Part shown: piece by piece, positions 1-64,000 of the stretch | Position numbering within the stretch: position 1 is the stretch's first letter | Layout of the letters: each line of letters starts with the position of its first letter | Source of the DNA: Flexibacter flexilis DSM 6793 | GTDB lineage: Bacteria; Bacteroidota; Bacteroidia; Cytophagales; Flexibacteraceae | Direction of reading: 5' to 3' | Assembly (NCBI RefSeq): GCF_900112255.1 | Contig: NZ_FOLE01000002.1 | Coordinates: forward strand, 379,854-443,853 | DNA length: 64,000 nt | Program-made: the position numbers and the translations under genes | The notes under the pieces: generated by a model | Told to the model about the DNA's origin: nothing | The model's input: only the letters and a program-made list of their open reading frames with translations | Databases searched by the model: none

Positions 1-979
1 GCAAGGATTCGTAGCCGTTACTTTTTGGCGTACTCACCCAGTCGCGGAGGCGTTCGGGACTAGGCATATAATAATCCGTTACGATAGAATAAACCTTCCA
101 GCAGTCGGCTTTTTCGTGTTCGTAGGCCGTGTCGATGATAATGCGAATGGCAAAAAGGTCGTACACCTGCTCAAACGGAATGCCTTGCTTGCGCATTTTG
201 TTCCAAATCGAGTGAATACTTTTGGGGCGGCCTTTGATGGTTACCTTAAAGTTTTGTTTGTTCAACTCGTTGTCGATGGGTGCAATAAAATCTTTAATAA
301 ACTTGGTACGCGCTGCTTTGGTTTGCTTTATTTTATCAGAAATTTCTTTATAAACCGCAGGTTCTGTGTATTTTAGATAAAGGTCTTCCAGCTCCGTTTT
401 GATGGCGTATAGGCCTAAGCGGTGCGCCAGTGGCGCGTATAGATAAATGGTTTCGGAAGCGATTTTGAGTTGTGAATTGCGCTGCATACTTTCCAGCGTG
501 CGCATATTGTGGAGGCGGTCGGCGAGTTTGATCAGAATCACGCGCACATCGTCGGTGAGCGTGAGCAACATCTTACGGAAATTCTCGGCCTGTTGGGACG
601 AACCCGGTGTAAACGCGCCCGAAATTTTGGTAAGCCCATCAATGATTTGGGCTACTTTCGCGCCAAATTCGCGTTCTATATCCTTGAGTTCCCAGTCAGT
701 ATCTTCTACTACATCGTGCAGCAGTGCTGCAATAATCGAGGTTGGCCCCGATCCGATTTCTTCTACCGCAATTTGTGCTACGGCAATGGGGTGATAAATG
801 TATGGCTCGCCTGATTTGCGACGTGTCCCGCTGTGTGCCTCCAATGCAAACTTAAACGCTTTCCGTACCATTTCGGCATCACCTTTTTTGAAGGTGGGAC
901 GCGCTAGCGTAACTAATTTCCGATAACGACGTACGATCTCTTTATTTTCAGCTTCAATATCAATATTTAATTCTTCCAT
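1..979 (-). CDS. rsh: RelA/SpoT-homolog (p)ppGpp synthetase/hydrolase, N-terminal part (cut by window edge)
   Basis: The gene runs leftward off the window; the ATG complement is at 977-979, leaving about 326 codons. The N-terminal HD hydrolase domain is visible, including YIYHPIAVA and the metal-binding HD pair at about residues 88-89 (LLHDVVEDTDW). The start of the synthetase domain follows (KGRPKSIHSIWNKM and YDLFAIRIII). An intact HD motif suggests it can degrade (p)ppGpp as well as make it. This is the long RSH family of the stringent response, a cytosolic enzyme. The C-terminal TGS and ACT regulatory domains lie outside the window. It is divergent from rho. The family call is secure; whether it is the only RSH in the genome cannot be told. 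Confidence 0.95.
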   Translation of the reverse strand, partial: MEELNIDIEAENKEIVRRYRKLVTLARPTFKKGDAEMVRKAFKFALEAHSGTRRKSGEPYIYHPIAVAQIAVEEIGSGPTSIIAALLHDVVEDTDWELKDIEREFGAKVAQIIDGLTKISGAFTPGSSQQAENFRKMLLTLTDDVRVILIKLADRLHNMRTLESMQRNSQLKIASETIYLYAPLAHRLGLYAIKTELEDLYLKYTEPAVYKEISDKIKQTKAARTKFIKDFIAPIDNELNKQNFKVTIKGRPKSIHSIWNKMRKQGIPFEQVYDLFAIRIIIDTAYEHEKADCWKVYSIVTDYYMPSPERLRDWVSTPKSNGYESL

Positions 980-1019
980 TGTCGTCGCAGATTTTGGTTA
1001 CAGATATATCTAAGTATGT

Positions 1020-1027
1020 CAAACCTA
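1020..1027 (-). promoter_or_regulatory. Predicted -7 box for rsh
   Basis: The plus strand reads CAAACCTA, which is TAGGTTTG on the minus strand and fits the Bacteroidota -7 consensus TAnnTTTG. It lies 41 bases upstream of the rsh ATG. No well-spaced -33 TTTG is seen. Confidence 0.45.
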
Positions 1028-1184
1028 CAAAAAAAACATAGCCTAAGAAAGCAAAAAATGCTTTTTTTCAACTTATCATGCTCAATTAAAATAGCTTTTG
1101 GGTAATAATGACCCATAATAAACTGGTTTTCATACAAAAAAAGAAAATTTGTTTCTTTTATGAGCCTTTTTGAATGCAAAGCTC

Positions 1185-1215
1185 TTGACAAATTGCGTAG
1201 GCATTTATACTTTTG
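1185..1215 (+). promoter_or_regulatory. Predicted rho promoter
   Basis: TTGACA begins at 1185 and TACTTTTG (TAnnTTTG) is at 1208-1215, with 20 bases between the TTG and the -7 box. This is a good match to the Bacteroidota sigma-ABfr pattern. Transcription would begin near 1222 and leave a leader of roughly 258 bases before the rho ATG. Confidence 0.55.
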
Positions 1216-1479
1216 TCCAGACTTAACTTCAGTCGGGCGAATCGTAGCCCAACAGTTTTTTTCATCAAAGTAAAATTGTTTAGCCTTCTTACCCCGTCAT
1301 ATATTCCTTTACTTGGGCTTTTTTGACATTAGGAATATTCAGGGTAACGGTTTCTTAGGCCATAAAACAAAAAATCAAATCAAAATATTATCTCGAACAC
1401 AGCTCATCGTAAACTAAACGCTGTGTTTGGGTCGCATCATTTCATATTCATTCCCATTCAAACATTCCAGCACTTTCGT

Positions 1480-3357
1480 ATGTATAACATCGAAGAATTA
1501 AAAGACAGATTGCTTGCCGAACTGAAAGACATTGCAGAAACGCTTGGCGTTAAGAATTTTAGAAAATTAGCCAAAAACGAACTCATTTATAAAATTTTAG
1601 ACCAACAATCCATATTACCAGAAAGCGAACTGAAAGCCAAAACGCCCCCATTGCCTCCTTTAGCCAATACACCCGTAGAAAATGAAGAAGTAGTGGCAGA
1701 ACAACAACAACCAAACGAACCAGAACACAATCCTGCTCAACCGCCAAGAATACGCCAACGCATCAAGCGCGAAAACGTACAATCTTCTGATAATCAAAGC
1801 AATAATTCTGATAGTGAAACATTTAAGCCTCGCGACAAAGATCCTTCTACGCTTCCGCCTATCAACATTGCCGAAACAGAAGATTTGTTGGCCAGCTTTA
1901 CCAACGACATAGACCAAATCATGACGGCATTCGGCGACACGAGTGTTCCGCCTGCCGCTCCTCCCACACCTCCTTCGGCCAACCAAGAACGCCGAGAGCA
2001 ACGTAACAAAGAACGTGAAGCGTTCCGTGAAGCGCAAAGAGAAGCTCAACGCGAATATTTGCGTGAAAAAGACCGCGCCATTCGTGCTTCCCGCGACACA
2101 ACACCCGAAACGCCAACACCTGCCGCACCAACTCTTGCACCTGCCCAAGACGTAGAGATGCCCGTTGTGCCTCTGCCTGCTCCTGTTGCAGTAGTTGCCG
2201 CGCCGCCTATTCCTGTGCAATTGCCCGTAAATATTCGCGAGTTTGATGGAATGGTTACCAGCGAAGGGGTTTTGGAAATGATGCCAGAAGGATACGGCTT
2301 TTTGCGATCGGCTGATTATAACTATTTGGCTAGCCCCGACGATATTTATGTTTCGCCTTCGCAAGTGAAATTGTTTAGCCTCAAGACTGGCGACACCGTG
2401 AGAGGTCCAATACGCCCGCCAAAAGAAGGCGAAAAATATTTCGCGCTTTTGCGCGTGGATACCGTCAACGGCAAAACCTCCGACGAAATCCGCGACCGTA
2501 TTCCCTTTGAATATCTTACCCCTTTGTTCCCCAACGAGCGGTTAAATCTGAGCACTACGCCCGACCAATATTCTACCCGTATCCTTGACCTTTTCGCGCC
2601 TATCGGCAAAGGCCAACGCGGTATGATTGTGGCGCAACCCAAAACAGGTAAAACCGTATTGCTCAAAGAAATAGCAAACGCCATTGCCAAAAATCACCCA
2701 GAAGTTTATTTGATTGTGTTGCTCATCGACGAACGCCCAGAAGAGGTAACGGATATGATGCGCAGCGTGAAAGGCGAAGTAATTGCTTCTACGTTTGATG
2801 AGCAGGCCGAACGCCACGTAAAAGTGGCAAGCATCGTGTTGGAAAAAGCAAAACGCATGGTAGAATGTGGCCACGATGTCGTTATCCTCTTGGATTCGAT
2901 TACGCGTCTGGCACGTGCCTACAACACTACTGCGCCTTCGTCTGGCAAAATCTTGTCGGGTGGTGTAGATGCCAACGCTTTACACAAACCAAAACGTTTC
3001 TTTGGGGCGGCGCGTAATGTCGAAAATGGCGGTTCGCTGACCATCATCGCGACGGCTCTTATCGAAACTGGCTCGAAAATGGACGAAGTTATCTTTGAGG
3101 AATTTAAAGGCACAGGCAACATGGAATTGCAACTCGACCGCAAATTGGCCAACAAACGTGTTTATCCTGCCATTGACGTGCCTGCTTCGGGAACACGCCG
3201 CGAGGATTTGCTCATGGACAAAGAAGAACTTAATCGTGTTTGGATTTTGCGCAAGCACATGGCCGACATGAACTCTATCGAGGCAATGGAATTTTTGAAA
3301 GACAAAATGAAATTCACGCGTAGTAATGCCGAGTTCTTAATTTCAATGAACGGGTAA
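1480..3357 (+). CDS. rho: Transcription termination factor Rho with long disordered insertion
   Basis: ATP-dependent RNA helicase that ends transcription at Rho-dependent sites. I take ATG 1480 ([12 protein letters not shown]), the usual Rho N terminus, over an in-frame ATG 19 codons upstream that adds an unrelated His/Phe-rich stretch. That gives 625 aa against about 420 in E. coli. Order: Rho N-terminal helical domain (1-45); low-complexity insert (about 46-250) rich in Pro, Ala, Gln, Glu and Arg, with a charged run near 165-200; cold-shock-like RNA-binding domain (about 258-330, with EGYGFLRS); then the ATPase with Walker A AQPKTGKT (about 385-393), DERPEEV and the Q/R-loop region. Such inserts are typical of Bacteroidota Rho. 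It appears monocistronic, followed by a hairpin. Confidence 0.98.
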
Positions 3358-3387
3358 TCCATTTATAATTAATATTTTACACTTTTT

Positions 3388-3426
3388 AAAGCCGCCAACT
3401 TCATTTATGACGAAGTTGGCGGCTTT
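3388..3426 (+). terminator. Hairpin after rho
   Basis: A perfect 15-bp stem (3388-3402 with 3412-3426) encloses a 9-base loop, with A-rich and T-rich flanks. It lies 31 bases after the rho stop. There is no long T tract after it on the plus strand. Confidence 0.7.
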
Positions 3427-3452
3427 AATGTTTAGGAGCATAGACTTAGTAA

Positions 3453-3472
3453 ATACGCACTGCAGTGCGTAT
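3453..3472. repeat. Perfect 20-bp palindrome, possible dispersed element
   Basis: ATACGCACTG is followed directly by its reverse complement. It sits between two other hairpins in the rho/rhodanese intergenic gap. The GCACT...AGTGC core recurs in the palindrome at 30853-30873, so it may be a REP-like dispersed repeat. Confidence 0.5.
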
Positions 3473-3501
3473 CATCGGGTGCACTGGCGAAATAATCAGA
3501 C

Positions 3502-3555
3502 ATAAAAGATGAAAAAGCCTTCTTGCTGTTGCAAGAAGGCTTTTTCATCTTTTAT
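3502..3555. terminator. Perfect 25-bp stem-loop, bidirectional terminator
   Basis: Bases 3502-3526 pair perfectly with 3531-3555 around a TGTT loop. It lies 31 bases past the stop of the minus-strand rhodanese gene, and the stem's A/T runs supply T tracts on both strands. It probably separates rho from the sulfur genes. Confidence 0.8.
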
Positions 3556-3586
3556 CGAATCAATTTAGAAAACACAAAAAACAATA

Positions 3587-3865
3587 TTATTGGATTTGGC
3601 TTAGTAGCACGTTCCAAGGGCCGCCGTTGTACGATTCCATGCCCTGCGAAGTGAGCACCGAAGTTGCCATTCCGCTACGTCCGCCGCTGCGGCAACACGT
3701 AATAATGGGCTGCTTCATGCCTTTGATACGCTCTAATTCTGTCCCTACTTTGTCCACCGAAATATTGATAGAACCTTCGATGTGGCCTTCGCTGTATTCT
3801 TCTGGTGTACGAACGTCTAAGATAGTCGCACCTTGTGCTACCATTCCTTTAAAATCAATTGCCAT
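3587..3865 (-). CDS. Single-domain rhodanese-like sulfurtransferase
   Basis: A 92-aa stand-alone rhodanese domain. It has the substrate-side LDVRTPEEYSEGHIEGSIN motif (about 16-34) and the active-site loop CCRSGGRSG with the catalytic Cys at about residue 58. Such enzymes carry sulfane sulfur as a cysteine persulfide. No signal peptide is visible, so it is cytosolic. It lies 51 bases downstream of the persulfide dioxygenase-rhodanese fusion on the same strand and is probably co-transcribed, passing on or accepting persulfide sulfur from it. The partner substrate cannot be read from sequence. Confidence 0.93.
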   Translation of the reverse strand: MAIDFKGMVAQGATILDVRTPEEYSEGHIEGSINISVDKVGTELERIKGMKQPIITCCRSGGRSGMATSVLTSQGMESYNGGPWNVLLSQIQ

Positions 3866-3916
3866 CGTTTTTGTTATTTTGGATATACATTTAGTTTTGA
3901 GTAAAATCTCTTCTGT

Positions 3917-5326
3917 TTATTTCAATGTACTTGGACAAACAAAGTTTGTTTTGGGAACATTGGTTTTGCTAATCGCTCCAAAGCCGCCTTCTACTTCCTT
4001 GAAGTTCGACCAACCGCGCGATTTGAGGATAGAAGCCGCAATCATGCTGCGATAACCGCCTGCGCAGTGAATCGTGAAAGGCGTATCTTTCGGGAACTCC
4101 GCCAAATGCTCATTGATATAGTCAAGCGGAATATTTTTTGCGCCATCTAAGTGTTCGGCACTGTATTCGCCTTGTCTGCGCAAATCAATGACAAGTGCTT
4201 CGTTCGCAAAGCCTTTAGCAAACTCGTCGGCGGTAATGCGCGTAACCGTATCTACTTCTTTGCCTGCTGTTTTCCAAGCTTCGAAACCACCTTCTAAGTA
4301 GCCGATTACATAATCGTAACCTACACGCGCCAAACGTGTTATGGCTTCTTCTTCTCCGCCCACTTCGGTTATAAGCAGGATTTGTTGTTTTACGTCAGGA
4401 ATCAAAGCACCAACCCAAGGAGCAAATTGTCCGTCCAAGCCGATGTTAATGGCATTCGGAATAAAACCATCTTTGAACACTGCGGCTTTGCGCACGTCCA
4501 AAATCATCGCACCTGTTTCGTTGGCTGCCGCCTCAAACGCACTTGGAGAAAGTGGTGTAAGTCCACGTTTGAGTACTTCCGTGATGCTGTCGTAGCCCAA
4601 TTTGTTCATGGCCACGTTCATCGGGAAATAGGCTGGTGGAGGCAAAAGGCCATCGGTTACTTCTGCTATAAATTCTTGTTCGGTCATGTCGGCACGCAAA
4701 GCGTAGTTTTTCGCTTTTTGTTCGCCAATGGTCGAAACTGTTTCTTTGCTCATGTTTTTGCCGCAAGCACTGCCCGCACCGTGCGCTGGGTAAACGATTA
4801 CTTCGTCGGCCAGTGTCATTACTTTATCGCGGAGCGAATGGTAAAGCAACGCGGCTAATTGTTCTTGTGTGAGGTTTGCGGCTTTTTGGGCAAGGTCTGG
4901 GCGGCCTACATCGCCAATGAAAAGCGTGTCACCTGTGAAAACGGCTTCGTCTTTGCCCGCTTCATTGATAAGCAAAAAGCAAGAGCTTTCCATCGTGTGG
5001 CCAGGTGTGTGCAAAACCTTAAATTGTACTTTGCCGACTTTCAATACTTCGCCGTCGGTGGCTACGTGCGCTTCAAAAGCGGGCTTGGCCGTAGGGCCAT
5101 ACACGATGGTTGCGCCAGTGGCTTTGGCCAAATCAAGGTGTCCGCTCACAAAATCGGCATGAAAATGGGTTTCCAAAATATATTTAATCTTAGTTCCGTC
5201 TTTGGCGGCACGGTCTAAGTATGGTTGTATTTCGCGCAATGGGTCAATGATAACCGCTTCACCTTCAGAGGCAATGTAGTAAGCACCTTGTGCCAAACAG
5301 CCTGTATAAATTTGTTCTACTTTCAT
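3917..5326 (-). CDS. Persulfide dioxygenase-rhodanese fusion (metallo-beta-lactamase fold)
   Basis: A 469-aa fusion. Residues 1-250 form an ETHE1-like metallo-beta-lactamase domain with THFHADFVSGH (His54, His56, Asp58), TPGHT (His110) and TGDTLFIGDVGRPD (Asp133). This family oxidises glutathione or other low-molecular-weight persulfide to sulfite with oxygen. Two rhodanese domains follow. The first (about 260-350) has TEVGG where the active-site loop should be and lacks the Cys, so it is probably structural. The second keeps HCAGGYRS with Cys421. Together with the downstream rhodanese it makes a sulfide and persulfide detoxification unit. The family match is strong; the thiol carrier used in this organism is unknown. 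Confidence 0.93.
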   Translation of the reverse strand: MKVEQIYTGCLAQGAYYIASEGEAVIIDPLREIQPYLDRAAKDGTKIKYILETHFHADFVSGHLDLAKATGATIVYGPTAKPAFEAHVATDGEVLKVGKVQFKVLHTPGHTMESSCFLLINEAGKDEAVFTGDTLFIGDVGRPDLAQKAANLTQEQLAALLYHSLRDKVMTLADEVIVYPAHGAGSACGKNMSKETVSTIGEQKAKNYALRADMTEQEFIAEVTDGLLPPPAYFPMNVAMNKLGYDSITEVLKRGLTPLSPSAFEAAANETGAMILDVRKAAVFKDGFIPNAINIGLDGQFAPWVGALIPDVKQQILLITEVGGEEEAITRLARVGYDYVIGYLEGGFEAWKTAGKEVDTVTRITADEFAKGFANEALVIDLRRQGEYSAEHLDGAKNIPLDYINEHLAEFPKDTPFTIHCAGGYRSMIAASILKSRGWSNFKEVEGGFGAISKTNVPKTNFVCPSTLK

Positions 5327-5652
5327 AATTATTTCTTGAAATATTTGGGTGAGCTACTGTATCAACTTTCATTAACAACACAAAGTTGGCACCTCAGCGC
5401 GACCCGCACAGTGACTAAAGTTACTTTAAGATAAAAAGTTGTAAAAAAGATAGTATAACCTTATGCCTAACAGATTTTTAATTAAACAAAAATACAACCC
5501 GACACCGTATTATTTAGTTCTTTTCGCAGAATTTGACATGATTTTTTCTCTGTCGTAAATTCTTTTAGGCAAAATGCTTTACTGTATGTAGCTTTGCCCC
5601 AAAGCCTTGTGCTTTTTTTTACTATTTCCAAAGATTAGTTTACATCAAAAAA
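5327..5652. other. Divergent intergenic region, 326 bp
   Basis: AT-rich, with no open frame of interest. It contains a -7 box for the rightward gene at 5589-5596. A possible leftward -7 box (CAAAAATA on the plus strand, 5487-5494) would give the persulfide dioxygenase gene a leader of about 150 bases. Confidence 0.5.
5589..5596 (+). promoter_or_regulatory. Predicted -7 box for the dienelactone hydrolase-like gene
   Basis: TAGCTTTG matches TAnnTTTG and lies 56 bases upstream of the ATG at 5653. The region about 20 bases upstream is T-rich but has no clear TTTG. Confidence 0.45.
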
Positions 5653-6555
5653 ATGACACGCAAAGTATTACTATTTATTTTATTGGGTTTGTGGTGGTTG
5701 CAACCCGATAATGTTTGGGCGCAACAGACTTGTTGTAGCCGTTTTGTGGCCTTTTCAACGGACAAAGAATTTGTAAAAGCCCATGAAACGCCCTTGCCGT
5801 ATCAGTACACGGGCGCGGCAGGCAAAGCCATTACTTTCATTACGCTGGACGGCAAAAAAGCCAATGCTTTTTTGATAAAATCAGCCCAAGAAAGCGATAA
5901 ATTTTTGTTTATTTTCCATGAATGGTGGGGGCTAAACGATTACGTGAAAAACGAAGCAGCTTGGTACGCCCAATCCCTGAAAGACGTAAACGTAATGGCC
6001 ATAGACCTTTATGATGGCAACATTGCTGCCACGCGCGAAGAGGCCGCCGCTTATATGCAGACCGTGAAGCCCGAACGCGCCCAAAAAATAATAGAAGGCG
6101 CGATGGCGTATGCAGGCAAAAAAGCCAAAATCGTAACGTTGGGTTGGTGTTTTGGGGGAACGTGGTCGTTGCAAGCGGCTTTGCAGTTGGGCAAAAAAGC
6201 CAAAGGTTGCGTGATGTATTACGGAATGCCCGAAACCGATACGCAGAAACTTAAAAAGTTGCATTGCAGCGTGTTAGGATTTTTTGCGGCACAAGACCAA
6301 TGGATTACGCCAGCCGTAGTACATGAGTTTGAAGCCAAAATGGACAGCGTTGGTAAAAAATATAAAACCAAAATTTATGAAGCTGATCACGCGTTTGCCA
6401 ATCCAAGTAACCCGCATTACAACAAAGTATTTACGGACGAATGCCGCAAACAAAGTGTAGCGTATATCACGAGCAAACTCAAAAATTTGTTGGAGAAAAA
6501 CCCGCAAAAAGCCAAAGCAAAGAAAGCAGCAAAAAGCAATACCGCTACAATGTAA
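5653..6555 (+). CDS. Secreted dienelactone hydrolase family protein
   Basis: A 300-aa alpha/beta hydrolase with a signal peptide (about 1-24, ending VWAQ). The dienelactone hydrolase triad is visible: Cys166 in GWCFGG, Asp215 in AAQDQW and His246 in ADHAFANP. The HEWWGLNDYVKN segment (about 89-100) is also typical. The protein should be exported to the periplasm. The C terminus is a Lys/Ala-rich tail (about 280-300). The natural ester or lactone substrate cannot be deduced. The next gene is 136 bases downstream on the same strand with no strong terminator between, so co-transcription with the old yellow enzyme is possible. Confidence 0.9.
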   Translation: MTRKVLLFILLGLWWLQPDNVWAQQTCCSRFVAFSTDKEFVKAHETPLPYQYTGAAGKAITFITLDGKKANAFLIKSAQESDKFLFIFHEWWGLNDYVKNEAAWYAQSLKDVNVMAIDLYDGNIAATREEAAAYMQTVKPERAQKIIEGAMAYAGKKAKIVTLGWCFGGTWSLQAALQLGKKAKGCVMYYGMPETDTQKLKKLHCSVLGFFAAQDQWITPAVVHEFEAKMDSVGKKYKTKIYEADHAFANPSNPHYNKVFTDECRKQSVAYITSKLKNLLEKNPQKAKAKKAAKSNTATM

Positions 6556-6691
6556 AACCCTATTTTTGGGAAGGGCACAGGCAATTTTTTGTATTGAAGG
6601 AAACTATTTTGCAAAAAGAAGTTGTTACAAATAATGTAGCTACAACCAATCTGTAAAAATTATTCTTCATTCAAAAATTTTGCAATCAATC

Positions 6692-7774
6692 ATGAGCAAA
6701 AAAGCTTTATTCACGCCTGCCAAGTTGGGCAATATCACGCTATCGAACAAAACCGTTATGGCTCCCATGACGCGCAGCCGCGCCATCGGCAACGTAGCTA
6801 ACGACCTTATCAAAGAATATTACGCACAACGCGCTACCGCTGGCCTTATCGTTACGGAAGGTATTTCGCCTTCGGCTAATGGCTTAGGCTATGCTCGCAT
6901 TCCAGCATTGTATTCAGAAGCACAAACCGAAAGCTGGAAACCCGTAACGGCAGCCGTACACGCCAAAGGCGGTCATATTTTCGTGCAACTCATGCACACT
7001 GGCCGCGCGTCGCACGCAGCCAACTTACCTGCTGGTGCGCAAATCGTTGCGCCGTCGGCTATCGGTTTGGGTGGCGAAATCTGGACAGATGCCGAAGGAA
7101 TGCAGCCGTACCCAGTGCCTGTGGCTTTGACTACTGCGCAAGTAAAAGAAGCAGTAGGCGAATACGTGAACGCGTCTAAAAATGCCATTGCGGCAGGTTT
7201 TGACGGCGTAGAATTGCACGGCGCAAACGGCTATTTGATAGAACAATTCATTAATCCAGCCAGCAACCAACGTACCGACGAATACGGCGGAAGCATCGAA
7301 AATCGTAGTCGCTTTTTGTTAGAAATCGCGAAAGCTACGGGCGAGGCCATTGGCTTTGACAAAGTGGGCGTTCGTTTGTCGCCTTACGGTGCTTTCAACG
7401 ACATGCAACCAGCTTACGACAGCGTGGAAGAAACCAACACTTACATTGCCCAAGAACTCAACAAATTGGGTGTGGTGTATGTGCATTTGGTAAACCATAG
7501 CTCAATGGGTGCGCCTGCCGTGCCTGCTTCGGTAGTAGAAAAAATTCGCAACGCATTCAAAGGAACTTTGATTTTGAGTGGTGGCTATGATGCCGACCGC
7601 GCCAATGCCGACTTAGAAAGCGGTGCAGCGGATTTGGTGGCTTTTGGCCGTCCGTTTATTGCCAATCCTGATTTGGTGGCACGCTTAGAACAAGGCGCAG
7701 CCCTCAACGCGCCAGATTTTAATAGCTTCTATACGGCAGATGCCAAAGGCTTTACGGATTATCCGACGTTATAA
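6692..7774 (+). CDS. Old yellow enzyme family FMN-dependent alkene reductase
   Basis: A 360-aa flavin oxidoreductase (NemA/OYE type), TIM barrel. ATG 6692 (MSKKALFTP) is preferred over an upstream in-frame TTG. Signature segments are present: PMTRSRA near the N terminus, HTGRASHAAN, the His176/Asn179 pair in HGANGYLIEQF that binds the activated alkene or nitro group, and NQRTDEYGGSIENR. The family reduces alpha,beta-unsaturated carbonyls, maleimides and nitro-esters using NAD(P)H. Neighbours are a nitroreductase and an HxlR regulator just downstream, which suggests a shared role in reactive electrophile metabolism. Confidence 0.95.
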   Translation: MSKKALFTPAKLGNITLSNKTVMAPMTRSRAIGNVANDLIKEYYAQRATAGLIVTEGISPSANGLGYARIPALYSEAQTESWKPVTAAVHAKGGHIFVQLMHTGRASHAANLPAGAQIVAPSAIGLGGEIWTDAEGMQPYPVPVALTTAQVKEAVGEYVNASKNAIAAGFDGVELHGANGYLIEQFINPASNQRTDEYGGSIENRSRFLLEIAKATGEAIGFDKVGVRLSPYGAFNDMQPAYDSVEETNTYIAQELNKLGVVYVHLVNHSSMGAPAVPASVVEKIRNAFKGTLILSGGYDADRANADLESGAADLVAFGRPFIANPDLVARLEQGAALNAPDFNSFYTADAKGFTDYPTL

Positions 7775-7802
7775 ATTTTATTAACATTGCATATTTTTAT
7801 TT

Positions 7803-7834
7803 AAAAAGGGTAGGCTTTTGGCTTACCCTTTTTT
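7803..7834. terminator. Terminator after the old yellow enzyme gene
   Basis: A stem of about 13 bp (7803-7815 with 7821-7833, one G-T wobble) has a 5-base loop and a T run on the right arm. A matching A run on the left lets it serve the convergent nitroreductase gene as well. Confidence 0.8.
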
Positions 7835-7856
7835 GTTTTAATACGGATTAGTGTTA

Positions 7857-8486
7857 TTAATGAATTTTGGTCACCATTTCTGATATAGGAATTCTGATTT
7901 TCGGCTTAGAACTTAAATAATCATTGGCTTCATCTCTATAACCAAGCGAAAGAATTACGATACTATGTAAATCTTTTTCATTTAATCCCAAAACTTCATC
8001 TACTATCTGATAATCAAAACCTTCCATTGGTGTAGCATCCACTCGTGCATTAGCGGCGGCAATCAGTGCTGTTCCTAATGCAATATAGGTTTGACGTTCT
8101 GCCCAGCTTTTTTGCCATTCTTCAGTTTGTGTTTTAAAATACGAGTCGATCATATTAAACAAGCCTTCTAATTCTGAGACTGAGACACCTTGTTTCTGGG
8201 CGGCTAAACTAATAAGGCTACGAACGTGATCGGTAGTTACCTTATTATAGGCTGCAAAAACTAACAAATGAGAAGAAGTTGCAATCTGTTTGTTAAAAGA
8301 ATTAGCTCCCAATTTGGCCTGAATCTCCTTATTCTCTATCAAAAAAATACGATACGGTTGCAATCCTGTGGATGAAGCTGAAAGATTAATAGCTTCGAGG
8401 ATAAAATTAATTTTTTCTTCGCTCACTTTTTGTGTTGAGTAAGCTTTGGTGGCATAACGCCAGTTCAAATCGTCTATTAAGTTCAT
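7857..8486 (-). CDS. Nitroreductase family NAD(P)H-dependent oxidoreductase
   Basis: A 209-aa flavoprotein of the NfsB-like nitroreductase fold. The start MNLIDDLNWRYATKAYS (ATG at 8486) is typical; an in-frame extension upstream is hydrophobic, unrelated and would cover the divergent promoter region. Family features include the RYATKAYS FMN-phosphate region, the AINLSASSTGLQPY segment (about residues 38-51), and ATPMEGFDYQIVDEVLGL near the C terminus. Family members reduce nitroaromatics, quinones or other electrophiles. It is divergently paired with an HxlR-type regulator, the usual arrangement when the regulator controls the reductase. Confidence 0.92.
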   Translation of the reverse strand: MNLIDDLNWRYATKAYSTQKVSEEKINFILEAINLSASSTGLQPYRIFLIENKEIQAKLGANSFNKQIATSSHLLVFAAYNKVTTDHVRSLISLAAQKQGVSVSELEGLFNMIDSYFKTQTEEWQKSWAERQTYIALGTALIAAANARVDATPMEGFDYQIVDEVLGLNEKDLHSIVILSLGYRDEANDYLSSKPKIRIPISEMVTKIH

Positions 8487-8537
8487 TTTTGATATATTTT
8501 TGTTAGGGCAAAAGTAGAACGCATTAGAGACAATTAG

Positions 8538-8557
8538 TAACTTTGCAACCAAAAGTA
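8538..8557. promoter_or_regulatory. Overlapping opposed -7 boxes, nitroreductase and hxlR-type gene
   Basis: TAACTTTG (8538-8545, plus strand) and CAAAAGTA (8550-8557, which is TACTTTTG on the minus strand) are two TAnnTTTG boxes only four bases apart and facing one another. An HxlR dimer bound here would cover both. Confidence 0.45.
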
Positions 8558-8594
8558 ATAGTGACATTTGGGTAACCACTAAATAACTGAACTA

Positions 8595-8960
8595 ATGGAA
8601 GATGAGAATCTTATTACAGTAGAAACGCCAATAAAAGCATGTAAGCATAACATACGTGCAATCCATGACACGATGGATGTTATTGGGGGTAGATGGAAAA
8701 TTTCTATTGTTGCATGTCTTTGTTTCAGAGATATGCGATATTCTGAACTATTGAGAGAGGTAGAAGGTATTTCGGGCAAAGTGCTTAGTAGAGAGTTGAA
8801 AGATTTGGAAATGAACAAATTAATCAATCGGAAAATCCTTGACACCAAACCAATTGCGGTAGAGTATAGCTTAACGCCCTATGGCGAAACACTTAAAGAG
8901 TTAACCTTAACGATTGCAGATTGGGGAATGAACCATCGCAAAGAAATTATTGGGAAATAA
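8595..8960 (+). CDS. HxlR-family winged-helix transcriptional regulator
   Basis: A 121-aa DNA-binding protein. The HxlR signature is clear: a Cys shortly before the domain (KACKHN, Cys at about residue 16), IGGRWK, FRDMRYSELLREV, the recognition helix region GKVLSRELKDLEMNKLI, and the wing with VEYSLTPYGETL. Cys in this position acts as a redox or electrophile sensor in characterised relatives such as HypR and YodB. It is divergent from the nitroreductase gene and close to the old yellow enzyme gene. I infer that it controls the reductase and its own transcription in response to reactive electrophiles; the inducer is not known. Confidence 0.92.
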   Translation: MEDENLITVETPIKACKHNIRAIHDTMDVIGGRWKISIVACLCFRDMRYSELLREVEGISGKVLSRELKDLEMNKLINRKILDTKPIAVEYSLTPYGETLKELTLTIADWGMNHRKEIIGK

Positions 8961-9341
8961 CAATCTTGTTTTGGAGGTAGTATTTTATCAAAAAAAGCAA
9001 TGGTTTTTGCTTACCAGCGCGGCTATTCGAAAAGTTCGTATAAAGCAGGCTTGCTTTTTAATTTGTAAAGTACAACGCTATTATTCTTTACTCATGCACT
9101 TTTGAAGAATATTTTCTTTGTTTAATTGTATTTAACAATTGCAATTAAATAGACATTGAAATAAGAGACATAATTAGTGCTATTTATGAGTAATAGCTCT
9201 GTTTTTGTAATGTAGTTGTCGATATTTTGTATTTATTTTTTTATTTAAACTACTGTAAAACAGAATTTAAGCGTTTGATAATATGAATACAGAAAAAAAT
9301 AGTTATCTTTGCGGCTGATTTGAAAAACATAATCAATAGTA
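8961..9341. other. AT-rich intergenic region upstream of typA, 381 bp
   Basis: No gene seen. It contains a weak hairpin with a T tail at 9042-9059 (AAAGCA, loop, TGCTTT), which may end the regulator transcript. An AT-rich inverted repeat pairs 9121-9128 with 9142-9149. The typA -7 box is at 9304-9311. Confidence 0.45.
9304..9311 (+). promoter_or_regulatory. Predicted -7 box for typA
   Basis: TATCTTTG matches TAnnTTTG and lies 30 bases upstream of the typA ATG. A TTTG at 9274-9277 is 26 bases upstream, longer than the ideal spacing. Confidence 0.5.
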
Positions 9342-11153
9342 ATGCAAAATCTTCGTAACATTGCCATCATCGCCCACGTTGACCACGGCAAAACAACTTT
9401 AGTGGATAAGATTATCCATGCTTCTAAAATCTTCAGAGAGAATCAGGAGTTTGAAGACCTTATTCTTGATAACAATGACCTTGAACGTGAACGCGGTATC
9501 ACGATTGTTTCTAAAAACGTATCGGTTCGCTACAAAGACGTAAAAATTAATATCATAGATACGCCAGGCCACGCCGACTTTGGTGGCGAGGTAGAACGCG
9601 TATTGAAAATGGCCGACGGCGTTTTGTTGTTGGTGGATGCTTTTGAAGGCCCTATGCCTCAAACGCGCTTCGTATTGGGCAAAGCCTTAGAATTGGGCTT
9701 GAAACCAATCGTAGTAATCAACAAAGTGGACAAACCAAACTGTCGCCCAGACGAAGTACACGAATCTGTATTTGATTTGATGTTCAACTTAGGAGCTACT
9801 GAAGAACAATTAGATTTTGTTACGATGTATGGTTCTTCTAAACAAGGTTGGATGAACAGCGATTGGCGCACGCAAACCGACAGCATTACGCCTTTGCTTG
9901 ATGCTATCGTTGAGCACATCCCAGCCGCTCCACACCACGAAGGTACTTTGCAAATGCAAATCACTTCATTGGATTACTCTTCGTTTGTGGGTCGTATCGC
10001 GATTGGTCGCGTACATCGCGGAACAGTAACAGAAGGTTCTACTGTATCGCTTTGCAAAGCAGACGGCACTATTAAGAAAGTGAAAATCAAAGAAGTACAC
10101 GTTTTTGAAGGCTTAGGCAAACAAAAAGTAGCTTCTGCTTCTTCTGGCGAAATTTGCGCCCTTACAGGTATCGAAGGTTTTGAAATCGGTGACACAGTAG
10201 CTGATGCCGAAACGCCAGAACCATTGCCACGTATCTCGATTGATGAGCCTACGATGAGTATGCTTTTCACAATCAATAACTCTCCTTTCTTCGGTAAAGA
10301 AGGTAAATTTGTTACTTCTCGCCACTTGCGCGATCGCCTTTACCGCGAAACAGAGAAAAACCTTGCTTTGCGTATCAAAGAAACAGGTAGCGAAGATAAA
10401 TTCTTGGTTTTCGGACGTGGTATCCTTCACTTGTCTGTACTTATCGAGACGATGCGTCGCGAAGGTTATGAGCTGCAAGTAGGTCAGCCTCAAGTTCTTT
10501 TCAAAGAAGAAAACGGCCAAAAACTTGAACCAATCGAAACATTGGTAGTGGACGTGCCAGAAACTTCAGCAGGTAAAGTAATCGAATTGGTTACGCAACG
10601 CAAAGGCGAATTGCTTATCATGGAGCCAAAAGGCGATATGCAACACCTTGAATTTGAAATTCCGTCGCGTGGTATCATTGGTTTGCGTAACAACGTACTT
10701 ACCGCTACGGCTGGTGAGGCCATCATGAACCACCGTTTCAAAGAATATGCTTCTTACAAAGGAACAATTCCTGAGCGTATCAACGGCTCACTTATTTCTA
10801 TGGAAACTGGTTCGGGTACGGCTTACGCCATCGACAAACTCCAAGATAGAGGTGTGTTCTTCGTTGATCCAGGTGAAGAAGTATATGCTGGTCAGGTAAT
10901 TGGCGAACACAACCGCCAAAACGATTTGGAAATTAACATCCAAAAAGGCAAAAAATTGACTAACATGCGTGCTTCTGGTACGGACGACAACGTGCGTATC
11001 GCGCCAAAAATCCAATTCTCGTTGGAAGAATGTATGGAATATATTCAGAAAGATGAGTATTTGGAAATCACGCCAAAATCTATCCGTATGCGTAAAATTT
11101 ACCTCGACCCTAACGAGCGTAAACGCATGGAAAGCAAATTTGAAGCAGTTTAG
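9342..11153 (+). CDS. typA: Ribosome-associated GTPase TypA/BipA
   Basis: A 603-aa translational GTPase of normal length for the family. G-domain motifs: P-loop AHVDHGKTT (11-19), switch region ERERGIT (48-54), DTPGHADF (73-80) and NKVDKP (127-132). EF-G-like domains II, III and V follow, and then the BipA-specific C-terminal domain ([15 protein letters not shown] region onward). BipA binds the 70S ribosome and supports 50S assembly and growth under stress and cold. It is single in this context: 381 bases from the preceding gene, with a strong bidirectional terminator after it. Confidence 0.98.
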
Positions 11154-11172
11154 TTTTTAAGCTAAATTCTAA

Positions 11173-11220
11173 TAAACAAAAATCCCGACTAATGATTTAT
11201 TTAGTCGGGATTTTTGTTTA
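11173..11220. terminator. Bidirectional terminator after typA
   Basis: Perfect 20-bp stem, 11173-11192 with 11201-11220, around an 8-base loop, with A and T runs in the arms. The right arm contains the stop codon of the minus-strand membrane protein gene, so both convergent genes share it. Confidence 0.9.
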
Positions 11221-11595
11221 TGCCCTGCGTTGGAGCAACAACGCCCAAATACTCAGCACCACATAAGGCAGCGTAGAAAGCAAGATTTTGGTATTCATTC
11301 CAAGCAAGCTAATGGCAAACATAAAGTAAAGCAGTAGGCTAATACACACAATGCCCGACACAGTAAGCAAGCGGAAGTATTTCGGAGAAAACAAACTGAT
11401 AATCAACAATATTTGCCCCAGCATCGGGATAAGCGTAAACGGATGAGCGGCTTGTTCTGGGTTAAAGAAAAATTGTAACAATACATTCCATTCTGCTTGC
11501 CAAAGAAAAGTCTGGTTGCCTCCGCCCCACTCCAAATAACCCGTGAGCGAAGTTACCAGCAATCCTATATTCAGGATTCTTTTATTGATTTTCAT
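11218..11595 (-). CDS. Small integral membrane protein of unknown function
   Basis: A 125-aa protein I do not recognise. It has about four hydrophobic segments (about 8-24, 54-70, 75-95 and 104-120). The first is followed by a Gly-rich turn (WGGGNQTF) and an aromatic stretch, then PFTLIPMLGQILLI. It is very probably an inner-membrane protein. It lies 17 bases downstream of the GNAT acetyltransferase gene on the same strand, so the two are probably co-transcribed. No function can be assigned. Confidence 0.75.
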   Translation of the reverse strand: MKINKRILNIGLLVTSLTGYLEWGGGNQTFLWQAEWNVLLQFFFNPEQAAHPFTLIPMLGQILLIISLFSPKYFRLLTVSGIVCISLLLYFMFAISLLGMNTKILLSTLPYVVLSIWALLLQRRA

Positions 11596-11612
11596 GGCTT
11601 TATATAAAATTT

Positions 11613-12077
11613 TTAGTGTGTATCAAAAGGTGTTTGCTCTAAGATAAGCAGCATTTGATAAAGGTCAAAACCTTCTGCCCAATAATTCGGCTGCTGATAC
11701 ACCAATTTAAACCCTAATTTTTCATAAAAACAATAAACAAGCTGCGAGGTACGCACCACTACATTACAGATACCCATTGCTTGCAATTGTTCCAACCGAT
11801 ATTTGAGCAAAGCAGTACCCAAACCCTTTCCCTGACTGTCGGGGTGAAAAATATCCCAACTAATTTTGGCAGTGTCTGGCGGGCAATCCGCACAATTAAA
11901 ACCACCGCAGCCGACCACCGTTCCATTTTCTTCTACCACAAAATAATACTCTCGTTCATTGTCGAGATAATAGCGCAAATCTTGGCTTTCTTCTGGGGCA
12001 AAATAAGTAGGCGTATTGAGGCGCAGCAGTTCCATGACAGCGGCTTGGTCGGTGGATTGATATGCTCTAATTTTCAT
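11613..12077 (-). CDS. GNAT family N-acetyltransferase
   Basis: A 154-aa protein with the GNAT fold. Acetyl-CoA-binding motif A is visible as DSQGKGLGTALL (about residues 89-100), preceded by the beta-4 strand ISWDIFHP. The C-terminal FYEKLGFKLVYQ segment is also typical. The substrate amine is unknown. There is a notable Cys cluster before motif A (GCGGFNCADC, about 57-66). It is probably in an operon with the small membrane protein downstream. Confidence 0.88.
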   Translation of the reverse strand: MKIRAYQSTDQAAVMELLRLNTPTYFAPEESQDLRYYLDNEREYYFVVEENGTVVGCGGFNCADCPPDTAKISWDIFHPDSQGKGLGTALLKYRLEQLQAMGICNVVVRTSQLVYCFYEKLGFKLVYQQPNYWAEGFDLYQMLLILEQTPFDTH

Positions 12078-12102
12078 AAAACAATGATGATATTTTCACA
12101 AA

Positions 12103-12139
12103 AAAATCCCTCTCACGCACGAAACGCAAGAGGGATTTT
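12103..12139. terminator. Hairpin between the T9SS protein and the acetyltransferase gene
   Basis: An 11-bp stem (12103-12113 with 12129-12139) with A- and T-rich ends. It lies just past the end of the minus-strand secreted protein gene and upstream of the acetyltransferase gene. Confidence 0.65.
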
Positions 12140-12172
12140 GGTATAAGGCTATAATTTTAACTAAGGCTAAAA

Positions 12173-13435
12173 TTATTTGTTCTGAACCAATTTGAGGATT
12201 TCAGTTTTGCCTTCGGCCTGAACTTTTAGGAAATAAGTACCAGTGCTAAGTTCCGAACCTTTGAAGATTACTTTATGCTCGCCTGCGTTTTGGATTTCGT
12301 TTACCAACGTACCCAAACGCTGACCCAACATATTGGTTACTTCGATTTTCACAGCACCTTTGCGTTGAAGCGTATAAGAAATTTGTGTTTGCGCTGCAAA
12401 TGGGTTCGGGTATGCGTTTAGTTTCACAGCAGAAGCCAAATTGCCGACACCCGTCACCGCAAACAACACTGTTTCGGACATCGAAACGCCGCATTGGTTG
12501 CTTACGCCTACGCTATAGTTGCCTGAAGCTGTTGGTACAAAATACTGAGTGTTTGCACCTGCAATCATTTGACCATCTTGATACCATTGATAATTCGCAG
12601 CAGCGGCAGCAAACAGCGTATCGGCCACTGCGCTAAGCGTCGGGATAGCTGGCTTGGCGTTCATTTCTACGCTAATGGTGTTCAAGCTATTGTTTGTACA
12701 AGCGCAGTTAAGGGCTTGCGCTGTATATTGGCCTGTTTGGTTTGCCACGTAAGTTGCAGAAGTTGCACCCGCTATCAACTCACCGTTACGATACCATTGC
12801 ACACCGCCTGTTACGTTGGCGTTCAGGGCTACGCTTTGGCCTTCGCAAAGAGACGTTGCGCCATCGGCGGCCAACTGTGGAGCGGCTGGCGTAGAGCAAA
12901 GCAATTGATTTGCGGCAGGCGCAATAAAATCGGCCTGCGCCTTGATGCTTTGGTCTGCAAAATTGGTAATGGCCACAGGAGCTACAATCCATTGCATAGA
13001 GTTTGTACCGCAACGGTTTGTAATCGGGATAGCCACACGACCTACACGGCTACGCGTTTCGGTAATCGGCTGACCTGTACCAGTGCCTGCCGTATATTTT
13101 TTTACGGTAAGGTTCACGAATGTACCCGTACCACCTAAGCCCATTTCGCGGTACGAAGCAGGGTCGAAGGACATATCCCAAACACCGTTCGCCGTATCTA
13201 CTTTTTTCATTTGGCTAAGGTCAAGGTTTTGGTACGACACGTACACGGCAAAGTTAGACGAACCCAACGGAATATCAGCACCCGTCGTTTTTTGTACAAA
13301 AAAGTCTAACAGCAAAGTGGTGTCTTGTACGCTTTGTTCCACTTCCAACTTAAACGTTTTGGCGGTCTGTGCCTGTGCCACCCACGAAGTAGAGGCAGCC
13401 AACACACAAGCGGAAAATATTTTTTTGAAGTTCAT
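12173..13435 (-). CDS. Secreted modular protein with T9SS type A sorting domain
   Basis: A 420-aa exported protein. It has a signal peptide (about 1-22, AQAQ), then an N-terminal beta-rich module (about 24-165, with SSNFAVYV, NSMQWIV and AITNFADQ). Two Ig-like domains follow (about 175-255, with QWYRNGELIAG; and 257-328, with YQWYQDGQMIAG). A C-terminal T9SS type A domain (about 340-420) begins at AYPNPF and includes NMLGQRLGTL and STGTYFLKV. The CTD directs export across the outer membrane and attachment to the cell surface. The N-terminal module resembles that of the 1054-aa protein encoded just upstream. It is the last gene of a three-gene minus-strand cluster. Ligand unknown. Confidence 0.9.
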   Translation of the reverse strand: MNFKKIFSACVLAASTSWVAQAQTAKTFKLEVEQSVQDTTLLLDFFVQKTTGADIPLGSSNFAVYVSYQNLDLSQMKKVDTANGVWDMSFDPASYREMGLGGTGTFVNLTVKKYTAGTGTGQPITETRSRVGRVAIPITNRCGTNSMQWIVAPVAITNFADQSIKAQADFIAPAANQLLCSTPAAPQLAADGATSLCEGQSVALNANVTGGVQWYRNGELIAGATSATYVANQTGQYTAQALNCACTNNSLNTISVEMNAKPAIPTLSAVADTLFAAAAANYQWYQDGQMIAGANTQYFVPTASGNYSVGVSNQCGVSMSETVLFAVTGVGNLASAVKLNAYPNPFAAQTQISYTLQRKGAVKIEVTNMLGQRLGTLVNEIQNAGEHKVIFKGSELSTGTYFLKVQAEGKTEILKLVQNK

Positions 13436-13531
13436 ATCTTAAACTAAATTAAAGATGCTATTAAAAATACATTTTGAGGTTGGGAGAAAAGCGGGTTAAA
13501 GCCTCTCTCCCATTGCCTTGTGTGTGCGCTG

Positions 13532-16500
13532 TTATGGCACCGTAGAGAAATACAAGTTATCGTTGTTGGTCGATGATAAATTATAGTCAGACGCATTGCT
13601 GACACCTGTACCATTCAAATCCGTAGCAAAATAACCAGAGCCTGTAAAACCAGTACCATTAGTAGTAGCTACCGAAACATCATAAAAGTCGTCTCCGTTA
13701 GATTCATTGTTTGCGTCTTTACGGTTATCACCAGCAATCATACCAACTACACCAACATCTAAATCTAAAGCACCAGAGCCATATACTTGGCCAATACTTG
13801 TCGTGAAATTATACGAAGCGGTAGAACCTGCACTAAATGCTACAGGAGTACTTGACATAATAGCTAAGTGGTTGCGATGTTTGACCACAATAAAATAATC
13901 ATTAGGTAACAACGAGCAAGGGAAAATTGCATTAGTACCTACACCAGTTTTATAATCTGTAATAGAACCATCAGACATTAACCAAGCATAAGTAGTATAT
14001 GCAACAGGACCTGTAGCTCCTCCACTACGCAATTCTATCTGAATCACATCAACAGCTCCAGCAGGAACAGATGCACCAGCCCGCATAAGGCTTGTCGGCA
14101 CACCTTCTCCAGCACTTGGCAATGTACCTGTTGCTAAATATTGGTCAGACAAAATAGATGGCACACCCGCACTCAAATCCGTTGTCATGATAGATGCACC
14201 TGAATAGAACCCTTGTAGGAAAAGATTTAAACTAAGTCCTGCACCTGCATCAACACCGATTGTATAACTATTAGAACAACCTCCAGAAGTAACCGTAACA
14301 GTGGCATTTCCTAAAGTAGATATACCAAACTGTAATGTAGCAGTACTTGTACCTGTAAGCAAAGAAACGGCTGATGTACCACTTACAAAAGTGGCCTGCA
14401 CGTCACCAGTCGTAGTTACACTCCAATCAACAGATGAAGATGCAGTTAGTGTGATAGTAGAGGCTTGACAAACACTTGCTGGAGGTGCAGTCAATGTTGG
14501 GGCTGGGGTAACTATTACTATCGCACTACCCGAAACTGTACCTGTACAGTTGGCATCACTAACACTCACCAAAGTATAAGTAGTCGTTGATGTTGGGCTT
14601 ACACTTATACTATGTGGGGAGCTCAATATATTATTAACCGTCACATTACCTGTGCCATCATTGTAAAGCAAATTCCATGGACCTGTACCTGTCAATACAA
14701 CACTCAAACTCGTAGTACCACCTGAACAGATTGAACCACTACCTGACAAGGTTGCCGTTGGTAATGGATTTACCGTTACATCTACCGTTATAGCACTACT
14801 CGTACATCCACCTGCACTCGACGTAATTGTATAGCGTACTACACCTGAACCCGTCAAAGCCTCTGCTATCGTGCTACTTGTTCCTGTCAGTGAAAAACCT
14901 GTTACACTACCACTCTGCAACGCTGCTGTCCAGCTATACGTTGGAGTCGTACCTGTACTGTTCAATACTATGCTTGGCGCACTTCCACTACATACCGTCG
15001 CACTCGTTGGAGTCGCACTCACTACTGGTAACGGATTCACTGTTACCGTCGCACTACCCGAAACTGTACCTGTACAGTTGGCATCACTAACACTCACCAA
15101 AGTATAAGTAGTCGTTGATGTTGGGCTTACACTTATACTATGTGGGGAGCTCAATATATTATTAACCGTCACATTACTTGTGCCATCATTGTAAAGCAAA
15201 TTCCATGGACCTGTACCTGTCAATACAACACTCAAACTCGTAGTACCACCCGAACAGATTGAACCACTACCTGACAAGGTTGCCGTTGGTAATGGATTTA
15301 CCGTTACATCTACCGTTATAGCACTACTCGTACATCCACCTGCACTCGACGTAATTGTATAGCGTACTACACCTGAACCCGTCAAAGCCTCTGCTATCGT
15401 GCTACTTGTTCCTGTCAGTGAAAAACCTGTTACACTACCACTCTGCAACGCTGCTGTCCAGCTATACGTTGGAGTCGTACCTGTACTGTTCAATACTATG
15501 CTTGGCGCACTTCCACTACATACCGTCGCACTCGTTGGAGTCGCACTCACTACTGGTAACGGATTCACTGTTACCGTCGCACTACCCGAAACTGTACTTG
15601 CACAACCGCCACTACTTACACTCTTCAATGTATAAATCGTCGTAGAAGTCGGACTTATCGTAAATGTATAAGGAGAAGAAGTGATGCCTGTTACGTTTAT
15701 ATCACTTGTGCCATCATTATACACCAAATTCCATGTTCCTGTGCCTCCACTCAAGGATACCTTCATTACACGACTCGCACCTGAACACATCGTCGTATCT
15801 GATGTTAAAAAGCTCGCACTTGAACTTGGATTTACCGTTACCGCCAAAGCTGCTGTATCTTTACAAGAACCTGAAGTTGCCTCTACTTTAATATCTCCAG
15901 AAGTCGCGCCAGCAGGGATAGTAACACTCACAGTATCATAACCCAAAGAATCTGCATGGGCAGAAAAAGTAGGTAACGGGCTACTAACTATTGTCGTAAA
16001 CCATGAATAAGTGTAACCAGCCTCTTTCTTTATACGATAATGAAATATATTACCAGCACAAACACTTGTTGCACCTGAGATTGATTCTACCAATGTAGGA
16101 GCTAATGATATTGTTGTAGCTGTAGGAGTGATAGCAGGATAAATTCTCGTTGCGCCAGTTTTGATATTGTTATTATTAAAATCTGTAATAGCACCAGTCG
16201 TAAGCCACTGCATAGTAGGCGAAGCAGAACAGTTCGTTATTTTGAATTTAATTACAGCAATTACTTCCGTCGCGCCAGCAGCCAATAAAACACCACCTGT
16301 TGTCCCCCCTCCTGTTTTCTGGTTGATATTGACAATCAAACGATTTTGACCAGCAAACTGACTTGTAGTAGCCGTTAATAAGTTATAATTGGCTGCACTG
16401 TTAGCAAAATCCCATTTACCTCTCTTATGAATTTTAGGGTTAGCAAAATCAACTGCCGATACAAATGCACTATTAAAATTGACAGGAAAGTTGGAGTTCC

Positions 16501-16696
16501 CAAAGGTAAAAGCAGCTCCCGTATTAGTTACCTTATAGGTCAAATACAATGTATCCGCTCGCACGGTATCGCGCACCTCTAAGTTATAAGCTACTTGGGC
16601 AGAGGCCTGTTGGCTTGCCATGCCCCAAAGCAGCAGTACCACTGCCAGCCAACGAGTTCGTTGTAATAGTTGTAATAGTTGTAATAATTGCTTCAT
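13532..16696 (-). CDS. Large secreted Ig-repeat protein with dockerin-like C terminus
   Basis: A 1054-aa protein. Its signal peptide region opens with an LLQ repeat and ends QQASAQ near residue 34. The N-terminal module (about 36-185; SNFPVNFN, MQWLTTGAITDF) matches that of the neighbouring T9SS protein. Next come Ig/PKD-like repeats (about 200-770) of the type CSGSAPSIVLN...YSW...VTVNPLP. Within them 176 residues (about 374-725) occur twice in tandem, nearly identical in DNA. The C-terminal region (about 830-1054) has the VKHRNHLAIMS motif and Ca-binding-like segments GDNRKDANN and DLNGTGVSNASD, ending NLYFSTVP. No canonical T9SS type A domain is seen. Probably surface adhesion or scaffold; function unproven. 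Confidence 0.85.
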   Translation of the reverse strand: MKQLLQLLQLLQRTRWLAVVLLLWGMASQQASAQVAYNLEVRDTVRADTLYLTYKVTNTGAAFTFGNSNFPVNFNSAFVSAVDFANPKIHKRGKWDFANSAANYNLLTATTSQFAGQNRLIVNINQKTGGGTTGGVLLAAGATEVIAVIKFKITNCSASPTMQWLTTGAITDFNNNNIKTGATRIYPAITPTATTISLAPTLVESISGATSVCAGNIFHYRIKKEAGYTYSWFTTIVSSPLPTFSAHADSLGYDTVSVTIPAGATSGDIKVEATSGSCKDTAALAVTVNPSSSASFLTSDTTMCSGASRVMKVSLSGGTGTWNLVYNDGTSDINVTGITSSPYTFTISPTSTTIYTLKSVSSGGCASTVSGSATVTVNPLPVVSATPTSATVCSGSAPSIVLNSTGTTPTYSWTAALQSGSVTGFSLTGTSSTIAEALTGSGVVRYTITSSAGGCTSSAITVDVTVNPLPTATLSGSGSICSGGTTSLSVVLTGTGPWNLLYNDGTSNVTVNNILSSPHSISVSPTSTTTYTLVSVSDANCTGTVSGSATVTVNPLPVVSATPTSATVCSGSAPSIVLNSTGTTPTYSWTAALQSGSVTGFSLTGTSSTIAEALTGSGVVRYTITSSAGGCTSSAITVDVTVNPLPTATLSGSGSICSGGTTSLSVVLTGTGPWNLLYNDGTGNVTVNNILSSPHSISVSPTSTTTYTLVSVSDANCTGTVSGSAIVIVTPAPTLTAPPASVCQASTITLTASSSVDWSVTTTGDVQATFVSGTSAVSLLTGTSTATLQFGISTLGNATVTVTSGGCSNSYTIGVDAGAGLSLNLFLQGFYSGASIMTTDLSAGVPSILSDQYLATGTLPSAGEGVPTSLMRAGASVPAGAVDVIQIELRSGGATGPVAYTTYAWLMSDGSITDYKTGVGTNAIFPCSLLPNDYFIVVKHRNHLAIMSSTPVAFSAGSTASYNFTTSIGQVYGSGALDLDVGVVGMIAGDNRKDANNESNGDDFYDVSVATTNGTGFTGSGYFATDLNGTGVSNASDYNLSSTNNDNLYFSTVP
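14521..15576 (-). repeat. 528-bp tandem duplication inside the large surface protein gene
   Basis: Bases 14521-15048 and 15049-15576 are head-to-tail copies of 528 bp, exactly 176 codons. By eye they differ at only two positions. Each copy encodes two Ig-like domains. A third, truncated start of the unit (about 21 bases) is at 15577 and then diverges. The near identity implies a recent unequal exchange or active homogenisation. Confidence 0.93.
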
Positions 16697-16756
16697 AAAT
16701 TAAATGTTTAAATTTTTGATAGGGTTAATACGGATTTTTATATTTAGAGTAAGAGT

Positions 16757-18394
16757 TTAAGGCACGGTTGAGAAATATAAATTATCATTTTGGTCTGAGG
16801 AAAGCGTATAATCCGAAGCATTTACAGCTACGTCATTATCAAATTTCACATTGGTATCCAAATAGCCTACGCTCAGGGCATCTTGGTCTGTATTTACACG
16901 AAATAAGTCATTGCCATTGGTTTCGTCCATGCCGTCGGCTTTGTAGTTATCTCCTGCTATCATGGCATAAACGGCGGGGGAAGAATTTACTAACAATGCT
17001 CCTGAGCCATAAACATTGGCAATGTCTGTGAGGTCATAAGAAACGCTGGGCGGGGTTGTCGAAACCGACACCAAGTCATCTGTCATGATGTCCAAGTGGT
17101 TGCGGTGGCGCACCACAAAATGATAACTGCCATTCGTAAGGTTCGGGAACGTTACATAGTCCATTAGGCCACCCGACAGATAATCCACTACGCTCCCGTC
17201 TGCCAACAACCACGCCGTAATCGTTTCTAAATCTGGCCCCTCAGGTGTGGCTCGAGCCGAAATTTGTATCACGTCCACAGCATAGGTAGGGGCTAAATAA
17301 GCACCTGTTTTGCTTGGCAACATTTTCGCTATGGGCTTAAGAGGGTTTGGCATCGTATAAACGGTAGCTGCATTATTTGCCTGAAAATTATTCAAATAAT
17401 TACCATTCTTTAAGCTCACGTCCATAGCTCCTGCAGCATAAGCACCTTGCAACACAACTCTGAGTTTGAGTTTTACGCCATTGTTGCGGCCAACACGATA
17501 ATGTGTTTGGATAGGGTCAAAAAAATTGCGCGTAAAACCAGAAGCAAGTGTTCCACTCACAAAGCCACTACCCAAACCCTGATATACACCATCTTGCGAA
17601 GTGCTTTGCGCTACAATATATTGCTCTGGACTGGTTGCACCTGCGGGCGTTGCGCCAGCATAGCTCAGTACCAAACTATCGTACCCTGAAAAATTAGAAG
17701 GATTAGAAATACTACGCTCCCAATAAATATTGGAAAGATCGGCCACAGATTCGCCCAACACAGGCGTTCCTCCAGATTTGGCCTCAAACGTAATTGCAAA
17801 ATTATCGTTTGTGCCTGCGACTGTTTTGAGGATAACGGGATGATACTGGCCACCTATTCCCACAGGAAAACGACGAACCACACCTTGCCCCAAATAGGTC
17901 ATCGGGCCATCTACATAGGCAGTGTTATCTCCTCCATAAATTTGGCCATTTTTTTGCACTGTTAATATTCCTGCCGAAGTATTAACCAGTCCATTTTGGA
18001 GGATTAGGGATTTATTAACCGACAAATTGCCTGACAAAGTTTTTTGTCCGCCACCCTGAATGTGTAGAGCTCCCACCGTGTCGGCGGCAGCCATCAATAT
18101 TCCCGTAGGGCTACTACTCGTCATCACGATAGTATCTATCCCTACACCATTGAGGTGGCGATAATTCCCATAATTTTTGAGGCTATCCCCTACAAAAATA
18201 CGGCCTTCATTGGCCAAAATTCCTGCTTTATTTATCAAAGAGCCATTAATAGCTACTGTAGTTTTGTTTTTAACAAAAACTAATCCGCCATTATTTACAA
18301 ATTGGCCGTGAGCCACCGAGCCATACACAACACTCCCCAACAAAACCAATAATAGTTTCTTTGTAGGGAGTAACATCTTTAACATTTTTGCCAT
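16757..18394 (-). CDS. Secreted protein with HRNHL/dockerin-like C terminus
   Basis: A 545-aa protein. I use ATG 18394 (MAKMLKMLLP), directly after an in-frame GTG. The signal peptide ends near VAHGQ. The N-terminal half has short beta-strand repeats (INGSLINKAGILANEGRIF, about 48-66; then SLILQNGLVNTSAG), suggestive of a beta-helix-like fold. The C-terminal half carries the same arrangement as the 1054-aa protein: LRVVLQGAY, WLLADGSVVDY, FVVRHRNHLDIMTDD, MIAGDNYKADG, VNASDYTLSSDQNDN and the terminal NLYFSTVP. It is the first gene of the cluster and lies 60 bases upstream of the next. Secretion route and ligand are unknown; no type A sorting domain is visible. Confidence 0.85.
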   Translation of the reverse strand: MAKMLKMLLPTKKLLLVLLGSVVYGSVAHGQFVNNGGLVFVKNKTTVAINGSLINKAGILANEGRIFVGDSLKNYGNYRHLNGVGIDTIVMTSSSPTGILMAAADTVGALHIQGGGQKTLSGNLSVNKSLILQNGLVNTSAGILTVQKNGQIYGGDNTAYVDGPMTYLGQGVVRRFPVGIGGQYHPVILKTVAGTNDNFAITFEAKSGGTPVLGESVADLSNIYWERSISNPSNFSGYDSLVLSYAGATPAGATSPEQYIVAQSTSQDGVYQGLGSGFVSGTLASGFTRNFFDPIQTHYRVGRNNGVKLKLRVVLQGAYAAGAMDVSLKNGNYLNNFQANNAATVYTMPNPLKPIAKMLPSKTGAYLAPTYAVDVIQISARATPEGPDLETITAWLLADGSVVDYLSGGLMDYVTFPNLTNGSYHFVVRHRNHLDIMTDDLVSVSTTPPSVSYDLTDIANVYGSGALLVNSSPAVYAMIAGDNYKADGMDETNGNDLFRVNTDQDALSVGYLDTNVKFDNDVAVNASDYTLSSDQNDNLYFSTVP

Positions 18395-18478
18395 CACGAT
18401 TTCGATATACAGTACAAAAAAATGTTACTATAATTTAATCACAACCATATATACGCACTAATAGCGTAAGGTAATTGG

Positions 18479-18486
18479 CAAAAATA
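18479..18486 (-). promoter_or_regulatory. Possible -7 box for the three-gene surface cluster
   Basis: CAAAAATA on the plus strand is TATTTTTG on the minus strand, matching TAnnTTTG. It lies 85 bases upstream of the first gene of the cluster. A -33 element is not evident. Confidence 0.35.
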
Positions 18487-18552
18487 CATTTTTTACTGAA
18501 AATACGACATTATAAAGTTAAAATGATTTAATAAAAAATAACAAATTTCTAA

Positions 18553-19449
18553 TTATACTACATTTATACGATTTTCCAATTTACTCAAAAGCAATGGCAA
18601 ATCCGCAATATTATATGCTATCAAAACATTTTCGGGCAGGTCTAAATCTTGTGTAATCACCTGAAAACCAGAAAGTATAATAGTCGATTCAAAAAAGTTT
18701 TTTGATAAATTATCTACGTAAGACTGTATTTCTGCGGCTGGCGTGGTGGTAATGATTGAAAATAAGTAAGATGGTCGATATATTCGGTACGTCTCACACA
18801 AATCCGAAAACGGCAAACTTTGCCCCAAATAAACCACGCGGCCACCTCGCACCCTAATGAGATAGTTCGTAAATAGTAACCCAATCTCATGCAACTCCCC
18901 TTCTGGCAAAAACAGCATAAACTTCGGAGAAGAAGCCGTATATTTGGCCACCAGACCATCTATGGCCACAATAATTTTTTGCCGAATCAGGTTGCTAATA
19001 AAATGTTCGTGCGCAGGCGTAATTGCACCCGTTTGCCACAGCACCCCGATACGCTGCAAAAAAGGAAATACAATACTAATCATTGTGTTTTCAAAACCCT
19101 GATGCAGAAAATTAGTGGACATGATTTTCTCAAAACGTTCTTCATCGAGGTCTATCATACTGATAGTCAGGGCCTGTATTTGTTCCGAATTGCTCTGATG
19201 CTTCTCCGTCACATTGAGAACTTCGCGGCGCATATCGTCCCAACTCATGTCGGCTATCTTCGAAATTTTATAGCCATGTTCGTTGAGCAAAGCAATATTT
19301 AAAACCAATTTCAGGTCGTCGTCGTCATAATATCGGATATTTGTATCCGTGCGCTTGGGCTTCAAGACTTCGTAGCGTTGCTCCCAAATCCGCAACGTAT
19401 GCGCCTTGATACCAGAGAGTTGTTCCAAATCTTTGATAGAATAATTCAC
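18553..19449 (-). CDS. MerR-family regulator with cobalamin-binding domain (CarH/LitR-like)
   Basis: A 298-aa regulator. The MerR winged helix is at 1-70 (YSIKDLEQLSGIKAHTLRIWEQRY and NIRYYDDDDLKLVL). A four-helix B12-capping domain (about 90-165) keeps the W-x9-E-H signature: Trp138, Glu148, His149. A Rossmann-type B12-binding domain (about 172-298) keeps ExHxxG at 185-190, with His187 as the candidate lower ligand (the usual first residue is Asp). CarH-type proteins repress in the dark with adenosylcobalamin and release DNA in light; many Bacteroidota relatives sit near carotenoid genes. Here the divergent neighbour is the menaquinone methyltransferase. Light or B12 sensing is inferred from the motifs. 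Confidence 0.88.
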   Translation of the reverse strand: MNYSIKDLEQLSGIKAHTLRIWEQRYEVLKPKRTDTNIRYYDDDDLKLVLNIALLNEHGYKISKIADMSWDDMRREVLNVTEKHQSNSEQIQALTISMIDLDEERFEKIMSTNFLHQGFENTMISIVFPFLQRIGVLWQTGAITPAHEHFISNLIRQKIIVAIDGLVAKYTASSPKFMLFLPEGELHEIGLLFTNYLIRVRGGRVVYLGQSLPFSDLCETYRIYRPSYLFSIITTTPAAEIQSYVDNLSKNFFESTIILSGFQVITQDLDLPENVLIAYNIADLPLLLSKLENRINVV

Positions 19450-19654
19450 GTTTCTGCAAAATTTATTTGTTCCTTGAGTAAAAATCTAATTCGCCCTTAA
19501 AGCATCTATGGGTATATCAAAATGTGTAACCCAAAGGTTTTGAAAATAGTAAAAAATTTATGTTCGTTCAATCACAAAACTATTTTGGTTAAGAATTGTT
19601 AGAAAAAATATGAAACCTTGTGCCTTTCAAGTCTTTTGTTGTAGAATTTGTGCG

Positions 19655-19662
19655 TACTTTTG
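19655..19662 (+). promoter_or_regulatory. Predicted -7 box for ubiE/menG
   Basis: TACTTTTG fits TAnnTTTG, 22 bases upstream of the ATG. A TTTG at 19635-19638 is 16 bases upstream. Confidence 0.5.
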
Positions 19663-19684
19663 CACCCTCAGAAATAGATAAAAT

Positions 19685-20410
19685 ATGACCGTCCTCCCAT
19701 ACAAAGAACAGGCGGCTGGCAAAAAAGAACAAGTTGCCACCATGTTCAACAACATTTCTCCTAAATATGATTTGCTCAATCACTTGTTGAGTTTTGGCAT
19801 AGATATTTATTGGAGAAAACAGGCTATCAAACAGTTACGCGCCACAAAACCAAAGCAAATCCTTGATATTGCAACAGGTACTGGCGATTTCGCGCTGGAA
19901 GCCTTAGCCCTTAACCCAGACAAAATAATTGGCGTGGACATCTCGGAAGGAATGTTGGAAGTTGGCAAACAAAAGATGCAAAAACTTGGTCTTTCCGATA
20001 AAATAGAAATGCGCTTAGGCGATTCCGAAAAGTTACTTTTCGATGAAAATACCTTCGACGCTGCGATTGTAGCCTTCGGAGTGCGCAATTTTGAAAACCT
20101 CGAAAAAGGGCTTTCGGACATCAATCGCGTACTCAAAAAAGGCGGTATAGCAGTTGTTTTAGAATTTTCTAACCCGCGCAGTTTCCCCATGAAACAGCTT
20201 TACGGTTTTTATTCGCGTTATATTTTGCCAGCCATCGGCAAACTTATTTCGCGTGATAGTGCCGCATACACTTATTTGCCCGACTCGGTGAAAGCATTCC
20301 CCGATGGCGAAAATTTCCTTAAAATTTATGAAAAAGTAGGTTTCTCTGATGTCAAATGGTTGCCGATGACAGGCGGTATTTGCTCTATTTACGTCGGAAC
20401 AAAGAAATAA
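19685..20410 (+). CDS. ubiE: Demethylmenaquinone methyltransferase
   Basis: A 241-aa class I SAM-dependent methyltransferase of the UbiE/MenG family. Motif I is LDIATGTGDFALEA (about 61-74). Other markers are MFNNISPKYDLLNHLLSFGID near the N terminus, AFGVRNFENLEKGL (about 122-135) and FSNPRSFPMKQLYGFYS. It methylates demethylmenaquinone, the last step of menaquinone synthesis; in Bacteroidota, which use menaquinone, this is the expected substrate. It is divergent from the MerR/B12 regulator, with 235 bases between starts, and convergent with the rhomboid gene. Confidence 0.96.
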   Translation: MTVLPYKEQAAGKKEQVATMFNNISPKYDLLNHLLSFGIDIYWRKQAIKQLRATKPKQILDIATGTGDFALEALALNPDKIIGVDISEGMLEVGKQKMQKLGLSDKIEMRLGDSEKLLFDENTFDAAIVAFGVRNFENLEKGLSDINRVLKKGGIAVVLEFSNPRSFPMKQLYGFYSRYILPAIGKLISRDSAAYTYLPDSVKAFPDGENFLKIYEKVGFSDVKWLPMTGGICSIYVGTKK

Positions 20411-20430
20411 ACATTGCTTTTGCAGCAGGG

Positions 20431-20460
20431 CGGTAGCGTGGTTTTTATTGCTCGCTACCG
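20431..20460. terminator. Hairpin between ubiE and the rhomboid gene
   Basis: An 8-bp GC-rich stem (20431-20438 with 20453-20460) encloses a T-rich loop that holds the rhomboid gene's stop codon. It is a shared convergent terminator candidate. Confidence 0.5.
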
Positions 20461-21266
20461 TTGCGCTGCGGCGAAGACGGCACGTAAATATAACGTATCA
20501 CAATCACTGGTGGAGGAATGACAGGCTGGGCGTTAAGCGGCGCAGCCAACGGGTCAGGACTTGCTATTTCGGAAGGAGCAAGTGGCTCATTTTCAAAATT
20601 TTGCATAAAATTTTGTTCTTGCGGCAAAAGCCAATATTCTGTGTCATAATGCTCTTCTGGCCACACATATTTGGCAGGCGCGTTTTTTTCTCTAAAATGC
20701 CAAGAAAGTATTAATCCCGCCAAAAAACCCGACAAATGCGCTTCCCATGACATTTGCGACTTCATCAGCGGTAAAATTCCCCAAATAAAACCGCCGTACA
20801 TGACCACAACCAACAACGTAAGAGCCATTGAACTACTATCTTTGCGCCAAATCCCACTGAACAATATAAAACTAAGTTGCGCGTACACCACACCACTCGC
20901 GCCAATGTGATAGCTCGGCCTTCCCAGACACCACGTCCAAACGCCAGACAATATCCAAAACCAAAGCATCGCTTCGGGCGCAACTTTGCGGTAAGCCGTG
21001 AGCATCAACCACGTAAGCACCCAAATAGACAAGCTATTGGCAGCCAAATGTTCCCAATCCGAATGTATAAAAGGAGATGTAATTATTCCCAAAAGCCCTG
21101 ACACTGTGCGCGGAAAAATGCCTGCGTGTTGGGTAAATGAATAACTCATTAGCTCTTGCGCCCCATGCACCAACCACAAAACCAGCACTAACAAACTGCT
21201 CCAAGCCGCATTGTACCAAAGTTGGCGTGCCTCTTTTTGAGAAGACGTTATAAAGGCTCTTTCCAT
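20445..21266 (-). CDS. Rhomboid-family intramembrane serine protease
   Basis: A 273-aa membrane protein with about six transmembrane segments in residues 20-190. The catalytic pair is present: Ser124 in HIGASG and His177 in WEAHLSGFLAG. The HSDWEHLAANS motif (68-78) supplies the conserved His and Asn of the oxyanion region. The C-terminal tail (about 195-273) is soluble, Pro-rich and cytosolic or periplasmic depending on topology. Rhomboids cut transmembrane substrates within the membrane; the substrate here is unknown. It is downstream of the histidine kinase gene (52 bases), so possibly co-transcribed. Confidence 0.93.
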   Translation of the reverse strand: MERAFITSSQKEARQLWYNAAWSSLLVLVLWLVHGAQELMSYSFTQHAGIFPRTVSGLLGIITSPFIHSDWEHLAANSLSIWVLTWLMLTAYRKVAPEAMLWFWILSGVWTWCLGRPSYHIGASGVVYAQLSFILFSGIWRKDSSSMALTLLVVVMYGGFIWGILPLMKSQMSWEAHLSGFLAGLILSWHFREKNAPAKYVWPEEHYDTEYWLLPQEQNFMQNFENEPLAPSEIASPDPLAAPLNAQPVIPPPVIVIRYIYVPSSPQRNGSEQ

Positions 21267-21317
21267 AAAAAATATAATTTGAGTTATTTTTCAGACAAAA
21301 CAACTCCGCTATTTTTT

Positions 21318-23927
21318 TTAGTTCTTTACTCTTTGCTGCAAAAAAATAGCCCACTTCTCTATCATATGTTGCAAATCGTTGAGTTGAAATGGTTTAGCCA
21401 AAAAATCATTCATTCCAATTTCCATGCAACGCTCCTGCTCCTCCAGTAATGCATTGGCTGTGAGGGCAATAATAATTGGATCATCGCCATAATCGTCGCG
21501 CAGGCGGCTGGTAGCTTCCAAGCCGTCCATTTCGGGCATTTGAAGGTCCATGAATGTTATATCAAAACGCTTTTGCTTCATGGATTGCAACGCCTCTACG
21601 CCATTGTTGGCCAAGCCTACTCTGTAGCCCAATTTATTGAGGCTTTTTTCTATTACTTTCTGATTCACCAAATTATCCTCAACTACCAGTATTTCAAGAG
21701 GATAACGCATTGCTAAAGTCTCATTAACGGCACTCGGTTTGTAAAAATCGTCTCCCACATTATTGTCCACCGCTTCCATTGGCAAATCAAAATAAAACTC
21801 AGAACCTTTATTGTAATGGCTTTCGACGCACAAACGCCCGCCCATAAGCTTGACCAAATCCGCCGAGATGGACAAGCCCAATCCTGTACCACCAAAGCGA
21901 CGCGTAGTAGAAGTATCTGCTTGAATGAACGGATTAAAAAGCTTTTCGATTTGCCCTGGTTTGATACCAATACCTGTATCTTTCACACTAAACAAGATAT
22001 TGCGGTGCTTACTCCAAATTTTGGTTTGGGTAATGGAAAGTGTAATAGACCCTTCCTCCGTAAACTTTACGGCGTTGCTCATCAGATTGAGCAGCACTTG
22101 ACGCAAACGCACCGAGTCGCCCAGCACATAGCGCGGTACTTTAGGGTCTATTTCATAACTTATTTTTACTTTATTGCTGGCATTGCCCACAATGGCCAAC
22201 ACTTCTTCAGCGCAGGTTTTGAGCGAAAACGGAATAGTTTCCAGTTCCAATTTGCCCGATTCTATTTTAGAATAATCTAATATATCATTGATAACAGAAA
22301 GCAAATTATCGCCGCTGAGCCTAATCACATCTATTTTTTCGCGCTGATCTGCCGTCAGTTCTGTTTGTGCCAACAAATTGGCCATGCCAATTACCCCGTT
22401 CATTGGTGTTCGGATCTCGTGGCTCATCATGGCCAAAAACTGTGATTTGGCAGCACTGGCAGCCTCCATTTTCTCTACGCTGGCCATGAGCTCTTCAGAA
22501 TGTTGGCGCAGCTCTTCATTTTGTGCCTCAATTTCATTGTTTTTCATCTGAACCAACTCACTCTGCTTTCTAATCTCCTGATTTTGAGCAACAAGTATTG
22601 CATTTAGTTCTTTTTCTCGGTCGGCATTCCTATACAGCAACAAGCCAATGACTACGGCCAACAACAAAATAAGCGTAGCAAAAATGCTAATCGAATATTG
22701 TTTTTCGATGGTTTTACGCTGAATTTCATTGTCTTTGTTGAGTATTTCCAGACTTTTTTCATTCTCATAGGAGGCAATCGTTCCGCGTACTTCGGCGAGA
22801 CGGTCGGCAACATCCTGTCCCAATATTTCATGTTGCAAGGAAGACGCTAACTGATTGTAATACAAGGCATCTTTGTATTTGTGCTGCTGCTCGTAGAGCG
22901 AGGAAAGTAACAAATAAATCTGGTGTTGTTGGGGCAAAAGGCTCAGACTATCAGTAGTTTGCTGCGCTTTGTGGCAATAGCCTAGCGTTTTGGTGTAATC
23001 TTTTTTGAGCAATGCGGTTTGGCCTGCGGCGATAAGAGCATCGGCAATGTACACGGGATCAGGAAATTCCGTTTCCAAATAAGAAACTGCTCTATCGTAA
23101 TACTCTAAGGCTTTATTATACAATTCTTGATTTTTGTATAAAGTCCCCAACGAAGTATAAATCATAGCCTTAATATGCTTATGATCAGCTTTATTTCCTT
23201 GCAAATTATCCGCCAAGCGCAAGGCCTCCGTTAGGTATTGTAGTGCTTTGGGATAATCGTTTTTGAGTGCATAAGTATTGCCCAAATATTCGTAGGAATG
23301 CACTACCAAAAATGGATCTTTGAGCTTCTGGCGAAACGCTAATGCCTTCTCAAAATAAACTAAGGCAGAGTCTAGGTCCCTTGTTTCGCGTTTGATAATG
23401 GCGATATTGTTGTAAGCAACGGCCATACCGTAAGGCTTTTTTATTCGTTGAAAAATAGTAAGTGCCCTGCGGTTGTATTCGTCCGCTATATCAAAAAAAC
23501 CTTGTCCGTAGTATGCATTAGCGATGTCTATGAGCAAATACCCCGTCGAATCGACCAATTTCGTTTCCTGAAAAAGTTTATACGCTTTTAGATTTTTTTC
23601 TAAGGCCAACGATGGCAAGCCTTGATTGTTATAAATCGTTCCCAAGCAATTGAGCTGCGCACGTTCTTTGTCTTTCCATCCGTTTTTTTGAGCAATGGCC
23701 AAAGCCTTATAACAAACCTGAAGTGCTTGCGAAGGAGCAAGAGACCCTGTTTTGGTATATAACAATTCCAATACTTCATAATCTTCCTTATCCTGATGCG
23801 CAGCCTCGTATTTAGCGTGCAAAGTAAGCAAACTATCTATCTGCTTTTTCCAAGTAAGACCCTGAGAAAAAGACAGATGCACAGAAAAAAACAAGAACAA
23901 TAGAGATAAGTTTATTTTTGATTTCAT
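21318..23927 (-). CDS. TPR-containing hybrid sensor histidine kinase/response regulator
   Basis: An 869-aa protein; the start [22 protein letters not shown] (ATG 23927) gives a signal peptide and is preferred over a start 10 codons upstream. Periplasmic TPR repeats span about 30-380. A transmembrane helix is at about 400-420 ([15 protein letters not shown]), followed by a coiled coil (about 430-485). HisKA has [10 protein letters not shown] with phosphoacceptor His503. The HATPase domain includes DTGIGI and [12 protein letters not shown]-terminal receiver has ILVVEDN and [10 protein letters not shown] with Asp794. There is no DNA-binding output domain, so phosphate probably passes to an unlinked Hpt or regulator. 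The signal is unknown. Confidence 0.95.
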
Positions 23928-24251
23928 TTGAAGAATAGGCCACATAATACCTATCAAATATATAAAATTTAACCAATAAGCTAACGCACTTATCTATTAT
24001 TTTGTAAATGCGCAGAATTATTATTCGTAGTAAATGAAATTATACCAATAACAATACAAACACAAAATCACAACATCAGATACTTAGCAAAAACAAAAAT
24101 AGACTTTTTGTATAAAAGTTGAAACCAAGCAAAGGTTTTAAGGAAAAAATAAGTACCTCAAGACAAGCCAGCCAATTGCTTTTCACTCAAAAAAATTTGT
24201 ACCTTATGCCCCACATAGAATGAACACACACCAAAATATTCCCAAAAAAAT
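23928..24251. other. Divergent intergenic region, kinase/AraC regulator
   Basis: 324 AT-rich bases with no gene. A leftward -7 box for the kinase is seen at 23955-23962 (CAAATATA on the plus strand, TATATTTG on the minus). No good box was found for the AraC gene; TACCTTAT near 24201 is a poor match. Confidence 0.45.
23955..23962 (-). promoter_or_regulatory. Predicted -7 box for the hybrid kinase gene
   Basis: TATATTTG on the minus strand matches TAnnTTTG, 28 bases upstream of the chosen ATG at 23927. This placement argues for that start: the upstream alternative start at 23957 would lie inside the promoter. Confidence 0.5.
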
Positions 24252-25193
24252 ATGAAAGCCATGTATTCACCATTGCTGCCCGAACTCACGCCGATTTCGG
24301 AGCTGCAAACTTTAGTCGAACACAGGTCTGTGTATTGCCTTGACCACTACGAACTCAATATTTTCGAGACGCACAACAAAAGCGAAAAAGTGAGTTTGGT
24401 TTTTAATGATTTGGTGATTACGGCCATGTTGCGCGGCAAAAAAGTCATGCACTTGCCCACTGTAAGCCAACAACCTTTTGAGTATTTGCCAGGTGAGTCG
24501 GTGATCGTGCCAGGCCGCGAAATCATGAAAATTGATTTTCCTGAAGCCTCCGTCGATAACCCAACCCAATGCCTTGCCGTGGCCATTAGCAGCGAAAAAA
24601 TCAAAGAAACCATTGATTTTTTGAATGAAAAATTCCCGCGTGCCGAAGCGCATTTCGATTGGAATATCGACCTTGAGCAATTCCATCTAAAAAATAGCAT
24701 GAGCATTTCCAACGCACTCGACCGCCTCATTGCCGTTTCCAGAGAAGACGTGGATATGAAGCCCGTTTTGGCAGATTTCACACTCAAAGAATTGATTGTC
24801 AGACTTATGCAAACTCAAGCATCTTACTTGTTTTTGGAACAATACAAGCGTTATACCACCTCGCACCGTTTTTCGTTTGTGGTGGATTATATCAAACAAA
24901 ACATCCGCGACAAAATCAACATAAAGACGTTGAGCGACAAAGCGTGCATGAGTGAGCCTAATTTTTATAGAACCTTCAAACGCGAATTTGGGATTACGCC
25001 TATCGAATTTATTTTGGCCGAACGCCTCAAAATCGCCAAACAAGAACTGGCCAAACCACAAGTAAACGTAACTGATGCGGCCTTCCGCGCAGGATTTAAC
25101 AGCGTGAGTTATTTCTTTACGGCCTTCAAACGCCACGAAGGAATTTCGCCGAGTGACTACAAAAAACGAATTTTTGAAACGCCAAACGCCTAA
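24252..25193 (+). CDS. AraC-family transcriptional regulator
   Basis: A 313-aa regulator. The N-terminal region (about 10-190) resembles the AraC_N/cupin-like sensor domain, with LPGESVIVPGREIMKIDFPEA (around 85-105). The C-terminal domain carries two helix-turn-helix units: NIKTLSDKACMSEPNFYRTF with KREFGITPIEFI, and VTDAAFRAGFNSVSYFFTAF with KRHEGISPSDYKK. The inducing ligand and targets are unknown. It lies 84 bases upstream of gldH on the same strand, which is probably incidental. Confidence 0.92.
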   Translation: MKAMYSPLLPELTPISELQTLVEHRSVYCLDHYELNIFETHNKSEKVSLVFNDLVITAMLRGKKVMHLPTVSQQPFEYLPGESVIVPGREIMKIDFPEASVDNPTQCLAVAISSEKIKETIDFLNEKFPRAEAHFDWNIDLEQFHLKNSMSISNALDRLIAVSREDVDMKPVLADFTLKELIVRLMQTQASYLFLEQYKRYTTSHRFSFVVDYIKQNIRDKINIKTLSDKACMSEPNFYRTFKREFGITPIEFILAERLKIAKQELAKPQVNVTDAAFRAGFNSVSYFFTAFKRHEGISPSDYKKRIFETPNA

Positions 25194-25276
25194 AAAACAC
25201 AGCTACTTACCAAACACTATGATTTGAGCGCGTTTGTTTGTTACTTTGCGGCTTCATTTAGTTTGGTAAAGAAAAC

Positions 25277-25786
25277 ATGACAAAACACCTTTCTGGTTGG
25301 TTATACTCGGCACTAATGGCCGTGTTGTTGCTGGCCGCAACCTCCTGCAACAAAGGACAAGTAATCTACGAACAAAACAAAGACATTGTTCAGCAAGGTT
25401 GGTACATAGACAGTGTGGCTACGTTTACGTTTGACATACAGGACACCGCCGCGCGTTACGACATTTCGTATAATATTCGTAATCAATTGGTTTATCCGTA
25501 TTACAACCTTTACGTTACGTTTTATCTGCACGACCCACAAGGCAAGCTTATCGCTTCGAGCCTGCACGAAATGACCTTGGCCGACCCAGCCACAGGCAAG
25601 CCTTTCGGCGATGGTTTCGGCGATGTGCGCGACCACCAATTTTTGAGTTTGCCACACTGCCATTTCAAACAAGCAGGCCGTTACACGTTCAAAATTAAGC
25701 AGTATATGCGTCAAAATCCGCTACAAGGTATTGAAGCCATCGGCCTGAAAGTGGCCGTAGCAGAACCAACCGCTTCTAAAAATTGA
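25277..25786 (+). CDS. gldH: Gliding motility lipoprotein GldH
   Basis: A 169-aa lipoprotein. The signal peptide ends with lipobox LAATSC, giving a lipidated Cys24. The mature part matches the GldH family: VIYEQNKDI, GWYIDSVATFTFDIQDTAARYDI, YYNLYVTFYLHDPQG and RYTFKIKQYMRQNPL. GldH is required for gliding in Flavobacterium johnsoniae and is widespread in the phylum. It is translationally coupled to the next gene: its TGA overlaps that gene's TTG start. Confidence 0.93.
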   Translation: MTKHLSGWLYSALMAVLLLAATSCNKGQVIYEQNKDIVQQGWYIDSVATFTFDIQDTAARYDISYNIRNQLVYPYYNLYVTFYLHDPQGKLIASSLHEMTLADPATGKPFGDGFGDVRDHQFLSLPHCHFKQAGRYTFKIKQYMRQNPLQGIEAIGLKVAVAEPTASKN

Positions 25787-26460
25787 TAAAGCATTTCAAA
25801 CAATACAAAACCGCTACGGGCTTGTTGGCTTGGGCGGGAATCATGCCTCTTGTGGGAAGTTCTGTTATTTCGTACTGGACGCTCACGCATGAGGCATTTT
25901 TTATGCACTTATCCGCGCTGCAAATCGCCTTGATGTGGGCGGTTACGTGGCTGCTCATGTGCGCGTCGCTGCTCCCGACTACCTTTGTGGCGTTGTTTTA
26001 TGGTTATGTTTTTGGGCTGGAAAAAGCCTTGCCTTTGGTGTGTAGTGCGTATTTGCTGGCGGCTTGGGCAAGTTATGGCCTCATTCGTCTTTTTGACCAC
26101 GAGCAAATTAGCCAAACGCTACAAGCCAACCCACGCACGGCACGCGCCATGCAAAAACTTCAGCGCAACTCATGGGGCATTATCATTGCCGCACGAATTT
26201 CGCCATTGCTGCCGTTTTCGGTCATGAACGTAATTTTCACCACCCTGCAAATCAATACTTTACGCTTTTTAGCAGGAAGTTTTGTAGGAATGTTACCACG
26301 CACATTGTTGGCCATTTATGTAGGTGCACAAGCCACGCATTTGGCCGAAGCTCTCCAGAATCCGCATAGCTCCGAAACGTGGATACGCTTTACTCCACTC
26401 CTATTGCTGGGTATTTCTACAATCGTTTTGAGCCTGTACGCCCGAAAAATATTAAAGTAA
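25783..26460 (+). CDS. TVP38/TMEM64 (VTT/DedA-like) family membrane protein
   Basis: A 225-aa membrane protein with about five or six hydrophobic segments. Family features are the central AARISPLLPFSVMNVIF segment (about 145-161) and the following FLAGSFVGMLPRTLLAIYVGA. Related DedA/VTT proteins act in lipid scrambling or flipping. The start is not certain: TTG 25783 overlaps the gldH stop by four bases (TTGA), which suggests coupled translation; the alternative is ATG 25843, which would remove the first 20 residues. A strong hairpin follows. Confidence 0.85.
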   Translation: MIKHFKQYKTATGLLAWAGIMPLVGSSVISYWTLTHEAFFMHLSALQIALMWAVTWLLMCASLLPTTFVALFYGYVFGLEKALPLVCSAYLLAAWASYGLIRLFDHEQISQTLQANPRTARAMQKLQRNSWGIIIAARISPLLPFSVMNVIFTTLQINTLRFLAGSFVGMLPRTLLAIYVGAQATHLAEALQNPHSSETWIRFTPLLLLGISTIVLSLYARKILK

Positions 26461-26464
26461 GCAC

Positions 26465-26510
26465 AATAAAAAGTCCGCTTACAACCAACATTGCAAGCGG
26501 ACTTTTTATT
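26465..26510. terminator. Bidirectional terminator
   Basis: A perfect 16-bp stem (26465-26480 with 26495-26510) with a 14-base loop and A/T runs at both ends, between two convergent genes. Confidence 0.9.
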
Positions 26511-26526
26511 ATTGATTATCAGCAAA

Positions 26527-27300
26527 TTAACATCCTTTAAATGCCGCTTTGCGTTTTTCTACGAAAGCCGAAGTTCCCTCTACAAAATCTTGCGTTGCGA
26601 AGCAATCTCCGAAAAGTTTGGCTTCTGTGGCGTAGCCGTCGCCTTCCGCAAACACTGCATTAATGCCTTTGATGGCATAACCCACCGCTACGGGAGCTTT
26701 GGTCGCGATTTTGGCCAAAATTTCGTGTGCTTTTGCCAACAATGTTGTTTGGTCGGCTACTACGTGGTTCACCAAACCCAAGCGATAGGCTTCTTCCGCG
26801 CCAATGAGGTCGGCAGTAAGTGTCAGTTCAAAGGCGCGACCTTTGCCCACCAACTGCGTAAGGCGTTGCGTTCCGCCATAGCCAGGGATAAGGCCTAAAT
26901 TTACTTCTGGTTGTCCGAATTTGGCATTAGGCGTAGCCAAACGAATATGGCAAGCCATCGCCAACTCGCAGCCTCCACCCAAAGCAAAGCCGTTTACAGC
27001 CGCAATAACGGGTTTCGGTGAATTTTCTATCGAAGCAAAAACCGCCTGACCTTGCGCGGCTAAAGTGGTCGCTTGCACGGCATCAAGTTTTGTAAATTCG
27101 GCAATATCCGCACCTGCTACAAATGCTTTTTCGCCTTCGCCCGTAATGATCGCACTGTGTACGGATTTGTCGGTATAAAGTTGCTCAATGGCTTGGCGAA
27201 TTTCACCCACTGTTTCAGCGTTCAACGCGTTCATTTTCGATGGGCGATTAATGGTAATAACCAAAACACCGTTTTGGTTTTCAAGTTTGAGGTTATTCAT
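26527..27300 (-). CDS. Enoyl-CoA hydratase/isomerase (crotonase family)
   Basis: A 257-aa crotonase-fold enzyme. Both catalytic glutamates of true hydratases are present: Glu112 in GGGCELAMACHIRLA and Glu132 in FGQPEVNLGLIPGYGGTQRL. The CoA-binding GADIAEF (63-69) is also intact. It most likely hydrates short-chain 2-enoyl-CoA in fatty acid or amino acid breakdown. It stands alone, between a terminator and the 5'-nucleotidase family gene upstream on the same strand; the thiolase at 49.5 kb is unlinked. Chain-length preference cannot be told. Confidence 0.94.
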   Translation of the reverse strand: MNNLKLENQNGVLVITINRPSKMNALNAETVGEIRQAIEQLYTDKSVHSAIITGEGEKAFVAGADIAEFTKLDAVQATTLAAQGQAVFASIENSPKPVIAAVNGFALGGGCELAMACHIRLATPNAKFGQPEVNLGLIPGYGGTQRLTQLVGKGRAFELTLTADLIGAEEAYRLGLVNHVVADQTTLLAKAHEILAKIATKAPVAVGYAIKGINAVFAEGDGYATEAKLFGDCFATQDFVEGTSAFVEKRKAAFKGC

Positions 27301-27364
27301 TTTTTAAATTTAATAAGAAAATTACTGGTATTTGATTGATAAACAATCTAATGCAAAAAGTTGT

Positions 27365-28840
27365 TTATTTTATTTTTCGCATATAATCGGCAATTACTTT
27401 CCGAATATCGGCGCGAATATCGTCAGTTTTTGGTGTATCTATGTTACGAATATTGGGGTTTTGGGGAATCAGAAAATCCATATTGGCTTCTTTTCCCGTA
27501 AACAAAAACTCGGTGGTGATGATGTTATAATATTTGGCTGGAATCAATTTTTTGCCGTTAATTTTCCAGCCTTTTTTGCTTTCGGAAATATTGGCATAAT
27601 GCAGATAACCACCTGTTCCTTTGTTTTTTAGGCCAGCATCTAAAAGTTTTTGCAAGTCCGCACCTTTGATTTGCATTTCCACCAAACCGCCACCAAACGG
27701 CACGATACGCATCAGGTCGTAGGCCGTAACCGTTCCCGTGAGGCGGTCGTCTATGCGTACCGAACCACCATTAACGATGGCCGCTTGCGCGTGTTTGCTG
27801 TGTGTGAGCATGGCCGCCGCAATAATGTCGGTTAGTTTGCCGTGTTTGTTGCGGACGGTAGCCTCCAAACCGTCGAGCGGCTCGCCTTTTACTTGCATAA
27901 GCACTTCCGCCGCGTCAAAACCTACGGCTTTGATTCCTTCGGTCGCGATTTGTTGCCAGCGACTCACTACGGCAGCCGTCGCCGAGTCGTCGGGCAACGA
28001 GGCATCTACTTTCTTTAACTCCGAAACAATGCTTACTTTTTGGGTGGCGGCATCAAAATTAATGCGGTGAATATACGCCGTTTTCGCGTTGGCATCAGCC
28101 TTACGGATAAGCGTTTCACCCACTTGTTGTGCTGTGTTATCGTGTTCGTGGCCGCCTATAATAAGTTTGAGGGCAGGCAATTCTTTGGCTAATTGTTTAT
28201 CAGCATCAATACTTTGGTGCGTAATGGCAATTACAAAATCTGTACTGTCTTTCAGACGATTATATTCCGTTTTGGCGGCGGTGAAGGGGTCGGTACACAG
28301 CACAAAATCTTTTTCGAGTGGAATGGTTACACCAATAATCCCGACGCGCAAGCCATTTATTTTACGAATCACACTTTTAGGAAATGCCGCTTGCCCTGTG
28401 CGCGAAAACGGGATTTGTCCTTGTGGGGTTTTGTGCCAAACGTTGGCGGCAAGCCACTCAAACCGCGACTCGTCGAGGCGTGCCAGCAAGTCGGCTTCTT
28501 TTACATCAAATTCATGATTGCCGAAAGCCGTATAATCCAAACCCACCGCATTGAGCGTTTCAATCATTTGTTTGCCGCTAATGCGTTTGCCCTGATACGA
28601 CAGCGCACTAAGCACCGACGGGTTCAGAAAATCGCCTGCATGAACCAACAACGTAGCGGGATTTTCTTTGACCAACTGTTTGCGCAACGTGGCCACTCGC
28701 GTCATGCCACCTTGCCCCGAAAGTGGCGTAAGTTCGTAAGTGTCATTGATTTGCAACAAAGTAAGCTGTTGTGCCATGCCGCTGCAAGCCACCAACGCCA
28801 AGGCCATTGTTGCCCATATTTTTTTTGAAAAATGAATCAT
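27365..28840 (-). CDS. Secreted bifunctional metallophosphatase/5'-nucleotidase family protein
   Basis: A 491-aa exported enzyme; ATG 28840 (MIHFSKKIWATM) starts a signal peptide ending near GMAQ. The earlier in-frame start adds a non-signal stretch. N-terminal metallophosphoesterase motifs: INDTYE, VHAGDFLNPS, AFGNHEFDV, IAITHQS and IGGHEHD. The first motif has Tyr where UshA has His (DxH to DxY), as I recall for one subfamily. The C-terminal 5'-nucleotidase domain keeps NGGSVR, the IVPFGGGLVEMQI segment and GYLHYANI. It probably cleaves nucleotides or related phosphoesters in the periplasm; the exact substrate is unknown. Confidence 0.92.
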   Translation of the reverse strand: MIHFSKKIWATMALALVACSGMAQQLTLLQINDTYELTPLSGQGGMTRVATLRKQLVKENPATLLVHAGDFLNPSVLSALSYQGKRISGKQMIETLNAVGLDYTAFGNHEFDVKEADLLARLDESRFEWLAANVWHKTPQGQIPFSRTGQAAFPKSVIRKINGLRVGIIGVTIPLEKDFVLCTDPFTAAKTEYNRLKDSTDFVIAITHQSIDADKQLAKELPALKLIIGGHEHDNTAQQVGETLIRKADANAKTAYIHRINFDAATQKVSIVSELKKVDASLPDDSATAAVVSRWQQIATEGIKAVGFDAAEVLMQVKGEPLDGLEATVRNKHGKLTDIIAAAMLTHSKHAQAAIVNGGSVRIDDRLTGTVTAYDLMRIVPFGGGLVEMQIKGADLQKLLDAGLKNKGTGGYLHYANISESKKGWKINGKKLIPAKYYNIITTEFLFTGKEANMDFLIPQNPNIRNIDTPKTDDIRADIRKVIADYMRKIK

Positions 28841-28879
28841 AAAATTAAGTGTAGGTAGAGATTTGTATAAAAGAAAAAA

Positions 28880-28920
28880 ACGAAGGTTGCCAACTTGCAA
28901 GACAGGTTAGCAACCTTCGT
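28880..28920. terminator. Terminator after the TrpF-like gene
   Basis: An 11-bp stem (28880-28890 with 28910-28920) just past the stop of the minus-strand TrpF-like gene, with an A run to its left that reads as T on the minus strand. Confidence 0.75.
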
Positions 28921-28932
28921 CGGTGAGTAAAA

Positions 28933-29559
28933 TTAGTCGGCGGCTTCCAACTGCTCCAGTACGTCGGCCAAATCTGATAAATCTTTGAACCCTGGGCGAA
29001 TCTCCTCGCCACCTCCACGTAAAGCAATGCCCGAAAGCGGCAGCGCATCAAGCAAACTACAAACATTTTGCGCATCAAAGCCATAGCCCAACACCAACGG
29101 ATAAGCCGTTGCCAACAAACGCAATTGTTCTTTTTCTTGGTCGTTCAGTGGGCTGTTATCTTCTTCATTTTCAAGGATAAAATAAGCCGCATTAGGTTGC
29201 TGTTGCGCCAAGAAAGCAGCCGTTGCAGGCTGCAAAATTTCTGTTCCTTTGATGGTCAAAAACACTTCCAAACCATGTTCGGAAGCATAAGCCGCCGTTT
29301 CGGGATTGGTAGTAGCGATGCCATGCAAAGCGTATTGTGAGAGCAGTGCGTTTACTTCGTCGGGAGTGGCCGCGCCAACTTGCCCAATGAGTTTTACGCC
29401 TGCCAGCCATTCGGCCATATTTTTATAAAGCGTCGGTTCTACGAATTGGGGCAGCGCAGCATTAACCACAAATCCCAAATATTCCACACCCATTCCCGCC
29501 GCATAACGCGCATCGGTCAGGTTGGTGAGGCTTCCGACAAAAACCATTGTCCTTAACAT
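28933..29559 (-). CDS. TrpF-like (phosphoribosylanthranilate isomerase family) protein lacking the catalytic motif
   Basis: A 208-aa protein with the outline of phosphoribosylanthranilate isomerase: LTNLTDARYAAGMGVEYLGFVV (about 11-32) aligns with the TrpF start, and the end (RPGFKDLSDLADVLEQLE) matches the PGIKD tail. The catalytic Cys of the K-x-C-G motif is absent (FVGSLT), and the second-half catalytic Asp region reads FILENEED rather than LLDT. I therefore doubt isomerase activity. It is not in a trp operon: it lies 13 bases downstream of a DnaQ-like exonuclease gene. It may bind a phosphosugar, or be a repurposed barrel. The family assignment is moderate. Confidence 0.7.
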   Translation of the reverse strand: MLRTMVFVGSLTNLTDARYAAGMGVEYLGFVVNAALPQFVEPTLYKNMAEWLAGVKLIGQVGAATPDEVNALLSQYALHGIATTNPETAAYASEHGLEVFLTIKGTEILQPATAAFLAQQQPNAAYFILENEEDNSPLNDQEKEQLRLLATAYPLVLGYGFDAQNVCSLLDALPLSGIALRGGGEEIRPGFKDLSDLADVLEQLEAAD

Positions 29560-29572
29560 AAAATCAAAAAAA

Positions 29573-30400
29573 TTATCGGTTCAACTGGCTCATTTTGAGC
29601 TTTAATTCGGTGAGTCGGCGTTTGGTTTCGAGCGGAAAATCGCCTTTCATCATCCAATCATAATACGAAGGTTCTTTTTGCAACACTTCCGCAACGGGAC
29701 GGTCTTTGTGTTTGCCGAAAGTGAAAACGGCTTCGCCTTTGGCATTGTAGGCCATGCGCCCCGCCAAATCGACGGTATTGGAAGTAGAAAGTTGGTGCAA
29801 AGCGTCCATATCGTTGGCGACTGGAGTCCACACGCGACCCGAAACACTATCTTTAATACTTTTGCCTTCGTAACGTTTAATCTGTTCATTAAGAACATGA
29901 TACGTGGCCAACGTGTCGATTTCGGCACTGTGTGCATTGCCACCCAACGACGTAATGTCATCGCCACAATAAAATTTGTAGGCAGCCGAAAGCGTGCGCG
30001 GCTCCATGAGATGAAATATTTTTTGGGCATCGGCGATTTTGCGATTGCTCACATCAAAATTGACATCAGCACGCAAAAACTCTTCTACGAGCAGAGGAAT
30101 ATCAAATTTGCAAATATTGAAACCCGCCAAATCCGCGCCTTCCAGAAACTGTTCAACGGTTTTGGCCAGTTGTTTGAAAGTCGGTTCGTTAGCTACGTCT
30201 TTGTCATAAATTCCGTGTATAGCACTGGATTCCAGAGGAATGGGAATAGTAGGGTTTACTTTCCACACTTTAGTAAGCAGTTCGCCATTGGGCATGGCCT
30301 TCACGATGGCAATTTCTACAATGCGGTCAGTAACAGGGTTTACGCCTGTGGTTTCGAGGTCGAAAAACGCAAGAGGCTTTTTGATTTTCAGATAGTGCAT
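29573..30400 (-). CDS. DnaQ-like 3'-5' exonuclease (DEDDh)
   Basis: A 275-aa nuclease. ExoI is FFDLETTG with Asp14 and Glu16, ExoII is GFNICKFD with Asp100, and ExoIII is AHSAEID with His157 and Asp162, giving a complete DEDDh set. A C-terminal extension (about 205-275, with FTFGKHKDRPVAEVL and YYDWMMKGDFP) resembles the small module found in other exonucleases of this group. It could be a proofreading-type or repair exonuclease. It heads a probable two-gene operon with the TrpF-like gene. A promoter is visible upstream. Confidence 0.93.
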   Translation of the reverse strand: MHYLKIKKPLAFFDLETTGVNPVTDRIVEIAIVKAMPNGELLTKVWKVNPTIPIPLESSAIHGIYDKDVANEPTFKQLAKTVEQFLEGADLAGFNICKFDIPLLVEEFLRADVNFDVSNRKIADAQKIFHLMEPRTLSAAYKFYCGDDITSLGGNAHSAEIDTLATYHVLNEQIKRYEGKSIKDSVSGRVWTPVANDMDALHQLSTSNTVDLAGRMAYNAKGEAVFTFGKHKDRPVAEVLQKEPSYYDWMMKGDFPLETKRRLTELKLKMSQLNR

Positions 30401-30426
30401 ACAACAATTAAGCTACAATGTTGGGG

Positions 30427-30460
30427 CAAATATACCCTAAAAAGTTGATTGCCCGCCAAA
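30427..30460 (-). promoter_or_regulatory. Predicted exonuclease operon promoter
   Basis: CAAATATA at 30427-30434 is TATATTTG on the minus strand. CAAA at 30457-30460 is a TTTG -33 element 22 bases away. It lies 27 bases upstream of the exonuclease ATG. Confidence 0.6.
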
Positions 30461-30632
30461 GAATCGAAAAGGGTTATTTCTAATCATATTTTCATAACAT
30501 AGTACTATTTTTAGGAGTCAATCTCTATGCAAAATACCAATCATCCTATTTAGTATTTGTGTTATTGTGCAAATTTTGCCGTTTAAATAATATTCGTCTT
30601 ATCGGCAAAGCCCAAAACTATATTTGTAAAAC

Positions 30633-30773
30633 TTTTCTGTGATGTGATCGTCACATAAGGTAAAGTTTTAGAGAGTAAAAGCAGAAGTTTTTCCGCTTTA
30701 AAGGTTTAGGTTTAAAAATGGATACACTAACGGCCTTCCGTAAGAGCAATCTTGGGAAGGCCGCAGTGTTTTT
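30633..30773 (+). ncRNA. Candidate small structured RNA
   Basis: A -7 box TATATTTG (30619-30626) predicts a start near 30633. The next 140 bases can form a 6-bp hairpin with a triloop (ATGTGA/TCACAT, about 30641-30656), a 9-pair hairpin with one mismatch (AAAGCAGAA/TTCCGCTTT, about 30679-30700), and a strong terminal hairpin with a T tract. No plus-strand gene precedes it. It matches no RNA family I recognise. The alternative is that it is a tamB leader ending in an attenuator, or that the 44-codon frame inside it is translated. Confidence 0.4.
30726..30773 (+). terminator. Strong intrinsic terminator in the intergenic region
   Basis: A 9-bp GC-rich stem (30731-30739 with 30755-30763) is extended by ACACT/AGTGT across a small asymmetric gap. 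It is followed by TTTTTATT. There is no annotated gene directly upstream on this strand. Confidence 0.75.
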
Positions 30774-30850
30774 ATTCGGTAATTACAAGCAGGCGTATTT
30801 AATAACTTATTATCAGCCCAAAAACAGAAAACACTCCTTACGGTACGGAT

Positions 30851-30893
30851 AAGATGCACTTTAGCAGTGCATCAGCACACATCTTGTTTTTTT
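30851..30893. repeat. Palindromic element with T tail
   Basis: GATGCACT (30853-30860) pairs with AGTGCATC (30866-30873) over a 5-base loop. An alternative longer pairing joins AAGATG (30851-30856) and CATCTT (30880-30885), followed by GTTTTTTT. It shares the GCACT...AGTGC core with the palindrome at 3453-3472. Confidence 0.5.
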
Positions 30894-31016
30894 ATAAACA
30901 AAATTTACAGCATAAGTCATATTTAATAATTACTTCATTTAAAAATCTAATTGGAATGATGCCACCTTATGTCATTTTTGCTTAGTTTTGAAAAATAAAC
31001 ACAGCACAAACGGTAT

Positions 31017-31024
31017 TATTTTTG
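31017..31024 (+). promoter_or_regulatory. Predicted -7 box for tamB-like gene
   Basis: TATTTTTG fits TAnnTTTG. A TTTG at 30987-30990 is 26 bases upstream, rather long. Transcription would start about 40 bases before the likely start codon. Confidence 0.4.
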
Positions 31025-31070
31025 CTGTAAAATACGTTTACTACAATATCGCATTTTTTGTAAATCCATT

Positions 31071-34000
31071 TTGAGACAAAACACACCACTATATAGCCGC
31101 ATCATCAGAGGGGTGTTTCGGGGTATCAAACGCCTCGTAACAGTGGTTACTATTGTGTTTCTTTCAATTACATTTGCGCTGCAAGTTCCTTATTTCCAGA
31201 CAATTATTGTACAAAAGCTCGCCAAAGAACTTTCCATAGCCTTAGGCTTCCCTGTTAGCATTGGGCGCGTGGATATACGTTGGTTTGACACGCTGGAGCT
31301 TGACAATATCGTCATCAAAGACCAGTTGCACAATCCCATGATTGAGGCCAAACGCATTGAAGCAGATTTTGAGCTTTCGGCTTTGGTGCAGCGTAACATT
31401 CGTCTTGACCACGTGCTTTTGCGTAATGGCAATGTCAATATTTGCACTGATACCATTACCCAAAAAATGAATATCAATGAGTTTATCAAATCCATTAACC
31501 GACTCATTGACGACACGTCCACGAAGCGTTCAGCTTCACCTCCTATTTTTGCCATTACGGATATAGAATTGGAAAATGTAAAACTGGCTATCAGCGATTT
31601 TACGGAAGATTCTATTACCGACCGTTTCGACTACTATCATATCCGTTTTGATTCTTTAAGTGCTAATGTACAAGGGTTTAGAGTTCGTTCGGATACACTG
31701 GATTTGCAAGTAAATGGCCTGACGGGTGTCGAAACAGGCTCTAACATTCGGATTCATTACCTGAATACTTTTTTTAGATACACCGAACAGACCATGCATT
31801 TATGGAATTTGGATGCGCGTCTGAACAATACTTTTGTATCTGATACGCTCGAATTTTTTTATGACGACACCGATTATTTCAAAGATTTTAATGAAAAAAT
31901 AGTCATGTATGCGCACATGGACAGTTCCATTATCAGTGCCGCAGATATTGCACTATTTGCCCCCGAACTCAAGCCATTCAACGAAACGGTAACGCTAAGT
32001 GGTTTTTTCAAAGGAAAAGTCAGTGATTTTAACGTCCGAAACTGTACGGCTTCATTCGGCAATAACAGTTATTTTCAGGGTGGTTTTAGTATGAAAGGCT
32101 TGCCCGATTTTGACGAAACTTTTATTGCGGCCAAAGTAAAAAATGCCCTGATAGACCCTTCTGATTTGAGGCAATACGTTGACAATGAAGATGCAATACA
32201 AACCATCAACAAATTTGGGACAATAGATTTTAAGGGAAGTTTCAACGGTTTCCCGTCCGACTTTGTGGCGGCAGGTGTTTTTAACTCTGATTTGGGTAAA
32301 ATAGAAACGGATTTGCGCCTGACGCTGGCCGACGATTCTCGCTTTTCTACTTATGAAGGAAATTTGCACACCGAAGGGCTGGACATTGGCGTACTGACCG
32401 ACAACCATGATTTGCTGGGGCTGATAGACATGAAAGGCCACATCAAAGGGCAAGGCTTTACGTTGGCTTCTGCCTCGGCAGACGTGGACGCGACCGTTAG
32501 ACGCATTGGGTTGAATAAATACGACTATCATAACATTGTTATTAACGCCACGCTGGGCAAGCGGCTTTTTAGTGGTCATTTGGAAATTGACGACCCGAAT
32601 TTGGTATTTAACACCAACAGTACCATAGACTTGCGCTCCGCCAACAATATTTTTGATGTACAAGCGCAAGTGCTAACGGCTAATTTGCAGGCCTTGCATT
32701 TGAGCCAAAAACCTGCCGAATTTAGTACGGTGGCCAACATTCATTTTACGGGTGTGGAAACCGATGCCATTGCGGGAAATGCCGTGTTTATGAACACGGA
32801 TGTGAGCTACGATAAACAAAATTTGTTTCTGGATTCGGTGAGTTTGTCCACCAAAGTAAATAACCGCTACCGCACTTTCCGTCTCGATTCGGATTGGTTT
32901 AAAGCGCAAGCCAAAGGCCATTTTAATTTTGAAGAGCTGCTCAACGATGTACCCGACTTAGTTAGCGAATACGCGCTTATTTTGCAAAACAAACAAAGCG
33001 AAATCGACCGATTTTATGCCCAACGCCGCAAGCATCAGCGCAAACATCGCCAGCATTATCCCGAATACGACATTGATTTTACGATGTTGTTGCGCAATAT
33101 CAATCCGATTATTTATTTGTTTGATAATCAGTATTATGTAGCGAAAAATACGCGTTTGGAAGGCAGCTTCAGCAACGGCAAAAATAGTACCGTGTTGCTC
33201 AGCTCGCACCCAGACACGCTTAAACTCCAAAATCATTGGTTTTATGGTTCGGACGTGGATTTTTCCGCTTCCAAAGTGGCCGACAGTACCGACATTGTGG
33301 CCTCTGCTTATGTGTATTCGCGTAAGCAACGTTTTGAAGGCTTGCCCGCCAGCCAAAATATGTTTGTAGATGCTACTTGGAGCGATAAGCATATTAATTT
33401 TTCTTCTCGCATAGACCAACAAAAAAGCACGAATTACGCGCGTTTGGCGGGTGATATTTATTTCCGAAAAGGCCAAACAGAAGCCAATATTCGCCCTTCG
33501 GTAATTCATTTGCTGGGCAAAAGTTGGGAAATAGCCGATAATAACGCCCTTGTGCTATTGGAAAACCAAAATATTTTGGTCAGAAATCTACAAATCAGTA
33601 ATGGCCAGCAACTCATTAAAACAGAAGGCATTGTAGCCAAAAATACAACTGATTCGCTGCAAATTTTGGTACAAAATTTTGAGCTACTCACCTTAGACAC
33701 GCTCTTGGATTTGGGGCTTACGGGTTTGGTAAATGCCAATGTGGGCGTGCGCAATATTTGGGCAGACCCGACGGCACGCGGACAGGTACAAGTCGGAGCT
33801 TTGTCGGTGGATGATTTTCTGATTGGTGATGTAAACGGCATGGCTCTTTGGGACGAAGTGCGCCAGAAATTGCGCATTAACTTGGACATCAACCGCCTAC
33901 AAGCCAACGTGCTAAAAGTAATCGGCCATTATGACCCGCGCGGTGGCGAAAACGAATTGGATATGAATATTTTGGTAAATGGCCTGAGTATCAAACTGAT

Positions 34001-35690
34001 AGAGCCATTTATCCGAGATTATTTGTCCGAATGGGGCGGCTTGGCCGAAGGAACGCTTAAATTGCATGGCCGCAGCAGCAATCCGATTCTTGACGGCGAT
34101 TTGCTGGTGGACAAAGGCACGTTTAAAGTAAATATCATTAACACCGTGTACACATTTGCCGACAAAATCCATTTTGGCGAAGGCGAAATCAGTTTTAATA
34201 ATGTTCGAATCGTGGACGAAAACCAAAACGTTGGGCAAATACGCACGGGCAAAATATGGCATACTGGTTTCAAAAATTGGGGTATAGATTTGTTCGGTGA
34301 CTTGCGTAACTTTCAGGTAATGAACCTCAAATCGCAACGCAAAGCCCTTTATTACGGCACGGCCAACGTAACAGGCTCGATGTATATGCGCGGCGCGTTT
34401 AGCAACCTGAGCATTGGGGCAGACGTGCGCAGCGAAAAAGGCACGAAAATTTATATTCCTGTATCTTCTTACTACGAAGAAGACGAAAGTATCGAACAAG
34501 ATTTTATTCATTTTGTGGGAAAAACTTCTGCACTCGATACGGCGCAGGCTTCCGACACGATTCCGAAAGTGAGCTTGTCGGGTTTGAAATTGGATTTTAA
34601 TTTTGAACTAACGCCCGAAGCCTATGGCGAATTGATTTTTGACCAAAAAGCAGGCGATATTGTACGCGCCAACGGCGAAGGAAAAATCAAATTGGGGCTG
34701 GATACGCGCGGCGATTTTACGATGTTCGGGCAATACAACATTACGAAAGGTTCATATAATTTTACACTCAAAAACCTTGTAAACAAGGCATTTACGATTC
34801 AACCCAACAGTTACATTAGTTGGAATGGCGACCCGCTGGGTGGACAAATGAACATTACGGCCAGTTATAATCTGAACGCTTCGCTCAAACCCATTGCCAC
34901 CAACACAGATTCTGCCTTTTTGGCCAAACCCGAACTACAACGCAAATACCCGACTGCCGTAAATATGCGTTTGGAAGGCGGTTTACTTTCGCCTCAGATT
35001 GGTTTGGGACTCAAAATTATGGATTATCCGTCGGTAATGAGTAGCTATGTTACGAGTTTTGAAGCCAAGATCCAGAACAACGAACAGGAACTTAATCGCC
35101 AAGTTTTCAGCTTGTTGCTGTTGCGTAGTTTTATGGCGGAAGGCACGCAAAGCGGCGTAAGCATTGGGGCGGGCGGCAGTATTAGCGAATTGCTTTCTAA
35201 TCAGTTGAGTTCTTGGGTTTCGGAAATTGACCCGAATTTGCAAGTAGAAGTAGATGCCAACGGCCTCGACCGCGAAGCCCTTAACGCGATTCGCACGCGT
35301 GTTTCTTACAATTTTATGGAAGGCCGTTTGCGCGTAACCCGCGACGGCACGTTTACTAATGCCCAAAATCAAGCCACCGCCACCAGCGTTGCGGGGGACT
35401 GGACACTGGAATATTTACTTACGCGCAATGGACGTTTCAGGATAAAAGCTTTCCACAAAAACAGCCAAAACGTTATTTCTACGGCCCTGAACAACAACAA
35501 CAATACTTCGCAGGGTGTGAGTATTATGCACACACAAAGTTTTGATAGTCTGCGAGATATATTGCCTTGGCGCAGGCGCAAAAAAGCCGACAAACCCGCT
35601 CCTACGCCTGCCGTTTTGCCCAAACCAACCCAAACGGACAGCAGCACAATTGCACCAACAGACACGCTTGCGCCTGTGATTATTCCGTAA
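31071..35690 (+). CDS. tamB: TamB-like translocation/assembly module protein
   Basis: A 1539-aa envelope protein. One N-terminal membrane anchor lies at about 20-40 (VTVVTIVFLSITFALQV), then a long periplasmic AsmA/TamB-type beta-rich region (SIGRVDIRWFDTLELDNIVIKD near 58-79), and a C-terminal TamB (DUF490) domain about 1100-1480 with LKLDFNFELTPEAYGELIFD and a G-rich strand pattern. The tail is Pro/Thr-rich. TamB-type proteins bridge the inner and outer membranes and take part in lipid transport and outer-membrane biogenesis. The start appears to be TTG 31071: no ATG occurs in frame before residue 91, and the anchor lies upstream of it. No TamA partner is in the window. Confidence 0.9.
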   Translation: MRQNTPLYSRIIRGVFRGIKRLVTVVTIVFLSITFALQVPYFQTIIVQKLAKELSIALGFPVSIGRVDIRWFDTLELDNIVIKDQLHNPMIEAKRIEADFELSALVQRNIRLDHVLLRNGNVNICTDTITQKMNINEFIKSINRLIDDTSTKRSASPPIFAITDIELENVKLAISDFTEDSITDRFDYYHIRFDSLSANVQGFRVRSDTLDLQVNGLTGVETGSNIRIHYLNTFFRYTEQTMHLWNLDARLNNTFVSDTLEFFYDDTDYFKDFNEKIVMYAHMDSSIISAADIALFAPELKPFNETVTLSGFFKGKVSDFNVRNCTASFGNNSYFQGGFSMKGLPDFDETFIAAKVKNALIDPSDLRQYVDNEDAIQTINKFGTIDFKGSFNGFPSDFVAAGVFNSDLGKIETDLRLTLADDSRFSTYEGNLHTEGLDIGVLTDNHDLLGLIDMKGHIKGQGFTLASASADVDATVRRIGLNKYDYHNIVINATLGKRLFSGHLEIDDPNLVFNTNSTIDLRSANNIFDVQAQVLTANLQALHLSQKPAEFSTVANIHFTGVETDAIAGNAVFMNTDVSYDKQNLFLDSVSLSTKVNNRYRTFRLDSDWFKAQAKGHFNFEELLNDVPDLVSEYALILQNKQSEIDRFYAQRRKHQRKHRQHYPEYDIDFTMLLRNINPIIYLFDNQYYVAKNTRLEGSFSNGKNSTVLLSSHPDTLKLQNHWFYGSDVDFSASKVADSTDIVASAYVYSRKQRFEGLPASQNMFVDATWSDKHINFSSRIDQQKSTNYARLAGDIYFRKGQTEANIRPSVIHLLGKSWEIADNNALVLLENQNILVRNLQISNGQQLIKTEGIVAKNTTDSLQILVQNFELLTLDTLLDLGLTGLVNANVGVRNIWADPTARGQVQVGALSVDDFLIGDVNGMALWDEVRQKLRINLDINRLQANVLKVIGHYDPRGGENELDMNILVNGLSIKLIEPFIRDYLSEWGGLAEGTLKLHGRSSNPILDGDLLVDKGTFKVNIINTVYTFADKIHFGEGEISFNNVRIVDENQNVGQIRTGKIWHTGFKNWGIDLFGDLRNFQVMNLKSQRKALYYGTANVTGSMYMRGAFSNLSIGADVRSEKGTKIYIPVSSYYEEDESIEQDFIHFVGKTSALDTAQASDTIPKVSLSGLKLDFNFELTPEAYGELIFDQKAGDIVRANGEGKIKLGLDTRGDFTMFGQYNITKGSYNFTLKNLVNKAFTIQPNSYISWNGDPLGGQMNITASYNLNASLKPIATNTDSAFLAKPELQRKYPTAVNMRLEGGLLSPQIGLGLKIMDYPSVMSSYVTSFEAKIQNNEQELNRQVFSLLLLRSFMAEGTQSGVSIGAGGSISELLSNQLSSWVSEIDPNLQVEVDANGLDREALNAIRTRVSYNFMEGRLRVTRDGTFTNAQNQATATSVAGDWTLEYLLTRNGRFRIKAFHKNSQNVISTALNNNNNTSQGVSIMHTQSFDSLRDILPWRRRKKADKPAPTPAVLPKPTQTDSSTIAPTDTLAPVIIP

Positions 35691-35742
35691 TGTGATGGAA
35701 GTTTGCTACCATAAACCCTATTATATTTTTTCTTACGATACA

Positions 35743-36543
35743 ATGAAATACAAAATGCTGGTGTTGGACATGGACGACACACTTCTGAATGACAATCACG
35801 AGATTTCCGAAAAAAATAAACACTTTATCAGCCAAGCACAAGCCGCAGGTGTGTGGGTAGTGTTAGCCTCTGGCAGACCAACACCCGCCATGCAGTCGTA
35901 TGCCCGCGAACTGAATTTGCACCAATACGGCTCTTATATGCTTTCGTACAATGGGGCGGTAATCAGCGAGGTAAATACTGGAAAAGTATTATTTGAGCAA
36001 AGTATGCCTAAAGAAGACATACATACGTTGTATGATTTGAGTGTGGAACACAAACTACACATTATCACATACATAGATGGACAAATTATCGCCGAAACCG
36101 ATTTTAAATACATAGATTTTGAATCGCAACTAACAGGAATGCCACTCAAAAAAGTACCAAGTTTTAAAGAGGCTGTTTATACTTCGTCGGTCAAATGTAT
36201 TTTTTTGGAAGAACCTGAGCGTTTGCAAGTAGTTGCGCCTTTGCTTCAATCTCAAATTAAGGGCAAAAACGTAACAACCTCTAAGCCTTTTTTCTTGGAA
36301 GTAACCGAATTTGGCATAGACAAAGCCGCCAGTTTGGAACGATTAGCCAAACATTTGGGCATTAATCAGAGCGAAATTATAGCGGTCGGCAATGCCAACA
36401 ATGATTTGTCGATGATAGAATACGCAGGTTTGGGTGTTTGGGTGGACAATGTTACGCCAGAACTCCGCGAATACGCCGATGTAATCGTGGCCTCCAACAA
36501 CAACGACGGCGTAGCCGAAGTAATCGAACGTTTTATTCTGTAA
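35743..36543 (+). CDS. Cof-type HAD-IIB family phosphatase
   Basis: A 266-aa haloacid dehalogenase-like hydrolase. ATG 35743 (MKYKMLVLDMDDTLL) puts the nucleophile motif DMDDTLL at the N terminus as in the family; starts 16-17 codons upstream extend into the intergenic region. Motif II region ASGRPTP, motif III Lys in EFGIDKAASLERL, and motif IV GNANNDLSMI are present, with a type IIB cap between. Family members dephosphorylate sugar phosphates, flavin or pyridoxal phosphates; the substrate cannot be assigned. It follows tamB by 52 bases and may be in the same transcript. Confidence 0.93.
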   Translation: MKYKMLVLDMDDTLLNDNHEISEKNKHFISQAQAAGVWVVLASGRPTPAMQSYARELNLHQYGSYMLSYNGAVISEVNTGKVLFEQSMPKEDIHTLYDLSVEHKLHIITYIDGQIIAETDFKYIDFESQLTGMPLKKVPSFKEAVYTSSVKCIFLEEPERLQVVAPLLQSQIKGKNVTTSKPFFLEVTEFGIDKAASLERLAKHLGINQSEIIAVGNANNDLSMIEYAGLGVWVDNVTPELREYADVIVASNNNDGVAEVIERFIL

Positions 36544-36568
36544 ACATTCAATTCACACAACTATATCC

Positions 36569-36611
36569 ACACTATTTGGGTTATTTTTTACAAAAACAAT
36601 CCAAATAGTGT
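36569..36611 (+). terminator. Hairpin after the HAD phosphatase gene
   Basis: An 11-bp stem (36569-36579 with 36601-36611) with a 21-base T- and A-rich loop. It lies 25 bases past the stop codon. Confidence 0.55.
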
Positions 36612-36788
36612 CCAATTAAATAACGATGCATGTCTCCTTACAATCCATTGTGGAATATCATAATACGAAATGATTGTATATTTATACTCCAAGTCTTTTG
36701 TTATATCCAACTTTTTAGAGGTAGGATTCTAGCGGATAAGTGAAATTGTTTTTCTTTGTAGTGAAAAACAATCAAACAAAATTCTATT

Positions 36789-37610
36789 ATGAGTAACCCC
36801 CGCCCTATAATATACAAAGAGCGTATTTTATGGCTGATTTTTTATCCATTAGCTTCATTATCTTTTATTTTTTTTGCTAATGATAATCCCTTTTTGCAAC
36901 TGATTCGATTGCCTTCTTTTATCACTGATATATTTTTTTCATTATTAGTTACTTTTTCAGCGGGGATATATATAAGGTGGGTTACCTTATATTTAGATAA
37001 AAAATATCCATGGCTGGAATATTTCAAAAAAAGAGCTTGGTTGCAGTGCCTAAATGGTATTCTGCTCCCGTTGTTTGTTGCCATGACATTGGAAGTAGTG
37101 TATTTAAAACTCATTGATATTCCTCTTGCAAGCTCGTCCATATTATACTTAGAACTTCCCCTTGCTTTTTTGCTCTTGTCATTATCCAACAGTTATTATG
37201 TGGCAAGCTATCTTTTTCGTCATCAAAAAGTAGAGATCATCACAATAGAAAAAGCAGTTCCTGCCAATGAAAAAGAGTTGGTGTACCTTGTAGTTCAAAA
37301 AGGATTTAATGAGCTAAAAATTGACATTGCCGATTGCGCCTTTATTAAAAGCTCCGAAAAACTACTTTGGCTCTATACCTTTAACCATGACATCTATCGT
37401 CTGGACGGCACACTTGACGAATGGGAAAAGAAATTTCCAGGCATTTTTTTTCGTATCAATCGCCAGTTTTTAGCCTCAGCAAGAGCGATTGAGGCCGTTA
37501 CCACAACCGAAACCCGAAAACTAAAAGTTGATTTTGTGATTCCTTTGGAGGAAAGCATCTATGTGTCAAAAGCCAATAGTGCCAACTTCCGAAAATGGTG
37601 GAAACAATAA
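36789..37610 (+). CDS. Membrane-anchored LytTR-type transcriptional regulator
   Basis: A 273-aa protein. About four transmembrane segments occupy residues 14-145 (for example ILWLIFYPLASLSFIFFA and LPLAFLLLSLSNSYYVASYLF). A C-terminal LytTR DNA-binding domain spans about 165-273 (DCAFIKSSEKLLWLYT, GTLDEWEKKFPGIFFRINRQFLASARAI, LEESIYVSKANSANFRKWW). There is no receiver domain, so DNA binding is probably coupled directly to a membrane signal, as in other Bacteroidota membrane-LytTR proteins. It is followed by a putative outer-membrane protein and a serine hydrolase lipoprotein, which may be its targets. Confidence 0.88.
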   Translation: MSNPRPIIYKERILWLIFYPLASLSFIFFANDNPFLQLIRLPSFITDIFFSLLVTFSAGIYIRWVTLYLDKKYPWLEYFKKRAWLQCLNGILLPLFVAMTLEVVYLKLIDIPLASSSILYLELPLAFLLLSLSNSYYVASYLFRHQKVEIITIEKAVPANEKELVYLVVQKGFNELKIDIADCAFIKSSEKLLWLYTFNHDIYRLDGTLDEWEKKFPGIFFRINRQFLASARAIEAVTTTETRKLKVDFVIPLEESIYVSKANSANFRKWWKQ

Positions 37611-37686
37611 CGCCCGTTTCGGTCGGGAATATGTCCGTTTGGGTTTTTCAGAACATAAATTACTAGTAAACAGTTATATGCGAGCA

Positions 37687-37694
37687 TAATTTTG
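37687..37694 (+). promoter_or_regulatory. Possible -7 box for the beta-barrel-like protein gene
   Basis: TAATTTTG fits TAnnTTTG, 23 bases upstream of the ATG at 37718. It suggests a promoter separate from that of the LytTR gene, possibly regulated by it. Confidence 0.4.
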
Positions 37695-37717
37695 TAGCAA
37701 CCAAACAGAATTATACC

Positions 37718-38350
37718 ATGCATCTACAAACAATTTTTAACAGTTTCCTCAAAGGTTTGCCTTTTGTAATGGGCTTATTCTTTTCTTCTTTTAGTCATGC
37801 ACAGAAGAAAAATCTACCTGTTACAGTCTCTGCATTCAATCAGGCAACTTCAATGCCCTTCTCAAAATTCTTTACCGCCCCGATTCACCCCGGATTAGCC
37901 ATTAGTTCGGAATTTAATTACAGCAAAGCCCCCAAACGAAGTCGTTTATTTCAAACATTGGGCGGTAGTTATTATTACCATCGATACTTAAATCAGGCTA
38001 TTACTTTTTTTTCTGAATTGGGGTATGAATTTCGCACAAAACCAGGGGTCGAAATCGCGGCATTGCTGGGCGTTGGATATATGTGCAGCTTCCGTACCGC
38101 AACCGAATATTCCTTTAAAAACGGAAGTTATACGTCCTCAAAAAATGGAGGTGTTGGACGTTTTACGCCATCATTTTCTTTAGAAACAGGTTATTACCTT
38201 TTCCCCGAAAAACAAACCAGCCCCAAACTATTTGCGCGTTATCAAGTATGGGTAGAATATCCTTTTTCTCCAGACTTTATTGATTTAATGCCGCATACCA
38301 ACGTGCACTTAGGGATCAAATTTTTGATGGGTTCAAATAATCAACAGTAA
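37718..38350 (+). CDS. Putative outer-membrane beta-barrel protein, unknown function
   Basis: A 210-aa exported protein I do not recognise by family. The signal peptide is about 1-28 (ending FSHAQ). The rest alternates short hydrophobic and polar strands with many aromatic residues (GGSYYYHRYLNQAITFFSELGYEF, split across about 85-108; VGYMCSFRTATEYSFKNG; FARYQVWVEYPF). It ends with a strand, HLGIKFLMG, which fits a small outer-membrane barrel. It lies 26 bases upstream of the serine hydrolase lipoprotein gene, so the pair are co-transcribed and may act together at the outer membrane. Confidence 0.7.
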   Translation: MHLQTIFNSFLKGLPFVMGLFFSSFSHAQKKNLPVTVSAFNQATSMPFSKFFTAPIHPGLAISSEFNYSKAPKRSRLFQTLGGSYYYHRYLNQAITFFSELGYEFRTKPGVEIAALLGVGYMCSFRTATEYSFKNGSYTSSKNGGVGRFTPSFSLETGYYLFPEKQTSPKLFARYQVWVEYPFSPDFIDLMPHTNVHLGIKFLMGSNNQQ

Positions 38351-38376
38351 AATATTCTTCCAATAAACTGGTAAAA

Positions 38377-39558
38377 ATGAAAAATATCTTTGTAGTATTT
38401 CTTTTTGTGCTGCTGTTGATGGCTTGCGAAAAAAGTGAAACCATCGACCCCGAAACCTATTCATGCAGCTTTAATTTTACAGATAACAGTGCGAATCACC
38501 CCAAAGCACAACAATATCAAGCAACCGTGAATGAAATCGTCAGTAAAGGAACTGTCGGTATAATGATGAGCGTCTATCATCCCAACTCAGGGCAATGGTT
38601 GGGGGCGGCGGGCAAGGCCGATATAAATAATAATATAGCGATGCAGCCGTGTATGACTTCGCGTATGGGTTCTACCATCAAAATGTTTACGGCCACCGTA
38701 ACAATGCTACTTTATCAGGAACATAAAATCAATTTGGACGAAAAAATTTCAAACTATTTGAAAGCAAGCTATATCCATAAAATACGCAACGCCGAAACGG
38801 CAACTATTCGCCAATTATTACAACATAGCAGCGGTATTTATAACTACATACAAAACCCGAAATTTCAGACTGCCTCCATGAACGATTTAAAAAGAGAATG
38901 GCGAGCTGGTGATTTGTTGCCCTATGCCTATCATCAGCCTGCATACTTTGCGGCAGGGACTGATGTACGATATTCTAACACCAATTATATTCTTTTGGGG
39001 CTTTTGATAGAACAAATAGAAGGCCAACCTTTACACGAAGTGTTTGAAAAACGAATCTTCAACCCTCTTGGCATGACAAAATCATTGTTTGCGGCTAAAA
39101 ATCCTGTGCCTAACAATATTGCTCGAGGCTATATAGATTTATACAGCAATTTTAAAATAATAGAAAGCACCTATTTCAGTGGTTGGGATTACTATACTGC
39201 GGATGGTGGGTTAATATCCAACCCTTACGACATGTCGCTGTTTTTCAGAAAATTAATAAACGGGGAAATTATCAGCCAACCCTTATTAAATGAAATGCTA
39301 ACATGGAAAACGCCCAAAGAGCAAGACGCCGATTTTTTCCCGATAGCGTATGGATTAGGTATTTTCAAAATGACAACTGCCAAAGGCGATGTGTATTTTC
39401 ATAGCGGAGACGCTATCGGTTATTACGCCAATATGATGTATATCCCATCGTCAAAGTCGGTCATCGTGTACGCGGTAAATAGCAATTATGGGAAATTGGA
39501 CGAATGGGTATCTACGAAAAAAGCCATCGAAAAAATATTAGAAAGCACTTGGGAATAA
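38377..39558 (+). CDS. Serine hydrolase lipoprotein, class C beta-lactamase/esterase family
   Basis: A 393-aa lipoprotein; the signal ends with LLMAC, giving lipidated Cys17. The beta-lactamase-related fold has the SxxK motif at Ser99-Thr-Ile-Lys102 and the YxN motif (RYSNTNY, near 205). The KTG-equivalent region is VYFHSGDAIGY near the C terminus (HSG variant). Such proteins act as D-Ala-D-Ala peptidases, esterases or D-amino-acid-processing enzymes; beta-lactam hydrolysis is possible but not implied. It is paired with the beta-barrel-like protein, downstream of a membrane LytTR regulator. Confidence 0.9.
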   Translation: MKNIFVVFLFVLLLMACEKSETIDPETYSCSFNFTDNSANHPKAQQYQATVNEIVSKGTVGIMMSVYHPNSGQWLGAAGKADINNNIAMQPCMTSRMGSTIKMFTATVTMLLYQEHKINLDEKISNYLKASYIHKIRNAETATIRQLLQHSSGIYNYIQNPKFQTASMNDLKREWRAGDLLPYAYHQPAYFAAGTDVRYSNTNYILLGLLIEQIEGQPLHEVFEKRIFNPLGMTKSLFAAKNPVPNNIARGYIDLYSNFKIIESTYFSGWDYYTADGGLISNPYDMSLFFRKLINGEIISQPLLNEMLTWKTPKEQDADFFPIAYGLGIFKMTTAKGDVYFHSGDAIGYYANMMYIPSSKSVIVYAVNSNYGKLDEWVSTKKAIEKILESTWE

Positions 39559-39615
39559 TCTAATTCGGTACACGCCCAACTGTTTGATTTCGTTTGCCAA
39601 ATTCATCTTTTAGGC

Positions 39616-39655
39616 AATAAGCGAGAAAATAGAAGTTTTTATTTTCTCGCTTATT
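39616..39655. terminator. Bidirectional terminator
   Basis: A perfect 16-bp stem (39616-39631 with 39640-39655), 8-base loop, A/T-rich ends, between the serine hydrolase gene and the convergent LOG-family gene. Confidence 0.85.
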
Positions 39656-39720
39656 ACTACGCTACTAATCAGGATTTTAAACTAGTCCGCTTATTTTGTA
39701 TTTTATTTGCAATCAATATA

Positions 39721-40302
39721 CTATAATTCTTCTTTTGTAATCCATTGCGGAATGGGCGGGGCTTGGTAGCCGCGCATTTTCTGCAACAAATCCTCTATAT
39801 TTTCACTAATTACCAACAAATCTTTGTTGCTTTCTCTCACAAATCCTTTGGCGATCATAGAGTCTATGAGTGTGAGCAGATCATTATAAAAACCGTTGGT
39901 GTTGAGAATGGCCGTTGGCTTTGGGTGCAAACCCAATTGTGCCCAAGTGAGCATCTCAAAAAACTCTTCCATCGTACCAAAGCCGCCCACCAGCGTAATA
40001 ATTCCGTCAGAAAGGTCATTCATTATTTTTTTGCGTTCGTGCATGGTATCCACCAAAATAAGCTCGGTCAGATTTTCGTGCGCCACTTCTTTTTTGCGCA
40101 TAAAACGTGGCAAAACGCCGATTGCCCTGCCGTTATTTTCCATTACGCCATTGGCTACCGCGCCCATCACGCCGACTTTTGCGCCACCGTACACCAATTC
40201 GATATTTTGGGCGGCTAAGGTTTTGCCCAGCAAATAGGCTTGTTGCTCATAAACGGGGTCTGTGCCACTGCTCGCCCCACAAAAAACGACGATTCTTTTC
40301 AT
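39721..40302 (-). CDS. LOG family protein (TIGR00730-type Rossmann fold)
   Basis: A 193-aa protein of the lysine-decarboxylase-like/LOG family. It has FCGASSGTDP near the N terminus, YGGAKVGVMGAVANG (38-52) and the phosphoribohydrolase motif LVGGFGTMEE (104-113). The usual motif is PGGxGTxxE; Pro is replaced by Val here, while the Gly-Gly and Glu are kept. Characterised members release nucleobases from nucleoside monophosphates (for example cytokinin riboside monophosphate or AMP). Its role in this organism is unknown. It lies downstream of valS on the same strand with a terminator between. Confidence 0.9.
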   Translation of the reverse strand: MKRIVVFCGASSGTDPVYEQQAYLLGKTLAAQNIELVYGGAKVGVMGAVANGVMENNGRAIGVLPRFMRKKEVAHENLTELILVDTMHERKKIMNDLSDGIITLVGGFGTMEEFFEMLTWAQLGLHPKPTAILNTNGFYNDLLTLIDSMIAKGFVRESNKDLLVISENIEDLLQKMRGYQAPPIPQWITKEEL

Positions 40303-40365
40303 GTGTGTTGTGTTTGTTTTAGCATCTACAAAGAATTAAATATATACTTTTTCTAATTGTCAATC

Positions 40366-40411
40366 AAAAACTCCCACCGCGTGCAAAATGCTGCAAACGG
40401 TGGGAGTTTTT
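40366..40411. terminator. Terminator after valS
   Basis: A 14-bp stem (40366-40379 with 40398-40411) with A and T runs on both sides, 29 bases past the valS stop on the minus strand. Confidence 0.88.
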
Positions 40412-40439
40412 TGTTTTATTTATTTTCTCAAAAAAACAA

Positions 40440-43067
40440 TTACAGAGCCGCTAAAGCCTCTTCCAAAGTTTTGAGTTTGGCTTCTGCATCGGCAAGTTTT
40501 TGGCGTTCGCGCTCCACCAAATCAGGTTTGGCGTTAGACACGAATTTCTCGTTAGCCAATTTCTTGGTTACGCTGTCCATGAAACCGCGTGTATAATCCA
40601 ACTCTTTCAATAAGTTTTCGCGTTCTTTGGTCGCGTCGATTTGGTCGGCCAACGGAATATAAAACTCATCAGATTTGACCACCAAACTCACCGCACCCGC
40701 AGGTTTTTCGGTTACAAAACTCAATTCGCTGGTGTTTGCCAATTTTGCAATTACACCGCCAAACTGCTCATATTGAGCCGCTTCCGATGTTTTTACAGAT
40801 AATTCCAACTGTGTTTTTGGGCTAATCTGTTTGCTGTTGCGAAGGTTACGAACTTGAGCAATTACCTCAAACGCCTGTGCGGCGGCAGCCAACACGGCAG
40901 CATCAGCGGCTTTGGCTTCAGGGAATTGCGCTACACAAATACTGTCGCCTTGCTTGCGTTCGCGGATTTCTTGCCAAATTTCTTCGGTAATAAACGGCAT
41001 GAACGGATGAACCAATTGCATGAGCGTTTCAAAGAAATTGATAGTTGCTTCCAGCGTCGGGCGGTCGATTGGGCTGCCGTAAGTTGGTTTTATCATTTCC
41101 AAATACCACGCGCAGAAATCGTCCCAAACGAGTTTGTAAGTAGCCAACAACGCGTCCGAAATACGGAATTTGTTGAAATGCTCGTGAATTTCGGCCAAAG
41201 AAGCATTGAGTTTGGCTTCAAACCACGCCACCGAAACCGTATTGGCTTGCGGCGCAGGCACGTCGGCCACTTCCCAACCTTTCACCAAACGGAAAGCATT
41301 CCAAATTTTGTTGGAGAAATTGCGGCCTTGTTCGCAAAGTTTGTCATCAAAAGGCAAGTCATTGCCCGCAGGCGAGCTAAACAACATACCAGTACGCACG
41401 CCGTCCGCACCAAATTGCGCGATAAGGTCAAGCGGGTCTGGCGAGTTGCCCAACGACTTACTCATTTTGCGGCCAAGTTTGTCGCGCACAATGCCCGTCA
41501 GATATACGTTGCTAAACGGTTTTTCTCCGAAATATTCATAACCCGCGATAATCATACGCGCCACCCAGAAGAAAAGAATTTCGGGAGCTGTTACCAAATC
41601 GTTGGTTGGGTAATAATATTTTACGTCTTCGTTGCCAGGGCGGCTCAAACCATCAAACACCTCAAACGGCCAAAGCCAGCTACTAAACCACGTATCCAAA
41701 ACATCTTCGTCTTGTGTGAGGTCTTGCTCGCTTAGCGCGAAAAGTTGGTATTTGTCGCGGGCGATTTTGAGGGCTTCGCGTTTGGTTTTGGCCACAATCA
41801 CCGTACCATCTTTCATGTAGAAAGCAGGAATACGATGTCCCCACCACAACTGGCGCGAAATACACCAATCGCGTACATTTTCCATCCAAGATTTATAAGT
41901 ATTCTTGAATTTGGCGGGGTGAAGCTGAATGTTATCATTCATTACATTCTCCAAAGCTGGCTTGCTCAATTCCTGCATTTTCAAGAACCATTGCAAAGAC
42001 AAACGCGGTTCTACTACTGCGCCAGTGCGCTCCGATGTGCCTACGTTGCTTTTGTATTCTTCGAGTTTTTCGATGTAGCCTTTTGCTTCTAATTCTTTGA
42101 TAATCTGCTTTCTGGCCTCAAAACGATCAACACCTACATAGATTTGCGCTTTTTCGTTGAGCTTACCATTTTCGGCCAAAATGTCCGTTACTGGCAAGTT
42201 ATGTTTTAAACCCAATTCGTAGTCGTTCAGGTCGTGGGCTGGTGTTACTTTCAGGCAGCCTGTACCAAAATCCATCGTAACGTACTCGTCCGTAATAATT
42301 GGTATCTCTTTGCCAATCAACGGAATGCGTACTTTTTTGCCGTGCAAATGTTTGTAACGCTCATCTTCTGGGTGAACGCAAATCGCGGCATCGGCCATGA
42401 TGGTTTCGGGGCGAACTGTGGCAATCGTCAGGAACGTATCAGGTGCGCCAACTACTTCGTATTTGATATAACAAAGTTTTTGCTGCACTTCCTTCATGAT
42501 TACTTCCTCGTCGGAAAGAGCCGTCAGACCTTGCGGGTCCCAGTTCACCATGCGCACGCCTCTGTAAATGTGGCCTTTGTTGTACAAATCCACAAACACA
42601 GAAATTACGGCATCGTAGTAGCTGGTGTCCATCGTGAAACGGGTTCTGTCCCAATCGCAAGAGCAACCCAATTTTTTGAGTTGTTCGAGGATAATGCCAC
42701 CGTATTTGTCTTTCCATTCCATTGCATAGACCAAAAACTCCTCACGTGTAAGGTCTGTTTTCTGGATACCTCTCTCGCGCAACATGGCCACCACTTTGGC
42801 TTCGGTAGCGATAGAGGCGTGATCAGTACCTGGCACCCAACAAGCCTCTTTGCCTTCCATACGCGCCTTGCGGACAAGTACGTCTTGGATCGTATTGTTG
42901 AGCATGTGACCCATGTGCAACACACCCGTAACGTTTGGCGGCGGGATTACGACACAATATGGTTCTTTGTCGGGGTTGGGCTTAGAGGCGAAAAAACAAT
43001 TTTCGAGCCAATAGCTATACCATTTACTTTCGGTTTCTTGCGGACTGTATGTTTTGGAAATGGACAT
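40440..43067 (-). CDS. valS: Valyl-tRNA synthetase
   Basis: An 875-aa class I aminoacyl-tRNA synthetase. ATG 43067 (MSISKTYSPQETESKWYSYW) is the standard start; a short upstream in-frame extension is not family-like. The HIGH signature is HMGH at 51-54 after IPPPNVTGVL, and KMSKS is at about 534-538 (GRKMSKSLGNSPDP). The editing domain lies between them, including the TVRPETIMAD region. The C-terminal coiled coil (about 810-875) is present. Two long open frames on the opposite strand are shadows of this gene. Confidence 0.99.
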   Translation of the reverse strand: MSISKTYSPQETESKWYSYWLENCFFASKPNPDKEPYCVVIPPPNVTGVLHMGHMLNNTIQDVLVRKARMEGKEACWVPGTDHASIATEAKVVAMLRERGIQKTDLTREEFLVYAMEWKDKYGGIILEQLKKLGCSCDWDRTRFTMDTSYYDAVISVFVDLYNKGHIYRGVRMVNWDPQGLTALSDEEVIMKEVQQKLCYIKYEVVGAPDTFLTIATVRPETIMADAAICVHPEDERYKHLHGKKVRIPLIGKEIPIITDEYVTMDFGTGCLKVTPAHDLNDYELGLKHNLPVTDILAENGKLNEKAQIYVGVDRFEARKQIIKELEAKGYIEKLEEYKSNVGTSERTGAVVEPRLSLQWFLKMQELSKPALENVMNDNIQLHPAKFKNTYKSWMENVRDWCISRQLWWGHRIPAFYMKDGTVIVAKTKREALKIARDKYQLFALSEQDLTQDEDVLDTWFSSWLWPFEVFDGLSRPGNEDVKYYYPTNDLVTAPEILFFWVARMIIAGYEYFGEKPFSNVYLTGIVRDKLGRKMSKSLGNSPDPLDLIAQFGADGVRTGMLFSSPAGNDLPFDDKLCEQGRNFSNKIWNAFRLVKGWEVADVPAPQANTVSVAWFEAKLNASLAEIHEHFNKFRISDALLATYKLVWDDFCAWYLEMIKPTYGSPIDRPTLEATINFFETLMQLVHPFMPFITEEIWQEIRERKQGDSICVAQFPEAKAADAAVLAAAAQAFEVIAQVRNLRNSKQISPKTQLELSVKTSEAAQYEQFGGVIAKLANTSELSFVTEKPAGAVSLVVKSDEFYIPLADQIDATKERENLLKELDYTRGFMDSVTKKLANEKFVSNAKPDLVERERQKLADAEAKLKTLEEALAAL

Positions 43068-43099
43068 AAAAAAAAGAAATATCAATACTAATTAAACCA

Positions 43100-43127
43100 C
43101 AAAATTAGTAAATAATACAGATGCCAA
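43100..43127 (-). promoter_or_regulatory. Predicted valS promoter
   Basis: CAAAATTA at 43100-43107 is TAATTTTG on the minus strand. CAA at 43125-43127 gives a TTG 17 bases upstream. It lies 33 bases before the valS ATG. Confidence 0.5.
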
Positions 43128-43357
43128 CCTGATTTTTTTTATATAAAAGAAAATAGACAAAGTGCCGCACAAAAGAGAGCCGCAGTGCATTGACCCCCAA
43201 ACCTTACCAATAGACTTAACGGTCAGCAATTCGAATGTATATTGGTGATAGAGAGAATATTGTTTGGTAATTAAATTCAAATAAATTACATTTTTTGTTT
43301 TATTATTTTAATTAAATATTGGTAATATTGTAGTCTATTTTCAAAAACCAGTATTTT

Positions 43358-44983
43358 ATGAATAAACTTACTCGATTTGGCTATACTTTGGCCATTGCTC
43401 TCAGTCTCTCTTCTTGCGACGAGGAAACAACCAACAACCTAAAAGATGCCGCTCAATCTTTGGGGCTTAATTTTACTTCAACAGACACCACAAATATCGA
43501 ATCTGATTTGTATTTGGGTGCACAAGCTGGTAGCGGTTCATTACCTGCTTCAGTGGATTTGACCAGCAAATTTCCACCCATCAACGACCAAGGCCAGTAC
43601 GGAACTTGTGTGGCTTGGGCGGCTGGCTACAATATGAAAACCTTTTTGGAAGGGGTTGATAAAGGTCTTACAACCAGCCAATTGGCCAATACAAACAATC
43701 AATTCAGTCCGAAGGATTTATTTTTGGCAATTCCCAGCGACGACAAAGGTTCTGGTTGCAACGGCACTTATTTCGAGGCAGCTTTGGACTTGATGATTTC
43801 CAGAGGTATTGCCACGCTTGGCAGCGTTCCGTACGCCGACATCAATTGTAGCAGCAGTGCTTCTTCCAGTGTGCAAACCTTCAAAATCAAAAATTATAGG
43901 CAAATCAAACATAACAGCATTAGCGAACTGAAAAGCTATTTGGCAGGCGGTCGCGCAGTGTTGTTTGGGGCAAAATTGGGCAACAAATTTATGTCGTGGG
44001 AAGGAAATAGCGTCATCAAATCTGATCCCGTACCCAACAACGGTCAACATGGTTACCATGCGATGGTTTTGGCGGGTTATGATGATAGCCGCAATGCATT
44101 CCGTGTCGTAAATTCGTGGGGAACGGAATGGGGCGATAATGGTTATATCTGGGTGGATTACACCTATTTTACCACAGACTTTGCTTATGCTGCTTACGTT
44201 GTTTCTAACGAAAAAACTGATTTTAATCCAGATGGCGGCGGCGGTAATGTAAATCCTGATGTAATTGTCAATAATAACATTGACCTCATTTCGTGGAGTT
44301 TAACAGACGAAAAAAATACCAGTGTGAGTTCGGGTCGTGGCCGCAACATTACGTACAATGTTTACAATCTTGGTACTAATGCCATTCCAGCCTCCAAGAA
44401 ATGGAATATCGTGTATTGCATTTACGACGCTTACGATGCCAATAATTTTGAAGTATTATTGTATGATTATTATACCAATGAATACGGTACTTTAGGACAA
44501 AATGGCGATATGAGCAGCCTTTCGGGCAGTCCGCACCGCCCAGGTACATCGGGCAATTGGTGGAATTATGTCAATATTGCAGGTGGAAAAAGTGCCACAG
44601 GCTCCGATGAACCTTTTAGCTGGGGTTATACCATGCCCAATGTAACGGGAGATTATTATTTGGTATTGATTTCTGATGGCTACGATGTATTGAAAGAAGC
44701 CGACGAAGATAATAATTACCTTTTTGTAACGGCAGATGGTAGCACAGAGCCAATTCATTTGGAAAATGGCGTGGTTACCAGTGGTATTACGGGTGGTCGT
44801 TTGGCTGCACCTGCTGCGGCGTTGCCTAAAGCCGTTCATGCACTCAACAGAGCTAAAAATCCCAATACTTACACGCCACAAGAGCTAATGCAAGTAATTC
44901 AATATCAGAAAAAAGCAGGAATTTTGGAGGCCAAAATTAAGCAATATAATGCCGCTCAAAAAACTAAAAAAGTAGCATATTAA
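43358..44983 (+). CDS. Papain-like (C1 family) cysteine peptidase lipoprotein
   Basis: A 541-aa exported protein; the signal ends LSLSSC, giving lipidated Cys20. The C1A catalytic set is intact: oxyanion Gln and Cys84 in NDQGQYGTCVAWA, His234 in HGYHAMVLAGYDD, and Asn252 in VVNSWGTEWG. Papain-like peptidases are uncommon among bacterial housekeeping genes. A second domain (about 300-470) resembles a CARDB-like beta-sandwich (IDLISWSLTDEKN, VYNLGTNAIP, LKEADEDNNY). It is probably anchored to the membrane and acts on extracellular or periplasmic protein. No prosegment is obvious. Substrate unknown. Confidence 0.92.
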   Translation: MNKLTRFGYTLAIALSLSSCDEETTNNLKDAAQSLGLNFTSTDTTNIESDLYLGAQAGSGSLPASVDLTSKFPPINDQGQYGTCVAWAAGYNMKTFLEGVDKGLTTSQLANTNNQFSPKDLFLAIPSDDKGSGCNGTYFEAALDLMISRGIATLGSVPYADINCSSSASSSVQTFKIKNYRQIKHNSISELKSYLAGGRAVLFGAKLGNKFMSWEGNSVIKSDPVPNNGQHGYHAMVLAGYDDSRNAFRVVNSWGTEWGDNGYIWVDYTYFTTDFAYAAYVVSNEKTDFNPDGGGGNVNPDVIVNNNIDLISWSLTDEKNTSVSSGRGRNITYNVYNLGTNAIPASKKWNIVYCIYDAYDANNFEVLLYDYYTNEYGTLGQNGDMSSLSGSPHRPGTSGNWWNYVNIAGGKSATGSDEPFSWGYTMPNVTGDYYLVLISDGYDVLKEADEDNNYLFVTADGSTEPIHLENGVVTSGITGGRLAAPAAALPKAVHALNRAKNPNTYTPQELMQVIQYQKKAGILEAKIKQYNAAQKTKKVAY

Positions 44984-45002
44984 GCAGCTGTATTTTTATA
45001 AC

Positions 45003-45044
45003 AAAAAAGCGATTGTAGAATTTTACTTCTACAATCGCTTTTTT
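45003..45044. terminator. Bidirectional terminator
   Basis: A perfect 18-bp stem (45003-45020 with 45027-45044) around a 6-base loop, between the C1 peptidase gene and the convergent ClC gene. Confidence 0.92.
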
Positions 45045-45062
45045 TATTTTCTATCAATGTCA

Positions 45063-46430
45063 TCATTTTGGTGGTTGATGTGTTGCCTCCTCTTTTTCTA
45101 ATTCGGCAAGATATTGTTCTTTGAGTGTATCGTAAAAAGAATGTTTATTGATAAAATTCCCAACCAAATTGGCGATAAGGGCCGTAAGCATAATATAAAA
45201 AATGACGTTATGGCTGTTGGTCATTTCGAGCACCAAAATACTGGAAGTAAAAGGGCTACGTGTGATACTGGTCAGAAAACCTGTCATGCCACACAAAATC
45301 AGCAAGTTAGATTCGGTAGCCGACAGCTCCAACCAACCCGCCAGCACCGCCCCAATACTTGCACCCGCACCCAACGAAGGCGCAAATATTCCACCTGCTC
45401 CCCCAATCGGAAACGTAAGAATAGAACCCAAGATACGCATAAGCGGCACGTACCATTCCAGATATTTGTGATTGCTAAAAAGCGTAGAAACCATGATTTC
45501 TTTACCCGAACCAAACGCCCTGCCATCCAGCAGCACAGCCAAACCTGCCATCGCCAAACCGCAAACGCAGATAAAAGCAATGTTTTGCCACTTTGTTTTG
45601 AGTTGTTTTTTCTGGCGCAAAATGTACAGGATAATTTCCCCCATACCACTACCCGCCAAACCCGTAACAACGGCCAACGGTATAATGCTAAAAATAATCC
45701 CTAAACCAAAATTAGATAATTGCGGATAGCCCAAATAAAGATAGGGGCCGAGCAAACTAAGTGCCGTAAGTCCCGCGATAATAACCCCCGTCAGCAAGGC
45801 CGATTTGAAAAAATTAAAATGCGTTTTGGTAAGTTCTTCGATGGCAAAAACAATCCCACCTAATGGCGTATTAAAGGCGGAAGCCAATCCAGCGGCAGCA
45901 CCTGTAATTATCATATTTCGTTTAGAAATCTTGGGATACCACGCAGGAAGCCAGTCATTTACTTTCTTGAAAACGGAAGCTGCAATCTGAATAGTAGGCC
46001 CTTCGCGCCCAACTACGCCACCGCCAATGACGGCAATAAGGCTCGAAACTATCTTAACAACCAACACACGAAAACCTAACAAAGCATTGACTTTGGAAAA
46101 TTGTTTGGGATTGGCCAGCTCAATGGCCGCACTTACTTGCGGAATGCCGCTGCCTCTAGCAAAAGGAGAATATTTATCGACCAACCACCACGAGACCACA
46201 AAACATAGCGGCGTAATAATGAAAAAAGCCCAATTCGCTTCCTCGTAAAGTAGTTGTGTGGCGTGTTCCGCCCACGCAAATAATTTGGCATACAACACGG
46301 CGATGCCTCCCGTAACCAATGCAGCCACCCAAAACGGTAACGCATTGAGTATGTTTTTTTTGAGATTTTCATTATTGATTTTATCAAATTCCCTTTTCAA
46401 AAAACGCCTGATATCGCTGATAATTTCCAT
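45063..46430 (-). CDS. ClC-family chloride transporter/channel
   Basis: A 455-aa membrane protein; ATG 46430 (MEIISDIRRF) is preferred over an upstream TTG. ClC selectivity motifs are present: GSGIPQ, VVGREGP with the external gating Glu, and GGAGGIFAPSLGAG. The IEEL segment retains the Glu pair near the position of the internal proton Glu in E. coli ClC, which favours a proton-coupled exchanger over a pure channel, but this is inference. About ten or more hydrophobic helices are visible. No CBS domains follow. It is located downstream of a secreted hypothetical protein on the same strand with a weak hairpin between. Confidence 0.94.
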   Translation of the reverse strand: MEIISDIRRFLKREFDKINNENLKKNILNALPFWVAALVTGGIAVLYAKLFAWAEHATQLLYEEANWAFFIITPLCFVVSWWLVDKYSPFARGSGIPQVSAAIELANPKQFSKVNALLGFRVLVVKIVSSLIAVIGGGVVGREGPTIQIAASVFKKVNDWLPAWYPKISKRNMIITGAAAGLASAFNTPLGGIVFAIEELTKTHFNFFKSALLTGVIIAGLTALSLLGPYLYLGYPQLSNFGLGIIFSIIPLAVVTGLAGSGMGEIILYILRQKKQLKTKWQNIAFICVCGLAMAGLAVLLDGRAFGSGKEIMVSTLFSNHKYLEWYVPLMRILGSILTFPIGGAGGIFAPSLGAGASIGAVLAGWLELSATESNLLILCGMTGFLTSITRSPFTSSILVLEMTNSHNVIFYIMLTALIANLVGNFINKHSFYDTLKEQYLAELEKEEATHQPPK

Positions 46431-46547
46431 AACCCAATACAAAAAAATGAATAAGTAACGCTAATTAGCCTGCGCAAGTAAGACATTATTTTAAGACAGC
46501 CCAAGAAAAAACAACTAATTTTATATTAAAACAAGAATAAATACAAT

Positions 46548-46587
46548 AAAAATGCCATTCCAAACCAAAATTAGAAACGGCATTTTT
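46548..46587. terminator. Hairpin between the hypothetical protein and ClC genes
   Basis: A 9-bp stem (46548-46556 with 46579-46587) with A- and T-rich arms, 5 bases beyond the minus-strand stop. Confidence 0.6.
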
Positions 46588-46592
46588 GTTTT

Positions 46593-47390
46593 CTATTTCA
46601 AGACAAAAGGCAGCAATGTTTTTTGTGCTTCGTATTCTTTTCGTAGTAACTTTTGAAGTTTTTCATTTCGTCGCAGCAGCATATACGCCGCACCTTGCGC
46701 ACGCAAAAGCCTTTCATTTTTATCTACACCCAAATGAAGCGCGTAAAGTTCGCGCAGCGTTTCAGCCATTTCTTTTTGCATATCAAACTCCTCATTATCA
46801 ATACTATTGAAAATAGAAGAAAAACAAAATGCTTCTACAAAAGGCTGCCGTTTACTTTCGGTTTTCTTGATGTCGTTCAGGCCAACGCAAATTTTGGCTA
46901 CGTAATAACCTTCGTCGGAGATGCGCAGAATCGAAAAGTATTTGACGGCAATGTTCAAAAGCCCATCAAAAGTAACAGTATCTTTGGGTAACTGCTGGTC
47001 TGCGGTTTTGGCCAAAAGTTCTGTCATTACAGCCCCGAAAAGGCTATCACTTTGCAGCGCAACAATTCCTTTTTTCTGAATGCTACTGCTATCTTTTTCG
47101 TTTTTAAGTAACTGATAATAAGTATTTTTAGAGAAATTTTGGAACAAATAATCTATAAATACGGGGTTTTGATTAATCAGCGGCGAGAGACAATTTTTAT
47201 TATTAACAGTCGATTCTGTCGCTTTATAAATTATGGTGTCTTTTTCTTCAATATAACGATTGAAGCGCAGAAAATCGCCATATTGTTTTTTGATGTCGCA
47301 AGTAGTTTGCTTCTTTTTTTGAGCAAAACTTTTTTGAATATTTCCAGCACACAAGGCCAGCACGAGCAGTAGAAAAAATGTTTTTTGCAT
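46593..47390 (-). CDS. Secreted protein of unknown function
   Basis: A 265-aa protein I do not recognise. It has a signal peptide (about 1-23, SFAQ). The mature protein is Lys/Glu-rich and mostly helical, with pairs of charged residues throughout and an aromatic, Lys-rich stretch before the C terminus. It has two notable Cys residues (TTCDIKK near the mature N terminus; VAKICVGL near 165). No catalytic motif is visible. It lies 173 bases downstream of moxR on the same strand. A periplasmic location is likely. Confidence 0.7.
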   Translation of the reverse strand: MQKTFFLLLVLALCAGNIQKSFAQKKKQTTCDIKKQYGDFLRFNRYIEEKDTIIYKATESTVNNKNCLSPLINQNPVFIDYLFQNFSKNTYYQLLKNEKDSSSIQKKGIVALQSDSLFGAVMTELLAKTADQQLPKDTVTFDGLLNIAVKYFSILRISDEGYYVAKICVGLNDIKKTESKRQPFVEAFCFSSIFNSIDNEEFDMQKEMAETLRELYALHLGVDKNERLLRAQGAAYMLLRRNEKLQKLLRKEYEAQKTLLPFVLK

Positions 47391-47532
47391 GAGTTAAAAT
47401 ATAATTTTAGGTTAATGAAAATTAATAAACGGCCATATCTCCCAAATCTTATATTTAATGCAGAAAATCAACAAATAACAAACCTTGAAACGCTTGCCAA
47501 GCCCACCCTTTTTCTTCTAAATTACGCAAAAA

Positions 47533-47557
47533 AAGCCCCGCTATTACGGCGAGGCTT
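47533..47557 (-). terminator. Hairpin after moxR
   Basis: A 9-pair stem with one mismatch (47533-47541 with 47549-47557), preceded on the plus strand by a run of A that reads as a T tract on the minus strand. Confidence 0.65.
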
Positions 47558-47563
47558 CTTGTA

Positions 47564-48541
47564 TTATTTAGTGATAGAAACTTTGCTTAAAATGCGGTCT
47601 ATAATCTGCCTTGCCGTTACGCCATCGGCTTCCGCCTCATAGTTGAGCGTAATGCGGTGGTTGAGTACGTCGGAAGCAACTTCCTTAATATCTTCTGGCA
47701 ACACATAGTCTCTTTTATTGAAAAATGCGATAGCTTTTGCCGCACGATTCAAACTGATACTCGCGCGTGGCGATGCTCCAAACTGGATGTAATTGGCTTC
47801 TTCACGCAAACCATATTCGGCAGGCTTGCGAGTTGCAAAAATCAATTCTACGATATATTGTTCGAGTGATTCTGAGATATTTACGGCGTTAATAGCTTTC
47901 GTTATTTCAGCAACATCTTCTTTGGTCAATATGGTTTGGACTTCTCCCGCAAAACTCATATTGGCCATGCGGCGCATTACCTCCAACTCTTCGGCTTTGG
48001 TCGGATAGTCCACATACACTTTCATCATAAATCTGTCCACTTGCGCTTCAGGCAACGGATACGTTCCCTCCTGCTCCACTGGGTTTTGGGTAGCCAACAC
48101 CAAAAACGGACGGTCAAGCATATAGGTTGTCTCACCGATGGTTACTTGCTTTTCTTGCATGGCTTCCAGCAACGCCGATTGTACTTTGGCAGGAGAACGG
48201 TTAATCTCATCGGCCAAAATCATGTTGGCAAAGATTGGCCCTTTCTTTACTTCAAAAACGCTTTGTTTTTGGTTGTAAATCATCGTTCCGATAAGGTCGG
48301 CGGGCAGCAAGTCGGGCGTAAACTGAATACGCTGGAATTGCAAATGCAGGATTTTTGATAAAGTATTAACTGTCAGTGTTTTGGCCAACCCAGGAACGCC
48401 TTCCAACAGAATGTGTCCGTTGGTAAACAGCCCAATGAGTAGCCGATTTATCATATAGCGTTGTCCCACGACAACCTTTCCCATTTCCGAGAAAATAGAC
48501 TCAATTTGTTGATGATAGCGTTCTGTTTGTGTATTTTCCAT
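47564..48541 (-). CDS. MoxR-family AAA+ ATPase
   Basis: A 325-aa AAA+ protein. Walker A is LEGVPGLAKT (about 40-49), Walker B is MILADEINRSP, and the sensor region AMQEKQVTIG and LATQNPVEQEG are family-typical. MoxR ATPases act as chaperones for protein-complex maturation and usually sit beside VWA and DUF58 genes; here neither is present downstream, where the next gene is a secreted hypothetical. It lies 47 bases downstream of a DUF4286 gene and may belong to that transcript. Confidence 0.94.
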   Translation of the reverse strand: MENTQTERYHQQIESIFSEMGKVVVGQRYMINRLLIGLFTNGHILLEGVPGLAKTLTVNTLSKILHLQFQRIQFTPDLLPADLIGTMIYNQKQSVFEVKKGPIFANMILADEINRSPAKVQSALLEAMQEKQVTIGETTYMLDRPFLVLATQNPVEQEGTYPLPEAQVDRFMMKVYVDYPTKAEELEVMRRMANMSFAGEVQTILTKEDVAEITKAINAVNISESLEQYIVELIFATRKPAEYGLREEANYIQFGASPRASISLNRAAKAIAFFNKRDYVLPEDIKEVASDVLNHRITLNYEAEADGVTARQIIDRILSKVSITK

Positions 48542-48588
48542 TGAGCAGGCAAAACGGTTTTATTATAAAAACAACAAGCTAATAGCTG

Positions 48589-48894
48589 TTATTCAAGTAT
48601 TTCTAATAAAGTTCTGAACGCTACAAAACGGTCTTTGTAACGCTTTGTGTGGTCGGCTTGCAAAGCTGCGGCATACGTGTTTTGATAGTCCACATACGCT
48701 TCCATCGAAGGGGCGAAATATTGGAACGAATACGTTGTGCCCCCATTTTCTTCTTCGGTGAGCAAACGCGCAATTTTATTTTGCACAAAACAGCCCGTAG
48801 CCATTACTTCTGGCACGTGTACGGTACGCATCCAATTGAGCCATTCGTCATGCACGGCATTGTCAATATTGACGGTTACGTTATAAAGTATCAT
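48589..48894 (-). CDS. DUF4286 family protein
   Basis: A 101-aa protein; the start MILYNVTVNIDNAVHDEWL (ATG 48894) is typical, and a TTG four codons upstream would overlap gatC. Characteristic segments include WLNWMRTVHVPEVMATG, TYSFQYFAPSMEAYVDYQ and YKDRFVAFRTLLE. This is a small ferredoxin-like alpha/beta fold of unknown function, common in Bacteroidota. It is spaced 4 bases after gatC, so it is translationally close to it and then followed by moxR. Confidence 0.88.
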   Translation of the reverse strand: MILYNVTVNIDNAVHDEWLNWMRTVHVPEVMATGCFVQNKIARLLTEEENGGTTYSFQYFAPSMEAYVDYQNTYAAALQADHTKRYKDRFVAFRTLLEILE

Positions 48895-48898
48895 GTTG

Positions 48899-49186
48899 TT
48901 ATTCAATTACTTTTGGCACACGGAAATAATCTGAGTCTTTGCGAGGCGCGTTCACAAGGCCACGTTCGTGTGGCAAAGGCTCTTTGTTTTCGTCTTCGCG
49001 CAAAACGTTTAGCTCTGCCGAAAGGTGGATAAGTGGCTCTACACCAGTAGTATCCAATTCGTTAAGCTTGTCCATCCAATCCAAAATGGTGGTCATGCTT
49101 TTCATCATTTCGGCTTCGGCGGCTGGATCAAACTCCAAGCGTGCCAAATGCGCAATTTTATGTATGGTACTTTTATCTACTTGCAT
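48899..49186 (-). CDS. gatC: Asp-tRNA(Asn)/Glu-tRNA(Gln) amidotransferase subunit GatC
   Basis: A 95-aa protein. It matches GatC throughout: VDKSTIHKIAHLARLEFDP at the N terminus, TTILDWMDKLNELDTTGVEPL in the middle, and LREDENKEPLPHERGLVNAP followed by SDYFRVPKVIE at the end. It forms the GatCAB complex that amidates misacylated tRNA; gatA and gatB are not in the window. It begins a minus-strand group gatC-DUF4286-moxR. Confidence 0.96.
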   Translation of the reverse strand: MQVDKSTIHKIAHLARLEFDPAAEAEMMKSMTTILDWMDKLNELDTTGVEPLIHLSAELNVLREDENKEPLPHERGLVNAPRKDSDYFRVPKVIE

Positions 49187-49498
49187 CTTAAATTTATTTT
49201 GGCCTCAAATATCGCAAAAAATGAAAAACTACTGTTACGAATACTCAAAAATTAGCAACCAAAAGCAGAAAACCTTTTGCGTCAAAGCATTGTTCGCAGA
49301 AATGAGATTGTATAACATTGCAGCAGAAATTTAATTTTACATATTCTTGTTTGTGCTATATTTTCTGTGAAGAAGTTATTTATATTTGTGCGCTGCAATC
49401 GTTTGAAATATGCTATTTTCAAACCGCTACTGATTTGAAAATCAATTTTATAACATTGCAAACGTCTTATCCTATTCATCAATTCACACCTTAAAAAA
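49187..49498. other. Divergent intergenic region, gatC/thiolase, 312 bp
   Basis: AT-rich, with no gene. A rightward -7 box TATATTTG lies at 49381-49388. A near-match leftward box (CAAATATC on the plus strand) is near 49206. Confidence 0.45.
49381..49388 (+). promoter_or_regulatory. Predicted -7 box for the thiolase gene
   Basis: TATATTTG fits TAnnTTTG; a TTTG at 49350-49353 is 27 bases upstream. It predicts a leader of about 100 bases before the thiolase ATG. Confidence 0.4.
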
Positions 49499-50677
49499 AT
49501 GCAAGAAGTATATATTGTTTCGGCTGTTCGTACTGCTATCGGCAGTTTTGGCGGAATGTTCGCGGGTCTTTCAGCTACGCAATTGGGCGCGGCTGCTATC
49601 AAAGGCGCAGTAGAAAAAGCTGGTATCAAGCCAGAGCAAGTACAAGAAGTTTATATGGGTAATGTGGTTTCGGCTAATTTGGGTCAAGCTCCTGCACGTC
49701 AGGCGGCTTTGGGTGCTGGTTTGCCTGTAAATACCATCACCACTACTGTAAATAAAGTGTGTGCTTCGGGTACAAAAGCGATTATGTTGGCTTCTCAAAG
49801 CATTGCGCTTGGTCAGGCGGATATTATCGTAGCGGGTGGCATGGAAAGCATGAGCAACATTCCTTATTATGTGCCAAAAGCGCGTTATGGCTACAAATAC
49901 GGACATGGCGAATTTTTGGACGGTTTGGTACGCGACGGTTTGGAAGACGTGTATCAGAAAAAAGCAATGGGCGTTTTCGCTGATGCCACAGCCAAAAAAT
50001 ACGAAATCACACGCGAAGAGCAAGACGCTTACGCGATTACTTCATACAAACGCGCTGCCGAAGCGACACAAGCAGGCAAATTTAAAGCTGAAATCGTGCC
50101 TGTAGCCGTTCCACAACGCAAAGGCGACCCGATTTTGCTTACAGAAGACGAAGAATACAAAAACGTATCTTTTGATAAAATCCCAGGTTTGCGTGCAGCC
50201 TTCACACCAGACGGTACTGTTACGGCGGCCAACGCTTCTACAATCAATGACGGCGCAGCCGCTTTGGTATTGATGAGCAAAGCAAAAGCTGAAGAGTTGG
50301 GCTTAAAACCATTGGCGCGTGTGGTGTCTTACGCAGACGCAGAGCACGAACCAGAATGGTTTACAACTGCTCCGACGGTGGCTATGCCAAAAGCACTAAA
50401 AGCTGCTAATTTGAGCGTTAGCGACATCGACTTCTTTGAAGTAAACGAGGCTTTCGCAGTTGTAACAATGGCATTTAATAAGGTGTTGGGCGTTGATGCT
50501 TCTAAAGTGAACGTAAACGGCGGTGCTGTGGCTTTGGGTCACCCATTGGGTTGCTCAGGCGCACGTATCGTAACGACACTCGTACACGTGTTGCACGCCA
50601 ACGGCGGACGCTATGGCGCGGCTGCTATCTGTAACGGTGGCGGTGGAGCTTCTGCAATTGTTATCGAAAAATTATAA
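49499..50677 (+). CDS. Acetyl-CoA C-acyltransferase (thiolase)
   Basis: A 392-aa enzyme of standard thiolase length. The catalytic residues are in place: Cys88 in NKVCASG, His348 in ALGHPLGCSGAR, and Cys378 in AICNGGGGASA. The opening EVYIVSAVRTAIGSFGG is typical of acetyl-CoA acetyltransferases of the biosynthetic or degradative class. It catalyses thiolytic cleavage of 3-ketoacyl-CoA or the reverse condensation. It is monocistronic, with a strong terminator after it. The crotonase at 26.5 kb could work in the same pathway but is unlinked. Confidence 0.96.
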   Translation: MQEVYIVSAVRTAIGSFGGMFAGLSATQLGAAAIKGAVEKAGIKPEQVQEVYMGNVVSANLGQAPARQAALGAGLPVNTITTTVNKVCASGTKAIMLASQSIALGQADIIVAGGMESMSNIPYYVPKARYGYKYGHGEFLDGLVRDGLEDVYQKKAMGVFADATAKKYEITREEQDAYAITSYKRAAEATQAGKFKAEIVPVAVPQRKGDPILLTEDEEYKNVSFDKIPGLRAAFTPDGTVTAANASTINDGAAALVLMSKAKAEELGLKPLARVVSYADAEHEPEWFTTAPTVAMPKALKAANLSVSDIDFFEVNEAFAVVTMAFNKVLGVDASKVNVNGGAVALGHPLGCSGARIVTTLVHVLHANGGRYGAAAICNGGGGASAIVIEKL

Positions 50678-50697
50678 TTATTCTGCTTAAATACTCC

Positions 50698-50731
50698 AAA
50701 GGTCAAGTTCTGTACAAAGAACTTGACCTTT
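50698..50731. terminator. Terminator after the thiolase gene
   Basis: A perfect 13-bp stem (50698-50710 with 50719-50731) with an 8-base loop, followed by a T run on the plus strand. The next gene is convergent. Confidence 0.92.
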
Positions 50732-50733
50732 TT

Positions 50734-50916
50734 TTATTGGTCGTCGGCCTTTTCGTTTTTGTCGCGCACGAGCTTAAACCAAAACAAAAATCCGAGCGTA
50801 AACATGAAAAGCCAGTAGCTATTGACTACGCCATAAAAAAGAGATTGATGTATGCCAATCACGAAAGTAACAAGCGAAAATGCCAATAAAATGATTTCGG
50901 ATAATGTAAATTTCAT
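50734..50916 (-). CDS. Small two-helix membrane protein, unknown function
   Basis: A 60-aa protein with two hydrophobic segments (about 5-27, LSEIILLAFSLVTFVIGIHQ; 32-48, VNSYWLFMFTLGFLFWFK) and a charged cytosolic-looking tail (RDKNEKADDQ). It has an ATG start and lies in a gap with a terminator at its end, so it is likely a real gene. I recognise no family. Confidence 0.55.
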   Translation of the reverse strand: MKFTLSEIILLAFSLVTFVIGIHQSLFYGVVNSYWLFMFTLGFLFWFKLVRDKNEKADDQ

Positions 50917-51129
50917 GGATAAAACTTAATAAAAGGTTAAAATTTTGAAGCAAGCAAGGCAAGCAAACACGCGCAAGTCCCGTAAAGTTTGCCGCAAAAT
51001 TAAGGGCTTTAGGCCGAAAACAGGCCAGTTGCTGCATTTTTAGTATAAAAAATTTACCTAACTCTCTGAAAAGCAAATAATGAGCAAGTGAGCAGCATTT
51101 GTTTAAAATATAGAAATGTTGGTTAATTA

Positions 51130-51160
51130 TTTGTTATCTCATTTCAAGTATTTATCTTTG
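51130..51160 (+). promoter_or_regulatory. Consensus Bacteroidota promoter for the DUF177-rpmF operon
   Basis: TTTG at 51130-51133, exactly 19 bases, then TATCTTTG at 51153-51160: a full match to TTTG-N19-TAnnTTTG. It is the best promoter in the window and lies 24 bases before the GTG start of the first gene. Confidence 0.8.
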
Positions 51161-51183
51161 CGCCCTTTGAATTTGTGAATTAG

Positions 51184-51759
51184 GTGAAGACGCTGGATAA
51201 ATATTCGATTGATATATTTGGGCTTTCTAACAAACGCCACGAATACGACTTTGAAGTCGGCAATGCTTTTTTTGAAGCATTCGGAAGCGAGTTAGTAGAA
51301 AAAGGCGCATTGCAAGTGCAGGTTGTTTTGGATAAAACCGAGACAATGATAGTGGCAACGTTTTCAATTGTAGGCTCAGTTGAATTAATTTGCGACCGCA
51401 GTTTGGAATCTTTCGAGCAGCCAGTAAGCGTAAATCAAAAAATGATTTATAAATTTGGCGAAGAAGACGAAGATCTTTCAGACGAAATTTGCATTATTGC
51501 CAAAGATACGCACCGTCTAAACATTGCGCAGCCGATATACGATTTTATTGCGTTGTCGTTGCCGATGAAGCGGATTCATCCCAAGTTTGAGGATACACAA
51601 TATCCAGAAGACGCGGAACAAGAAGGTTTGTTGGTGTACAGCACTGCCACGGCAGAAGACGACGAGCCAACCGACGAAAACAACGACACTCCCAGCGATG
51701 AGGACACCATTGACCCGCGTTGGGCTGCTTTGCAAAAGCTGAAAGGTCGTGAAAACTAA
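51184..51759 (+). CDS. DUF177 (YceD-like) protein
   Basis: A 191-aa protein with a GTG start at 51184, directly after an in-frame stop, so no longer start is possible. It matches the DUF177/YceD family (VGSVELICDRSLESFEQPV, about 82-100, the conserved Cys-x-R region; DEICIIAKDTHRLNIAQPIYDFIALSLPM follows in two parts). The tail is acidic, then ends DPRWAALQKLKG. Family members sit upstream of rpmF and affect 23S rRNA or L32 accumulation. The arrangement DUF177-rpmF-plsX-fabH is conserved across bacteria. Confidence 0.93.
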   Translation: MKTLDKYSIDIFGLSNKRHEYDFEVGNAFFEAFGSELVEKGALQVQVVLDKTETMIVATFSIVGSVELICDRSLESFEQPVSVNQKMIYKFGEEDEDLSDEICIIAKDTHRLNIAQPIYDFIALSLPMKRIHPKFEDTQYPEDAEQEGLLVYSTATAEDDEPTDENNDTPSDEDTIDPRWAALQKLKGREN

Positions 51760-51812
51760 TAGATTAGCATTAATTTTAAATCAATTTATAATACCATAAT
51801 TCTAAATTAACG

Positions 51813-52007
51813 ATGGCACATCCTAAGAGGAAGATCTCGAAAACGCGCAGAGATAAAAGAAGAACGCACTACAAAGCAACTGAAAGAACAATTGCTGTAT
51901 GTGCAAACACTGGTGAAGCTCATTTGTACCACAGAGCCTATGTTTCAGAAGGCAACTTGTTCTACAAAGGCAAAATGATTATCGAAAACTACGCAAAAAC
52001 TGCTTAG
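51813..52007 (+). CDS. rpmF: 50S ribosomal protein L32
   Basis: A 64-aa ribosomal protein: [20 protein letters not shown] is the standard start. The usual zinc ribbon (two CxxC pairs) is replaced by a single Cys (VCANTG) and HLYHR, so this is a zinc-independent (C-minus) form. It lies 53 bases downstream of the DUF177 gene. Confidence 0.98.
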
Positions 52008-52030
52008 TTGGAAATAAATTAACATTGATA

Positions 52031-52094
52031 AACGGCTGTGTCTGCGTGTGTTAGCGACAAGCATTTGTCCAGATACCCAACGGATACAGCCGTT
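52031..52094 (+). terminator. Hairpin between rpmF and plsX
   Basis: A 9-bp stem (52031-52039 with 52086-52094), extendable by three further pairs, with a long loop. There is no strong T tract, so it may be a partial terminator or a processing site. Confidence 0.45.
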
Positions 52095-52120
52095 ATTTAT
52101 GGCCATAACCCTTTTTTAAG

Positions 52121-53074
52121 ATGAGAATTGCATTAGACGCAATGGGTGGCGATTTCGCGCCCCAAGCTGTAATTGAAGGTGCAATATTGGCAAAAAGCTC
52201 CTTGCCAGCAGACGTAGAAATACTGTTGATAGGCCGTGAGGCGACTATCAGAGAACATTTAGCAAAACACAACGTAAGCCCTTCTTTATTTGGTATTATC
52301 AATGCCGATGAAGTAATAGAAATGGGAGAACATCCCACGAAGGCATTAACCCAAAAACCGAATTCGAGCATCGCCGTAGGTTTTGGACTATTAAAAGCTG
52401 GCAAGGCTGACGCTTTCTGTAGCGCAGGAAATACGGGTGCTATGCTCGTAGGCGCTATGTTTAGCATCAAAGCCATTGAGGGCGTAATGCGCCCTGCGAT
52501 TGCTGGTTACGTGCCAAAAGAAGATGGCCGTACTGGTATTATTCTTGATGTCGGTGCAAACGCCGACTGCAAGCCCGAAGTGTTGAATCAGTTCGGGGAA
52601 TTGGGTTCTTTGTACGCACAATATGTGTTGGGTATCGAAAAACCAAAAGTTGCCCTCATGAATTTGGGCGAAGAAGAACAAAAAGGTACGATGCTTACGC
52701 AAGCAACGTATCAACTACTCAAAGCTAATACAAAAATTAATTTCGTAGGCAACATCGAAGGTCGGGACATGTTCAACGACAAAGCTGATGTAGTAGTGGC
52801 TGATGGTTTTACGGGTAATGTAATCCTGAAAATGGCCGAATCTATTTACGAAATCATGCACGCTCGCGGCATCAAAACCGATTCATTTTTTGACCAAATG
52901 AACTATGAGGCCATTGGCGGCAGCCCTATCATTGGTGTGAATGGTAACGTAATTATTGGTCATGGTGTTTCCAGCCCTCTGGCCGTTACGAATATGCTTC
53001 GCCAAGCCCAACAAATGGTAACAGCGGACATTCATACTAAAATCAAAAATGCGCTCAACGAACACTCCTCCTAA
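52121..53074 (+). CDS. plsX: Phosphate acyltransferase PlsX
   Basis: A 317-aa enzyme that makes acyl-phosphate from acyl-ACP for phospholipid synthesis. Family motifs: [14 protein letters not shown] at the N terminus, [12 protein letters not shown] (about 108-119), [33 protein letters not shown] and [10 protein letters not shown]. It lies in the conserved order rpmF-plsX-fabH, 8 bases before fabH. Confidence 0.97.
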
Positions 53075-53082
53075 CTTTTAAT

Positions 53083-54081
53083 ATGAGTAAAATACGTGCT
53101 GCTATCACTGGCGTACAAGGCTATGTGCCTGAGTATGTACTCACCAATGCCGAATTAGAGGGCATGGTAGATACCACTGACGAATGGATTGTTACCCGTA
53201 CAGGTATCAAGGAAAGACGAATTTTGAAGGGTGAAAACAAAGGTGCTTCGCACATGGCTATCCCTGCTGTAAAGGCTTTGCTTGAAAAAACAAATACCAA
53301 ACCTGAAGAAGTAGATTTGCTTATCTGTGCCACCACAACCCCTGACATGGTGTTTCCTGCTACGGCTAATATCATTGCCGCAGGTGTTGGTGCAAAAAAT
53401 TGTTTTAGCTTCGACTTACAGGCGGCTTGTTCTGGCTTTCTTTACACACTTGTTACGGCCTCACAATATGTGGAGAGTGGCAAGTATAAGAAAGTAGTGG
53501 TAGTAGGCGCAGACAAAATGTCTTCTATCGTAGATTATACAGACCGTAGCACTTGTATTATTTTCGGCGATGGTGCTGGAGCAGTTTTATTAGAGCCAAC
53601 TACCGATGGTACTGGTCTGATAGACTACATTTTGCGTTCAGATGGCACAGGTGAACCACACTTGCACATGAAGGCAGGTGGTAGCCGCAAGCCCGCCTCG
53701 CACGAAACCATTGACGCACGTTTACATACGATTTATCAAGAAGGTTCGGTCGTATTTAAAGTGGCGGTTACTAACATGGCCGACACCGCAGCCGAGCTCA
53801 TGGAACGCAACGGACTGGTAAATGATGATATTGCTTTTCTTGCGCCACATCAGGCCAACAAGCGCATCATTGAGGCGACAGCCAATCGCACGGGCATTCC
53901 TTTGGAGAGAGTAATGATTAATATCCAGAAGTACGGCAACACGACTAACGCAACGATTCCGTTGTGCCTGTGGGAGTACGAAAAACAATTGAAAAAAGGA
54001 GACAATATCATCATGGCGGCTTTTGGCGGTGGCTTCACATGGGGAGCTATCTACCTGAAGTGGGCTTATGATCCTAAATAA
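53083..54081 (+). CDS. fabH: 3-oxoacyl-ACP synthase III
   Basis: A 332-aa condensing enzyme that starts fatty acid synthesis. The triad is intact: Cys116 in AACSGFL, His256 in [10 protein letters not shown] and Asn286 in [11 protein letters not shown]. The opening [14 protein letters not shown] and [14 protein letters not shown] are typical. It is co-transcribed with plsX (8-base gap). A strong hairpin with T tail follows, before accB. Confidence 0.97.
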
Positions 54082-54091
54082 TCTACAAATC

Positions 54092-54140
54092 AGTTGCCTA
54101 TTAGCTTGCCTTCGGGCAAATAGTGGGCAACTATTTTTTT
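54092..54140 (+). terminator. Strong intrinsic terminator or attenuator between fabH and accB
   Basis: Bases 54092-54098 pair with 54126-54132. Inner pairing TTGCC/GGGCAA continues toward a small loop, then a run of seven T follows (54134-54140). Only 45 bases remain before the accB ATG, with no clear TAnnTTTG box in them. Confidence 0.8.
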
Positions 54141-54185
54141 GTTCTTGGTAAATTAAACATAATCCAAACCCAAGCATTTTTTCCA

Positions 54186-54689
54186 ATGAAACCAAACGAA
54201 ATACAACAACTTATAGGTGCAATTGCTGCTTCAGGTCTTGAAGAAGTAAACATTGAGTCGGAAGACATCAAGATTTCTGTAAAACGTAGTCCTGCTACAA
54301 CCGTAGTACAAACTTTGGCTGCTGCGCCTGTGGCTGCTCCTGTATTTACGCCTGCTCCAGCAGTTGCTGCTGCACCTGTGGCCGCTACTCCAGTAGTTGC
54401 TGCTGCGCCTGTAGCCGAAGCAAAACCAGCTGCCGAAAACACAGCTAACCAAGTAACCATCAAATCTCCAATGATTGGTACTTTCTATCGTTCTTCTAAG
54501 CCTGAAGTTCCTTCTTTTGTGAACGTAGGTGACGAAATCAAACCTGGGCAAACAGTTTGCATCGTGGAAGCAATGAAACTTTTCAACGAAATTGAAAGCG
54601 AAATTTCTGGCCGTATCGTAAAGATTTTGGTAGAAAATGCTTCACCTGTGGAATACGACCAACCTTTGTTCGTCGTAGAAAAACTATAA
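54186..54689 (+). CDS. accB: Biotin carboxyl carrier protein of acetyl-CoA carboxylase
   Basis: A 167-aa protein; ATG 54186 (MKPNEIQQLIGAIAASG) is the family start, while a longer in-frame GTG start would run into the terminator hairpin. An Ala/Pro/Val-rich linker spans about 42-82. The biotinyl domain carries EAMKLFNEIE with biotin-attachment Lys131. It works with accC, encoded 112 bases downstream. The carboxyltransferase subunits are not in the window. Confidence 0.96.
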   Translation: MKPNEIQQLIGAIAASGLEEVNIESEDIKISVKRSPATTVVQTLAAAPVAAPVFTPAPAVAAAPVAATPVVAAAPVAEAKPAAENTANQVTIKSPMIGTFYRSSKPEVPSFVNVGDEIKPGQTVCIVEAMKLFNEIESEISGRIVKILVENASPVEYDQPLFVVEKL

Positions 54690-54801
54690 GGTTTTTCCTG
54701 TATAGTTTTCGTGTTTTATTCGACATAAACACCTCCAAACACCTTCTTATTGCGTGAACTAATTTTTTTTAAACAGTTCATCATCAAAGAAAAAGACACT
54801 T

Positions 54802-56145
54802 ATGTTCAAAAAAATACTTATTGCTAATCGTGGCGAAATTGCCTTGCGCATTATTCGTACTTGCCGCGAAATGGGCATCAAAACAGTAGCCGTGTACTCA
54901 ACTGCCGACAAGGACAGTTTGCACGTGCGTTTTGCAGACGAAGCCGTTTGTATTGGGCCTCCCGTAAGCAAACAATCCTACCTTAACATCGCCAACATTA
55001 TTGCTGCTGCCGAAATCACAAACGCTGACGCTATTCACCCTGGCTATGGTTTTTTGTCGGAAAATGCAGAGTTCTCGAAAGTTTGCCGCGATTATAATAT
55101 CAAGTTTATCGGTGCAACGCCAGAGCAAATCAACGCAATGGGCGATAAGGCAACGGCTAAAGCAACCATGAAATTAGCTGGAGTACCTACTATTCCAGGT
55201 TCGGAAGGTTTGCTTGGCTCGGTGCAAGAAGGCTTAGAACTTGCCAACAAAGTAAAATATCCGATTATCCTAAAAGCAACAGCAGGCGGAGGCGGACGCG
55301 GTATGCGTGTAGTTCGCAACGACGACGAGTTTGAAAAAGCTTGGAACGATGCCAAAACAGAAGCTGGTGCGGCTTTCGGTAACGACGGTCTTTACTTAGA
55401 AAAATATATCGAAGAACCTCGCCACATCGAAATTCAAATCGTAGGCGACCAATTCGGGAAAGTATGCCACCTTTCAGAACGCGATTGCTCTATCCAACGC
55501 CGTCACCAAAAATTGGTAGAAGAAACGCCTTCGCCAATCGTAAGCGACGAGCTTCGCGAGAAAATGGGACAAGCTGCCGTAAAAGGTGCTTCTCATATTG
55601 GTTATGAAGGTGCTGGTACTATCGAGTTTTTGGTGGACAAATACGGTGAGTTTTATTTCATGGAAATGAACACTCGTATTCAGGTAGAACACCCTATTAC
55701 TGAAGAAGTTACGGATTTCGACCTTATCAAAGAACAAATCAAAGTAGCGGCTGGCATTCCAATTTCGGGACGTAACTATTACCCGAAAGTTCACGCCATT
55801 GAGTGCCGTATCAATGCCGAAGACCCAATCAATGGCTTCCGTCCGTCGCCAGGCAAAATCACGAATTTGAATATACCTGGTGGTCATGGCGTGCGCGTAG
55901 ATACACATGTTTACGCAGGTTATACCATTCCGCCAAACTACGATTCAATGATTGCCAAACTAATCGTAAGTGCGCAAACACGCGAAGAAGCATTGGTTCG
56001 TATGAAACGTGCATTGCAAGAGTTTGTAATTGAAGGAATCAAAACAACTATTCCGTTCCACATCAAGCTCATGGACGACCCCTCGTTCAAAGAAGGTAAA
56101 TTTAATACCGCATTCCTTGAAACCTTCGATTTCTCGGATTTATAA
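54802..56145 (+). CDS. accC: Acetyl-CoA carboxylase, biotin carboxylase subunit
   Basis: A 447-aa ATP-grasp enzyme of standard length. It shows [24 protein letters not shown] at the N terminus (in two stretches), the Gly-rich ATP loop [12 protein letters not shown] (about 154-165), [12 protein letters not shown] and [17 protein letters not shown]. It carboxylates biotin on AccB. The hairpin at 56157-56187 ends the transcript. Confidence 0.98.
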
Positions 56146-56156
56146 AATAAAAACCA

Positions 56157-56187
56157 CAAAACGCCGCACTCAACAAGCGGCGTTTTG
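56157..56187 (+). terminator. Terminator after accC
   Basis: A perfect 11-bp GC-rich stem (56157-56167 with 56177-56187) with T run in the right arm, 11 bases past the accC stop. Confidence 0.85.
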
Positions 56188-56264
56188 TACTAAACAGATT
56201 TTGGTTCTGCCCTCAATTTGTTTAAAATTGCACTAGATTAGAACTTTCACTGATACTTACATAC

Positions 56265-56924
56265 ATGACAATCCACAAAGAAGGCTATACATCATTAGCG
56301 ATTGCGTTGGTTTTTGGTGCGGTACTTTATGCGGCTGCACGCTTTGGTTTGCCAGATTACCCCGTAGTGCACACTGTTGCGCTCTCTATCGCCATTTTGG
56401 TGTTTTTAATTGTATTACAATTTTTCCGTAGCCCTACAAAAAATATTGTGCGTAATGCTAATCATGTGTTAGCTCCCGCCGACGGAAAAGTAGTGGTAAT
56501 TGAAGAAATATTTGAGCCTGAGCATCTTAAAACAAATTGTATTCAGGTTTCTATTTTTATGTCTCCCATCAACGTACACTCCAACTTAAACCCAGTGGCG
56601 GGCGTGGTGAGTTATTTCAAATATCACCCAGGCAAATATTTGGTAGCGTGGCATCCGAAAGCCAGCACCGAAAACGAACGTACAACCGTAGCCGTGCGCA
56701 TGGACAATGGCGTGGAAGTATTGTTCAGACAAATTGCGGGGGCTTTGGCCAAACGTATCGTATGGTACGTGAAAGAAGGCCAAACCGTAGAACAAGGTGC
56801 TGAATTTGGTTTTATTAAATTCGGTTCGCGCGTGGATATTTACTTGCCTTTAGGTACGAAAATAGACGTTAAAATCGGCGATAAAACCACAGGTGGCGAA
56901 AGTGTAATTGCACACTTTAATTAA
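56265..56924 (+). CDS. psd: Phosphatidylserine decarboxylase family protein
   Basis: A 219-aa enzyme of the short PSD type. It has N-terminal hydrophobic helices (about 8-50), APADGKVVVIEE, the His motif FMSPINVHSN (about 104-113), and the self-cleavage site KFGSRVDIYLP, where Ser188 would become the pyruvoyl group. It makes phosphatidylethanolamine from phosphatidylserine. The partner pssA is not seen. It lies 15 bases upstream of a DUF3817 gene. Confidence 0.94.
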   Translation: MTIHKEGYTSLAIALVFGAVLYAAARFGLPDYPVVHTVALSIAILVFLIVLQFFRSPTKNIVRNANHVLAPADGKVVVIEEIFEPEHLKTNCIQVSIFMSPINVHSNLNPVAGVVSYFKYHPGKYLVAWHPKASTENERTTVAVRMDNGVEVLFRQIAGALAKRIVWYVKEGQTVEQGAEFGFIKFGSRVDIYLPLGTKIDVKIGDKTTGGESVIAHFN

Positions 56925-56939
56925 TAGAAAATCTTGATT

Positions 56940-57245
56940 ATGAATAAATTTTTATATAATCATCGCGACCGTTTCAGAGGAATTGCATTGTTAGAAGGAA
57001 TTTCTTACATCTTGCTTCTTTTTGTAGCAATGCCTTTAAAATACATATGGCAAATGCCCGCCGCAGTAAGAGCAGTGGGCATGGCGCATGGCGTGTTGTT
57101 TGTAGTGTACGTGTTAGCTTTGCTTTTGGCGGCTACCGAACGCAAATGGTCATTGGTTAAGTCTGTAAAATTGTTTTTGGCTTCGCTTATTCCGTTTGGC
57201 GCATTTGTGGCCGACAAATGGATTATGCAAGAAGAGAATAAATAA
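56940..57245 (+). CDS. DUF3817 membrane protein
   Basis: A 101-aa protein; ATG 56940 (MNKFLYNHRDRFRGIALLEGISY) is preferred over a TTG two codons upstream. Three hydrophobic segments (about 15-33, 42-64 and 74-90) and the LLEGISYILLLFVAMPLKY pattern match DUF3817. Function is unknown; it is an inner-membrane protein. Probably co-transcribed with psd. Its stop codon is next to that of the convergent hemoglobin gene. Confidence 0.9.
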   Translation: MNKFLYNHRDRFRGIALLEGISYILLLFVAMPLKYIWQMPAAVRAVGMAHGVLFVVYVLALLLAATERKWSLVKSVKLFLASLIPFGAFVADKWIMQEENK

Positions 57246-57246
57246 G

Positions 57247-57660
57247 TTATTCGATCGTTTTGTTGTGTATAAGCAACTGGTTTACAGATACTTTATACAA
57301 CATAACTTCTGCTATATTTTCGGCGCGTAGCTTGGCATTGGCGGCGTTATCTCCTTCAAAATGCTCGTCTATGGTTTCATAGAAAAGTTTTTTCCAACGA
57401 TCAAAATGCACGGAAGTCATGGGCGTAATCATACTCAACCGCAAGTGCGGCAGCATGGGACTACCTTTATAATTTCCCGTTCCGAACAATATATTCTCCC
57501 AAAAGTCATACATCTTGGGCAAATGCGTCTCCCAATTAACATGAGCTATGTGGTTGAAGATTGGACCGATCAGTGTATCTTCTCGTACTTTATTATAGAA
57601 CTCATTGACCATCAGTTCTATATCTTCGCGGCTTTCGAGTGTTCTCATAGTTGTATTCAT
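57247..57660 (-). CDS. Group III truncated hemoglobin
   Basis: A 137-aa heme protein of the 2-on-2 globin fold. Group III features: FYNKVREDTLIGPIFNHI at the N terminus, WETHLPKMYDFWENILFGTGNY, PHLRL with His72 a candidate proximal ligand, and HFDRWKKLFYETIDEHF. Proposed family roles include oxygen or nitric oxide chemistry. No regulator is nearby. It is convergent with the DUF3817 gene, with one base between stops. Confidence 0.93.
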   Translation of the reverse strand: MNTTMRTLESREDIELMVNEFYNKVREDTLIGPIFNHIAHVNWETHLPKMYDFWENILFGTGNYKGSPMLPHLRLSMITPMTSVHFDRWKKLFYETIDEHFEGDNAANAKLRAENIAEVMLYKVSVNQLLIHNKTIE

Positions 57661-57670
57661 TTAACCAATA

Positions 57671-57678
57671 CAAAAATA
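57671..57678 (-). promoter_or_regulatory. Possible -7 box for truncated hemoglobin
   Basis: CAAAAATA on the plus strand is TATTTTTG on the minus strand, 11 bases upstream of the ATG. A spaced -33 element is not clear. Confidence 0.35.
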
Positions 57679-57904
57679 AAGTGATGCCAATCAAATGAAT
57701 ATGATTTTGGTCAGGGAGGATTAGGAGTTATTAGCTAAAATATAAAAATTATATGTGTAAATATGTATTATGTAAGCATTTATAAATAATCTTACCTTTA
57801 CATAATAATTTAAGACATAAACAGTATCTTGTGCCAGCTTTTAATCCTACATCTTGTAATAAAACACTTTTATTATTTACAATTTACAAAACCCACAAAT
57901 TTCT

Positions 57905-60900
57905 ATGAGAAAATTTTTCCTATTTCTTGGCACAATTGCCTTGATGGGATTTAACAGTTGGGGACAAACAAGTAGAACGACTAAACAAACGTTTACCTCT
58001 TCCAATGTTGGTCTTCGCTCCCAACCTGCTAAATCTACCTCCCAAGTGCCAGCCGCCATACCAACGCCACCAGCACATCGAACATGTGCTTCGGTAGAGT
58101 ACAATAACCGATTGGCACAACAATATCCGCAACAACGCGGCACTAATGCACAATTTGAACAATGGATTAGCCAAAAAATGCAGGAAGAACAAACAAAACG
58201 TTTGGCTAACAACAACAATACCAATAGCACACAGGCTACGCTTATCAAAATACCTGTGATTGTCCATGTAATTCATAATGGGCAAGCAGTTGGAACTGCA
58301 CCCAATATTTCGGCAGCTCAAATCCAGTCACAAATAGACGTTTTAAACGAAGATTTCCGCAAGAAAGTAGGAACAGCAGGTTATAACACTAACGTTGTTG
58401 GTGCTGATATGGAGATCGAATTTGTGTTGGCATTGCGCAACCCAAGTGGTACTACATTGGCCGAGCCAGGTATTCACCGCTACAATGGCGGAGCAGCCAG
58501 CTATACAGAAGCTACCTTAGAAAGCACTATTAAGCCTGCTACTTCATGGGATCCGACCAAATACCTAAATCTTTGGACTGTCAACTTTGGTGGTGCAGAC
58601 GCTCAAACATTAGGTTATGCGCAGTTTCCAAATTCTTCGGGGCTTGCGGGACTTAATGCCAACGAAGGAGTTTCCAATACCGATGGTGTGGTGATTGGTG
58701 CTAGTTACTTTGGTAGAGTCGGTTCTGTATCTGCTCCTTTTAACAAAGGGCGTACAGCTACACATGAAATTGGACACTGGTTAGGCCTACGCCACATTTG
58801 GGGCGATGCAAGCTGCGGTACAGATTATTGTAACGATACTCCTGTACACGCTGAGGAAAATTATGCACCAACAAGCAACCCGAACGGCTGTTTTACACAC
58901 CCAAAATCTAATACGTGTGGCACAGCAGACGAAATGTTTGAAAATTATATGGATTACACCAACGATGCGTGTATGAATATTTTTACAAACGATCAAAAGA
59001 GTCGTATGAGAACCGTAATGACCAACTCTCCACGTCGTGCGGAACTTATTAACTCTACGGTAGCAACACCAGCGGGCGTACCTGTTCCGTCGTTTACTTC
59101 CAATACTGATGGCGGTTGTGCTCCTGTAACAATCACTTACACGAATACTTCTACAGGTAGCCCAACAGCTTATTCTTGGTCGTTCCCTGGCGGTACGCCT
59201 TCTACTTCTACGGCTACAAACCCAACCGTAACATATAGCACGGCAGGTGTTTATGACGTAACGCTAACAGCAACCAATGCCAGCGGTTCGGCTTCAACCA
59301 CCTCTTCTCAGTATGTATTTGTAGGTAACCCAACCACCTATACATTACCTGCTAGTTTTGGATTTGAAGTAGCCAATATGCCTGTGGGTTGGTTGATTGG
59401 AAACCCTGATGCAGACACGACATGGCGTAGAATTGGGGTAGGGGCATTTGGTACAAGTTCTTATTCAGCTTATATCAATAACTACGAATATGACGGTGTC
59501 GGCAAAATAGATGCTATTTATACGGCAAAGTATAGCTTTGCTAACGCTACCTCAGGTCAATTAAAATTTGATGTGGCTTATGCAGCTTATAGTGCAACTA
59601 GTGCAGATACGCTATTGCTTTATTATTCTACGGATTGCGGAAATACATTTACGCAGTTCTACAAAAAAGGAGGAAATACCTTATCTACCAATGGAGGTGT
59701 ATATGTTACTAGCTCTAAGTTTCTTCCTACGGCTTCTCAATGGCGTACCGAAACAATCACCTTGCCTACGATTCTGAATGGTAAGTCTAATGTGATGTTT
59801 GCTTTTGTAAACAAATGTGATTATGGTAATAACTTGTATTTGGATAACATCAATATATCTACGACAGTACCTGCCATTGTAGCCAATTTTGGTTCGTCAT
59901 CTCCGACGGTTTGTATGAGTAATACAGTGTCTTATTATAGCACTTCTACGGGTAGCCCAACAGCATTTTCTTGGACGTTTGCAGGTGGCACCCCTTCTAC
60001 TTCTACATCAGCAACTCCTGTAGTTACTTATAACACACCTGGTACTTATTCTGTTACGATGACGGCCAGTAATGCTAGTGGTTCAAACACTATTACCAAG
60101 ACAAATTACATTACGGTTTTGGGTAGTGCGGTTTCTTATCCGTTACCATTTTCAGAAACCTTTGAGTCAACCACATTCCCACCTACAGCAGATTGGAAAG
60201 TGGCGAACCCTGATGCGGATAGCTACACTTGGGTTCGTTCAACGGCGGCTGGCGGATTTGGTACTTCTACGGCTTCCGCTATGGTTAATAACTATAACAA
60301 TAGTGTAACTGGTAGAAAAGATACACTTTATACTCCTTACATTGACTTTACGGGAGCAAATAATCCTAATTTTGATTTTGATATAGCGTATGCACCTTAT
60401 AATGCGACAAGTACAGATACACTTATTGTATTATATACAGTAGATTGCGGACAGAGCTATCAGCAACTATTCAAAAAAGGAGGATTGGAACTCTCAAGTA
60501 CCAATGCCACGTATGCAGGATCTGGAATATTTCTCCCAACCGCAACACAATGGTACACACTCACTTCTGTTGCCAGCTATTGGGTGAATAAAAAAGTAAA
60601 ATTTGCTTTTGTAAACAAAACAGGCTTCGGCAATCAATTATATATTGATAACATCAAAGCCTATAATGGCACATTGCCAACTGCGCCAGTGGCCAACTTT
60701 ACATCTAACAAAGATGGAGGTTGTGCACCGCTTGCGGTTAGTTTCACGGATCTATCAACGAATAGCCCAACATCTTGGTTGTGGTCATTCCCTGGAGGTA
60801 CTCCTTCTTCTTCTACCGCCCAGAATCCAAGTGTAACTTATAGTACACCAGGTATTTATAACGTAACATTAACTGCAACCAATGCAGGAGGCTCTAACAC

Positions 60901-63900
60901 GATTAAGCAAACCTCATATATCATCGTAGGTTCAACTACGCCGACGGCTTTACCTCTTTCAGAAACATTTGAAGGAAGTACATTTCCTGCAACCAACTGG
61001 GATATTTATAACCCAAATGCAGATACGACTTGGCGCAAAACTACGGCTGTTGGAGGGTACGGCAACAGTACATCTTCTATTTTTATCCGAAACGCTAGCA
61101 ATACACTAGTAGGCAGTTTAGATGGTTATTCTTTCCCAACGGTTAATCTAACAACCATTACTTCTCCGCGCCTTATGTTTGATGTGGCCTATGCCCGTTA
61201 CTCAGCCAATTATTCTGATACGCTTATAGTAGCTTACTCTGCGGATTGTGGAGTTACTTATTCTGTGCTTTGGAAAAAAGGTGGTACCGAGTTGTCTTCT
61301 ATTGGTGTAGATCAAACAGCAACATTTACGCCAACAGCTACACAATGGAAAACAGAAACCGTTTCGTTGGCTTCTATCGCTACACTTGCTAATGTAAAAT
61401 TGATGATGATTAACAAAAATGGGTATGGCAATAACCTGTATTTGGATAACATTTTGATTAATTCATCTGCGGTGGCCATTGCACCAAATGCGTTATTTAC
61501 TTCTAATAAAATGGGTGGTTGCCTAGGTACACAAGTGCAATTCACAGACCAATCTACGAATACGCCAACAGCTTGGGCCTGGTCCTTCCCTGGAGGTACA
61601 CCTGCCAGCTCTACAGCACAAAACCCGTTGGTTACTTACAATACCGCTGGTAGTTATAACGTAGTGCTCACTGTGTCTAATGGGGCGGGAAGCAATACCA
61701 TTACCAAAACAGGGTACATTACTGTTTTCAGTAATACAACTACGTCTTTGCCTATCACTGCTGATTTTGAATCTACAACATTCCCTCCATCTGGTTGGTT
61801 GTTGTATAACCCAAATGCAGATACTACATGGAGACGCACAACCACCGCCAGTGGCTTTGGAACAAGTACAGCCTCTGCGATGATTAACTATTTTGGATAT
61901 AGTGGTGGTACTGGACGCCTTGACGGTATTATGTCGCCAAAAGTAATGTTTAGTGGTTTGGTAAATCCAGAAATTAGCTTTGATGTGGCTTATGCTCGTT
62001 ATAGTGCAAGTAGTTCAGATTCGTTGTATGTAATGGCTTCTACTGACTGCGGCGCAACATTTAGCACGCTCTGGAAAAAAGGTGGTACAGAACTTTCTAC
62101 AAATGGAGGTACTGACTTAATGAGCTCTTTCACACCGACTGCTGCGCAATGGAGACGCGATGTAGTGGCTCTTCAAGCCCTCAAAAACGCAGGAATTGTA
62201 CAATTAGCCCTTATTGGACGTAATGCTTTTGGTAACAAATTGTATTTGGATAACATCAATATTGCAGAAAGCAACTGTACCAAGCCTGTAGCGACGGTTA
62301 CGCCATCGGCAAACAGCATCTGTACTGGCAACATTGCAGCATTGGTATTGTCGAGCACAATTCCGAATACAACTTATAGCTGGACTGTAACAACCACTGG
62401 TACTGTAACTGGCGCAACAGCTGGTAGCGGTGCTGGAATTGCCCAAACACTTTCAGGTGTAGGTACAGTTACCTATACAGTTACACCTGTGGCTGGTACT
62501 TGCTACGGCTTACCTGTAAGCAAAACTATCACAGTAAATGCAATCCCAACAGCTTCGGCTTCAGCTACCGCAACAGACGTTTGTGCTGGCTCTGCTATCC
62601 AACTAAATGCTACGACTGTAGCTGGTGCAACTTACACATGGTCTGGCCCGAATGGATTCACTTCATCTCTGCAAAATCCAACCATTGCTAATGCCACAAC
62701 GGCAGCTTCGGGTAACTACGCCTTGACGGTAACCGTAAACAGTTGTACAAGCCCTGTTTCTTCGTTTGATATAGTTGTAAGTGCAAAACCAACGGCTTCT
62801 GCATCTTCTACTACTACCATTGCTTGTGCTGGCACTACACTGCAATTAAATGCAGCCACAGTAGCCAATGCTTCGTATGCTTGGACGGGGCCGAACGGAT
62901 TTAGCTCGACAAGCCAAAATCCAAGCATTGCCAACGCAACAGTTGCAGCTTCGGGTACGTATTCTTTAACAGTAACTACCAACGGTTGTACAAGTACAGC
63001 TTCTACGGTAGCTATTACGGTAAAACCATTACCAACCGTAACGGCATCTACAACTACTGCATCTATTTGTGCAGGTGGTACGATCCAATTAAATGGTTCT
63101 ACGGTAGCTAATGCATCTTACGCTTGGACTGGCCCGAACGGATTTAGCTCGACAAGCCAAAACCCAAGCATCAGCAATGCAACGACGGCTGCTGCTGGCA
63201 ACTATGCCTTGACGGTAACTGTAAACGGTTGTACAAGTGCTGTTTCTTCGGTTGATGTGATGGTAAATGCCAAGCCAACGGCTTCTGCTTCTAGCACTAC
63301 TACTATTGCTTGTGCTGGTACTACACTGCAATTGAATGCAGCAACAGTAGCTAATGCGTCTTATGCTTGGACAGGGCCTAACGGATTTACTTCTACAAGT
63401 CAAAATCCAAGCATTGCCAACGCAACAGTTGCAGCTTCGGGTACGTATTCTTTGACGGTAACTACTAACGGTTGTACAAGTACAGCTTCTACGGTAGCTA
63501 TTACGGTAAAACCATTACCAACCGTAACAGCATCTACAACTACTGCATCTATTTGCGTTGGTGGAACTATACAGTTGAATGGCTCTACTGTGGCTAATGC
63601 ATCTTACGCTTGGACTGGCCCGAATGGATTTAGCTCGACAAGCCAAAACCCAAGCATCAGTAACGTAACTACATCTGCTGCTGGCAACTATGCCTTGACG
63701 GTAAGCGTTAACGGTTGTACAAGTGCTGTTTCTTCGGTTGATGTGGTGGTAAATGCCAAGCCTACAGCTTCCGCTTCGGTTACAAATGCTTCGGTTTGTG
63801 CTGGTTCTACGATTCAATTGAATGCCGCTACTGTAGTTAATGCGTCTTATGCTTGGACAGGCCCTAACGGATTTACTTCTACAAGTCAAAATCCAACGAT

Positions 63901-64000
63901 TACTGGCGCGACAACAGCAGCCTCAGGTAATTACTCTTTGGTAGTAACAACAAATGGTTGTACAAGCGCACCTTCGTTTGTTGATATATTCGTAAACACA
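57905..64000 (+). CDS. Giant secreted M43 (pappalysin) metalloprotease with PKD, anchor-J-like and Ig repeats (cut by window edge)
   Basis: The frame is open to the window end, giving at least 2032 codons. It has a signal peptide (about 1-21). The catalytic domain (about 110-375) has the extended zinc motif HEIGHWLGLRH with His287, Glu288, His291 and His297, and a Met-turn ENYMDY (Met349). Four PKD domains follow (from about nt 59080, 59870, 60690 and 61480), each followed by a domain of about 180 aa resembling choice-of-anchor J. A PKD-like domain comes next (about nt 62275-62545). Then Ig-like units of 81 aa begin at nt 62546. It is surely secreted; the C-terminal sorting signal is outside the window. 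Probable role: surface or extracellular protease with adhesive repeats. Confidence 0.93.
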   Translation, partial: MRKFFLFLGTIALMGFNSWGQTSRTTKQTFTSSNVGLRSQPAKSTSQVPAAIPTPPAHRTCASVEYNNRLAQQYPQQRGTNAQFEQWISQKMQEEQTKRLANNNNTNSTQATLIKIPVIVHVIHNGQAVGTAPNISAAQIQSQIDVLNEDFRKKVGTAGYNTNVVGADMEIEFVLALRNPSGTTLAEPGIHRYNGGAASYTEATLESTIKPATSWDPTKYLNLWTVNFGGADAQTLGYAQFPNSSGLAGLNANEGVSNTDGVVIGASYFGRVGSVSAPFNKGRTATHEIGHWLGLRHIWGDASCGTDYCNDTPVHAEENYAPTSNPNGCFTHPKSNTCGTADEMFENYMDYTNDACMNIFTNDQKSRMRTVMTNSPRRAELINSTVATPAGVPVPSFTSNTDGGCAPVTITYTNTSTGSPTAYSWSFPGGTPSTSTATNPTVTYSTAGVYDVTLTATNASGSASTTSSQYVFVGNPTTYTLPASFGFEVANMPVGWLIGNPDADTTWRRIGVGAFGTSSYSAYINNYEYDGVGKIDAIYTAKYSFANATSGQLKFDVAYAAYSATSADTLLLYYSTDCGNTFTQFYKKGGNTLSTNGGVYVTSSKFLPTASQWRTETITLPTILNGKSNVMFAFVNKCDYGNNLYLDNINISTTVPAIVANFGSSSPTVCMSNTVSYYSTSTGSPTAFSWTFAGGTPSTSTSATPVVTYNTPGTYSVTMTASNASGSNTITKTNYITVLGSAVSYPLPFSETFESTTFPPTADWKVANPDADSYTWVRSTAAGGFGTSTASAMVNNYNNSVTGRKDTLYTPYIDFTGANNPNFDFDIAYAPYNATSTDTLIVLYTVDCGQSYQQLFKKGGLELSSTNATYAGSGIFLPTATQWYTLTSVASYWVNKKVKFAFVNKTGFGNQLYIDNIKAYNGTLPTAPVANFTSNKDGGCAPLAVSFTDLSTNSPTSWLWSFPGGTPSSSTAQNPSVTYSTPGIYNVTLTATNAGGSNTIKQTSYIIVGSTTPTALPLSETFEGSTFPATNWDIYNPNADTTWRKTTAVGGYGNSTSSIFIRNASNTLVGSLDGYSFPTVNLTTITSPRLMFDVAYARYSANYSDTLIVAYSADCGVTYSVLWKKGGTELSSIGVDQTATFTPTATQWKTETVSLASIATLANVKLMMINKNGYGNNLYLDNILINSSAVAIAPNALFTSNKMGGCLGTQVQFTDQSTNTPTAWAWSFPGGTPASSTAQNPLVTYNTAGSYNVVLTVSNGAGSNTITKTGYITVFSNTTTSLPITADFESTTFPPSGWLLYNPNADTTWRRTTTASGFGTSTASAMINYFGYSGGTGRLDGIMSPKVMFSGLVNPEISFDVAYARYSASSSDSLYVMASTDCGATFSTLWKKGGTELSTNGGTDLMSSFTPTAAQWRRDVVALQALKNAGIVQLALIGRNAFGNKLYLDNINIAESNCTKPVATVTPSANSICTGNIAALVLSSTIPNTTYSWTVTTTGTVTGATAGSGAGIAQTLSGVGTVTYTVTPVAGTCYGLPVSKTITVNAIPTASASATATDVCAGSAIQLNATTVAGATYTWSGPNGFTSSLQNPTIANATTAASGNYALTVTVNSCTSPVSSFDIVVSAKPTASASSTTTIACAGTTLQLNAATVANASYAWTGPNGFSSTSQNPSIANATVAASGTYSLTVTTNGCTSTASTVAITVKPLPTVTASTTTASICAGGTIQLNGSTVANASYAWTGPNGFSSTSQNPSISNATTAAAGNYALTVTVNGCTSAVSSVDVMVNAKPTASASSTTTIACAGTTLQLNAATVANASYAWTGPNGFTSTSQNPSIANATVAASGTYSLTVTTNGCTSTASTVAITVKPLPTVTASTTTASICVGGTIQLNGSTVANASYAWTGPNGFSSTSQNPSISNVTTSAAGNYALTVSVNGCTSAVSSVDVVVNAKPTASASVTNASVCAGSTIQLNAATVVNASYAWTGPNGFTSTSQNPTITGATTAASGNYSLVVTTNGCTSAPSFVDIFVNT
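62546..64000 (+). repeat. 243-bp Ig-domain repeats with a 486-bp higher-order period
   Basis: Units start at 62546, 62789, 63032, 63275, 63518 and 63761, each 243 bp (81 codons). Alternate units are more alike than neighbours: 62789-63274 and 63275-63760 form two similar 486-bp dimers. The first base of a third dimer would be 63761. The array continues past the window. Confidence 0.9.

Follow-up and report, generated by a model that had tools for sequence, protein, structure and literature searches.

A putative cohesin-dockerin surface assembly encoded by three adjacent genes of Flexibacter flexilis

We propose that three consecutive genes of Flexibacter flexilis DSM 6793 encode a small surface assembly of the cohesin-dockerin type, in which a cargo protein is held by an adaptor and the adaptor by an anchor. 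This reading is considered likely (probability of about 0.78), the binding itself being inferred. The genes were analyzed within a 64,000-nucleotide stretch of contig NZ_FOLE01000002.1, hereafter the window. Gene order, the modules and their homology, the predicted fold, co-conservation, the restriction of the sorting tail to the anchor, and dockerin/cohesin covariation in the wider family are shown.

Modules of the three-gene cluster

The three ORFs were confirmed in the window, all on the minus strand and separated by intergenic gaps of 60 and 96 bp. Protein 1 (P0003, 545 aa, 16757..18394), for which an alternative GTG start exists one codon upstream at 18397, is the putative secreted cargo; the Pfam and T9SS searches and the alignment with protein 2 indicate a probable C-terminal X-dockerin without a sorting tail. 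Its X-module-like beta domain, or HRNHL part (16967..17479, boundaries approximate), was delimited from an AF2 model and VIA rows 1-8, and its dockerin segment, with degenerate loops (16760..16966), by matching the family profile against PDB. Protein 2 (P0002, 1054 aa, 13532..16696), the putative adaptor, also lacks a sorting tail and combines an N-terminal cohesin (16112..16597, from homology to the protein 3 module and to the family), a region of Ig_7-type, CHU_C-associated repeats (14549..15808, from Pfam and a PDB match to GhpA), an HRNHL part (13745..14245, from homology to protein 1, boundaries approximate) and a dockerin segment (13535..13744, family profile against PDB). Protein 3 (P0001, 420 aa, 12173..13435), the putative anchor, consists of an N-terminal cohesin (12896..13369, from the AF2 model, Foldseek and VIA), an Ig-like middle and a type A sorting domain of the type IX secretion system (T9SS; TIGR04183/PF18962, 12188..12412, from profile matches).

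The original prediction had claimed that proteins 1 and 2 share a C-terminal module and proteins 2 and 3 an N-terminal one, with common motifs, and the alignments upheld this. The last ~250 aa of proteins 1 and 2 are identical in 103/257 aligned columns (40%; E 3e-32 in a single comparison) and both proteins end in NDNLYFSTVP. The first ~190 aa of proteins 2 and 3 are identical at 61/196 positions (31%, E 3e-12), with SNF, MQW and AITDF/AITNF present in both. These regions are named the C-module and the N-module below. The same genome contains a second locus, in which a 1139 aa gene bearing both modules is followed after 24 bp by a 653 aa gene with the N-module; because of this second copy, the arrangement is not a chance repetition. 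One cohesin per protein was found in the window proteins and at the second locus. A promoter scan of the cluster gave 17 matches against 15.5 in shuffled sequences and a terminator scan 6 against 5.8; therefore, co-transcription is supported by gene spacing alone.

The N-module of proteins 2 and 3 is predicted by modelling to adopt the cohesin fold. The AF2 model of the protein 3 module (pLDDT 82.8, pTM 0.80) was compared with PDB using Foldseek, and all 28 matches at E<=0.001 are, by title, cohesins or cohesin-containing complexes. In VIA the top row was 4uyq (Z 12.5 over 136 residues, 2.7 A), and the first clearly different row, an adhesin domain, appeared only at rank 49 (Z 8.4). It is important to mention that no window protein reaches the Pfam cohesin model (PF00963) even at E<=1, and that among the NCBIfam cohesin and dockerin models no direct match to a window protein was obtained. 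Only the family-level searches gave matches: PF00963 was found in 6/44 aligned N-module family members at E<=0.1 (best 9e-8) and in 4/92 bodies of C-module proteins (best 2.2e-23). That this fold binds dockerins is inferred, and is supported by its covariation with the neighbouring dockerin alone.

The C-module probably joins the HRNHL beta domain to a dockerin-type tail, and its nearest structural matches are the X-dockerin chains of cellulosomes. In total, 124 C-module ORFs were found, of which 116 entered the family alignment A4; seven ORFs were left out for length or truncation, four with an internal module (L035, L037, L041, L044), as was L024:11921-12688 (alignment A3 lacks L017:12245-14488). 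As with the cohesin, no window protein matches Pfam dockerin (PF00404, Dockerin_1) at E<=1, and it is the family members that do: PF00404 matches 41/116 at E<=0.1 (best 2e-7), and NCBIfam dockerin_GC matches 3/116. The last ~60 columns of the family profile match PDB chains from dockerin complexes, including 2vn5 (1.3e-5), 2vn6 (2.8e-5), 4fl4 (9e-5) and others. Two chains known to us only by the name "Serine protease" head that list (6.2e-7), and unrelated EF-hand proteins and cyanovirin constructs are also matched, at weaker E. When the model of the protein 1 C-module was submitted to VIA, rows 1-8 were all X-dockerin-bearing chains (Z 8.2-6.9 over 138-147 residues), namely 4fl4, 3kcp and six entries with type II in their titles, and the next row had a Z of 4.8. 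The evidence from this model is limited: its best Foldseek E was only 0.012, the VIA Z only about 8, and AF2 confidence in the dockerin part was moderate (10-residue means 53-84). The dockerin-like character of the shared C-terminal part, as originally proposed, is thus supported by the Dockerin_1 and PDB matches.

The accompanying claim of two calcium-binding-like loops in both protein 1 and protein 2 held only in part. Both dockerin loops are visible in the consensus of the 116 rows; on our reading of the residues, just one of the four loops in the window, the second in protein 2 (DLNGTGVSNASD), has a good EF-type sequence, and the other three (the first in each protein and the second in protein 1) are degenerate. 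In the 1139 aa paralogue, DVNMNGKVDVAD is found. The last dockerin residues are nearly identical between proteins 1 and 2. Calcium dependence is inferred.

It had also been proposed that only protein 3 bears a T9SS type A sorting domain, and this held: it is the sole window protein matching such a domain (TIGR04183, 6.6e-12; Por_Secre_tail, 8.7e-10). In the family, C-module proteins almost never bear a T9SS tail, whereas their cohesin partners do. None of the 116 C-modules matches a T9SS tail at E<=0.01, while 55/61 C-termini of cohesin genes match type A and 4/61 type B at E<=0.001 (the counts may overlap, and two of the 61 come from repeated genomes, L113 and L120). A profile built from these 61 tails detected T9SS-like tails in 2/193 C-module proteins against 96/611 other genes; its score on the cohesin-gene tails themselves (60/61) is by construction, since it was made from them. 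The two exceptions, L024:10496-12691 with a weak C-module match and L041:2789-11716 with an internal module, are both among the proteins left out of the 116-member alignment. In 101/109 C-module proteins, a strongly hydrophobic stretch lies within the N-terminal 60 residues, which would suit a signal peptide. The genome encodes SprA. Two other cohesin proteins of the same genome carry CHU_C/type B tails and adjoin a PorP/SprF gene.

Gene neighbourhood and partner specificity

Among 78 loci that were retrieved through the C-module only, 40 cohesin genes were found, of which 32 lie directly 3' of a C-module gene on the same strand; cohesins account for 32/97 same-strand downstream neighbours and 6/83 upstream ones (p 1.4e-5). 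Chains running from a C-module gene through a gene with cohesin and C-module to a cohesin gene, as in the window, were also found at L015, L017, L081 and L166. The adjacency in set 1 is not fully independent evidence, because the loci that supplied the cohesin profile had themselves been selected through the C-module. The genome samples were not chosen in this way, yet were searched with the same profiles. Across 59 genomes, that of the window included, a cohesin match lies within 500 bp downstream of 14/21 C-module matches and none lies upstream; 11/12 C-module genomes among these relatives also have a cohesin (3.05 expected, p 5.4e-8). Among 296 genomes of the window's phylum, the C-module was found in 43, the cohesin in 21 and both in 19 (3.05 expected, p 3.4e-16). 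In 7/19 of the latter, the cohesin match lies only in an ORF of ~2,000-2,200 aa that also holds a dockerin-type match; with these seven ambiguous genomes removed, both modules are present in 12 of 14 (2.03 expected, p 1.5e-9). A further 60 regions were hand-picked from the genome-sample matches, leaving out weak dockerin-only matches in ORFs of ~2,000 aa and some stronger ones; L113 and L120 were counted as the same genomes as L014 and L047.

No cohesin match was found in 24/43 C-module genomes of the phylum sample, and 47/121 C-module genes in set 1 and 34/70 in set 2 have another same-strand neighbour in which no cohesin was detected. By eye, ~25 of the 34 in set 2 start like divergent cohesins, and one variant neighbour family has some cohesin support (hhalign 50-78%). 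Two other candidates gained no support as cohesins: the downstream genes of variant V2 ("QAGIF") could not be linked to the cohesin profile, and the ~570-650 aa genes alternating with C-module genes at L061 and L064 have ends resembling, on our reading of the sequence, helix-turn-helix regulators, so that the C-module genes of these loci are without an adjacent cohesin.

Specificity was analyzed in 21 comparisons from 15 genomes, by exchanging the cohesin and dockerin partners within each genome. For the dockerin segment, the true neighbour gave the better fit in 14/21 comparisons, and all nine differences above 0.1 are positive (p 0.0047). No such preference is seen for the HRNHL part of these proteins (8/21, p 0.63), and the contrast between the two held in a robustness rerun of the test. 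HRNHL part and dockerin of one protein are weakly linked (p 0.0078; 0.007-0.31 in the rerun). Within genomes of the wider family, therefore, it is the dockerin segment and not the beta-domain attached to it that tracks the type of the adjoining cohesin. For the two pairs of the window itself, the values were near zero (+0.036 for the dockerin part, -0.049 for the whole module). At the chain loci L015 and L081, adaptor and anchor cohesins are of different types and the true pairs are favoured (+0.644 and +0.462 for the dockerin part).

Proposed assembly and rival explanations

In the proposed assembly, the C-terminal sorting domain of protein 3 would direct its export by the T9SS, and the protein would stay attached to the cell surface, displaying its one N-terminal cohesin. 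The C-terminal X-dockerin of protein 2 would plug into this cohesin, the Ig-like repeats of protein 2 would form a stalk, and protein 1, as the outermost cargo, would dock through its own X-dockerin on the N-terminal cohesin of protein 2. Physical binding and the exact pairing (protein 1 to 2, and 2 to 3) are inferred, as is the probable function of the cargo in adhesion or as a surface coat. That the C-terminal part binds a partner module, as originally suggested, is supported by the cohesin fold of the partner, co-conservation, adjacency and covariation; that protein 3 anchors the assembly is inferred from its carrying the sole T9SS tail in the cluster. The original prediction would have been refuted had the C-module proved to be a known T9SS sorting domain or had the genes not been co-conserved. 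Neither outcome occurred: the C-module is dockerin-like, its rejection as a stand-alone T9SS sorting domain resting on this likeness and on the lack of any tail match among the 116 aligned members, and the pair is co-conserved and often adjacent.

A rival reading, which we hold unlikely, is a head-to-tail polymer, in which copies of protein 2 would bind one another to build a fibre on the surface, with protein 3 as its base and protein 1 as its cap. In its favour, both modules occur together in protein 2 and in its 1139 aa counterpart at the second locus, and swapping the window's pairs makes almost no difference; since the dockerin ends of proteins 1 and 2 are so similar, one cohesin type may serve both. 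Against it stand L015 and L081, where the difference in cohesin type and the swap result together favour a directed chain at those loci. It is less probable still that the C-module is an undescribed sorting domain, acting as its own export or retention signal with a general export component, not the neighbour, as partner. Such a role would agree with its C-terminal place, where a T9SS tail would otherwise lie, with the complete absence of such tails from the 116 aligned members, with the signal-peptide-like starts and with the many C-module genes lacking a detected cohesin neighbour; it is opposed by the dockerin homology, by adjacency to and co-occurrence with the cohesin, and by the covariation of the dockerin part with that same cohesin. 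We give slightly less credence again to the view that these are ordinary tandem surface proteins sharing domains by duplication, whose joint inheritance is explained by linkage and not by binding. Surface proteins that are rich in Ig/PKD domains and have undergone domain shuffling are common in Bacteroidota, and linked genes are co-inherited; but linkage should affect the HRNHL and dockerin parts alike, and only the latter tracks the cohesin. Moreover, the modules are by homology a known binding pair. A cellulosome proper was ruled out, because the Pfam search matched no enzyme, glycoside hydrolase or CBM in the three window proteins and each cohesin protein has a single cohesin.

Within the preferred reading of a directed assembly, it is possible that the dockerin cargo hitchhikes, docking on its cohesin partner in the periplasm and crossing the SprA channel as a folded complex by means of the partner's tail. 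This is conceivable because the cargo has a signal-peptide-like N-terminus yet no T9SS tail. If so, the cohesin-T9SS protein would combine the roles of anchor and co-secretion carrier, and close gene pairs would favour assembly.

Relation to known systems and significance

The proposed assembly appears to resemble the type II cohesin/X-dockerin step that anchors the clostridial cellulosome (PDB 2b59, 4u3s), in which an X-module-like beta domain and dockerin are likewise C-terminal and the cohesin is on a cell-anchored partner; it does not resemble a scaffoldin gathering plant-polymer hydrolases on several cohesins. It differs from the clostridial system in belonging to an outer-membrane bacterium, in using a T9SS sorting domain as anchor, in having one cohesin per protein and partners encoded by adjacent genes, and in lacking, among the three proteins, any match to an enzyme or a cellulose-binding module and any Pfam match to its modules. 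Cohesin-dockerin pairs are already known, and a CTD-anchored form has been inferred for Cloacimonadota: the cellulosome-like complex inferred in Ca. Stygibacter comprises dockerin proteins and a single scaffoldin of 3,755 aa, which bears CBMs and cohesins in tandem, is described as attached to the cell through a CTD and is inferred to gather hydrolases (PMC8542988). The window has instead single-cohesin partners beside the dockerin gene, an adaptor chain and no enzyme. Cloacimonadota loci are among the C-module loci that we found. Cohesins and dockerins also occur outside cellulosomes in archaea and other bacteria (Peer et al. 2009, cited in PMC5244752), where their function has been called not known (PMC5244752); here, by contrast, gene neighbourhood and covariation allow a partner, an anchor and a signal of specificity to be identified. 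T9SS surface proteins are of type A or type B, the latter with PorP-like partners (PMC9143113); protein 3 is alike in its type A tail, whereas cargo and adaptor are tail-less and would be held by dockerins.

What is new is the occurrence, across the FCB group, of a compact version encoded by gene pairs and of its chain form. A few studies of cellulose degraders of the group reported that the genomes or cellulases examined contained neither cohesins and dockerins nor scaffoldins (PMC5831590, PMC3534657, PMC6247017, PMC6851124), although those species were not searched with the present modules. The C-module is easily missed, because 75/116 members have no Pfam dockerin match at E<=0.1. No description of the gene pair in Bacteroidota was found in a partial literature search (titles and abstract starts, with few subscription journals), and one review of T9SS effectors contains neither cohesin nor dockerin as a term in its main text.

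Related bacteria carry similar gene pairs in a group where cohesin and dockerin parts are rarely reported. A scan of cargo, covering 92 protein bodies selected for their length and intact ends, matched 80 families and included predicted proteases and di-haem peroxidases; the analysis points to a function and a partner for a C-terminal domain widespread among such secreted proteins. The distinct dockerin-cohesin types could serve surface display. The route by which tail-less cargo leaves the cell becomes a new question, and the crossing of the outer membrane by surface proteins without a T9SS tail becomes testable.

Organization of the three-gene cluster

Three minus-strand genes, separated by gaps of 60 and 96 bp, encode protein 1 (16757-18394, 545 aa), protein 2 (13532-16696, 1054 aa) and protein 3 (12173-13435, 420 aa), each of which begins, judging from the sequence, with a signal-peptide-like stretch. 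The original prediction that proteins 1 and 2 share a C-terminal region, that proteins 2 and 3 share an N-terminal module, and that only the third protein has a T9SS type A sorting domain held on all three counts: pairwise comparison identified approximately 250 common C-terminal residues (40%, E 3e-32) and approximately 190 common N-terminal residues (31%, E 3e-12), respectively, and protein 3 alone carries the type A tail. A Pfam search returned no match for protein 1, and assigned the middle of protein 2 to Ig_7 repeats with a period of 528 bp, two copies of which are 93% identical across 300 nt. The tandem repeat of this period, located at 14473-15300, represents a recent duplication of the Ig repeat. 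The repeat region also matches GhpA, the grappling hook protein of Aureispira, in the PDB (3e-89).

Elsewhere in the window, a TamB homologue (31071-35690, plus strand; PF04357, 2e-42) has no relation to the cluster. The plus-strand gene at 57905-64000, which continues past the window end, has a very long product that looks secreted, in which an M43 metallopeptidase domain precedes PKD, MAM and Ig-type repeats.

Identity of the shared modules and distribution of sorting tails

According to its predicted model, the N-module of proteins 2 and 3 very likely has a cohesin fold. The AF2 model of the protein 3 N-module, made with a 44-row alignment (pLDDT 82.8, pTM 0.80), gave 28 Foldseek hits at E ≤ 0.001, all 28 being cohesins by title; VIA aligned it to a cohesin with Z 12.5 (2.7 A, 136 residues), and the first clearly different row appeared at rank 49 (Z 8.4). 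PF00963 matched 6 of 44 N-module relatives at E ≤ 0.1 (best 9e-8), and a PDB profile search ranked cohesins at the top, but weakly (0.015).

The C-module of proteins 1 and 2 consists of a beta-domain with the HRNHL motif and a terminal segment that had been suggested to be dockerin-like. This idea was supported by Dockerin_1 matches in 41 of 116 C-module relatives at E ≤ 0.1 (best 2e-7), by matches of the last ~60 profile columns to chains in dockerin complexes of the PDB (from 1.3e-5), and by structural alignments. The two best PDB hits of the profile (6.2e-7) are named "Serine protease", their nature being unchecked, and other EF-hand proteins were found among the weaker hits. The claim of two Ca-binding-like loops held only in part: the family consensus ends with two D-x-N-x-D-G loops, and those in the window are mostly degenerate, the good one being the second loop of protein 2. 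The AF2 model of the protein 1 C-module (pLDDT 79.4, pTM 0.81) aligned best with eight chains that bear an X-dockerin (Z 8.2-6.9, against 4.8 for the next row), and the HRNHL part, as modeled, is therefore likely to resemble a cellulosomal X-module; Foldseek alone was weak (0.012). The bodies of C-module proteins (n = 92; 80 Pfam families matched) are diverse, including beta-helix, FG-GAP and Ig domains, peptidases of the M14, C10, S8 and reprolysin types, di-haem peroxidase, GH57, and the cohesins of adaptors.

The C-module might instead have been a stand-alone T9SS sorting domain, which would have refuted the proposal; none of 116 C-module termini matched such a domain at E ≤ 0.01. Among 61 cohesin-gene C-termini, 55 matched type A and 4 type B at E ≤ 0.001 (counts may overlap). 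In a wider check with a profile made from those 61 tails, a T9SS-like tail was detected in 2 of 193 C-module proteins versus 96 of 611 other genes. The two exceptions to this division of labour (L024:10496-12691 and L041:2789-11716, in loci fetched for comparison) lie outside the 116-member set. A strongly hydrophobic stretch within the first 60 residues was present in 101 of 109 C-module proteins versus 203 of 438 other genes.

The F. flexilis genome has three copies of the C-module and five of the N-module. A second locus encodes a 1139 aa protein carrying both modules and, 24 bp downstream of it, a 653 aa N-module protein with a CHU_C/type B tail; a PorP/SprF gene comes next. A third locus likewise has a PorP/SprF gene beside the gene for a protein that combines the N-module with a CHU_C tail. 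The type B cohesin proteins at L009:6183-12663 and L010:4777-7746 lie beside PorP/SprF-family genes (TIGR03519, 4e-65 and 8e-61), and therefore both T9SS anchor types bear cohesins within one genome. PorP-like partners have been suggested to hold type B proteins (PMC9143113), and SprA was found in this genome.

Linkage and covariation of the modules

Retrieval by the C-module alone (best 80 of 185 matching places) yielded 78 loci from Bacteroidota, Ignavibacteria-related bacteria, Calditrichota, KSB1, Cloacimonadota and a few other records. Their 121 C-module genes were followed by a cohesin gene (32), another C-module gene (18), another same-strand gene (47), an opposite-strand gene (15) or the edge (9); a cohesin lay upstream in 6, and 32 of 40 cohesin genes directly followed a C-module gene. 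In a second set of 60 regions, hand-picked from genome samples and holding 70 C-module genes, what came next was a cohesin in 28 cases (median gap 44 bp), a C-module gene in 4, an opposite-strand gene in 4 and another gene in 34, of which about 25 begin, by eye, like divergent cohesins. One such variant was linked to cohesin by hhalign (50-78%; controls ≤ 0.9%), and for another no link of this type was found. Chains of a C-module gene, a cohesin-plus-C-module gene and a cohesin gene, as in the window, occur at L015, L017, L081 and L166. Near full-length relatives of protein 3 (27-40% identity) in five related genomes each lie directly 3' of a C-module gene (gaps 0-12 bp); possibly, the protein 1/protein 3 arrangement is older and protein 2 was later inserted between them. 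Arrays in two Roseivirga MAGs (L061 and L064) alternate C-module genes with genes of ~570-650 aa, whose products start with a secretion-type N-terminus and finish in a stretch that reads like a helix-turn-helix regulator; no cohesin adjoins the C-module genes in these arrays.

A lack of co-conservation, the other outcome that would have refuted the proposal, did not occur, as 11 of 12 and 19 of 43 C-module genomes also had a cohesin. In a sample of 59 genomes, comprising the window's own and those of relatives, 12 had the C-module, 15 cohesin and 11 both (expected 3.05, p 5.4e-8); among 296 genomes of the phylum, these numbers were 43, 21 and 19 (expected 3.05, p 3.4e-16). In 7 of these 19, the sole cohesin match lies within an ORF of ~2,000-2,200 aa also bearing a dockerin-type match; without them, both modules occur in 12 of 14 cohesin genomes (expected 2.03, p 1.5e-9). 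ORFs of ~1,970-2,200 aa with both matches were seen in G164, G214, G221, G244, G264, G330 and G338 (sampled genomes), the dockerin-type match preceding the cohesin match by a few hundred bases, in the same ORF by open-frame length. No cohesin match was obtained in 24 C-module genomes of the phylum sample, some of which have variant downstream genes. In the 59 genomes, a cohesin match starts ≤ 500 bp downstream of 14 of 21 C-module matches (3 of them from the window's own genome), and none upstream.

Specificity was analyzed with 62 unique adjacent pairs, 15 genomes having ≥ 2 pairs, by a swap test in which the similarity profile of each dockerin (versus other genomes' pairs) was compared with that of its own neighbour's cohesin versus the cohesin of the other pair in its genome. 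The dockerin segment was positive in 14 of 21 comparisons, including all 9 differences > 0.1 (sign-flip p 0.0047), versus 8 of 21 (p 0.63) for the HRNHL part of the same proteins; the HRNHL part followed the dockerin of its own protein in 15 of 21 (p 0.0078). The contrast was stable whichever of three cut points and two measures of similarity was used, with p 0.00025-0.0053 for the dockerin and 0.23-0.65 for the HRNHL part (shortened version included), and matching dockerin and cohesin types can be discerned by eye. The window's own two pairs gave values near zero. Because co-inheritance through linkage should act on the HRNHL part and the dockerin alike, we consider it likely that the dockerin recognizes the cohesin, an inference from covariation without binding data.

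The putative surface assembly

In the proposed mechanism, protein 1 would be the cargo, protein 2 the adaptor and protein 3 the T9SS anchor, joined via dockerin-cohesin contacts. This assembly is our best reading (likely, approximately 0.78), with binding, calcium, surface location and the export route of the tail-less proteins not shown. A CTD-anchored cohesin scaffoldin was previously inferred in Cloacimonadota (PMC8542988), and in four studies no cohesin, dockerin or scaffoldin was reported from the genomes or cellulases under examination (PMC5831590, PMC3534657, PMC6247017, PMC6851124). In view of this prior work, the cluster is regarded as a variant of an already known kind, with new features.
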